From: Hyphococcus sp.
Lineage (GTDB): Bacteria; Pseudomonadota; Alphaproteobacteria; Caulobacterales; Parvularculaceae
Assembly: GCA_021776315.1 (NCBI GenBank)
Contig: JAJFGD010000031.1
Coordinates: 1-35,223, forward strand
Direction of reading: 5' to 3'
Length of the DNA stretch: 35,223 bases
The notes beneath the pieces were generated by a model. It was not told the DNA's origin. It did not search any database and worked only from the letters and a program-made list of their open reading frames with translations. Within the stretch, counting starts at the first letter, position 1. Each line of letters begins with the position of its first letter. The translations under genes were made by a program, and so were the position numbers. Below, piece by piece: positions 1 to 35,223 of the stretch.

Positions 1-400
1 CGGGTTTTTCACGACATAGCGCAAGATTAATGTCCGCAATGAAGGTTTGCCAGTTTTGATCTCCATGATCTCCCTGCCATTGGGTAAGATCCGCCGTTTG
101 AATGAGTTCGAACCGAAGCGGTCTTTCACAATCTTCAATAATCGCCGGAACGATAGTTGAATGCCGCTCACCAACCGTTGCCTCTGCACGCACCCATTTA
201 GATTTTGCGGAGGTTTTTGACCATAAAACCACGACAGATTTCGCACTGCGTAGATTTTTCTCTATCACCTCATCATACGGTTCACCTGCCCGCAAATCGC
301 CGTCCCACCAGACGTCGAATCCGTCCGCTTTTAAGCCCGCAGCAATAAGTTTGGCCCTTGGACGATCCTGGCTAGAATATGATATGAATATGTCAGGCAC
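1..400 (-). CDS. TIR-domain protein, N-terminal part (3' end beyond the window)
   Basis: About 133 residues are readable on the minus strand before the gene leaves the window. The reading begins MPDIFISYSSQDRPRAK, the typical start of a TIR domain. It continues with FDVWWDGDLRAGEPYDEVIE and then VVVLWSKTSAKSKWVRAEA. Glu73, in WVRAEA, is in the position of the catalytic glutamate of NAD-consuming TIR domains. A GTG start is chosen because an in-frame TAA lies a few codons upstream and GGAG precedes it by six bases. Bacterial TIR domains of this type usually head longer proteins with TPR, WD40, cyclase or other C-terminal modules; that part is not visible. It may signal or degrade NAD; defence is possible but unproven. 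Because no stop lies in the window, the gene is easily missed. A plus-strand ORF at 102-422 is its shadow. Confidence 0.85.
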   Translation of the reverse strand, partial: MPDIFISYSSQDRPRAKLIAAGLKADGFDVWWDGDLRAGEPYDEVIEKNLRSAKSVVVLWSKTSAKSKWVRAEATVGERHSTIVPAIIEDCERPLRFELIQTADLTQWQGDHGDQNWQTFIADINLALCREKP

Positions 401-523
401 GCGAGCTCCATGGGATTACTGACAATGTATCGAAGCCGACCAAAAATGGAAACGTTGTAGCTGCTTTGTCAAGGTCGCCTTCGCTTCTAGATCTGCTGAG
501 ATGTCACTGACTAGCCTTGGCAC

Positions 524-1597
524 ATGGAAATATGCAAAACTTGTTCTGTAATGAGCATTTTGGCAAATCAGAATATATGGTTACGCATCCTAATTTCGGC
601 TGCATTTGCAATTTTAGCATATGGCATTTTAGTTGTGGTCGGGAACCGCAGTTTTCGGTCTGTCTCGATAGAGCAGCTTTCGGATGAAGCGGTTGCTTCA
701 CTGAATAATCAATCACTCACGGTGACAACATGGAATCTTGGTTATGGTGGCCTCGGCGCTGAATCAGATTTCGTGGTCGATGGGGGTAACCATTTTTTAC
801 CGCCAAGCCGCGCTATCGTCGAAAAAAATATAGCAGGGATTGTTAGCGAGCTGCAAAACAATCCTGCCGACATCCTAACGTTGCAAGAAGTTGCCCGACC
901 GGGATTGGTAACCCATGGCGGCGACGTACTCGGCAACGTCAATAAAACTCTGTCAGCGCATGACAATGCGTTCTCTGCCGACTTTACCATGCGATATATG
1001 CCACCGGGCTATGGTTCACAACATGGGCTTTTTTCATCGACAAAAATTGCTGGTGCAACGCGTGAAACCGTCGATCTCCCTTTAGAGCCTGGATATATTT
1101 TTGGACTTTCCCGACGCCTTTATCACCTACACATCACACGGATGCCATTTGTCGGTGGAGAATGGTCTGTCATTAATGTTCACCTTTCGGCATTTGATGA
1201 TGGTGCGAATATACGCTTGGAGCAATTAAGAGCCGTCCTGAATGTTGCTCAAACCGAATATGAAAATGGGCGTTTTGTTGTCATCGGCGGCGATTGGAAT
1301 TTGGAGCTTGCCCGTCCAGTTCGGCCGTCAACAACCCTTGAAAAAGATTTGTTTTGGCTTTTTCCATTCCCCACTGATGAATTACAGGAAGGATGGCACG
1401 TTGCCGCGGATCACACCACACCAAGCGTACGGACTAATGAACGCCCATATGTAAAGAACGAAAACTTTACCACCGTCATTGATGGTTTTGTTATCTCACC
1501 CAATGTCGTCCTTGAAACCATTGAGACAACTGATTTTGATTTCGCCTATACGGATCACCAACCCGTGACCGCAACATTTCGAGCCATAACGCCGTAG
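524..1597 (+). CDS. Membrane-anchored endonuclease/exonuclease/phosphatase-family protein
   Basis: The 357-residue product has one N-terminal transmembrane segment at about residues 19-40 and then an EEP-fold domain. The fold's signature blocks appear in order: TWNLGYGG (metal-site Asn), LQEV (Glu), NVHLSAF (His), GGDWN (Asp and Asn), IDGF, and a closing TDHQPV with the Asp-His pair. The catalytic set therefore looks complete. Members of this family cleave phosphodiester or phosphomonoester bonds in nucleic acids, inositol phosphates or sphingomyelin; the substrate cannot be told from sequence alone. The catalytic part should face the periplasm. An internal ATG at 551 is an equally plausible start, since neither site has a strong Shine-Dalgarno. 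The gene diverges from the TIR gene and converges with the enolase-superfamily gene. Confidence 0.85.
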   Translation: MEICKTCSVMSILANQNIWLRILISAAFAILAYGILVVVGNRSFRSVSIEQLSDEAVASLNNQSLTVTTWNLGYGGLGAESDFVVDGGNHFLPPSRAIVEKNIAGIVSELQNNPADILTLQEVARPGLVTHGGDVLGNVNKTLSAHDNAFSADFTMRYMPPGYGSQHGLFSSTKIAGATRETVDLPLEPGYIFGLSRRLYHLHITRMPFVGGEWSVINVHLSAFDDGANIRLEQLRAVLNVAQTEYENGRFVVIGGDWNLELARPVRPSTTLEKDLFWLFPFPTDELQEGWHVAADHTTPSVRTNERPYVKNENFTTVIDGFVISPNVVLETIETTDFDFAYTDHQPVTATFRAITP

Positions 1598-1616
1598 CAA
1601 ATCCAGGCTTTTTTCC

Positions 1617-2723
1617 CTAGCGCTTATATTCCGCGACAGGTTTTCCTAAAACATCTCTGTTTGGGTCGATACCAAGACCCGGTGCGTCTGATGCTTTCAT
1701 GGTTCCATTGATACGTTTCGGCGCACCGGTCGCATTTTCAACCGTCACATAGCTGTTAAAATCTGTCGCCGAGAAACGCAAAGCCTCTGGTGTTGAATGG
1801 GCAAGATGCGCAATAGCGGCCGTAATAATATCGCCACCCCAACTATCTTCGATGGTCATCGGAATCCTTAGAGAAACACAAACATCACGGATAATTCGCG
1901 CCTTGGTCAGCCCACCGACCTTTGAAATTTTCAAATTAATGGCGTCCATCGCGCCATCAGCGTGACCACGCAGTAGCGCATCCAATCCATGGATGTTTTC
2001 ATCCAGAATAAACGGCAAATTCGTGTTTCGCCTTACCGCCAGGCAGTGATCATAGGTCCGACAGGGCTGTTCAATATAGACATCGCGATCCCGCACTGCA
2101 TTTACGACACGATGGGCATCATCAACGCGCCAGCCGGTATTGGCATCAGCAACCAAGGTCTCGCTATCGCTTAATATATCAGCGACGGCGTGAATGCGGG
2201 CAATGTCGTCTTCACGCTTTCCGCCGACTTTCAATTGAAACTTTGTATAACCATCAGCGCGGTGACCGGCGACATTTTCCGCCATATGTTCCGCAGAACC
2301 CTGACTAATGGCACGGTAGAGCGCAACGCTTTCGCCAAATTTGCCACCCATCAGATCACTGACAGATTTATTGGATGATTTCCCAAGCATGTCCCAACAC
2401 GCCATATCGATCGCAGATTTCACATAAGGGTGGCCCAACAACGCCGCATCCATCATGTCATTGATCACGCTGACGGCCGTGGGATCCTGCCCCAACAAGG
2501 TCGGTGCCAATTCGCCAATGCCCGCGCGCGCGCCAGCACCAAACGCCGGTAGGTAGAATGGCCCCAAAGGACAAACCTCACCAAACGCTGATCGTCCGTC
2601 GTCTGTGATCAGCTCAACGACCGTACAGTCAAAGACGTCGACATATTTCCCTTCGGACCAGGAATAGCGCCCTTCAACCAAGGGCAGATCAACTTGATAG
2701 ACTTTAATGGCGTCGAGCTTCAC
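1617..2723 (-). CDS. Mandelate racemase/muconate lactonizing enzyme family; probably cis-3-hydroxyproline dehydratase or hydroxyproline betaine epimerase
   Basis: At 368 residues this is a normal-length enolase-superfamily enzyme. It has an N-terminal capping domain (about 1-125) and a beta-barrel with the expected acid-base and metal residues. These are Lys161 and Lys165 in TKFQLKVGG, Asp193 in VADANTGW, Glu219 in YIEQPC, Asp241-Glu242 in ILDENI, and Lys265/Lys268 in [10 protein letters not shown]. The combination FQLKVGG, DANTGW and IEQPC is what I recall for the branch that acts on hydroxyproline and proline betaines. The exact reaction (dehydration of cis-3-hydroxy-L-proline or 2-epimerisation of hydroxyproline betaine) is inferred. 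No hydroxyproline transporter or ketimine reductase lies beside it, so context does not decide. It is a soluble, Mg-dependent cytoplasmic enzyme. A more distant dehydratase or racemase of the same group remains possible. Confidence 0.88.
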
Positions 2724-2820
2724 GGAAGATCCCTCAAATAGTTATTGGCACCATCTTTTACAGTGAATCGGACCATTCGCCTATGTGTTTGGGCGGCAAC
2801 TGATAGAAATCTCAAACTCC

Positions 2821-3675
2821 TTACTCTCGTGATTTTGGCGCCCAACCGGGTTTGCCGAAAATATACATCCACGCCTCACCAAAAGATTTGGCATTGCGGA
2901 CATCATCGACAAAGCCTGGAATTTCGGAAAACCAAACACTAATCGGATGGACGCTGTCATAGTCGCGTTTTAATCCGTAACGGGGCTTTTCCTCTTCCGG
3001 TTGGAAGGTGCCGAACATACGATCCCAGATGATCAAGATGCCCCCATAATTCATATCGATATATTTCTCATCACAACCGTGATGGACACGATGGTTTGAT
3101 GGTGTGTTCATGATGCCATCCAAGGGGCCCAGATTCCCAATAAGCTCCGTGTGGATCCAGACCTGATAGGCTTGAACGGCAATGATCCCGAAAAACACAA
3201 GCGCGGGCGGGAACCCAAGAAACAACATTGGCAAATGGAACAAGATTGAAAGCACGCTTTCCAGCGGACCAAATCGAACCGCGACCGAAATATTCATAAA
3301 GCGCGATGAATGGTGCACCGCATGTTGGGTCCAAAACACACGCACTTGATGGGCGAAACGATGTTCCCAGTAATAGATGAAATCAGCGACCAAGACGGCC
3401 AAAGCCACGGTCCAAATATTTATTTGGAATGTCCATGTGATGTAGGTTTCAGCAAGAACGATAAAGCCCAAATACGCAAAGGAGAGAATGAAGATCTCAA
3501 TCACCAAAAATGGAATCTGGGTTGAGATACTCGCAAACATGTCCGCAAAACCGCGCCAGCGAAACGACTTTGAAAATAGCCCTTTAATGGCTTCAATGCT
3601 GAGGATGGCGAGGCCAATGACAAAAAACACTTCGTCTAAAGAATTGCCCAACTGTTCAAGATATTCCGGTGTCAT
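2821..3675 (-). CDS. Sterol desaturase / fatty acid hydroxylase family membrane protein
   Basis: This 284-residue integral membrane protein has several hydrophobic segments and the di-iron histidine clusters of the family. They are EHRFAH (His105, His109), QHAVHH (His118, His121, His122) and NHRVHHG (His195, His198, His199), with a further His175. Family members insert oxygen into lipid C-H bonds using a non-haem di-iron site at the membrane face; the lipid substrate here is unknown. Its start codon overlaps the stop of the upstream TetR gene by four bases (ATGA-type overlap). The two are therefore almost certainly translated from one message, and the TetR protein probably controls this enzyme. 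Confidence 0.92.
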   Translation of the reverse strand: MTPEYLEQLGNSLDEVFFVIGLAILSIEAIKGLFSKSFRWRGFADMFASISTQIPFLVIEIFILSFAYLGFIVLAETYITWTFQINIWTVALAVLVADFIYYWEHRFAHQVRVFWTQHAVHHSSRFMNISVAVRFGPLESVLSILFHLPMLFLGFPPALVFFGIIAVQAYQVWIHTELIGNLGPLDGIMNTPSNHRVHHGCDEKYIDMNYGGILIIWDRMFGTFQPEEEKPRYGLKRDYDSVHPISVWFSEIPGFVDDVRNAKSFGEAWMYIFGKPGWAPKSRE

Positions 3676-4232
3676 TGGTTTGCTTCCCCCAATCCCTTAG
3701 TCAGTGTCCGCCATGCGAGGTCCACCGCTTGTGCCTTAGTCACCTCGCCCGCTTTGACGCTTTCCCACCCCGCATAGAGGAGATGATCATAGCTTTGTGC
3801 GATCCAGCTGGTTGGCACGGCGCGATCAAAGGTACCTTCCTTTTTCGCGGCCTCAATCATCTCGCGGGTCTCATTCATTTGGCGCTTATAGGCCGCCACC
3901 ATATCCGGATCATTTTCCAGGGGCTCAGTGGCCAAAAACCCGTGGCGATCCCCCAGGGGGATCAGCACCGCCAACATCCGCCGCAGCGCATCACTATAGG
4001 ATGATGCCTCCTCACAGGCTGCGTCCGCCGCCTGGTCCATCTCCTCCATCGCCAACATGGCCAATGTCTTGATCAGGTCGTCACGACTGGCGAAATGGCG
4101 ATGCAGGGTCGCGCGCCCCACCCCGGCCGCATTGGCGATATCACCAAGGGAGGCGCCACTGTCCCGGCTTAAAAGGTCAAATGCTGCCTCAATGATGGCG
4201 TCTTTGGTAGAAAGGCGTGGCGAAATTGTCAT
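3672..4232 (-). CDS. TetR/AcrR family transcriptional regulator
   Basis: The 186-residue product has an N-terminal TetR helix-turn-helix (SLGDIANAAGVGRATLHRHF followed by ASRDDLI) and a helical C-terminal ligand domain. I start it at the ATG giving MTISPRLSTK. The longer frame from 4277 adds 15 residues with no family similarity and would run through a palindromic region better read as the operator. It sits directly upstream of, and overlaps by four bases, the sterol-desaturase-family gene. Self-regulation together with that gene, relieved by a lipid-like ligand, is the simplest model; the ligand is not predictable. Confidence 0.9.
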   Translation of the reverse strand: MTISPRLSTKDAIIEAAFDLLSRDSGASLGDIANAAGVGRATLHRHFASRDDLIKTLAMLAMEEMDQAADAACEEASSYSDALRRMLAVLIPLGDRHGFLATEPLENDPDMVAAYKRQMNETREMIEAAKKEGTFDRAVPTSWIAQSYDHLLYAGWESVKAGEVTKAQAVDLAWRTLTKGLGEANQ

Positions 4233-4237
4233 GCGAC

Positions 4238-4254
4238 ACATATGTCTCATATGA
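4238..4254. promoter_or_regulatory. Probable TetR operator (paired palindromes)
   Basis: Two 8-base palindromes, ACATATGT (4238-4245) and TCATATGA (4247-4254), sit one base apart, with their CATATG cores nine bases apart. They lie immediately upstream of the TetR start codon. Close pairs of small palindromes are common as TetR-family operators. The position would let the regulator block its own transcription and that of the sterol-desaturase gene. Binding is inferred. Confidence 0.45.
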
Positions 4255-4306
4255 GGCATGGTTTCAAGGGGCGTCAAAAATTATTCTATACTCATCAGAT
4301 CAGGAT

Positions 4307-4645
4307 TTACCGAACCGCCCGAGCACCAATGAAAACAAAACCACTCAGCAAAACCGGAATCAGTGAAATCACAGCAAACATCAAATCCCCAGTCATGAGG
4401 ATGATCAAAGCAGAAACCAGAAAGCCCGCCCCCATCGTGGCAGCACCAATTAATCTGAATTTCGGCACGGCGCTCAACGCGGCACCAAGGATTTGAAAAA
4501 CACCGAGTGAAATCATCGCTGCAACACCCAGGCCGGCATCAGCAAAAAACTGTACTTCCTGTGGCACTTGCATGACTTTCGCCGCACCAGCGGCAAGGCT
4601 CAACAAAATCAGGATGACAAGAATGACGGTCTGCACAATTTTCAT
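4307..4645 (-). CDS. DoxX-like small membrane protein
   Basis: About 112 residues with four hydrophobic segments: VILVILILLSLAAGAAKV, then AAMISLGVFQILGAALSAV, IGAATMGAGFLVSALIIL and MFAVISLIPVLLSGFVF. The pattern of a first helix ending in GAAKV followed by a short amphipathic stretch resembles DoxX-like proteins. These are inner-membrane proteins of generally uncertain role. I favour the ATG at 4645 (MKIVQTVI), which puts the first helix at the N-terminus; an ATG at 4681 would add 12 polar residues. It lies on the same strand as the TetR gene, 75 bases downstream of that gene's start in map terms, and is not obviously in its operon. Confidence 0.7.
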   Translation of the reverse strand: MKIVQTVILVILILLSLAAGAAKVMQVPQEVQFFADAGLGVAAMISLGVFQILGAALSAVPKFRLIGAATMGAGFLVSALIILMTGDLMFAVISLIPVLLSGFVFIGARAVR

Positions 4646-4741
4646 TTTATCGCCTGTATTGTTGATGTCGCTGATGAGCATTTGTGGAAGGGCTATTGTG
4701 ATATCATCGCGCTTGGTGATTCACTAGGATATCCCAGGGGA

Positions 4742-5245
4742 CTATAGCGCGCGGGTGGCGGGGACGCAAAACCCGTTGGGGTTTCTTGTCGCGCGCCGCT
4801 GTTTTCGCTTTGCCCGGTAACGCGCGAATTCCTTAAACGGATCTTCGGCGGCTTGAAGCGACGCCATATAGTCATCAACGATCTCGCGACACAGCGCCTG
4901 ACGCCGCGCCCAGTTTTCGCGGCTGTTTTGCAGATTGACGTCGACAATCGCGCCCGCCGCATGGGGACAGTCGTCGCGCCGGGCGCAACAAAGAGTGCGC
5001 AAATCCTCACCGATACCGCAAGCTGGGCAAAAATCCCGCGCCCTGGCGGATGGATCGCCCGCTTTGCGCCGGCGTTGTGCGATCGCGCGCGGCAACACCA
5101 CCGCCTCTAGAAAGGCACCAAAGGAAAACAAGAATTCTTCCGTATGCAAATCTGGAATGCCGCGCGCCGCACAATAGTCTTTGACAATTTTGTCTTCTTC
5201 GTCTTCCTCTTTGTCTTTCGCGGCGGTTGATTGTTTTGCTCTCAC
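4742..5245 (-). CDS. Small Cys-rich hypothetical protein
   Basis: I do not recognise this 167-residue protein. It begins with a very acidic and basic stretch (KDKEEDEEDK). The central part holds CPACG, then CCARRDDCPH, giving five cysteines and a histidine in about 25 residues, which suggests a zinc-binding knuckle. The C-terminus is Arg- and Lys-rich (RYRAKRKQRRATRN), consistent with binding nucleic acid. It is likely cytoplasmic, with no signal peptide or membrane segment. The start ATG is followed by a reading with ordinary codon use. Function is unknown. Confidence 0.6.
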   Translation of the reverse strand: MRAKQSTAAKDKEEDEEDKIVKDYCAARGIPDLHTEEFLFSFGAFLEAVVLPRAIAQRRRKAGDPSARARDFCPACGIGEDLRTLCCARRDDCPHAAGAIVDVNLQNSRENWARRQALCREIVDDYMASLQAAEDPFKEFARYRAKRKQRRATRNPNGFCVPATRAL

Positions 5246-5722
5246 CTTGAATTCCTTTCATCCAGACATGGGTCGTCGTCGCCGCGACCCCATTTGGCCC
5301 GACGCTATAAAGGGAGAGGTTTGCGCGTGCCGCGAAACATCCAGGTCAAAATAAAACACGGACGCATCGCGTCCCGCGCCGCCGCCCTGGCATCTTTTCA
5401 ATCCGTGGACCGCGTATTTCCGCGATGTTTTCCTCAACTGAGCGCATGGGCCGGCACGTAACAGCGGATCCCGCCAGAAAGGCTCCGATCTTCCATGCGG
5501 CAAGCGAAGGGACGCATCCTTTATGCTGCATCACGCCATCGCCCACGCATCGCAGGCCCGGACCATCAGATAACGGGTGCACTCACGCCTCTCCCTATCC
5601 GGGACGAGAACCATCATAGGGCCTTACAGGCGGGGGTGGATAACTCCGCACCAAATATAGGTTTTATGGAAGACTACCCTCTTGGGGTTGTGTGGAGACT
5701 AAGGGGTTCAACTGGGTTCGTC

Positions 5723-5742
5723 ATTCCGGCGCAGGCCGGAAT
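5723..5742. repeat. Extragenic palindrome, copy 1
   Basis: A perfect inverted repeat: ATTCCGGC, a four-base loop GCAG, then GCCGGAAT. This is the type of extragenic palindrome whose chance translation gives the VIPAQAGI peptide seen in many misannotated alphaproteobacterial ORFs. A second copy with identical stem and loop lies 103 bases to the right. Confidence 0.85.
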
Positions 5743-5825
5743 CCAGTCAAAGCTATTGATGCAGGTCGCGTTTAAGGGGTGGTGGGATGGTGGTGTGCGA
5801 TTAGCAGAAAAAAGACGAGCCGCTC

Positions 5826-5845
5826 ATTCCGGCGCAGGCCGGAAT
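5826..5845. repeat. Extragenic palindrome, copy 2
   Basis: Identical stem (ATTCCGGC/GCCGGAAT) and loop (GCAG) to the copy at 5723-5742, in the same orientation. The intervening sequence is not repeated. Confidence 0.85.
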
Positions 5846-5902
5846 CTCGAGAGGCGCGCGCCGAGACGGACGGGGTTTCACCGATCGTGAAGCCCCCCCA
5901 TC

Positions 5903-5940
5903 CCCGACTATGTCGGGACTTCCCCTGTAAACGGGGGAAG
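5903..5940. repeat. Two adjacent hairpins
   Basis: CCCGAC-TAT-GTCGGG (5903-5917) is followed by CTTCCCC, a seven- to eight-base loop, and GGGGAAG (5919-5940). Both stems are perfect. They lie just beyond the 3' end of the minus-strand pseudogene and could end its transcript, though no T-run follows on either strand. They also resemble short interspersed palindromes of alphaproteobacteria. Confidence 0.6.
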
Positions 5941-5975
5941 AAAGCAAACACCCTCTCCGCCGTTCATTCCATGAC

Positions 5976-6583
5976 CTAATTGACACCGCACGCAACGGGT
6001 GACGCTTCAATCTTTCGAATTTCCGTAAAATCTTCCGGTGCATCGGGGGGACTGGTAATATCAATTCGAGTCCAGTGCCCGCCCTCACCAATCGTAAAAC
6101 GCGCTTCCCAATTAAAGCCGTCAAATGCCGGGGATGGCTGCCACACAACGATAACATCACCTGCGCGCCGTGCACGTCGGTCACGGGTCTGCGTAGATTT
6201 GTTGTGAATTGACGCGATTACAAATCGATTGCCCGCCGGATCATAGACCCGAATATTGGAACCGTGACCCATATCCTCTTCCCAATCCGGAAACGGAATA
6301 TCCGACCATTCATCATAAATGCCCAGCCATTTTGCGCCCAGCGCCCAGCCCATTTCCCGCCGCCAACGCGCTTCCAACCATTGCCATCATCACGACTAAA
6401 AGTGTCAAGCTCGAAACAACCGACGAGAAAGGCAAAACCTTCCAGTTCAACGGGCGCATCAGCGGCCCGACCAGCATTGTTTATCTCTTCATGATGGTTG
6501 GATGATGCCACGCCAAGCGCAGTTGCAAGCCCAGCAACAAGAGGTGCTATCAATTTAAAGGCCGTTTTAATTTGCTTCATCAT
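5976..6583 (-). pseudogene. Frameshifted gene for a secreted protein
   Basis: Two overlapping minus-strand frames make sense only when joined. The first, from 6583, encodes a signal peptide (MMKQIKTAFKLIAPLVAGLA) and a domain start ELEGFAFLVGCFELDTFSRDD. The second, ending at 5976, continues with EARWRREMGWALGAKWLGIY, DEWSDIPFPDWEEDM and a beta-rich C-terminus (IRVYDPAGNRFVIASIHN). The switch falls at about 6370-6380, around GGTTGGAAG, where one base appears to be missing. Together they give a protein of about 200 residues resembling the lipocalin-like family whose members start with a phrase of the FLVGxW kind. It starts 20 bases after the lpdA stop. A sequencing error is as likely as a real mutation. 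Confidence 0.65.
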
Positions 6584-6602
6584 TGGGACCGTCTTTCCCA
6601 CA

Positions 6603-8027
6603 CTAAATATGCATCACGCGCCCATAAGCATCCAACACGCTCTCATGCATCATTTCTGACAGCGTTGGGTGCGGGAAGATGGAATGCATCAGATCTTCTT
6701 CCACCGCTTCCATAGTTTTCGCGATGCCGAAGCCCTGGATCAGTTCGGTGACTTCCGCGCCGATCATATGGGCACCGAGCAGCTCTCCGGTTTTGTCGTC
6801 AAAGATGGTTTTGACCATGCCTTCGGGCTCGCCCAGCGCGATCGCTTTGCCATTGCCGTTAAAGGGGAAGCGCCCGACCTTGACCTTGTGACCGGCGGCT
6901 TTCGCTTTGGCTTCGGTCATGCCGACGCTCGCGACCTGTGGTTGGCAATAGGTACAGCCAGGGATCAGGGATGTGTCTAGGGGGTGGACTTTGTTCTTGC
7001 CCGCGATCTTCTCTACACAGATTACCCCTTCATGGGAGGCTTTGTGGGCAAGCCAAGGCGGCCCACAAACATCACCAATGGCGTAAAGGCCTTTGACACC
7101 CGTCTCCATCCATTGATTGATCACCACATGACCGCGGTCGACTTTGACGCCCAGCGCCTCCAGCCCCAAATTCTCTGTATTGCCGACAATACCGATGGCG
7201 AGGACAACGCGCTCAGCCTCAATCTCTTGCGTTTTACCATCTTTCATTTTGATCGTGGCTTTGGCAGTCTTGTCACCCTTCACCAGCTTTTCAACGCTCG
7301 CAGAGGTGATGATATTCATGCCTTGCTTTTTGAATTGCTTCTCAGCGAATTTTGAAATCTCTTCATCTTCGGCGGGCAAGACGCGGTCGACCATTTCCAC
7401 CACGGTGACGTCCGCACCAAGCGCATTATAGAAACTGGCAAACTCAATCCCGATCGCCCCAGAGCCAATCACCAATAGCGACTTTGGCATCACATCGGGC
7501 ACCATCGCTTCTTTCGCGGTCCAGACGAACTTGCCATCAGGCTCTAGCCCAATCGCTGGGATCGTCCGCGCGCGCGCACCGGTCGCCAGGATCACATGAT
7601 TGGCTTTGACCGTATCGGCGCCTTTGGCGGTTTTGACCTTGATCAGCGGCGCGCCGGAACCGTTAGTCGCCTTGGCCAGCGTCGCCTCACCCGCGATCAC
7701 CTGGATCTTGTGCTTCTTCATCAGATAGCCAATGCCACCGGAGAGCTTACCCGCCACACCGCGCGAGCGCTTAATCACCGCGTCTATGTCAAAACCGATA
7801 TTGTCCGCCTTCAGGCCGAATTCAGAGGCGTGCTTCATATTGGTGTAAATCTCAGCCGTGCGTAAAAGCGCCTTGGTGGGGATACAGCCCCAATTGAGGC
7901 AGACACCGCCCAGCTCGCGCCGCTCAATGATCGCGACTTTCATGCCCAGCTGGCTGGCGCGGATCGCGGCCACATAGCCCCCGGGGCCGGAACCGATAAT
8001 GGCGAGGTCTGCGGTGTGGTCGGTCAT
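6603..8027 (-). CDS. lpdA: Dihydrolipoyl dehydrogenase (E3)
   Basis: The 474-residue flavoprotein reoxidises the dihydrolipoyl groups of the 2-oxoacid dehydrogenase complexes and the glycine cleavage system, passing electrons to NAD+. An N-terminal FAD-binding fold (IIGSGPGGYVAA) is followed by the redox disulfide Cys43/Cys48 in GGVCLNWGCIPTKA. A second dinucleotide fold binds NAD (VIGSGAIGIEFASF). The C-terminal interface domain carries the His453-Glu458 active-site pair in HPTLSE. Length and all motifs are standard. No E1 or E2 genes are next to it, so it may serve several complexes. The gene runs opposite to the MAPEG gene, with a 109-base divergent intergenic space. Confidence 0.97.
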   Translation of the reverse strand: MTDHTADLAIIGSGPGGYVAAIRASQLGMKVAIIERRELGGVCLNWGCIPTKALLRTAEIYTNMKHASEFGLKADNIGFDIDAVIKRSRGVAGKLSGGIGYLMKKHKIQVIAGEATLAKATNGSGAPLIKVKTAKGADTVKANHVILATGARARTIPAIGLEPDGKFVWTAKEAMVPDVMPKSLLVIGSGAIGIEFASFYNALGADVTVVEMVDRVLPAEDEEISKFAEKQFKKQGMNIITSASVEKLVKGDKTAKATIKMKDGKTQEIEAERVVLAIGIVGNTENLGLEALGVKVDRGHVVINQWMETGVKGLYAIGDVCGPPWLAHKASHEGVICVEKIAGKNKVHPLDTSLIPGCTYCQPQVASVGMTEAKAKAAGHKVKVGRFPFNGNGKAIALGEPEGMVKTIFDDKTGELLGAHMIGAEVTELIQGFGIAKTMEAVEEDLMHSIFPHPTLSEMMHESVLDAYGRVMHI

Positions 8028-8136
8028 GAGATACTCCTCAGATGTTATTCAATAACGCGCGAGCGCTGTAATTCTCGCGGGACTATAACGACGCAGACCG
8101 CTATGAAAAGGCAAAGCCACAAAGGTAGAGAAAAAC

Positions 8137-8535
8137 ATGACCGGATATATTCTTTGGAGCCTACTTTTATATTTTATTTATGTGATGACGTCAGCGGGAA
8201 TGTGCCTGTTGGCCGTCCCAGGCGGTGCTGGCGCTATTTTGAAAGCAGCCCTAGGCTCAAGAGACAAAATGCCTGATGCGGGGATCATGGCAGAACGTGC
8301 TGGGCGCGCACAACGCAATATGGAAGAATCGCTATTTTTCTTCCTACCCCTTGCGCTATTGGCACTCTTTTTGGGCAAAGCAGACGGGCTCGCCGCAACC
8401 GGTGCCCTTGTCTATGTGATCGCTCGTGCAGTTTATTTGCCCGTTTATGTTTTTGGTATTTTCGCTGCCCGCACCGCAGTTTGGAGTGCCGGGTTAATCG
8501 GCATCGTCATGATGTTAGTACGCCTGCATTCATAA
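8137..8535 (+). CDS. MAPEG family membrane protein
   Basis: A 132-residue protein with four hydrophobic helices and the family signature ERAGRAQRNMEESLFFF in the first cytosolic loop and second helix. MAPEG proteins are small trimeric membrane proteins, some with glutathione transferase or peroxidase activity; bacterial members are mostly uncharacterised. The start has AGGTAGAG upstream. It is followed after 17 bases by the haloalkane dehalogenase gene, whose Shine-Dalgarno lies just beyond the MAPEG stop, so the two probably form a transcription unit. Confidence 0.9.
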   Translation: MTGYILWSLLLYFIYVMTSAGMCLLAVPGGAGAILKAALGSRDKMPDAGIMAERAGRAQRNMEESLFFFLPLALLALFLGKADGLAATGALVYVIARAVYLPVYVFGIFAARTAVWSAGLIGIVMMLVRLHS

Positions 8536-8552
8536 AAGAAGGAAGACCCCTC

Positions 8553-9482
8553 ATGACTGTTGATTATCTTAGAGCACCGGATGACCGTTTTGATACCCTC
8601 CCGGACTGGCCCTATGCGCCAAAATATGTCGAGGATTTGCCCGGTTATGAGGGGCTGCGCATGCACTATGTGGATGAGGGAAAGGCTGATGCGGATGTCA
8701 CTTTCCTGTGTATTCATGGGGAGCCTTCATGGGCCTATCTCTTCCGCAAGATGATCCCTGAATTCACCGGCGCCGGTCACCGCGCCATTGCTGTCGATAT
8801 GTTCGGCTTTGGGCGTTCTGATAAGCCGACGGACGATGACACTTACACCTATCATTTTCACCGCAATGCCCTTCTGGCGTTTGTTGAAAAGCTGGACCTG
8901 AAAAATGTGTGTCTGGTGGTGCAGGACTGGGGCGGACTGCTTGGCCTGACCTTGCCGATGGAAGCGCCAGATCGCTACTCTCGGCTGATTGTCATGAACA
9001 CCGGCCTGCCCGGTGGTGAAGAAGCACCTGAAGGCTTCGCCGCGTGGCGCGCCTTCAACCGCTCGCAACCCGATCTCGCCGTTGGGAAACTTATGAAGCA
9101 GGCGACACCCATCCTCACTGAAGCGGAAATGGCGGCCTATGATGCGCCCTTCCCAGATGGCAACCATAAAGGGGGCGTGCGGCGTTTCCCTGAGCTTGTC
9201 ATGTTGAAGGAAAAGGGCGCTGCCGACCTGACACCTTCATCCAAAGAAGGTGTGGAAACCTCTCTTAAAGCACGCAAATTCTGGTCTGAGATGTGGTCAG
9301 GGGACAGCTTCATGGCGATTGGTATGCAGGACCCAGTGCTCGGGCCCCCTGCCATGCACATGTTGCGGTCTATGATTAAAGACTGCCCCGAGCCCATGGA
9401 AGTCAAAGACGCCGGCCATTTCGTTCAAGAATGGGGGGGCCCCATCGCCAAAGCCGCAATGGAGAAGTTCGGGATCAGTTGA
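8553..9482 (+). CDS. Haloalkane dehalogenase, DhlA-like (alpha/beta hydrolase)
   Basis: The 309-residue enzyme should cleave carbon-halogen bonds of small alkyl halides to give alcohol, halide and a proton, without cofactor. The start at 8553 is supported by GAAGGA upstream; the frame extends to 8481 but would overlap the MAPEG gene. Catalytic residues fall where those of DhlA do: nucleophile Asp125 followed by Trp126 in VVQDWGG, acid Asp260 in GMQDPVLGP, base His289 in AGHFVQEWG. HGEPSWAYLFRKM forms the oxyanion region. Trp165 in FAAWRAF matches the second halide-stabilising tryptophan of the cap domain. This places it in the first haloalkane dehalogenase subfamily. The true substrate may be another halide or an epoxide, but the halide-binding pair argues for dehalogenation. 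Confidence 0.9.
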   Translation: MTVDYLRAPDDRFDTLPDWPYAPKYVEDLPGYEGLRMHYVDEGKADADVTFLCIHGEPSWAYLFRKMIPEFTGAGHRAIAVDMFGFGRSDKPTDDDTYTYHFHRNALLAFVEKLDLKNVCLVVQDWGGLLGLTLPMEAPDRYSRLIVMNTGLPGGEEAPEGFAAWRAFNRSQPDLAVGKLMKQATPILTEAEMAAYDAPFPDGNHKGGVRRFPELVMLKEKGAADLTPSSKEGVETSLKARKFWSEMWSGDSFMAIGMQDPVLGPPAMHMLRSMIKDCPEPMEVKDAGHFVQEWGGPIAKAAMEKFGIS

Positions 9483-9641
9483 GTAAATCCCAAAGCTAGG
9501 GTTCTGACGAGAGAGGTTTGAACGCAAGACGGGGCTTGCTTCATCCCATATGCCGTCATGCTCGCCCCATTTTGGTAAGTACCGGTTGCCGTCTGCTGCG
9601 CTTCGTTGTCTTCAGGGGGAAGTCACTTGAGGAACATTCGC

Positions 9642-10124
9642 ATGAAATATTTTGCTGTCATCATCCTGTTGCTGGTCAGTCCGGCATTCGCAGACGAGGT
9701 CGCGGAATCAAAAACCGTCGCCATCGCCAAAGACTACATTGCAGCCTATTCGACTTTTGATGTTTCCGTGATGGAGCCATTCCTCGCCGACGATATGGTG
9801 TTTTTCGATCCGACGTCATCCACTCAAAATGCGAATGGTGAACCCTTCAAGTTTGAGGGTAAAGAAGCCGTGATGCAGGGACTAGGGGACTACGCCTCCC
9901 AATTCGAAAGCTTTGCCCTCACTTATGACGTGGAGCGATATTACGAAAGCCAACACATTGTCGTTTTCGTTGCACAGCTTGGCTATGAAGGCGCGACAAA
10001 AGACGGGCAATCCTTCGCGGGCGGTGGCCCAATCGTGACCGCGATTACGGTCAAAGACGGCAAAGTCGTCAGGCATGTTGATTATTTCGACTACAACCAG
10101 AATGCAGTTGAGTTGAAAAAATAA
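9642..10124 (+). CDS. Exported SnoaL-like / NTF2-fold protein
   Basis: A 160-residue product beginning with a clear signal peptide (MKYFAVIILLLVSPAFA, cut before DE). The mature part matches the cone-shaped SnoaL/NTF2 fold: IAKDYIAAYSTFDVSVMEPF, LADDMVFFDP, FEGKEAVMQGL, and a C-terminal strand VKDGKVVRHVDYFDY. Polyketide cyclases, isomerases and many proteins of unknown role share this pocketed fold, so no reaction is assigned. The start at 9642 has TGAGGA upstream; frames reaching 9606 add 12 residues without purpose. It converges with the SGNH-like gene eight bases away. Confidence 0.8.
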   Translation: MKYFAVIILLLVSPAFADEVAESKTVAIAKDYIAAYSTFDVSVMEPFLADDMVFFDPTSSTQNANGEPFKFEGKEAVMQGLGDYASQFESFALTYDVERYYESQHIVVFVAQLGYEGATKDGQSFAGGGPIVTAITVKDGKVVRHVDYFDYNQNAVELKK

Positions 10125-10131
10125 TCTGTCG

Positions 10132-11283
10132 CTACTCAGCCTCTATCGCATTATCCCGTGCATGCATTTCAGCATATAAAACGGGCACCAATGAGCGCGT
10201 GAAATCTCGGGCGGCTTGCGGCCCCAAATGCGACCACTCCGGTAGATAAAGACCTTGCATCTCTGGGTAGTCTTTAAATGTCACGCCCACACTATTGGTG
10301 CCAGTCAACAAACGATCCCAAAAACGCTCCTGCGGGAAACCAAAATCTTCGACGTCAATAAACGGGCCTGTATAGGGTGGCTGCACAAAGGCGACCCGGC
10401 CGCCACGAGCTCTAATCTTTTCAATATTGGCACTCACCTCTGAGATAATTCCATCAATCACCGCATCCGGCATCGGCGGCGGTGGCCCTCCATCCGCTGC
10501 GGGGGGCGGCGCAAATAACTCAAAAGCGAGAAGCCATTGGTCTTGCGCCTCTTTGCGATAGGGTTCTTCGTCCATAATGCGTGTCCAAACCTTCGCATTT
10601 CGATCCGCCGTAACAACCTCGAGCTTTCTCGGATCAAAACGGGGTTTCATGCCGTCACGCAACGGAAATTTGGCGATCGTCAATTGACGCTTTGGCCGTG
10701 TCTGTTCATCTAGAAACGCAAGGAATGGTTCTGGCAATTGAGAAAATCTATGCCCAATTCGCTGTGACGGCGTTTCGTCCGTGTAGTAATCAAGAACATC
10801 TTCGCGCACACCACCGAATTGTGTAAAAAACACCAGCTTCGTTACGCCAATAATCACTGTACCCGTAAACCGGTCATCTTCAGCCAGTTCTTTAAGAGTG
10901 ATGCGTGGACTCGTGCCTTCTAATGAAAGCTGCAGCGGCCTGATACCGGAGAGTTCTTCCCAAATATCGAGGTCAATATCATAATACATTCGTGATGACC
11001 CAAGCAGGACTGTTTCATCCCCCACGGCTTTACGTCGTTCTTGTGTCCAAAGAGAGCTCGAATTCTTAAAGTCATTGCCAACAAATCCCTTACCCCGCCA
11101 GTAAACCTCCCATAGCGCGGTCAAAGCGATCAGCGCCGCCAGAGACGCAAATAGAATGACCCGCCACGGGCGCACAGGCACTGGTCGATCCACAGTCTCT
11201 GGATCGAAAAACGAGGTTTTGACCGCCGGATAGGCGCCGTCAGAATTGGAAGTAGATGAAGGCACTGTCTGATCCCTGTGCAA
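10132..11283 (-). CDS. SGNH-hydrolase-like membrane protein, partner of the MBOAT acyltransferase
   Basis: The 383-residue product has a cytosolic N-terminus, one transmembrane segment at about residues 41-58 and a large periplasmic domain. The domain opens with VLLGSSRMYYDI (Ser96/Ser97, like the nucleophile block of SGNH enzymes) and closes with LPEWSHLGPQAARDF, which supplies a catalytic-type histidine. The arrangement resembles AlgJ/AlgX- or DltD-like partners that pass acetyl groups from an MBOAT protein to a periplasmic polymer. Its start lies 44 bases inside the 3' end of the MBOAT gene, so the two are translationally linked. A Pro-rich insert (APPPAADGGPPPPMPDA) lies in the middle. 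The acceptor polymer is not identifiable. Confidence 0.75.
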   Translation of the reverse strand: MHRDQTVPSSTSNSDGAYPAVKTSFFDPETVDRPVPVRPWRVILFASLAALIALTALWEVYWRGKGFVGNDFKNSSSLWTQERRKAVGDETVLLGSSRMYYDIDLDIWEELSGIRPLQLSLEGTSPRITLKELAEDDRFTGTVIIGVTKLVFFTQFGGVREDVLDYYTDETPSQRIGHRFSQLPEPFLAFLDEQTRPKRQLTIAKFPLRDGMKPRFDPRKLEVVTADRNAKVWTRIMDEEPYRKEAQDQWLLAFELFAPPPAADGGPPPPMPDAVIDGIISEVSANIEKIRARGGRVAFVQPPYTGPFIDVEDFGFPQERFWDRLLTGTNSVGVTFKDYPEMQGLYLPEWSHLGPQAARDFTRSLVPVLYAEMHARDNAIEAE

Positions 11284-12673
11284 TTACCAACATGAATAAC
11301 AAAAATGTCCAAACTACCCCTATGAGCCATGCCGGGGCTTTTTCAATCACGGCTTCTTTGGTTGTTGAGCGCATCATCCAATGCGTCACGACCATACCGG
11401 CGATGACAAGCGCCGCCGGCAAAATTTCGTTTAGATACAATACCTTTTCGCCTGCCCCAAAGCCAAACATTGAAGCCAACATGCGCATCGCTTCTTCAAA
11501 GGATTGGGCGCGAAAGAAAACCCAAGTGATGTTTACCAGGAAGTAGGTAACGAGCGCCATCGCGATTTTAAATGGCCACCCAGAAAACCACTTTTGTTTC
11601 GGCACAAACTCGCGCAACAATCGTTCCCCCGCGAGATAAAGACCGTGCAAACCGCCCCAAACCACAAAAGTCCAGCTCGCCCCATGCCAGAGGCCCCCTA
11701 ACAACATCGTTATGGAAAGGTTGATATAGGTGCGTACGGGTCCCTTTTTGTTGCCACCGAGTGGAATGTATAAATAATCGCGCAACCATGTGGACAATGA
11801 AATATGCCAACGCCGCCAAAAATCCGAAAAGCCAATGGCAGCATAAGGAAAACGAAAGTTGTTGGGCAGCGCAAAGCCCAAACAAAGTGCCGCACCAATC
11901 GCAATCGTGGAATAGCCTGAAAAATCGAAAAAGATCTGTCCGGAAAATGCGAGAACCCCTGTCCAAGCATCCAACGGCGCTAATGACTTTCCTGACCCAA
12001 ATACCGCATCAACCGCCGGTGCCAGAAACGTATCCGCAAGGACGATCTTTTCGAACAAGCCTAAAGTGATCAATCCAAGCCCCCAATAAAATTGCGACGA
12101 TGTCGCCCGCTTGGGCTCAGCAAATTGCGGGATTAGTTGTGACGGTCGCACAATCGGTCCAGCCACCAATTGCGGAAAGAAAGTCACGAATAATGAAAAG
12201 TCTAAGAGTGATTTCGCGGGCGCTGCACGCTTTAGGTAAACATCAAGCGAATAAGCCATGGTTTGAAATGTGTAGAATGAAATGCCAACGGGTAAGATGA
12301 TATTCCAAGCTGCAGGTTGATAGTCAATGCCAATAGACGCCATCAACGCCGTAAAATTCTCAAGCAAAAACCCGCCATATTTAAAGTAGCCGAGAATTCC
12401 AAGATTGGTTGCTAGCGACAGAGATAAAAACAACCGTCGCTTGGACGTGGAGTCAGAATTATGGATCCATTGCGCGGCCTTCCAATCGACCACTGTCGAT
12501 ATCCATAGCAGGATGACGAAGGGCGGACTCCACGCTGCGTAAAAAAGATAACTTGCGATTAGCAAGTTAAATTTCTTTACGCGCCAGGGGAATGGTAAGT
12601 TATACAGCCCGATGACAATCGCGAAAAATGCCACGAAGGTTAGCGAATTAAATAGCAAGGAGCTCCCCTTCAC
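11240..12673 (-). CDS. MBOAT family O-acyltransferase, AlgI-like
   Basis: At 477 residues with about ten or more membrane spans, this is a full-length AlgI-type membrane-bound O-acyltransferase. The two invariant histidines are His290 in DFWRRWHISLSTWLRDYLY and His330 in GGLWHGASWTF. FFPQLVAGPIVRP near residues 165-176 is another family block. Such proteins carry acyl groups across the inner membrane for acetylation of alginate-like exopolysaccharide, cellulose or cell-wall polymers. Together with the overlapping SGNH-like gene it forms a compact two-gene acylation module. No alginate or other polymer synthase is beside it, so the target polymer must be encoded elsewhere. Confidence 0.93.
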   Translation of the reverse strand: MKGSSLLFNSLTFVAFFAIVIGLYNLPFPWRVKKFNLLIASYLFYAAWSPPFVILLWISTVVDWKAAQWIHNSDSTSKRRLFLSLSLATNLGILGYFKYGGFLLENFTALMASIGIDYQPAAWNIILPVGISFYTFQTMAYSLDVYLKRAAPAKSLLDFSLFVTFFPQLVAGPIVRPSQLIPQFAEPKRATSSQFYWGLGLITLGLFEKIVLADTFLAPAVDAVFGSGKSLAPLDAWTGVLAFSGQIFFDFSGYSTIAIGAALCLGFALPNNFRFPYAAIGFSDFWRRWHISLSTWLRDYLYIPLGGNKKGPVRTYINLSITMLLGGLWHGASWTFVVWGGLHGLYLAGERLLREFVPKQKWFSGWPFKIAMALVTYFLVNITWVFFRAQSFEEAMRMLASMFGFGAGEKVLYLNEILPAALVIAGMVVTHWMMRSTTKEAVIEKAPAWLIGVVWTFLLFMLVIAQGSDSAFIYFQF

Positions 12674-12757
12674 CTGGCAGAATGGCGCGAACGCTAAACA
12701 GGTTCATTCCGTTTGCAAAGTATTTATTCACGAAGTGTAATAAGGCAGCAGCAGCCT

Positions 12758-14275
12758 TTACAATCCGTCCCTTGCAAGCTGATCAAGCAACCGGACACTA
12801 AAGCCGCTTGCTCCAATCGGGACAGTTGGCGTGGCTTCGCTCAACCAATCAATCCCAGCGATATCAATATGGGCCCAAGGCGTTTCTTCCTTAACAAATG
12901 TCCCAATAAAGGTTGCACCTGTTGATGCACCCGGGGACCCAGTACCGCTATTTTTAATATCTGCGATCAGTGATTTGATTTGCTTTTTGTGATTGGGGTG
13001 AAGCGGCAAACGCCACAGATCCTCACCCGAAACTTTACCAGCAACCATTAGCCGCTCGGCAATATCATCCTCTCGGGTGAAAAGCCCAGCATATTCATCG
13101 CTCAATGCCCGCCCAACGGACCCGGTGAGCGTAGCGATGTCGACCAACAAAGACGGCTCAAACTGTTCTTGTGCATACCAAACGGCGTCAGCAAGCACGA
13201 GGCGTCCTTCAGCATCAGTAGACATGATCTCAACTGTGGTCCCAGACATCGTTTTCACCACATCTCCGGGGCGCTGTGCGCCACCGTCTGGCATGTTCTC
13301 TGCCAATGCCGCAATTGCAATCACATTTACCGGCGCTTTTGATTTAGCCAGCCCCATTACCGCCGCCGTCACGGTTGCAGCCCCCGTCATGTCGGATTTC
13401 ATCTGCCACATATTCGTATTCGACTTAAGGCTTATCCCACCAGAATCGAACGTAATGCCTTTACCTGCGAAGACTATTGGTGCGACGCCTGTCTCCCCGC
13501 CGTCATAACGGGTGATCATCATCCGTGGTGGGCGCAAGCTGCCTTTACCGACACCTAAGATGGCACCCATGCCAAGGCGTTCCATATCCCGGACATCAAG
13601 CACGGAAATAGTGACATTGGAAACACCGCGGAATTCTTGTCGTGCGCGGCGAACAAATTCCTCAGGGTATAATTCATTCGCTGGTTCAGACTGCATATCG
13701 CGCGCCCATTTCACTGCATATGCAATGTGAGCGTGTTCACTATTGAATTCGGTGCGAGCCGCTTCGGGCGATGGAGCGATCATCACGAGCGCACCCTCTA
13801 CAGGCTCGGCCTCGCTTTTGTATTTATCGAATGTATATTGCCCGAGCATCGCGCCAAAGGCAGCATCAGCTATCGCCGCTTGATCAGCACCCGGTGCCAA
13901 CACAGAGACACGAGCCGCTTTTGTCGCCTTTGCTAATGTTGCTGCGCGACCACCAAAATCTTCCCAATCCCGTGCACTCATTTCGTCGCTAGTCACACCG
14001 ACAAGGTGAACTTCACCATATGGCTCCGCACCAGAAATACAACTGGCTGATGCCCCAACCTCTTCCTCAAAACCAGCGGCACCCATCGCACGGCGGATGT
14101 TTTCTAACCCTGCCTCACCAATCACGGCTTCAAGCTCAGACATGGCCTCAACATCACTGACAGCGACTATGACAGCGTCGCCCGGACGCACATCACTATC
14201 AAAATCAATGCTCCGTTGTGCAGCAGCAGAACCGCCCCAAATGGTCGCGATAAGAATAGTTAGGATTAGTCGCAT
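12758..14275 (-). CDS. Exported leucyl aminopeptidase family protein (M17)
   Basis: The 505-residue protein removes N-terminal residues from peptides using two metal ions. The C-terminal catalytic domain shows the M17 blocks GKGITFDSGGISLK, MKSDMTGAA and STDAEGRLVLADA (usually NTDAEGRL, so one conserved Asn is Ser here). I start it at 14275, where GGAGG lies upstream. This gives a signal peptide (MRLILTILIATIWGGSAAA); the frame extends to 14371 but the extension is not protein-like. Most M17 enzymes are cytosolic, so a signal peptide suggests a periplasmic form acting on imported peptides. It is downstream of the HD-domain gene on the same strand. Confidence 0.88.
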   Translation of the reverse strand: MRLILTILIATIWGGSAAAQRSIDFDSDVRPGDAVIVAVSDVEAMSELEAVIGEAGLENIRRAMGAAGFEEEVGASASCISGAEPYGEVHLVGVTSDEMSARDWEDFGGRAATLAKATKAARVSVLAPGADQAAIADAAFGAMLGQYTFDKYKSEAEPVEGALVMIAPSPEAARTEFNSEHAHIAYAVKWARDMQSEPANELYPEEFVRRARQEFRGVSNVTISVLDVRDMERLGMGAILGVGKGSLRPPRMMITRYDGGETGVAPIVFAGKGITFDSGGISLKSNTNMWQMKSDMTGAATVTAAVMGLAKSKAPVNVIAIAALAENMPDGGAQRPGDVVKTMSGTTVEIMSTDAEGRLVLADAVWYAQEQFEPSLLVDIATLTGSVGRALSDEYAGLFTREDDIAERLMVAGKVSGEDLWRLPLHPNHKKQIKSLIADIKNSGTGSPGASTGATFIGTFVKEETPWAHIDIAGIDWLSEATPTVPIGASGFSVRLLDQLARDGL

Positions 14276-14356
14276 TTTCCCCTCCAATATTTTTTGCTCA
14301 CACGTTACGCTAAGTCGACTTTCATGCAAGTCGCGTAATATGCCTAGCCCAGAAAT

Positions 14357-14378
14357 CCGTACAATAATCACCGTACAA
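14357..14378. repeat. Direct repeat CCGTACAA upstream of the aminopeptidase gene
   Basis: Two perfect copies of CCGTACAA (14357-14364 and 14371-14378) lie 14 bases apart, about 80-100 bases upstream of the aminopeptidase start. The spacing and location suit a binding site for a dimeric regulator, but no regulator is known. It could also be chance. Confidence 0.3.
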
Positions 14379-14400
14379 AGACAAAGCGGTATTGTTTCGG

Positions 14401-15000
14401 TTACTCCGTTATGGCCGGCCCGTATACTGAGTTTTTTGGCATTTCAAACAATTTCATCACCATTGGCTCGAAGGCTTCCAGCGGCATTGTTTCATAATTT
14501 GGATCGAAAGCCGTTTGATCATATTTCTCACAAAACTCAGCAGTGTGTTGAAAATGTGGATGATCGCGAAACCGATCACGCATATCCCGATCCATACCAA
14601 GATAGTGAAAGAAATAATATCCTTGAAAAATACCGTGCTGCTCTACCATCCAATGGTTTTGCTCTGATACGAACGGCTTTAATATCGATGCTGCAATATC
14701 AGGGTGATTATACGCACCTAGGGTATCACCGATATCATGCAATAGCGCACAAACAACATATTCTTCATCGCGGCCGTCTTTGAAAGCACGGGTCGCGGTC
14801 TGACGACAATGGGTCAATCGATCAACTGGAAAGCCGCCATAGTCACCATCTAACAAACGTAAATGATCAAGGACCCGCTTACCGCCTTGCGCCGCAAACG
14901 GACCAAATTGGCTCGCGATTTTCATCCAATCGTCTTGCGTTCCTTCGTCCATTGAACGAAACTTTGCACGGCTTTCAATTGGTTCTGCAACGTCTGACAT
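14401..15000 (-). CDS. HD-domain protein, PhnZ-like mixed-valence di-iron oxygenase candidate
   Basis: The 199-residue protein carries an HD fold: HCRQTATRAF (His64), LLHDIGD (His88-Asp89), YNHPDIAASIL (His99), VEQHGIFQGYYFF (His122) and Asp161 in KYDQTAFDP. Four histidines and two aspartates at these spacings match the di-iron ligand set of PhnZ-type and inositol-oxygenase-like HD proteins rather than a plain phosphohydrolase. Known relatives oxidise 2-amino-1-hydroxyethylphosphonate or similar organophosphonates, cutting C-P bonds, but no phosphonate gene lies alongside. I use the ATG at 15000; the frame reaches 15120 but would overlap the divergent gene. Its substrate is unassigned. Confidence 0.8.
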   Translation of the reverse strand: MSDVAEPIESRAKFRSMDEGTQDDWMKIASQFGPFAAQGGKRVLDHLRLLDGDYGGFPVDRLTHCRQTATRAFKDGRDEEYVVCALLHDIGDTLGAYNHPDIAASILKPFVSEQNHWMVEQHGIFQGYYFFHYLGMDRDMRDRFRDHPHFQHTAEFCEKYDQTAFDPNYETMPLEAFEPMVMKLFEMPKNSVYGPAITE

Positions 15001-15061
15001 TTGACAGAGTCTCCGGTGGCTGCTTTGCCTGGGATAGTAATCGGGATTATGATGCCTCGCA

Positions 15062-15391
15062 ATGGAACATCGCACACCGATATCGGCGTTTAGATTTGTC
15101 TCCAGGGTGCTGGTGAGCATCGCCGGCGCAGCGCTTTTTCTTTATGGAGTCATCGCCGCCCTTTCGCCGCTTCCCCTCGGGGTTCCATTAATGGTTTTGG
15201 GGTTTTTGATGATTGCGGGGGCCATTCCTGCCACACGGCCGCTGCTAAAACGCATGCGACGAAAATGGCCGTGGTTTAATGGTTTGGTGCGTGAAATCAG
15301 CAAACGCATGCCAGATCGGTTTGGTGCATTGCAAAAACAGACCGATCCTAGTCAATCCAATACTGAAGCGCCAGTTGATAAGAAAAACTAG
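15062..15391 (+). CDS. Small inner-membrane protein, two helices
   Basis: A 109-residue product with two membrane segments (about residues 14-31 and 37-53) joined by a short Pro- and Gly-rich turn (SPLPLGVPL), then a basic cytosolic tail (LKRMRRKWPWFNGLVREISKR). I do not recognise a named family with certainty; the layout resembles DUF454-type and other PG-rich small membrane proteins. It diverges from the HD-domain gene with 61 bases between starts. The function is unknown. Confidence 0.65.
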   Translation: MEHRTPISAFRFVSRVLVSIAGAALFLYGVIAALSPLPLGVPLMVLGFLMIAGAIPATRPLLKRMRRKWPWFNGLVREISKRMPDRFGALQKQTDPSQSNTEAPVDKKN

Positions 15392-15509
15392 AAAAATACT
15401 AAATCCCTAAGCTTAATTAAACGAATAACCCCGAAAATTTGAGCGGCCAGCCCATGGGCATCTGAAAGCTTGTGAACATTATGAAAACCATTTTTCTAAC
15501 TAGGGACTC

Positions 15510-16367
15510 ATGACACTTTCCATATGCATATTTGCGCATAACGAGGAAAAGCTCCTTCCGGATTGTATTGGCGCATTAGACAGGGCCGCCAATGGCCACG
15601 CCTATCAAGCGCACATCCTTGTGAATGGATGCACCGATCAAACTGCAATTGTCGCCAATTCTTTAGCCGCTGTTGATGATCGACTAAATGTGCATGAATT
15701 ACCTGTTGCCGACAAAGCCAATGCTTGGAACGACTATGTATTTCGCATCGCCCGTGGGGCCAGTGCCCATATCTTTTTGGACGCTGATATCCGACCGAGT
15801 GAAAATGCATTTTCCGCATTGCTTGAAACCTTGCAGGAAAACCCCAATGCGTATGCAGCGGCAGCATTGCCGGCAAGCGGTCGAAGTCGAAGACAATGGA
15901 CAACGGACATCTTCTTAAAACGACACCTTAGCGGGAACCTTTACGCGTTAACCGAAAAGGCCATTCAGGAATTTCGAAATAAATCTCTACAGCTACCATT
16001 CGGTGCAAAAGGCGAAGATGGCCTCATCGCTTATCTTCTTTTAACTGATTTTTGTTGCGGTAGAGATGATAGCCATGACGACCGCATCGCTACGAGCGAA
16101 ACCGCCACATTCGAATTTGATTCATTGGGCCTGAACATTTCAGATCTTAAAACATATCACAAACGCTTGATCCGATATTCCGAACGGTATTTTCAAAAAC
16201 AAATACTGTACCGACTACTGAAGAACGGCAGTGCTCAGGATATGCCCGCCAATATTTATGATATTTATTTACCAAGCGCGATTTCTTCGATGAGACCGCG
16301 AATTGATCCGATCAACTTTTGGTATGACTTTGCAACATTGAAACGCTTGCGCGCTGCCAACCAATAA
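15510..16367 (+). CDS. Glycosyltransferase family 2 protein
   Basis: A 285-residue GT-A-fold enzyme. The start MTLSICIFAHNEEKLLPDCI is the usual nucleotide-sugar-binding beginning, ILVNGCTDQT follows as in NGSTD blocks, and IFLDADIRP (Asp91, Asp93) supplies the metal-binding DxD. The C-terminal half is diverged and has no membrane helix, so it is probably a cytosolic or membrane-associated transferase for a surface glycan. The donor and acceptor are not predictable. It stands alone, convergent with nusG, with 122 bases between the stops. Confidence 0.85.
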   Translation: MTLSICIFAHNEEKLLPDCIGALDRAANGHAYQAHILVNGCTDQTAIVANSLAAVDDRLNVHELPVADKANAWNDYVFRIARGASAHIFLDADIRPSENAFSALLETLQENPNAYAAAALPASGRSRRQWTTDIFLKRHLSGNLYALTEKAIQEFRNKSLQLPFGAKGEDGLIAYLLLTDFCCGRDDSHDDRIATSETATFEFDSLGLNISDLKTYHKRLIRYSERYFQKQILYRLLKNGSAQDMPANIYDIYLPSAISSMRPRIDPINFWYDFATLKRLRAANQ

Positions 16368-16489
16368 ATGCATTTCGCATTTTACGTCACTTAACCAGGA
16401 TTACATGCGCACGCCCCAAACCAAGATTGGCGGGGTCGCCATGTTTCCTTAAATGTAAAGACTTGGCCAATTTTATTTGACCATCACAT

Positions 16490-17023
16490 TCAGGTGGTTT
16501 TTTCGACTTGGGTGAATTCGAGCTCGACTGGCGTTGCACGGCCAAAAATCGAAACAGCCACTTTTAAACGGGTTGCCTCTTCATCAACATCCTCAACGAC
16601 ACCAGAAAATGATGCAAAAGGACCATCCGTAACGCGGACATTTTCACCAATATCGAATGTAATTGTGGAACGTGGTCGGCTTTCGCCTTCTTCAATAACA
16701 CCGCGGATGCCGTCAACTTCCTTTTGAGGTACGGGCATTGGCTTATTTCCAGAACCCAAAAATCCTGTGACCTTTGGCGTCTCTTTGATGAGGTGATAAA
16801 TCTCATTGCCCATCGTCATTTTGACCAGGACATAACCTGGAAAAAACCGGCGCTCAGTATTGACCTTGCGCCCACGACGAACCTCCGTCACTTCTTCCGT
16901 CGGTACAAAGATTTCTTCGATAAAATGATCGAGTCCTTTGTCCTTAGCCGAAAGCATTATTGATTCCGCAACTTTCTTTTCAAAGTTGGAATAGGCGTGA
17001 ACTATGTACCAATTTGCAGTCAT
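16490..17023 (-). CDS. nusG: Transcription termination/antitermination protein NusG
   Basis: The 177-residue protein has the NusG N-terminal domain (NWYIVHAYSNFEKKVAESI through FFPGYVLVKM) that binds the RNA polymerase clamp. The C-terminal KOW domain (VTDGPFASFSGVVEDVDEEA) contacts Rho or ribosomal protein S10. Length and motifs are standard. It lies 24 bases downstream of secE, the usual pair. Unusually, the ribosomal protein genes rplK-rplA do not follow; a convergent glycosyltransferase does. Confidence 0.97.
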   Translation of the reverse strand: MTANWYIVHAYSNFEKKVAESIMLSAKDKGLDHFIEEIFVPTEEVTEVRRGRKVNTERRFFPGYVLVKMTMGNEIYHLIKETPKVTGFLGSGNKPMPVPQKEVDGIRGVIEEGESRPRSTITFDIGENVRVTDGPFASFSGVVEDVDEEATRLKVAVSIFGRATPVELEFTQVEKTT

Positions 17024-17047
17024 TGGATTTTCCGTGTTGGAGTTGTT

Positions 17048-17329
17048 TCAGCTATTTGACGCAACGCATTCAATTGGCAAAAGATTACAAATGCCAAAAC
17101 GAAGGCCTTGATCGACGGCAAAGAAGAAAATAGCCATGATGGCTACCATGATCAGCACCATGATGGTCGAAACAAAAGTTTCATTGCGCGACGTCCAAGT
17201 CACTTTTGACCCTTCATTACGCACCTGCTGAAGAAACTCGAGCGGATTGGTTTTCTTCTTCTTTTTTACTTCCGCAGCTTTACCCTCAATCACAGGGTCA
17301 GCGCTTCCAGTTTTTTTGTTCTTTGCCAT
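17048..17329 (-). CDS. secE: Preprotein translocase subunit SecE
   Basis: A 93-residue single-span SecE with a Lys-rich N-terminal extension (EVKKKKKTNP), the conserved amphipathic helix LEFLQQVRNEGSKVTWTSRN, and the transmembrane helix TIMVLIMVAIMAIFFFAVDQ. It clamps SecY in the translocon. I choose the ATG at 17329; a GTG at 17338 would add three residues. It heads the secE-nusG operon. The tRNA-Trp gene often found upstream in alphaproteobacteria is absent between here and 17515. Confidence 0.95.
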   Translation of the reverse strand: MAKNKKTGSADPVIEGKAAEVKKKKKTNPLEFLQQVRNEGSKVTWTSRNETFVSTIMVLIMVAIMAIFFFAVDQGLRFGICNLLPIECVASNS

Positions 17330-17498
17330 CTTTCTCACACTTTCGCCATTTTTCTCGGTCGCCGAGCAGGAGACATACGGGCTCGTTCGTCATTGTGACG
17401 CTACTCATTCTCCGAGAAATTTCTGAGAGGTGCTGTCTAGGTAACCATTTTCATCGTCCCGTCAAGCATCGGGTCGAAAATACTCCGATCGTGACCTT

Positions 17499-17532
17499 TA
17501 TTGGCGAAGATAGTCTATTGGCGAAGATAGTC
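17499..17532. repeat. 17-bp tandem duplication at the end of the glycosidase-like gene
   Basis: A 17-base unit (TATTGGCGAAGATAGTC) occurs twice in direct, abutting copies, 17499-17515 and 17516-17532. The minus-strand gene ends exactly at the junction: its stop TAG is formed there. Removing one copy would leave the same last codons and a TAA stop, so the protein end is preserved. Confidence 0.85.
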
Positions 17533-19362
17533 GGCCCAAGACTCGTTCATCGCGCTCTCCTCACCATATTCCCCTTCAAACCACGGCTGGCCACCCTGGG
17601 GTCCAGCCAGCACATAGTTGGAAAGGACAATGCCTGGATACGCCTCTACCAAGGCCTCATTGACCGCTTTATTGATCCGCGCTCCCGCTTCACCCCAATG
17701 CCAAGCCGCATAAGCTGCTTTTGGCATTTCACTGGGTTTTTCAAAATGAGAGCCGCCCTCATATGCCCCAATAATACCAACGCCATACTTCGCACCCTCT
17801 CGAGCGTGATCAGCAAAACGGGCTAAAATCCAAGCTTTTGTGGCTATTTCCGTAGAGGGTCCATTCAGAATCCTACTCTCGACCCTTTGCCAGAATTGTG
17901 GCGTCGGGTTCCGCCATGTGTCGACCGGCCCAGCCGCCCGCCAATTGGGCAAGCCTCCCCAATAGGAAGCGACAGAGATGCCAATTTGATCGCTATGGTC
18001 ACTCCACACTTCACCATTCTGCTCCATATAGGCCTGCATGGCATCGAGAGCGTCGAAAGTGGTCGCGGGGTTGGCTGCTTGTCCCTCCGCCACATAGATT
18101 ACCGGTTGTCGGCGATTTGCCCGTTCTAACGCAGCATCGAGCGCTAATTTCCATCGCGCAAGCGCCGCACCATATCCATGACGGAAATATCCGTTTTCAC
18201 GCAGCCCCTGCCCTAGCCCCCAGGCAAAATTTGTCGACGTAAAGTAATAGAACGATGCATTCCAAACCTCGTTTGAAACCGTGGTATAAAGTGGGCGATC
18301 TTCTGGATACCCTGCCGAAATCAACGCTGAAACAAACTTGTCCGCATAAGCATCCCATTCTGGGCTCGCCAAGATCTCCGTCGCATTCTCGCGGGCCAAG
18401 TTGCGCCAAGCGCCAGCAACGGCATTGTCATCATCTATCGTCATAATGCTGGGGTCGTGGAGCTCTTTTGGTGCCCCTAACTCAATCGGTGCATGATGCC
18501 ACAAAATATTGTCAGCCTCGATTGCAAGCGCAACGACGGCCTCCAATGGCATTGACCGAAATGGATGGGCGATTTTTCTAGGGGGATACCCCCATGCAAT
18601 ATTGTTCCAACAACATGCATTCATGGTCGCAACATCATCGACGCTCGTAATCCCGGAACGGTTAGCCTCCTGTAAATCCATGCTCCGCACGACATGATAT
18701 TTACGCACTTCATCAACAAAACGCGGGTTGTAAATTTTACCTGCGCGCAAGGCGGCTTCGTTTTCTTTTCGGAAAATCCGCAGAGCGGTCAGTGGCGACT
18801 TAAGTCGCCGAATTGCGATGGCTGAATGATCATTTTTTGTTGTCCGTGTAAATTCTACACGATTGCGATCGACCCGACGCTGTTGGTTGTCCGGTAGCCA
18901 TTGCATCGATAAGTCCGCTTTGTTCGGTTCTTCTGTCTCCCACTCCAAAACCCAATCGCCAGCCCAATGGGATTTATCATGCAATGTCGAAAAATATACA
19001 TCCGTTAGCATCCACCCATTTGGGAGTTTCTTTGGAAGACCAGTTTCCGGATCAAGAACGCCGCTCGCATATAACGCAGCTGTGTTGACCTCTCTCCCTT
19101 CAGTCCATGTCACGGAACTGGCATGGATGATGTTGATGAATGGCTCCTCAATATTTGCGGGCGACGGCGACCACGGACCAACTTGTGCCATCGGACTCGC
19201 ATCAGCATCACTTTGTGAACCGCCCCTTGCAGCGATCACCGAGGACGCCTCTGCGGGCGGACTTACCGATTGCGCCCCAGTCCTCTCACAACTTGCGACA
19301 TTCAACAAAAAGCCCGCACCAATAATGGTTGCAAGGGACGCAGGGAATTGACGAAAAGCCAT
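17515..19362 (-). CDS. Large lipoprotein with a glycoside-hydrolase-like catalytic pair
   Basis: A 615-residue protein I cannot place in a named family. It has a lipoprotein signal with the lipobox VASC (Cys25). About 80 residues of beta-rich sequence follow, then a probable TIM-barrel region. YTTVSNEVWNASF (Glu365) resembles the acid/base block and IIGAYEGGSHF (Glu535) the nucleophile block of clan A glycosidases. The spacing of about 170 residues is compatible with strands four and seven of the barrel. Aromatic-rich stretches such as WGLGQGL and SVASYWGGLPNW could line a sugar cleft. It is probably anchored at the outer membrane and acts on a polysaccharide. The assignment is from motif shape only. 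Confidence 0.6.
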   Translation of the reverse strand: MAFRQFPASLATIIGAGFLLNVASCERTGAQSVSPPAEASSVIAARGGSQSDADASPMAQVGPWSPSPANIEEPFINIIHASSVTWTEGREVNTAALYASGVLDPETGLPKKLPNGWMLTDVYFSTLHDKSHWAGDWVLEWETEEPNKADLSMQWLPDNQQRRVDRNRVEFTRTTKNDHSAIAIRRLKSPLTALRIFRKENEAALRAGKIYNPRFVDEVRKYHVVRSMDLQEANRSGITSVDDVATMNACCWNNIAWGYPPRKIAHPFRSMPLEAVVALAIEADNILWHHAPIELGAPKELHDPSIMTIDDDNAVAGAWRNLARENATEILASPEWDAYADKFVSALISAGYPEDRPLYTTVSNEVWNASFYYFTSTNFAWGLGQGLRENGYFRHGYGAALARWKLALDAALERANRRQPVIYVAEGQAANPATTFDALDAMQAYMEQNGEVWSDHSDQIGISVASYWGGLPNWRAAGPVDTWRNPTPQFWQRVESRILNGPSTEIATKAWILARFADHAREGAKYGVGIIGAYEGGSHFEKPSEMPKAAYAAWHWGEAGARINKAVNEALVEAYPGIVLSNYVLAGPQGGQPWFEGEYGEESAMNESWADYLRQ

Positions 19363-19824
19363 TGTAATAAACCACCGTTCAACTTTCGACGGATGCTAAT
19401 ACAAATTTTCCAATAAATCACCTAATTCAAATCAGTTCTCTTTCCCAACATACGACGAGTTTACGCAGAGCGTTGAGAATGCTCACCAGTGCAATTCGAA
19501 CCTGCCAATAGCAACAATAAAATTGTCAGCGACAGTCTCTGCATAACAAGCAGTGTCAATTGTTTGTTAGCCATCATCACCCAATTTCATCCTATCAATA
19601 CGGGCTAGAGATGAAATCGCCAAAAAAGACTGGCAACTGGCGAGAACACTCGTCCTGATTGCAATTGCCGCTCAGATTGATCCGTAGTGCCCATTTCAAG
19701 GTAGGGCAGCCAATGAGCCTTATTTCGGCCTTAATCTGCTGTAAATTTTGTGACCTCGGGGCAATTGTGCTGAACTATTCGGTGAATTTTTCTCCAACTG
19801 GTTTAGCAAAGCTTGGAGAATTCT
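19363..19824. other. Intergenic stretch without a recognisable gene
   Basis: About 460 bases between the divergent glycosidase-like and small lipoprotein genes. Short frames exist but none has a ribosome-binding site with protein-like sequence. It probably holds the promoters of both genes; I see no tRNA remnant here. Confidence 0.5.
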
Positions 19825-20163
19825 ATGCGAATAGTTTATTTGGTATTGGCCGTTTCAATTCTAGCCAGTTGTGCGACGCGGCCTGAAAATATTTCAGCAG
19901 CGTATTATTCCGAATCAAAATATGAGGAATGGCAATGCGATAATTTAGAGTTGGACCGGGCGCAATATGTAAGCGCGCTCGCCAGCGCAAGTGACCAGCA
20001 AAATGACGCAAGAACCGCCGATACGTTGGGCATAATTTTTATTGGATTACCGGTTTCGACATTGGCTGGATCTAATGTTGCCAATGATATTAGCCGCTTA
20101 AAAGGAGAGATCGGGGCTGTCGATCGTGCACTAAGCGCGAAGAAATGCCTGCCGACAACCTGA
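19825..20163 (+). CDS. Small lipoprotein of unknown function
   Basis: A 112-residue product with a lipoprotein signal (MRIVYLVLAVSILASC, lipobox LASC). The mature part has two cysteines (EEWQCDNLE and KKCLPT) that could pair, a hydrophobic patch GIIFIGLPVSTLAG, and a C-terminal helix DISRLKGEIGAVDRAL. The start at 19825 has GGAG about ten bases upstream; an ATG 12 bases earlier is less well placed. The architecture resembles small envelope lipoproteins with a glycine-rich membrane-active segment, but no function is assigned. It is the last gene before the tRNA-Trp remnant. Confidence 0.7.
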   Translation: MRIVYLVLAVSILASCATRPENISAAYYSESKYEEWQCDNLELDRAQYVSALASASDQQNDARTADTLGIIFIGLPVSTLAGSNVANDISRLKGEIGAVDRALSAKKCLPTT

Positions 20164-20421
20164 TCAGGATACAGAAGTTAGATATTTCTCTCGGCTAAAA
20201 ATATTCCACATTGGAAGAGTCCAGTATCAATGGAGCTCCGTATTCATTGTCTTCCGAATAATTGGGCGGCATTATTTGCCGCCCTTAATTGATCCATTTT
20301 TTGTCCATCCACAGACCGTTTGACCATTCAATCGATTAGACAATGCCTTATATGGCACTGTTGTCGATCTAAAAATCGTCGGTGCGCGTAGCGTACAGCG
20401 CCAAATATTTAAGCTTGTTCT

Positions 20422-20471
20422 AAACTGGCAGGGGCCGAGGGACCTCGAACCCACGACCCTCGGTTTTGGAG
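20422..20471 (-). other. Degenerate tRNA-Trp 3' half; probable attachment-site remnant (left)
   Basis: On the minus strand this reads as the anticodon loop CTCCAAAA (anticodon CCA), the variable loop, the T arm with GGTTCGAG-like sequence and the acceptor end CCCCTGCCA. Compared with the copy at 25955-26006 it has one substitution and one inserted base. No clear 5' tRNA half follows at higher coordinates, although some bases there still resemble a D arm. It cannot make a functional tRNA. It is best read as the chromosomal 3' remnant left when an element integrated into tRNA-Trp. Confidence 0.8.
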
Positions 20472-20769
20472 GGCTTTGCCGTTCTACATTCCCTACAAAT
20501 ATTTGTTGGCATTCCGGCGTTTTAACCGACATTGTGGGCGGAAAACGCGACATAACCTTACAACAAATGGGGCGTAACGCCCCGTTTTACGCCCGACCGA
20601 TTAGGGAATATTTTTTCGGCGAATGTCGTCAATTGGTCCCTTTGCGACAGCCGTTAAATAAGATTGAGCGTCGGCAAACTGGTGTGAATTTGCCAAGCGC
20701 AAACGTCTTAAATCGCTCTGAATAAGACGCTTACATCACACCTTCATTACATAAACCCAAACTTCAAAC
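20472..20769. other. Left end of the first island, non-coding
   Basis: Roughly 300 bases between the tRNA remnant and the MFS gene. Apart from the TAACGCCCCGTT motif listed separately I see no gene. An integrase would be expected near here if the island were intact; none is present. Confidence 0.5.
20569..20589. promoter_or_regulatory. Candidate integrase arm-type site, left
   Basis: GGGGCG-TAA-CGCCCC is a perfect inverted repeat at 20569-20583, and TAACGCCCCGTT occupies 20575-20586. The same 12-mer occurs twice in tandem at 25889-25912, next to the other tRNA-Trp remnant and again on the island side. The symmetric location suggests recombinase or excisionase binding. That role is inferred. 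Confidence 0.45.
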
Positions 20770-21999
20770 TTATTCGGTCCTTGGGTCTAACTCACCGCCG
20801 GGGAGCCCCGCTGGCATCGCTGGCTGCCAATCGGTTTGATCTTGGTCTGGAACAGGTGCCTGTTCAATCCTTCGGAACATCATCATGAACATCAAAACGC
20901 CCAAGCATGCGGACGCGAATGCAAATAAGCCGGACGCGCCAAGAGCGCTTTGCATTACAATTCCAGCGATCAAAGGACCCAGCACTGATCCCAGTGCCCA
21001 AACCATCAACATCATGGACATCATCGAAGTCATGTCATCGTCGTCGACGCGATCTACGCCGTGCGCGACGCAGACCCCATAGAACGATAACGAACCTGCG
21101 CCCCAAACGAAAATGAGCAGATAGACGAACTCAAGTGGAAGATCGCTGCTTAACAGCCATAATACGCACGCGGAGATACCCGCTACGAGGGCCATCGCTG
21201 CAACGACAGTTCGGCGATCCAGGCGGTCTGAAATCAGTCCCGCTGGCCACTGACTCAACAAGCCACCAATATTGGCAACGCTATAAGCAATGGCGGCGAC
21301 GGTGAGGGTGTTTGAGCCATTTGCTAATTCCCCAGCAAAGATGGGGAGCAATGCAAGGGTGCCGCTATTGACCAAACCCGCTATGAATACGCCGACACAT
21401 GCCGCTGGAGAAATTTTTAAAAGGCGCCGAAACGGCAAACGCTCGGAGGAAACGCGCTTCGGCTCCTGCTTACGGGTGAGACAGACCGGCACCAAAGCCA
21501 CCGAGAGAAATAGCCCACACCAAAGGAAGTTTCGAGGATCGAGCGGCGACATGCTCAAAACGATTAGCGGCCCGATGAGAAGTGCGCCTTTCGCGGCAAC
21601 ATTGTAAATCCCCAATACGCTTCCGCGATGTTCTTTCGGGGTAACGCGACCGAGCCATGCTTCGGCGGCGGCAAACATCGCCGCGAATGTTGCGCCTTGG
21701 ACGAACCGGATCATTGCCCAGCCTATTTCAGACGTCCACAAGCCCTGCGAAATCGCTCCGACTGCTGTCAGCGCAGCGGCCGCCGCAAACACTCTGATGT
21801 TTCCGAATTCACCTATCAGACGTGGCGCATAATAGGCCCCAGCCATAAAGCCAGCCGCATGCAAGGCCGCGAGGAGACCGATGCCATCTGAAGCAAGACC
21901 AAGCTCCGCCAATCCGACCGGCGTCACCACGCTCAAAATCCCTCCAGCGAGCTGCAAAAACCAAACCGCTACAACCAGAGAAAGGACAGGCCGAACCAT
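20770..21999 (-). CDS. MFS transporter
   Basis: A 409-residue protein with twelve predicted membrane helices and Major Facilitator features: LIGEFGNIRV in the loop between helices 2 and 3, RFVQGATFAAMFAAAEAWLG in helix 4-5, and AGLISDRLDRRTVV after helix 8. The sequence resembles YcaD-type sugar or drug permeases of the inner membrane; the cargo is not predictable. The start is taken as the second Met (MVRPVLSL), two residues into the frame. The C-terminal tail is cytosolic and acidic. It follows the 62-residue gene after 15 bases and is probably co-transcribed with it. Confidence 0.9.
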   Translation of the reverse strand: MVRPVLSLVVAVWFLQLAGGILSVVTPVGLAELGLASDGIGLLAALHAAGFMAGAYYAPRLIGEFGNIRVFAAAAALTAVGAISQGLWTSEIGWAMIRFVQGATFAAMFAAAEAWLGRVTPKEHRGSVLGIYNVAAKGALLIGPLIVLSMSPLDPRNFLWCGLFLSVALVPVCLTRKQEPKRVSSERLPFRRLLKISPAACVGVFIAGLVNSGTLALLPIFAGELANGSNTLTVAAIAYSVANIGGLLSQWPAGLISDRLDRRTVVAAMALVAGISACVLWLLSSDLPLEFVYLLIFVWGAGSLSFYGVCVAHGVDRVDDDDMTSMMSMMLMVWALGSVLGPLIAGIVMQSALGASGLFAFASACLGVLMFMMMFRRIEQAPVPDQDQTDWQPAMPAGLPGGELDPRTE

Positions 22000-22014
22000 T
22001 AGCATAGCTTTGCC

Positions 22015-22203
22015 TCAACGAACGCGAAGTGCGTCCTTCTGTTTAGATAATTGCTGAACGCGCGTCGCTAAAAACTGATTGACCTGATCTGCGACATCGA
22101 TCCCCGTCGACGCCTCAATGCCTTCTAACCCCGGGATCGCTGATAGTCCCAGGTCGCTTTGGTCAACCCGTTCCTCCCAGCCAAGGGTGTAGGTTACTGA
22201 CAT
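22015..22203 (-). CDS. Small protein of unknown function (62 residues)
   Basis: A short but convincing gene: GGAGAG lies a few bases upstream of its ATG and the product has normal amino-acid use. It starts MSVTYTLGWEERVDQSDLG and ends in a helix-forming stretch (VADQVNQFLATRVQQLSKQK). There is no signal peptide or membrane segment. It stands just ahead of the MFS gene in what is probably an operon. I do not recognise the family. Confidence 0.6.
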   Translation of the reverse strand: MSVTYTLGWEERVDQSDLGLSAIPGLEGIEASTGIDVADQVNQFLATRVQQLSKQKDALRVR

Positions 22204-22544
22204 TTGAATCTCTCCAACAGGTGTTGGCGGGCTATAGCGTCAATTAAGCGAAGCGCAAGCGATTTTTGCTCTCTCACATCAAAGAAAAGATGAGGCCTTT
22301 TGTGGTAGCCGCATGTTGGGAATTCGAGGGTCCCAAACTCACCCCCAATAAGACACTCACAGTTTTCTTCGCTATGTCGACTTCTGGCAAAAACTGCCGT
22401 ACAGGTGCGCAGCCGCAAAATAAGACCAAACGTCTGTTCTTGGCCCAATCAAGACATCCGAATTTGGCAAACTGAACGGCAGATTGATCCTCGAAGGGGA
22501 CATTGGCAATTGGCGGTCACTGCCCACGGTGTGTTGCGACGAAA
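22204..22544. other. Intergenic stretch holding dispersed repeat copy A
   Basis: About 340 bases between the 62-residue gene and the end of the amidohydrolase gene. The only structure I can support is the repeat copy at 22374-22459. The upstream part must hold the promoter of the small gene and the MFS gene. Confidence 0.5.
22374..22459 (+). repeat. Dispersed ~90 bp repeat, copy A
   Basis: This copy runs from ATGTC to GACAT. It shares with the copies at 24000-24088 and 25101-25189, in order, the blocks GGCnAAAA, CTGCCGT, GCAGCCGCAAAA, a TGTnC, and TTGGCCC. It is the most diverged of the three. Confidence 0.75.
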
Positions 22545-23852
22545 TCATTCGGCGTTGGCTTGAGCGACAACTCCTTCTTTCATTACAAAAACAACATCCT
22601 CGAGAACGCGGATGTCCTCTAACGGATTTCCTCGCACTGCAATTAGGTCAGCGTATTTTCCGTTTGCGATTTCGCCAATCTTATCTTCCTGACCAAGTAA
22701 CTCAGCAGCGACAATAGTAGCGCTTCTGATCGCTTCGAGAGGCGACATTCCGGCTTCGATCATTAGGTGGAATTGCTCTGCGTTGCGCCCATGTGGGTAT
22801 ACGCCTGCGTCAGTTCCAAACGCAATCCGTACGCCGCCTTCATGGACTTTTCCAAAAAGCGTGACGATGGCGTCAAATTCCTCGTTGTTTGTGCGCCCCA
22901 GATCTTTGTCCTCGTAGTTTTGATTTTTTTCTATGAGGTCGTACCGCGCTGAAAGCAGGTCGAGAACAGCGACGATGTTATTCTTGCGCATAAGGCGAAT
23001 GCCTTCGTCGTCAATCATCGAAGCGTGTTCCACCGATGTAACGCCCGCGAGCACTGCATTCTTGATACCGTCGGCGCCGTGCGCGTGCGCTGCAACCGAA
23101 AGCCCCTGTTTCTTCGCTTCCGTCACGATTGCGCGCAATTCTTCAAGTGAGTAGGAGGCAGCGCCGGGGATAGTGCCATGTGTTCCATAACCGCCGGTTG
23201 CCGCGACTTTAATCAGATCCACATTATTCCGAATATGCGTCCTTGTCGCTTTCGTGACTTCGTCCACGCCGTCCGCAATGACATGCGCCTCCGTATTAAT
23301 CTGATGCTGCGGTGCCATCCAGTTTCCCCAGGAACCATGGCCGCCTGTCATTGTAATCATTTGGCCGCTTACAAACATGCGCGGCCCTTCCACCCACCCT
23401 TTGGCGATGGCATCGCGTAGCGCAACGTCACAATAGAATGGAGCCGACACGTCACGCACAGTTGTAAAGCCTGCTTGCAATGTTTTTTTCGCGTTCGCGA
23501 CGCCTACAATCCCAAATGTTGCAGCCGGATACGCCCAGTGGTCGAAGTCAGCGCCCATGTACGAATTGTCACAAAGGTGTGTGTGTGAATCGATCAAGCC
23601 CGGGAGTACGGTAAGTCCGGACAAATCTAAATATTCACTTTCAATCGCATCTTTTGAGCCTGCCGTTATAGACGAGATGCGACCGTTGCTCATTTCAATG
23701 ATGAGATTATTTCTTATTTTTCCGGCGCGGACATCCAGAAAACGCTCGGCAAAAATAGTTTTCTTTTCTTTGGGAGAACCCGACGACTCCTCCGCCACGA
23801 GCGCATTTGGAAGAAAAACCACCAAGCAAACAAGCAATACACGTAGGTTCAT
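22545..23852 (-). CDS. Exported metal-dependent amidohydrolase
   Basis: The 435-residue protein has a signal peptide (MNLRVLLVCLVVFLPNALVA) and then a complete amidohydrolase-superfamily site. The residues are His90 and His92 in DSHTHL, Lys215 in DLIKVAATGG (the carboxylated metal bridge), His256 in VAAHAHG, His276 in VEHAS and Asp348 in GTDAG. The closing block IGEIANGKYADLIAV is typical. Close relatives are exported imidazolonepropionase-like enzymes and dipeptidases that hydrolyse Xaa-Pro or Xaa-Arg peptides; the substrate is not certain. The start at 23852 has GGGGGAG upstream. The frame continues to 24086, but that extension is translated repeat (it begins MSPLGQKRTF, a peptide common in misannotated proteins). 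Confidence 0.92.
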   Translation of the reverse strand: MNLRVLLVCLVVFLPNALVAEESSGSPKEKKTIFAERFLDVRAGKIRNNLIIEMSNGRISSITAGSKDAIESEYLDLSGLTVLPGLIDSHTHLCDNSYMGADFDHWAYPAATFGIVGVANAKKTLQAGFTTVRDVSAPFYCDVALRDAIAKGWVEGPRMFVSGQMITMTGGHGSWGNWMAPQHQINTEAHVIADGVDEVTKATRTHIRNNVDLIKVAATGGYGTHGTIPGAASYSLEELRAIVTEAKKQGLSVAAHAHGADGIKNAVLAGVTSVEHASMIDDEGIRLMRKNNIVAVLDLLSARYDLIEKNQNYEDKDLGRTNNEEFDAIVTLFGKVHEGGVRIAFGTDAGVYPHGRNAEQFHLMIEAGMSPLEAIRSATIVAAELLGQEDKIGEIANGKYADLIAVRGNPLEDIRVLEDVVFVMKEGVVAQANAE

Positions 23853-23954
23853 TTCTCCCCCATCCTTTCTGGTATGATTGCACATTCGGATTTCCAGATC
23901 GCGCAGGATACCCAGAAACATGACTACCGTCCAACTCCGCAATATCAAAAAACC

Positions 23955-23981
23955 ATGTCTGGTTTTGCGCATTCCAGACAT
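23955..23981. repeat. Inverted repeat related to the dispersed repeat
   Basis: ATGTCTGG, an 11-base loop, then CCAGACAT, a perfect eight-base stem. Its ends match the ATGTC...GACAT ends of the larger repeat copies, so it may be an internally deleted member. It lies about 100 bases upstream of the amidohydrolase start. Confidence 0.65.
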
Positions 23982-23999
23982 CCGGGTCGGGAACCTGGA

Positions 24000-24088
24000 A
24001 TGTCCATTTTCGGCGAAAAACCGCCATTGACGTTCGCAACCGCAAAAATCTGGGCTGAATGTCCGCTTTTGGCCCAAAGGCGACATTC
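24000..24088 (+). repeat. Dispersed ~90 bp repeat, copy B
   Basis: Best-preserved copy, from ATGTCC to CGACATTC, with an internal TGTCCGCTTTTGGCCCAAAG. Read on the minus strand it produces the spurious MSPLGQKRTF peptide in front of the amidohydrolase. It ends seven bases short of the lipoprotein stop at 24095. Confidence 0.85.
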
Positions 24089-24094
24089 GCTATA

Positions 24095-25018
24095 TCAAGT
24101 TTGCGGGCACAACTCTTCCACATAGTAGTCGCGCTTCATGTCCATCTTGGATGACATAGCCTCCAGACGACTTTTGAGACGGTCGATTTCAGCGATAATT
24201 TCGCGCCGGTCTTGTTCATCGTCAGCGCACCGTAAGGCTTCTTCCTCATTTAGTATTTCACGGGTGTAGTCGCTAGTGCATTCCGCCACAGGGTCCACCT
24301 TAAAAATCCCACACTGGTCTACAATTTCACCGTTCAATGTTGGCAGCATTTGGTCCAAGATTTCTAGTAACTCAATTTCCATTACTTCTCGTAACTTCTC
24401 TGCCGACACAAAATATTGCAATTCCCGTCTGTAAAGTGGAGTACCTTCTTGTGGTGGTAAACTGACCGGATAACGATTCATTCGAGGCAAATAATCTTCG
24501 CCCGACATTGGATCGACGAGGGTTCTTTCACCGACTTCCACCATCGTTCGAACTAAACAAAAGTTTGTTGGTGCGTATTTTGCTAACTCTGTGGGAACAT
24601 CGGCTACCTCCCACCTCACAGAAAAGAGCATATTTCCTGACGTTTTGAGCGTCGTTCCTCGCTCTTGGAACTCACTCTTTGCCAAATCTTCAAATGGCTG
24701 TTTCAGTACCTGGATTTCGTGGGGGGCTTCCGCATCAGTATAAAGATATTCACCACATTTACTGAGTGTGCCATTCATTCCAAAATCCCTTAGCATAATC
24801 GAAACAAAGAACCTAAATGTCGTTGGCGCAACGTAATTTTTCATCGCCGCTTTGTATCGACCACCACTTGAAATTCTATCGGGGTCGGCTCCAATATAGC
24901 GCTTACTGAATCCTTTGAATTCTCGGTAGGGATTGATATCGTTTTGGGAAACATGCTCATCTATTGATGAACAAGATGTGCAGACAAGAATTAGAAAAAT
25001 CAGGATGTTTCTGGTCAT
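24095..25018 (-). CDS. Lipoprotein of unknown function
   Basis: A 307-residue product with an N-terminal hydrophobic segment ending in a Cys-containing site (MTRNILIFLILVCTSCSS), probably a lipoprotein signal although the residue three before the cysteine is itself Cys. The mature part is mixed alpha/beta with several cysteines (SKCGEYLY, DQCGIFKV, VAECTSDY, LRCADDEQD) and ends in a coiled-coil-like helix (EIIAEIDRLKSRLEAMSSKM). I recognise no family. Codon use and base composition are AT-richer than in the left part of the window, in keeping with an acquired island. Confidence 0.65.
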   Translation of the reverse strand: MTRNILIFLILVCTSCSSIDEHVSQNDINPYREFKGFSKRYIGADPDRISSGGRYKAAMKNYVAPTTFRFFVSIMLRDFGMNGTLSKCGEYLYTDAEAPHEIQVLKQPFEDLAKSEFQERGTTLKTSGNMLFSVRWEVADVPTELAKYAPTNFCLVRTMVEVGERTLVDPMSGEDYLPRMNRYPVSLPPQEGTPLYRRELQYFVSAEKLREVMEIELLEILDQMLPTLNGEIVDQCGIFKVDPVAECTSDYTREILNEEEALRCADDEQDRREIIAEIDRLKSRLEAMSSKMDMKRDYYVEELCPQT

Positions 25019-25100
25019 AATTTCTCAGGAGGATTTTCGCGTTTGCATTGCATTGTGATGCGATTGTAGTTGACCTAACAGTGTATAGGTATTTCACGCA

Positions 25101-25189
25101 ATGTCAGCTTTTGGCGAAAAGCTGCCGTTCACGTTCGCAACTGCAAAACCCTTGGTTGAGTGACCGTTATTGGCCCTTAGTTGCCATTC
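25101..25189 (+). repeat. Dispersed ~90 bp repeat, copy C
   Basis: From ATGTCAGCTTTTGGCGAAAA to TTGCCATTC, aligning over its length with copy B, including the blocks CGTTCGCAAC and TTGGCCC. It lies upstream of the lipoprotein gene, in the 286-base space before the gene at 25305; I see nothing else in that space. Confidence 0.8.
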
Positions 25190-25304
25190 AAACGTTACGC
25201 TCTCAACGTCCAGTTTGACGACAAGCTGATATCCTACCATCGATCTTTGCCAAAAGTTTGATATGTTCTCACGATCACGAAACTGAAACGCATCAGGTTT
25301 AGGA

Positions 25305-25760
25305 ATGAATGATACTCCCGCAAATGCTTTGGACCAAGCCGCTATTTTCCAATCACTACACACGCTCGTTGGCAAATGGCAGGGCACAAACGAAGACGGT
25401 CAATGGGTTGGCGTTTGTTATGAGATGACGGCGAATGGGACGGCATTGATTGAAAGCTGGACATTCCACAATCAGATGAACGCACTTACGGTTTATCACA
25501 TGGATAGCCAGACATTGATGGCCATGCATTATTGTCCCATCGGCAATCAACCAAGGCTTGATCTAAAACATCAGTCAGCTGATGGGACACTCGCATTTGA
25601 ATGTGTCTCTGCAACACACTTAAAGAGTTTCAAAGATCCACATGAACATGCTTTTGACTTGAAAATGAATAAAGATGACTCGCTTTATCGAAGCGAAACA
25701 TATGTTGAAACCGACGGACAGCTCAAGCGCAATGGCACACTGTTTCGCCGGGTAACTTAA
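25305..25760 (+). CDS. Small soluble protein, probably a beta-barrel (lipocalin-like)
   Basis: A 151-residue protein without signal peptide. After a short helix (DQAAIFQSLHTL) comes VGKWQGTNEDGQWVGVCYEM, the G-x-W start typical of small lipocalin-like or DUF1579-type barrels. Alternating strands follow (TALIESWTFHNQM, LTVYHMDSQTLMAMHY, LDLKHQSADGTLAFECV) and a closing strand RNGTLFRRV. Such barrels bind small hydrophobic molecules or haem; no ligand is assigned. It is the last gene before the right-hand tRNA-Trp remnant. Confidence 0.65.
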   Translation: MNDTPANALDQAAIFQSLHTLVGKWQGTNEDGQWVGVCYEMTANGTALIESWTFHNQMNALTVYHMDSQTLMAMHYCPIGNQPRLDLKHQSADGTLAFECVSATHLKSFKDPHEHAFDLKMNKDDSLYRSETYVETDGQLKRNGTLFRRVT

Positions 25761-25954
25761 AGCCTGCATGGTCTAAGTTTGGGCCGCTTCTTGTGCCAAT
25801 TCATTGAGTGAAAGATACTGTCTGTATTTGGCCAGTATTGAGCACTAGGATTGAATACAACCAATCTAAAGATTGGATAGTCGGCTTTTAACGCCCCGTT
25901 TAACGCCCCGTTTTTGGCGGGTACGATTTTTTGAATCCAAATTGTCCATTAAAA
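25761..25954. other. Right end of the first island, non-coding
   Basis: No gene. It contains a short perfect hairpin CCAATC-TAAA-GATTGG at 25861-25876 and the tandem 12-mer listed separately. Confidence 0.5.
25889..25912. promoter_or_regulatory. Candidate integrase arm-type sites, right (tandem 12-mer)
   Basis: TAACGCCCCGTT occurs twice end to end, at 25889-25900 and 25901-25912, 43 bases from the tRNA-Trp remnant and on the island side of it. A third copy lies at 20575-20586 near the other remnant. Tandem short repeats at this distance from the crossover core are typical arm sites of tyrosine integrases. Confidence 0.5.
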
Positions 25955-26006
25955 AAACTGGCAGGGGCGGAGGGACTCGAACCCACGACCCTCGGTTTTG
26001 GAGTCC
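25955..26006 (-). other. tRNA-Trp 3' half; attachment site between the two elements
   Basis: Reading the minus strand: GGACTCCAAAACCGAGGG (anticodon loop with CCA), GTGGGTTCGAGTC (T arm), CCGCCCCTGCCA (acceptor and encoded CCA). This is a good tRNA-Trp 3' half. The sequence beyond 26006 is unrelated to a tRNA 5' half, so it is an attachment remnant and not a working gene. The integrase gene starts about 180 bases away, on the side expected if this is the end of the second element. Confidence 0.9.
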
Positions 26007-26015
26007 GAAAAAAGC

Positions 26016-26060
26016 GTTTCAATCCGTTTCTATCTGTTTCCATCTGTTTCCATCCGTTTC
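26016..26060. repeat. Phased decamer array beside the attachment site
   Basis: GTTTC occurs five times at exactly ten-base intervals (26016, 26026, 26036, 26046, 26056), with the spacer of the last four units reading close to NATCY. One helical turn per unit puts all copies on one DNA face. Position between the attachment core and the integrase suggests arm-type binding sites for the integrase or an excision factor. Confidence 0.75.
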
Positions 26061-26185
26061 ATCTTTTTCTCTTTTAAAACAGACATTTAGTAGCTCTGCG
26101 TTCGTTCAAACTCTATATTTTGGGCACGGTGCGAAAACGCACACCAGTGCATATGGATGCATTTGGAATTAAGGAAATTAATCAG

Positions 26186-27586
26186 ATGACAGAGTATAAA
26201 GAACAATCAAGGAACTCTATTGACACAATTAAAATGACTAAGGCAGCAGTCGACAGGTTGCTAAAGAGAGTCCAAAACTCGGCCTTAAAACCGCGTAAAG
26301 ATGGCACCATCGCCCGCTTCGAATCTAATCGCGATATCTATATTCGGGTTCTAAAAGACAGTTCCGACCTTACATTCTATAGTAGGAAGGCAGGCCCTCT
26401 TGGTCGTTGGACCGTTTGGCGGGAAAATCCCGATTGGATTTCCGAGCTCTGCGCAAAAGCAGAACGCAAAAATACTGGCAAGGTGGATACGCATATTGAC
26501 ACCAAAACAGCTGAGACTATGTGGGAACTATTTGAGCAGTATTTTTCATCTGACAAATTTCGATCCCTAAAAACCCATAGGGGAATGGCTGGTCAATTAA
26601 AGTTGCACTACTTGAACGTGTTTGGGAATACGCCTTGGAATGAAATTTCCCGTCGCAATCTATTGGAATGGCACCAAAATGTTGCATCAAAGAAGAAATC
26701 CAGTTCTGCGACTGCAAACAGAGTTCTGTCTATGCACTATGGTGGGATAAAATGGATCAAAGACAATCTATTCGACGATGGCCAATTCGCCTACCCACGC
26801 CTGCAAAAACAACCCGAAACACACACCAAACGACCTCCTCTCCCAGCTCTTCAGCTTCGTGCACTTTGGCACGCTAGCAAACAACTACCCAGCGAAAAAG
26901 CTGGGGCCATTATCCGGCTATTGATTCTTACAGGACAACGTGAAGGTGCAATTGCAGGTTTGGAATGGGATGATTTACGGAAGGAAAAAAATGGTTGTCA
27001 CGGGTGGCTGACCGTTCCTGCCATGCGGTCAAAGGGTGGATTTGAATATGAGATTCCGATAGCCCCAACCGCTTTAGAAATCTTAGAAGGTCTGTATGAC
27101 GAAGGCACTCATAAAGTTTTTGGAACGATTGATGGCAAAAACGTAAAACTCGATAACCACCATAAACTTTTGTGTGAAAACTTCATGCGAGGATATTTGC
27201 AAAAATATGGGCGAACAGACTCAGAAAAAACACTACAACCATGGTGTTTTCATAATATACGAAAGAACTTCAGAAACTTTTTAGACCAAGCTGGCGTTAG
27301 CCCCTACACCGCCGAGCCTATGATTGGACACAAGACAAAGTTTACTACAGGCGCTGAGGATGCGTATTTAACACGTGATCGATCAGATGATATGTTGGAT
27401 GCAATGTTCAAACTAGAAAAGTACATGATGAACTTGTGTGAGGGCGATATTTCATACGCTCGGGTGCCAGAGGAACGAGATCGCATTCCATTCAGAGAAT
27501 CGTTATCTGAAAAGTACGCAATAAACATAAATAATAACGCAAACGACAAAATTCTTGTTTTCAACCGAAAAACGGTTTTCCTCTAG
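26186..27586 (+). CDS. Tyrosine recombinase (site-specific integrase)
   Basis: A 466-residue integrase from the ATG at 26186, preceded by AAGGAA; the frame extends to a TTG at 26120, adding 22 residues. An N-terminal arm-binding region and a core-binding SAM-like domain (about residues 110-200) precede the catalytic domain. The catalytic residues are Arg252 in TGQREGAIAGLEWDDL, Lys283 in MRSKGG, His356 and Arg359 in FHNIRKNF, His382 in IGHK, and the nucleophile Tyr394 in EDAYLTRD. The set is complete. It sits directly beside a tRNA-Trp attachment remnant, the usual location of the integrase of a tRNA-targeting element. It should act by joining the element to the 3' end of tRNA-Trp. Its gene converges with the SIR2-like gene, 12 bases apart. 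Confidence 0.95.
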   Translation: MTEYKEQSRNSIDTIKMTKAAVDRLLKRVQNSALKPRKDGTIARFESNRDIYIRVLKDSSDLTFYSRKAGPLGRWTVWRENPDWISELCAKAERKNTGKVDTHIDTKTAETMWELFEQYFSSDKFRSLKTHRGMAGQLKLHYLNVFGNTPWNEISRRNLLEWHQNVASKKKSSSATANRVLSMHYGGIKWIKDNLFDDGQFAYPRLQKQPETHTKRPPLPALQLRALWHASKQLPSEKAGAIIRLLILTGQREGAIAGLEWDDLRKEKNGCHGWLTVPAMRSKGGFEYEIPIAPTALEILEGLYDEGTHKVFGTIDGKNVKLDNHHKLLCENFMRGYLQKYGRTDSEKTLQPWCFHNIRKNFRNFLDQAGVSPYTAEPMIGHKTKFTTGAEDAYLTRDRSDDMLDAMFKLEKYMMNLCEGDISYARVPEERDRIPFRESLSEKYAININNNANDKILVFNRKTVFL

Positions 27587-27598
27587 AACTGAGAAAAA

Positions 27599-28654
27599 CT
27601 AAATGTTATCAGTGAGAAGCGGCGCGTGATCCTTTAGAAGAGTATCGCAACCGTCGCTTGCACTGCCCATCCATACTAAATTTTTATTACTAGTATTAGT
27701 ATAAAAGGATTCTTGAATACGGTTCTGAAACGCAACTCGTTGTGGTGCTGGCACACCGTGTAGAGTGGCAAATACTTGTTGCTCGATCCCGCCAAGTTGA
27801 TTTGGCATTCCTCTTACATTTAGCAAAGCCATATTTTGTTTATGAAAACCGAATCCCAGAAATAGTATTTTTCGTGAATTGACCAGTCGCTCCTTTAAAG
27901 CCGGAGGCATCAAATCGTCGCTTGCAACTGTTGTTTCAGTGTAAACCTGTAAGTTTTGAGCCGCGCCCGAAATTAAATCATGACGAGGTGCCCAACAATT
28001 TCCCATTGGAATTGCTTCTTCAAACGAGTACTCACCAAGGTTGCCATACGGATGAAAACAACTCAGCGATCTCATGAGATCACATACCGTCCCATCGCTT
28101 AAGGCGTACGCGTCCTGCAATCCTTCCTTTAAGCAAGCATAGATCGCCCGATCATAGTTGAAATTTATGATTGTAATTCTCGAGAAAACCTCGGCACACC
28201 GACTTCGTGGAATCCCGGTAATCAGCATCTTGATCAAATGGTTAACCCAAGTTCCGTCTAAAATATCAATTTTCGCTTGTCGCTTTTCTTCGATTGTCCC
28301 GTCTAGAATCTTAGATATTTTTGACTCCTGCTCGGCTTTGGCAATCGAATAAGCAATCATCCACTTTCCCATCTTCACAATCTCTTCGTCTTCGTGAAAA
28401 CTACCTAAACAATCATCAATTGACCCAAAACGTCTCAAGGCATTTGCAAGAGCTATTTCCTTTTCGGGATTTCGTCTACCGAGCAAACTCCGAAAGGTCT
28501 CTCGAATTCTGTCGATATGAATAGGCTGCGGATATCGACTGGAGACTCTTTCAAGCTCTCTAGAGATGTTTTCTTTGAGTTTCCAACCTAACGGAAACCC
28601 CAAGTCAAAGCTGGATCCTGCACCCAATACAATTGTTGTTTCTGTCTCAAACAT
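27599..28654 (-). CDS. SIR2-like domain protein, probable NAD-targeting defence gene
   Basis: A 351-residue protein with features of the SIR2-like domain used by bacterial anti-phage systems: GAGSS (residues 11-15, where NAD-binding members have GAGAS or GAGxS), followed by GFPLGWKLKENI. NFNYDRAI (Asn164, Asn166, Asp168) corresponds to the TTNYD block. HPYGNLG (His201) is in the place of the catalytic histidine. ILFLGFGFHKQNM lies near the C-terminus. No extra domain is visible, so the sensor, if any, may be in the C-terminal third. Its location next to an integrase fits the cargo slot of mobile elements. Activity as an NADase triggered by phage is inferred from the family. No partner such as HerA is adjacent. 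Confidence 0.7.
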   Translation of the reverse strand: MFETETTIVLGAGSSFDLGFPLGWKLKENISRELERVSSRYPQPIHIDRIRETFRSLLGRRNPEKEIALANALRRFGSIDDCLGSFHEDEEIVKMGKWMIAYSIAKAEQESKISKILDGTIEEKRQAKIDILDGTWVNHLIKMLITGIPRSRCAEVFSRITIINFNYDRAIYACLKEGLQDAYALSDGTVCDLMRSLSCFHPYGNLGEYSFEEAIPMGNCWAPRHDLISGAAQNLQVYTETTVASDDLMPPALKERLVNSRKILFLGFGFHKQNMALLNVRGMPNQLGGIEQQVFATLHGVPAPQRVAFQNRIQESFYTNTSNKNLVWMGSASDGCDTLLKDHAPLLTDNI

Positions 28655-29047
28655 AATCCAACCAGCAAACGCTTCACATCCAATATTAATTTAGCCGCAT
28701 AATTGACTTAAAATAGCATCTGCGATTCTCATTTGTTTGCAATATGAGTTTTTTATGAACTTGCGAGAGTATTAAATACGAATTCACGCGCTCCAAAGGA
28801 GGTTTAATGAATTCCCATTGACGAGGACCTCGAAAAAAGTCAAGGCAAAAAATAAGGTCATAAGATACTGTAAAGACGAGGCCAATTACGTCGTTTGAAG
28901 GTAGTTCAGATGAAAAGGGGTAAAACCCGTATACTCATGGTTAAAGCTGTTGCCTTAAGACGAAAGCTAACGCTCGGTGTAATTTATGACAATGCTACTA
29001 GAAACTACACGGCGACAGATTCCAATAATTCCTATAGATTTTTAGCT
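28655..29047. other. Intergenic stretch with a strong orphan ribosome-binding site
   Basis: About 390 bases upstream of the SIR2-like gene. It contains AAAGGAGG at 28795-28802 followed four bases later by an ATG that opens a frame of only four codons (MNSH). A further plus-strand frame, 28895-29194, gives a Lys/Arg-rich product but overlaps the ankyrin gene. These may be remnants of a broken gene. Confidence 0.4.
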
Positions 29048-30766
29048 CTAACTACAGAATTGCCTAGCTTCGTAGAGATTCATCCCGCAGAATTGACCCA
29101 ATTCGAAACATGTCGTCAAATCATCAAAGCCGCTTGCCTTTGCATCTTTCAGCGCTTCTTCCAAAGTTCGATCATACTCAAATCCATCACATAGCTCCCA
29201 CTTACTTAAACCCGATCTACCTTCATAGATCCGTGCAAGGTTTTCCTTTTTTATGGGAACACCGTTTTTGACCAATTCTTTTGCCATATCTGAGCGTATG
29301 TCACGGGAGCGTACATCAGCAGCGGATTCACCATTAGAATCTTTATGCAGCAAATTTGCACCGCGTGAAACTAGAAGGTCCAACATTTCTTTACCATTTG
29401 CAGAAAACAAAGGTGTTTGGCCCTTTCCATTAACCCAGTCAACGCTAATGCCACGGTCTAACATCGCTTCCACAAGTGCCATCCGATTCTGCGCAACTGC
29501 GTGATCCATAATTGTCAAACCCTCATTGCTAAGAATCATCAAATTCCCTCCATACTCCTCCAATAGATAGAAATAGGCCTCCGCTTTCTCGACGGACCCC
29601 ACTTTGTGCTTACCAAGGAAAAATCCGGTCGACGGAGTGATTCCTTGATCGTCTTTCTGATTCGGGTCAGCGCCATTCTCCAGAAATAATCTGTAAATAT
29701 TTTTCGCAGAAAACTTTTCGTCGCCGCTCGTATCATCATTGCCATAACCAAAAGAAACATCACGAATTGGGCTTCGGCCAAATGAATCCTGTTTATTTGG
29801 ATCAAATCCCAATTTCAGTAGTTGTTGCAAAATTTCATACTCATTGATTTTGGCAGCGTAGTGTAGTGCCGATCTTCCAAATTCATCCTGTTTGTCGTTA
29901 AGTCGATACCCATGACTAACGAGCGACTGAAATATTTCATATCTTTTTGAAAAACTAGGATCAGGACCGAGCCCTATATGGCCGCAACTATCGCAGTTCT
30001 TGAGCAAAACATTTAACAACGACGTGGTCCCATCGTAGTCAAAAGAGGCATTCACATCTGCACCGTTTTCAATCAGCAACATTACGATCCGCCACTTTTC
30101 ATAGCTCTGGTCTTCCCCCTCGCCTGCAAGAGCGCAGCAGCCTCCATATGACGTCATGGCGAAAACCACAATTGGCACACTGATGGTTGGTGACGTGGAG
30201 ACCGCTGACAATGCAACATCAGCGCCGTTACTAAGCAGCATTCTGGTCATTGCCAATCGATTTGTTCCCGCAATTATCCCAAAACTCAGTGGCGTTCCTT
30301 CTCTGGCTAAGTAACCACCTATTTCAAACGGATCATCCACCGTCCTCAGCCTAGCTTTTCCAAACTGCATCCTGCTACTAAATTTGCAGTTTAGCCTACT
30401 AATGCTATTTGGGTCGGCACCCATTTTTAAAAAATGCTCCGCTATCTCAACCCGACCCAATGCAGCTGAAAGGTGGAGCAGAGAGGTCTGTTTCGTAGCA
30501 CTAATGCGTGCATCAAGCCCCTCTCCTACAAGGGTAGTCCCACAATTTTTGAGCAAAATTTTGGAATTAGCCCTTGAACGACTATTTACATGCTGTCGAA
30601 CGTAATCAATATCGTTAATTAATACCGCTCGGCCAATGTCTGCATAATCCTCATCAGATACGCTGATCCCATTCGGAACATTAAGCGTCTGGGCCACAGT
30701 TGTCTGATAGCCCGAAGAAAGAAAAACCATTGTTGCAACAATGATAGTTTTCAAGAATATATTCAT
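29048..30766 (-). CDS. Secreted ankyrin-repeat protein
   Basis: A 572-residue protein with an N-terminal signal peptide (MNIFLKTIIVATMVFLSSGY, probably cut after TTVAQ). About eight ankyrin-type units follow. Clear ones read SLLHLSAALGRVEIAEHFLK, ALHYAAKINEYEILQQLLKL, DHAVAQNRMALVEAMLDRG and LLVSRGANLLHKDSNGESA. Each is followed by the usual G-A/F-DPN turn. Two are split by insertions. The C-terminal 70 residues hold four cysteines (LCDGFE, TTCFE, FCGMN, QFCS) and may form a small disulfide-bonded domain. It should act in the periplasm or outside the cell, binding another protein. It is probably element cargo; function unknown. Confidence 0.85.
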   Translation of the reverse strand: MNIFLKTIIVATMVFLSSGYQTTVAQTLNVPNGISVSDEDYADIGRAVLINDIDYVRQHVNSRSRANSKILLKNCGTTLVGEGLDARISATKQTSLLHLSAALGRVEIAEHFLKMGADPNSISRLNCKFSSRMQFGKARLRTVDDPFEIGGYLAREGTPLSFGIIAGTNRLAMTRMLLSNGADVALSAVSTSPTISVPIVVFAMTSYGGCCALAGEGEDQSYEKWRIVMLLIENGADVNASFDYDGTTSLLNVLLKNCDSCGHIGLGPDPSFSKRYEIFQSLVSHGYRLNDKQDEFGRSALHYAAKINEYEILQQLLKLGFDPNKQDSFGRSPIRDVSFGYGNDDTSGDEKFSAKNIYRLFLENGADPNQKDDQGITPSTGFFLGKHKVGSVEKAEAYFYLLEEYGGNLMILSNEGLTIMDHAVAQNRMALVEAMLDRGISVDWVNGKGQTPLFSANGKEMLDLLVSRGANLLHKDSNGESAADVRSRDIRSDMAKELVKNGVPIKKENLARIYEGRSGLSKWELCDGFEYDRTLEEALKDAKASGFDDLTTCFELGQFCGMNLYEARQFCS

Positions 30767-30989
30767 GTCAAACGACCCTTGAGATATAAACAGCTTATTT
30801 GATTGCCCAATAGATTTACAGCCAATTTAACCTCCTTCAAGATATATATCAGACCGCTTCGTCAAAGTAAAAGCTAGGGTGAAAATTTTGGAGTTAAGCA
30901 ACCGTTTTGAGTTATTTACGCTCAATCAGTTCAATTTTTTGCAGGCGCGAATAAAGATCCGCCCGCTAATTCTCGCAATCAATGCAATC

Positions 30990-32519
30990 TTATAGTGGAC
31001 CGCATTTACTACGGTGGAAAGTTGAGAACAAAAGATCCGTTACACCGCTTCTTATTGCATTTTGCTTATGCAAAACCGCCAAACCAAGCGCCAACGCCAT
31101 AACCATATCATCATGTTCAGGACTAACAAAAATAACGGTACCATCACTTCGATAATCTGGACGTAATGCTCCAATTTCTTGTTTTAGGTTTTCAGTGCCA
31201 GCAACGTCAGTTGAAATATAGAAATTTCCTTTGGCTAACCACTTGATTAGATTTTGTATCAGCCAATTTCGGGAAAACTTATTCCAGCGCTTTGAAGCTC
31301 CGCTCGTGATTATTGCCCTGTCAAACTTCAATGAATGATTTTCTTCTACGTTGTCACAGACTGGTGCCCCTACCCCGCTTGCATCAATGACCAGCTTTGT
31401 CTTCCACGTTTTGAAGTGTCGTTTATCCATGTAGTCAGCAATTGCTTGTGCTTGTTTGTTGTAATTCTGGTTTTTCGGCAAGATCACCAAATCGCAAACG
31501 ATATGTGTTTTCTTTCCATTCATTTCCTTAGTCATAATTGTGCAAATAACGGAACGGTCTTGTGATTTAGCAAGGTCGATACCGACAATGTATGAGTATG
31601 AAAATGGAGGCTTCGGTATTTCTGCACGTTTAGGTAATGGTGGGTTTTCACGACGGAAAAAAGAAAATTCATCACCTAAATCAAAAGATACATCCATTCC
31701 TATGATGTTATGTTCTGAATGAAACACAGACGATTCTTGGTCATACAAGGTGCCCATGGGAATAAATGTGTCGTCTAATACATCAGGATGGATAAGTAGG
31801 TCATTGTTTTCATCGAATGAACAACAATACTCCCTCTGATATGCCGCCTCCCCGATTGTTCGTCGCTCTTGTTCAAGGAAGTTATCAGGGATTCTGGAAA
31901 TCTGGCTGGCCGGAACCTTGATTTTCACAAAGTTATCATTGGCGATCCACTGTCGATAGAACCAACCGCGCGGACCTGACGGAGTGCTAAGGCATACAAG
32001 TTTCGAATTCGGGTTTGTCGCCAGCATTGGGCTTAGAGTTGAAAACAAGTCGTCATTGCAGAAAGCAGCTTCATCTAATATCGCCATATCGATTGCAGAG
32101 TATCCGCGTAACAAATCGGGCCTTGCGCCTGACAATCCAATGATACGGGACTTGTTTTTGAATTTCAGCTCAGAAACTTGGATTCTGAGTTCCGATCCGT
32201 AACCAGCCTGAATCATCAATTCAGCTATGCGTTTGATATTCTCCTTAGCAAGGCGTTCAGATGGAGCAACAACCAGTATCAGGCTTCCCGGACGTGTAGA
32301 TGCCCTTTGTGCAGCTGCTGCACATGCGGTGAGCGTCTTACCAGATTGTCTAGAACAGCAAATAAGATATTGGTTTTCAGTGAGGTTGAGTAGTTGCGTT
32401 TGCCATCCGTCAGGTACCAAATTATTGCGTTCGAAAATATCTGAAGCATTCAGAGCTCGCTTCAATCTCTCTATATTCTCAGGTGGTAATGGCTTTGATT
32501 TAACAGAATTCGATGACAT
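30990..32519 (-). CDS. Phage-type terminase large subunit (packaging ATPase/nuclease)
   Basis: The 509-residue protein has both domains of a TerL. The ATPase has Walker A CSRQSGKT (55-62), Walker B MAILDE (145-150) and the coupling motif LSTPSG (177-182). The RNase H-fold nuclease has Asp315 in IVGIDLAKSQDRS, Asp379 in LVIDASGVG and the HDDMVMALALG block near residue 478. All catalytic positions look intact. TerL cuts concatemeric DNA and drives it into a procapsid. It ends a tight three-gene block with two unknown genes. No portal gene follows downstream, where the next gene is the ankyrin protein. Confidence 0.9.
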   Translation of the reverse strand: MSSNSVKSKPLPPENIERLKRALNASDIFERNNLVPDGWQTQLLNLTENQYLICCSRQSGKTLTACAAAAQRASTRPGSLILVVAPSERLAKENIKRIAELMIQAGYGSELRIQVSELKFKNKSRIIGLSGARPDLLRGYSAIDMAILDEAAFCNDDLFSTLSPMLATNPNSKLVCLSTPSGPRGWFYRQWIANDNFVKIKVPASQISRIPDNFLEQERRTIGEAAYQREYCCSFDENNDLLIHPDVLDDTFIPMGTLYDQESSVFHSEHNIIGMDVSFDLGDEFSFFRRENPPLPKRAEIPKPPFSYSYIVGIDLAKSQDRSVICTIMTKEMNGKKTHIVCDLVILPKNQNYNKQAQAIADYMDKRHFKTWKTKLVIDASGVGAPVCDNVEENHSLKFDRAIITSGASKRWNKFSRNWLIQNLIKWLAKGNFYISTDVAGTENLKQEIGALRPDYRSDGTVIFVSPEHDDMVMALALGLAVLHKQNAIRSGVTDLLFSTFHRSKCGPL

Positions 32520-32526
32520 GAAAGAA

Positions 32527-32853
32527 TTACGCTCCCGACGGTTGTAGCGCGTCGTGTAGAGCCATCTTTGCTTCTGGATAGCCTTCTAGAGCATCCAAAA
32601 TTACGGCTGTTATGGAAGCTGCAGGATGATCGCCGTGGCTAGGCGTTGGCTTTTGGCGTTCCTGCAACTCCAAAAGAAGCCTGACAGTACTTTGTATTTT
32701 CTCTTCTATTCTCAAGTGCAACTCGTATTCTTCAGTTCTTTTGAACCGCGCTTGATGAAGCATAGTTTCTAAGCGCTCCAACTGATCTCTCGTTTTCTCT
32801 ATTGCTGTCGTCAGTGCCTGCCCCTGTACATCAGCGCTCGCTGTGTCCAACAT
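32527..32853 (-). CDS. Small coiled-coil protein upstream of terL
   Basis: A 108-residue, mostly helical protein. Residues about 15-75 (TTAIEKTRDQLERLETMLHQ and LRIEEKIQSTVRLLLELQER) form a likely coiled coil. Its C-terminal part (SITAVILDALEGYPEAKMAL) is a second helical region. It lies seven bases ahead of terL and three bases after the gene before it, so all three are surely co-transcribed. The place immediately upstream of terL is that of small terminase subunits, which are helical oligomers, but I see no helix-turn-helix; that role is a guess. Confidence 0.6.
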   Translation of the reverse strand: MLDTASADVQGQALTTAIEKTRDQLERLETMLHQARFKRTEEYELHLRIEEKIQSTVRLLLELQERQKPTPSHGDHPAASITAVILDALEGYPEAKMALHDALQPSGA

Positions 32854-32856
32854 TCC

Positions 32857-33657
32857 TTATTCTCCAGACGTTGGCGCATCTTGATCAAATGACATCTCTG
32901 TTTGAATCTGGTGTGGCAGCGCATCTTGCCCGAAAGCCTCGTAAGAGTTCTGGGCTTCAGACTGAGCCTGAGCCTCTAGCGTAGCGGGTTGGATGAAATC
33001 TTGATGGATTGTCGTTGATAGCGATGTTGCAGCGAGCTCAAGAGCACCATAGGCAGCGTTCATATCGTCACACAGAGCCTTGTCAGTAGACCCTAAAATG
33101 TTTTCAGCAAACAATGCATCCGCCTGATCAAAATGGTGTGACATGGCAACTGTGGGGTTTCTAGGACCCGTTGAGAGGGCATCAATTACCGCCTCATCTT
33201 TCGCCAACAAACAATCTGCCAAAAAGTTGTTTCTTGCCTGCCGTTCCATTCTCTGGAGCTCTGTTCGGATAGTTGATCGCCTCGTTTCTAATGCGGCATT
33301 TCTTGGCAACTTAGCTTCCTGAACCTTTATAGAATATCCGGTACCCGCCTCCATCAGTGATGCCTGCACATCAATAATTTGCGCCATCTGTTCCTTGAGG
33401 CGCTTGTTGGCGAACTGGGATATATTTATGAGCCTGCTAGCTTTCGGACGTGTCTCATCAGCATTTTGAGCCGCTGCAAAAGCCTCTAGCTGGTGTAATG
33501 TAGCGAATGAATTGTCCAATACATTTGCACATGACAACAAATTCTTGTTCCCAGTACGCATATCCGAGTCGTAGCTAAAATTATTCTGAATCTTGAAAAG
33601 TGAATCGTATTTTGTCTTGCTGGCATTTTTTGCCGGATCAATAATTTCAATTGTCAT
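32857..33657 (-). CDS. Helical protein of unknown function, first gene of the terL block
   Basis: A 266-residue protein without signal peptide. Most of it is predicted helical (KNLLSCANVLDNSFATLHQL, RRSTIRTELQRMERQARNNF, ALFAENILGSTDKALCDDMN). The C-terminal 40 residues are Gln- and Ala-rich. It opens the operon whose last gene is terL. I recognise no family. Candidates would be a packaging or head-assembly accessory protein. Upstream (33658-33854) there is a 7-base inverted repeat ATGTCGG/CCGACAT at 33711-33747 and a palindrome TTGACT-ACC-AGTCAA at 33786-33800 that could be a regulatory site. Confidence 0.6.
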   Translation of the reverse strand: MTIEIIDPAKNASKTKYDSLFKIQNNFSYDSDMRTGNKNLLSCANVLDNSFATLHQLEAFAAAQNADETRPKASRLINISQFANKRLKEQMAQIIDVQASLMEAGTGYSIKVQEAKLPRNAALETRRSTIRTELQRMERQARNNFLADCLLAKDEAVIDALSTGPRNPTVAMSHHFDQADALFAENILGSTDKALCDDMNAAYGALELAATSLSTTIHQDFIQPATLEAQAQSEAQNSYEAFGQDALPHQIQTEMSFDQDAPTSGE

Positions 33658-33785
33658 ATCTCTAAATCTCCATTTGGTACTCTTTCTCTTGAGTGGTTGA
33701 ATTTTGAATCATGTCGGGGACTCTGTGGGCTTCCTTCTCACCGACATAACATTTGGGGTGTAGGGGCTAGCAACCTCAAAACCCT

Positions 33786-33800
33786 TTGACTACCAGTCAA
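33786..33800. promoter_or_regulatory. Palindrome TTGACT-ACC-AGTCAA
   Basis: A perfect six-base inverted repeat with a three-base spacer, about 130 bases upstream of the terL operon start and 55 bases beyond the stop of the preceding minus-strand gene. Either arm also resembles a -35 element. It could be an operator or a weak transcript end. Confidence 0.3.
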
Positions 33801-33854
33801 GTTAGCTGACGGATTCATTGGGGTTGCACGCTGTCATATGCAATCCGACATAGT

Positions 33855-34118
33855 TCAAATGCATACTCGTAAGTATCGATTGCCACCGACTGTTGCCAAG
33901 GGATGGTTGCACTGAAACTTTCGCCTAACGACAAGATACCAGTCCTTAGGTAATTCCCGTCCAGTCAAAGGCGAGCTGATGACTACTACGTTACCGGCTG
34001 CAAAGCGTTGATAGACGGTTTCAGCCAGTACCCGAAGGGGATGACTTGGCTTTGACTGTCCGTAGAGCTTTTCAAATATAATGTATTTAGTGACTCCTTT
34101 ATCATTACCGTCCTTCAA
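33855..34118 (-). CDS. Hypothetical protein (87 residues)
   Basis: A short frame that starts at a TTG without a clear Shine-Dalgarno. The product reads KYIIFEKLYGQSKPSHPLRV, then VVVISSPLTGRELPKDWYLV and ends in RYLRVCI, a plausible small alpha/beta protein. No family is recognised. It lies 59 bases downstream of the HUH-type gene, on the same strand, and may belong to its transcript. It could be a chance frame. Confidence 0.4.
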   Translation of the reverse strand: MKDGNDKGVTKYIIFEKLYGQSKPSHPLRVLAETVYQRFAAGNVVVISSPLTGRELPKDWYLVVRRKFQCNHPLATVGGNRYLRVCI

Positions 34119-34177
34119 TAGAAGGCGGTTTCAATGCGTCTTTTAGTGTACCGCCGAGAAACACGGCGCGCACAACG

Positions 34178-34636
34178 CTAGTTAATGAAAACTGGTCGGG
34201 AGAAAAACTCTAGTTTCTCTGACTCCGATTCTTTCGTTATGTAATTTCGCCATTTCTGAAGAGTGGTTGTTCCAATATGAACCGTTCCAGCCGGCCATAG
34301 TTTCTGGAAGATATTTTCAGCTCTATTTATAAATGCTGGCAGTGCATCTGCGTTACAGAATTCCTCCGGCACCCTCACCTGTCCGTGTAGGTGGGGACTG
34401 TGACCAACCTTTTCCGGAAAGAATACACCAATGAATTGCTCTTCTTTTCGGATTTTATCAATTGCACGGCCGTAACATTTTTTCTCAAGCCTACGCACAA
34501 ATACAACAGCTTTATGTTGCATTACTGCTTCCGTGACTTGGGCATTAAATTGAAGCGTAATATTTACATTAAGCTTGCGATCATCCATCCACTCTATGTA
34601 ATTGGCCCTCAAACGTCGAGGATCTATTTCGATCAT
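34178..34636 (-). CDS. HUH-type replication initiator/endonuclease, small
   Basis: A 152-residue protein from the ATG at 34636; the frame extends to a TTG at 34657. It shows the three motifs of rolling-circle Rep proteins in order: NVNITLQFN (residues 23-31, motif 1), HSPHLHGQVRV with the HUH pair His82 and His84, and WRNYITKES with the candidate nucleophile Tyr132 and Lys135. There is one catalytic tyrosine and no helicase domain. Such enzymes nick one strand at an origin and stay joined to the 5' end, starting replication or transfer. It has its own strong promoter upstream. The protein is short for a Rep, so a relaxase-like or transposase-like role is also possible. Confidence 0.7.
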   Translation of the reverse strand: MIEIDPRRLRANYIEWMDDRKLNVNITLQFNAQVTEAVMQHKAVVFVRRLEKKCYGRAIDKIRKEEQFIGVFFPEKVGHSPHLHGQVRVPEEFCNADALPAFINRAENIFQKLWPAGTVHIGTTTLQKWRNYITKESESEKLEFFSRPVFIN

Positions 34637-34749
34637 CTTTATCCACGTCAAATGCAATAAATAATAAAAGCTCAGGGATTTCAGGAAATAAAATGAATCC
34701 TGTTTCCTTGGTGTCGGACACTGAGCTCGCCCGATTTATATAGGGTATA

Positions 34750-34783
34750 TAGTATAATACTACGTCTACGGACGATTTGTCAA
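34750..34783 (-). promoter_or_regulatory. Strong sigma-70-type promoter with overlapping palindrome
   Basis: On the minus strand, TTGACA (34778-34783) is separated by 18 bases from TATTAT (34754-34759). The -10 lies inside a perfect palindrome TAGTAT-A-ATACTA (34750-34762). It points toward the HUH gene, whose start is about 115 bases downstream. A palindrome across the -10 is a natural repressor site, so this looks like a regulated replication promoter of the element. Confidence 0.65.
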
Positions 34784-34802
34784 GGGTTTTAGCATTTTTC
34801 TA

Positions 34803-35117
34803 TCACAAATACTTTAAATGGTGGTCTTTTACGGCATACATATCGGGGTACTGAGGTTTTTCGCCTGAATAACAGCAGTGTTTATACATCCGAACATCAC
34901 CAAAGTAGTACTTTTCATACTTGAACACTTGGCCAGCGGTTCGATCCGGCGGAAAGTATATAACGTCCTCCAGACCGCGCTTTTCAGCGTCACGAGCCCT
35001 AGCCCTTCTGATGCCGAATGTTTTCCTACTACGCCAGCCAATGATTAACCCAGCGTCTTTTGCTCCTATCAATCGGATATATTCGTCAATTTTTTCCTGC
35101 CGAATTTCTTGATCCAC
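34803..35117 (-). CDS. Hypothetical protein (104 residues)
   Basis: A GTG-started gene with a good Shine-Dalgarno (AAAGGAG eight to nine bases upstream). The first half is helical and basic (IDEYIRLIGAKDAGLIIGWR followed by SRKTFGIRRARARDAEKRG), resembling a small DNA-binding region though no standard helix-turn-helix is sure. The second half is Tyr- and Cys-rich (KYEKYYFGDVRMYKHCCYSG). It lies just upstream of the promoter of the HUH gene. A regulator of that promoter would fit the position but is not shown by the sequence. Confidence 0.55.
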   Translation of the reverse strand: MDQEIRQEKIDEYIRLIGAKDAGLIIGWRSRKTFGIRRARARDAEKRGLEDVIYFPPDRTAGQVFKYEKYYFGDVRMYKHCCYSGEKPQYPDMYAVKDHHLKYL

Positions 35118-35223
35118 GAAGAATACTCCTTTTACGAATTACCTGTGAAAACGTGATCATCAATTGGAGAGAATTCCGTATAGGCAAGTCAATCAAAAAA
35201 CCTTCCAAAAAAGGGTTTCATAT

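Follow-up and report, generated by a model that had tools for sequence, protein, structure and literature searches.

An AT-rich integrated element in the window (the whole 35,223-nucleotide stretch analysed, which is the entire contig C200 of the source assembly, G000) is best read as an integrative phage satellite in which the only recognisable contribution to morphogenesis is a terminase of its own and which would borrow its procapsids, a reading to which we give a probability of roughly 60%. The element is inserted at a tRNA gene and spans approximately 26,008 to 35,223; because the window is the entire contig, 35,223 is where the sequence breaks off within the element. Its visible gene set comprises an integrase, a SIR2-like protein, an ankyrin protein, a large terminase subunit (TerL), a small-subunit-like (TerS-like) protein, a protein of 266 aa and a short HUH protein. 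Nine predicted proteins were scanned with Pfam and PHROGs, and eight of the nine with NCBIfam. The features of the element and its flank are as follows.

16490..17338, minus strand: chromosomal flank with secE (17048-17338; PF00584 match) and nusG (16490-17023; by eye).
20422..20471, minus strand: tRNA 3′ half in a second, older and decayed copy (96% DNA match, from sequence).
25960..26008, minus strand: tRNA-Trp 3′ half, marking the element's att site on the integrase side (from sequence, with secE nearby).
26120..27586, plus strand: tyrosine integrase (PF00589 E 7.6e-12; PHROG integrase E 8.5e-30).
27599..28654, minus strand: SIR2-like protein, candidate defence cargo (PF13289 E 0.024, below the cut-off; PADLOC SIR2 E 4.4e-4).
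29048..30766, minus strand: ankyrin-repeat protein, cargo, with an apparent signal peptide (Pfam Ank E 3.8e-25).
30990..32519, minus strand: intact TerL with fused ATPase and nuclease (PHROG TerL E 2.2e-43).
32527..32853, minus strand: small TerS-like protein (by a YPEA(R/K)-type motif at its C-terminus and its position upstream of TerL).
32857..33657, minus strand: 266-aa protein, P6, predicted all-helical (C113 homologue; structure model).
33855..34118, minus strand: 87-aa ORF of doubtful coding status, no matches in Pfam or PHROGs.
33962..34058, no strand: stretch 70% identical to C113 DNA at the same place upstream of P6 (two sequences only).
34178..34657, minus strand: small single-domain HUH protein of 159 aa, putative replication initiator (motifs, structure model).
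34803..35117, minus strand: 104-aa ORF, no matches in Pfam, PHROGs or NCBIfam.

The GC content of the element (43.2% vs 50.5% across bases 1-20,400) and the integrase matches bear out an initial sequence-only reading, which had described an AT-rich element with an integrase. The tRNA-Trp identity comes from a by-eye reading of a CCA-containing fragment, ARAGORN detecting no intact tRNA in the window; the presence of secE beside this 3′ half agrees with a known gene order and with the tRNA-Trp reading. The decayed copy is probably a trace of an earlier integration at the same site, and a search of the G000 assembly found no copies of the 3′ half beyond the two in the window. A match on contig C6 was rejected as the second att end, as it sits at a tRNA-Met. 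The far end of the element was not found in the assembly: a search with 33,660-35,223 returned only a short match in C113 and one at chance level, and comparison with the ends of three related contigs showed no common 20-mers.

TerL genes of one branch, with no recognised portal or capsid gene adjoining, occur at eight loci in six genomes. Three lie in the source genome, which holds parts of two further TerL elements (C113 and C142) in addition to C200, and five other genomes have one locus each (G018, G199, G061, G589 and G639). C113, C142, G018 and G061 are also cut, and the second end of G589 is unmapped. In six of the eight, TerL is split into two genes, one for the ATPase and one for the nuclease. 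The sequence-only reading had proposed looking for the same gene set in other genomes; TerS-like/TerL loci do recur in the five, but the terminase is what the group has in common, while other genes, including those for HUH and P6, vary.

The intactness claimed for the local TerL is upheld, as this protein or its alignment matches solved phage terminases, including Gp17, and all three nuclease Asp positions are present. A codon comparison of the C200 and C142 genes (378 codons; dN 0.130, dS 1.09, dN/dS ~0.12), which belong to two elements of one genome, shows purifying selection on TerL. A TerS-like gene lies directly upstream of TerL in all seven loci showing that side, C142 beginning within TerL with the TerS side out of view. 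The YPEA(R/K)-type motif is found in most relatives' genes at this position and in Thermus/Meiothermus phages, and is poorly kept in C113. The local TerS-like protein has no family match above cut-off in Pfam, PHROGs or NCBIfam, and is without the N-terminal HTH-like part found in several relatives. It is read as TerS because its G589 counterpart matches the PHROG terminase small subunit (E 4.9e-23) and carries the common C-terminal motif too. Both terminase subunits are thereby encoded in the element, the small one being TerS-like by motif and position only.

Portal, protease and capsid genes had been reported as absent from the visible part, and the scans agree: the nine proteins gave no such match in Pfam or PHROGs, nor did the eight in NCBIfam. 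Psu, Sid, Delta and the alpha primase of P4-like satellites are likewise missing from the PHROG matches of the nine proteins, a scan without a dedicated P4 profile. An ordinary prophage or a capsid-forming PICI (cf-PICI) could still have its head genes past the contig edge, given the cut at 35,223 and the description of cf-PICIs as carrying TerS and TerL together with portal, protease, capsid and connectors (PMC10690885). We consider this unlikely, since the downstream side of TerL, where portal and head genes follow in the nearest phages, is wholly visible up to the att site and holds no head gene. In addition, PF04860, PF05065, PF06074 and PF10124, the only families searched at this scale, were unmatched in the 95%-complete G000 assembly, and two bounded relatives gave no portal or capsid match.

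The first of these, G639, lies at a tRNA-Gly between two exact copies of a 51-bp repeat, measures 15,178 bp repeat to repeat, and encodes an integrase, TerS-like protein, TerL and a CBASS system (with E2; PADLOC). Among its 20 picked ORFs (at least 70 aa), 17 scanned by PHROGs and three CBASS genes by PADLOC, no portal, head protease or capsid match was obtained; a 123-aa protein weakly matches an internal head protein, and the TerS-like protein a spanin (both PHROG E 0.0059). The second, G199, is ~14.8 kb, bounded at a tRNA-Thr, and encodes TerS-like, TerL and SmaI-type restriction-modification proteins (PADLOC), with no portal or capsid match. No replication gene was recognised by family in either. 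Proteins of 983 aa (G639) and 430 aa (G199) matched nothing in PHROGs, Pfam or the PDB, and several ORFs of the bounded elements belong to no known family, which leaves room for an unfamiliar capsid gene. Since both relatives with two visible ends also lack recognisable shell genes, the element probably fills another virus's shells; together with the selection on TerL, this makes a capsid-borrowing satellite, one of the options raised at the outset, the best fit. The sole PF04860 portal and PF05065 capsid found in the G639 genome sit in a gene-transfer-agent-like cluster. No att duplicate was found for G589. Genome G627 (L142, L143), with TerL ATPase and nuclease-like ORFs on opposite strands, was left out of the count, its contig being plasmid-like by eye (ParA, resolvase). 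An exact-pattern scan of genome contigs from the TerL-C alignment gave one relative among 134 candidate stretches (Methanothrix, 21% identical).

A decayed prophage had also been put forward, and the decayed att fragment does mark the site as an island hotspot where older remnants lie next to the element. That the element is such a remnant, its terminase a chance leftover, is nevertheless quite unlikely: the dN/dS of TerL counts against simple decay, catalytic residues are retained, TerL recurs at eight loci with no recognised head module, and integrase frames are open in six (C200, C113, C142, G199, G589 and G639). The local integrase, whose coordinates use the first start codon in frame (the true start is possibly later), is 37% identical to that of C113.

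The proposed HUH endonuclease stands on its motifs, HLHG (HxHG) and YITKE (YxxKE), whose key residues are invariant in an alignment with two relatives (matched at E 1.7e-5 and 3.6e-5), and less firmly on family or fold: the REP_ORF2-G2P match (E 0.0023) falls below the family cut-off. Structures most similar to the model (68 pLDDT) include AAV Rep, parvovirus NS1 and TYLCV Rep (97-133 residues, Z 6.4-7.5), but generic ferredoxin-like folds score equally well. The HUH assignment is thus weaker than that of TerL. Searches of phage and plasmid records with the protein found no match, and its relatives in G041 and G017 have no terminase nearby in the stretches read. The layout pairing HUH with TerL holds in C200 but is not a group feature, since the HUH gene was seen in none of the other seven loci and primase-type genes are found in C113 and G589. 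HUH proteins have roles in plasmids and in conjugation as well and, with no helper identified and no particle seen, the element might be a genomic island or mobilizable element with another transfer route and the terminase as cargo; the single 159-aa HUH domain and the terminase being the group's common part make this very unlikely. P6 has a homologue at the equivalent position in C113 (BLASTP E 7e-7 over 90 aa), and fold searches with its model gave generic helical matches only. A G018 protein (alignment A1) was rejected as a homologue for want of a significant BLASTP match, and the P6 claim is limited to C200 and C113. The stretch at 33962..34058 is a candidate packaging or origin site.

The ankyrin gene directly after TerL was correctly described; its secretion rests on a signal peptide seen by eye, and its match to the PADLOC candidate PDC-M72A (E 4.6e-23) may rest on the repeats alone. 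The SIR2-like gene, absent from the sequence-only description, encodes a protein with no PDB match and a C142 homologue (21% identity, BLASTP E 8e-10) between TerL and integrase. Defence genes alongside the terminase in G639, G199 and possibly C200, and separate ATPase and nuclease genes that could permit separate use, raise the alternative that the terminase serves interference or defence, spoiling helper packaging or cutting phage DNA, with passive transfer. We regard this as improbable, as the TerS-like gene and the TerL ATPase and nuclease motifs stay together, as in a working motor.

Packaged copies had been suggested as a check, and single-protein scans of viral contigs with the local TerL and HUH revealed no relative. 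Scans with the G639 and G589 TerL gave five and one loci, all distant (25-37%; ORFs read for L150, L154 and L155), and searches with alignments A6 and A5 gave 21 loci and at least 458 relatives, respectively, the best 80 of the latter being kept. ORFs were read for L038, L039, L040, L044, L046, L047 and L058, and for L019, L041, L042, L043 and L048. L039 and L041 were left out for fused TerL plus portal-like genes, and L044, L046, L047 and L058 (11-13 kb, terminal repeats) for their own structural genes, all by eye. The IMG/VR contigs L038, L040, L042, L043 and L019, with similar split TerL, may be phages and were left out of the eight-locus count; two L038 proteins match tail fibres. The best phage TerL matches were the Thermus/Meiothermus phages Riverbug, MMP17 and MMP7 (27-38% to the local TerL, ~43% to G589 TerL-N). 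In Riverbug and MMP17 the gene just upstream of TerL has the common motif, as in the element, whereas the depositors' TerS label in the Riverbug record is on the gene after TerL. TerL is fused in all three, and portal or portal-like and head genes then follow in Riverbug and MMP17.

PICIs have an integrase at an att site and a replication gene, no capsid genes and no TerL gene of their own, and use the helper's TerL; cf-PICIs have an integrase, and the PICMI integration site lies beside fis. The element resembles PICIs in its integrase at the att site, putative replication gene and TerS-like gene (HTH missing here), but differs in its intact TerL, and no PICI capsid-remodelling gene was recognised in it by scans without a purpose-run profile. 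Like cf-PICIs it encodes small and large subunits, the former only TerS-like, but none of their head genes were recognised in the visible element, G639 or G199, the segment past 35,223 being unseen. PICIs are described as packaging via their own TerS, and PICMI as a small satellite without capsid-remodelling genes (PMC10803314), in which its authors found no terS homologue, whereas the element has TerS-like and TerL genes. VEIMEs and tycheposons, marine-bacterial elements proposed as phage satellites, are alike by description only, and some may carry TerL. On this comparison, the element is best placed between PICIs, which bring TerS alone, and cf-PICIs, which bring the whole head.

Under the satellite reading, the integrase would move the element into and out of the tRNA gene, as its anatomy suggests, and a replication protein (the HUH nickase here, primase-type in C113 and G589) would amplify the circle formed on excision, possibly into a concatemer. 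Next, the TerS-like protein and TerL would pick out element DNA, bind the portal of procapsids supplied by a helper, whether co-infecting or resident, and package the DNA into them. Variable cargo, with known or likely defence genes in several relatives (SIR2-like, CBASS, restriction-modification), would shield the host from rival phages.

Described satellites, in the parts of the literature consulted, either redirect the helper motor, through TerS, an adaptor or a cos site, or come with a whole head, and no report of TerL-only satellites or split terminases appeared in the titles and abstract openings surveyed. More tentatively, and possible rather than probable, the loci may represent an unnamed, broad satellite group in this bacterial class, whose sole piracy device is a self-encoded terminase, mostly of two proteins, re-motoring foreign procapsids; in G639 the helper could even be the domesticated particle of the gene-transfer-agent-like cluster. 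A motor-only element would need a TerL that fits the portal of another virus, and motor-portal compatibility would become directly testable. If the reading is true, these elements would offer a natural two-part TerL and would be a vehicle for defence systems, including the CBASS and restriction-modification of relatives and the SIR2-like gene here.

On contig C200, which makes up the entire window, two pieces derived from one tRNA 3' half lie to the right of secE and nusG, and the integrase of the element adjoins its attachment (att) site. The tRNA-Trp beside secE is read from this arrangement as a probable target of repeated integration, of which the present element would be the newest arrival. 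No intact tRNA for the element's site was found in the host assembly (G000; 3.3 Mb, 275 contigs including C200, 95% complete).

Features of the integration site and of the element in C200
16,490-17,338: secE and nusG (secE by PF00584, nusG by eye)
20,422: tRNA 3' half, decayed copy, right of secE/nusG
25,960-26,008: tRNA 3' half, cleaner copy, right of secE/nusG
At the att site, plus strand: integrase
After the integrase, minus strand, in this order: SIR2-like gene, ankyrin gene, terminase large subunit (TerL), TerS-like gene, P6 (266 aa, predicted all-helical), 87-aa ORF, HUH gene (small putative replication initiator), 104-aa ORF

Between the two tRNA fragments (20471-25959), a transporter, an amidohydrolase and other genes were recognized by eye, and no integrase was seen. 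No head or tail family other than TerL was matched by the nine element proteins searched against Pfam and PHROGs, or by the eight of them searched against NCBIfam. Upstream of P6, the DNA at 33962-34058 is 70% identical to that of C113, another host contig, and may represent a packaging site or origin.

A TerL protein query (E 1e-20) matched 2 of 149 related genomes, namely the host itself and G018; beyond C200, the host matches were C142, which is 80% identical and truncated at the start of its contig, and C113, where two ORFs reach 40-42%. Alignment queries matched four of 398 genomes of the order (A5, threshold 1e-25; G000, G018, G061 and G199) and four of 385 genomes of the class (A7, threshold 1e-30; G000, G589, G639 and G627), the three genome samples overlapping. 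TerLs of this type are therefore rare at the sensitivity used. The G627 match was set aside and stands outside the locus count; it lies on a plasmid-like contig (L142:14929-17635), where an ORF for the TerL ATPase lies on one strand and a nuclease-like ORF, identified by eye, on the other.

The counted set comprises eight loci in six genomes (C200, C113, C142, G018, G199, G061, G589 and G639), with terminase genes throughout and defence cargo in two of the relatives. Both boundaries are visible only in G639 and G199, while one end is mapped in G589, which adjoins a tRNA-Arg. Contig ends truncate the remaining five, and the absence of head genes there applies to the visible part and is only partly tested.

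The G639 element is flanked by an exact 51-bp repeat, partly inside a tRNA-Gly, and measures 15,178 bp from one repeat copy to the other. Twenty ORFs of at least 70 aa were picked, of which 17 were scanned with PHROGs, the other three being CBASS genes (phospholipase, cyclase and E2). Matches comprised an integrase (E 1.2e-48), a serine recombinase, a metalloprotease/regulator-type protein, an HTH regulator, and the ATPase (TerL-N) and nuclease (TerL-C) halves of TerL; portal, head protease and capsid had no PHROG match among the 17. A 123-aa protein weakly matched an internal head protein (E 0.0059), and the sole match of the TerS-like protein was a weak one to a spanin (E 0.0059). The only ORF of at least 280 aa lacking an assignment encodes 983 aa and is helicase-like by eye.

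The G199 element spans ~14.8 kb between flanking tRNA-Thr pieces, with an additional 3' piece just outside. It encodes an integrase, an excisionase-type regulator, TerL-N, TerL-C, an endonuclease VII-like protein, a glycosyltransferase, a methylase and a SmaI-type endonuclease, along with a TerS-like gene recognized by eye (10 proteins scanned with PHROGs; 21 ORFs of at least 70 aa picked, some surely spurious). Upstream of the TerS-like gene, G199 (L124:8353-9012) and G639 (L140:16379-16924) encode homologous proteins (31% over 120 aa, E 2e-6); both lack a family assignment and are candidate packaging factors.

Gene content varies among the other relatives. G589 carries a primase/helicase, TerS, TerL-N and two adjacent nuclease genes (L139:2186-3414), in one of which a different residue stands in place of the first catalytic Asp, as well as an integrase and an AlpA-like gene identified by eye. 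C113 encodes a Prim-Pol where C200 has HUH, C142 reads TerL, SIR2-like gene and integrase adjoining a tRNA-Arg, and in G018 TerL is followed by a 263-aa gene, two small ORFs and a tRNA-Thr. HUH relatives (L131:8606-9741, L132:7975-9128 and L133:920-2630) lie near a similar-looking 157-196-aa gene, with no terminase in the stretches read; genome G041 has two HUH copies 19 kb apart.

TerL is encoded by two genes in six of the eight loci (C113, G018, G199, G061, G589 and G639) and is fused in C200 and C142. The second gene can start 3-45 bases within the first in C113, G018, G589 and G639. In G199 and G639 the two halves match separate PHROG families of 239 and 233 positions, the second labelled unknown function. 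Immediately upstream of TerL lies a gene whose C-terminal motif also occurs in its Riverbug and MMP17 counterparts and in the recognized G589 TerS; the motif is poorly kept in C113. Between C200 and C142, the TerL protein is clearly under constraint (378 codons, 81% identical; Nei-Gojobori dN 0.130, dS 1.09), the ratio being rough because synonymous sites are saturated in one of the three blocks. In a 26-row TerL-N tree with weak deep branches, the seven capsid-less rows occupy three separate positions (three changes vs a shuffled mean of 6.4), and the capsid-less state may therefore have had more than one origin. L044, L046, L047, L058 and L112, viral contigs that measure 11-13 kb and have terminal repeats, encode a TerL from a related branch; by eye, structural genes of their own are present in the first four, which are possible miniature tailed viruses. 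The IMG/VR stretch L038:7138-12591 holds integrase pieces (by eye), a primase, a TerL split in two, and a pair of proteins with matches to tail collar or fibre families.

Potential helper genes were sought by family. PF04860 and PF05065 each occur once, off the element contigs, in three of five genomes searched (G018, G199 and G639), with no match in G000 or G589; the G639 pair sits in a cluster with its own TerL that we read as GTA-like (gene transfer agent) from its families. This cluster points to Alphaproteobacteria as the probable class of the host. PF10124 was found in none of six genomes and PF06074 in one, as a weak second match to the same G639 PF04860 portal. Prophage helpers of other types are possible, since the search covered these four families only.

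According to PMC10690885, some SaPIs encode TerS, proteobacterial PICIs encode an adaptor, and cf-PICIs encode a full head and both terminase subunits. PMC10803314 describes PICMIs as having no terS homologue, review PMC11389934 names further families, and preprint PMC12324425 on Charybdis elements deals with a different subject. No report of TerL without head genes was found in the literature searched, VEIME and tycheposon papers falling outside it, and we do not claim that it is unpublished. For the elements described here, the anatomy, the G639 and G199 boundaries, the selection on TerL, the common terminase genes and the defence cargo of two relatives are directly documented, whereas we infer excision, the mode of replication and packaging, which would take place into borrowed procapsids.
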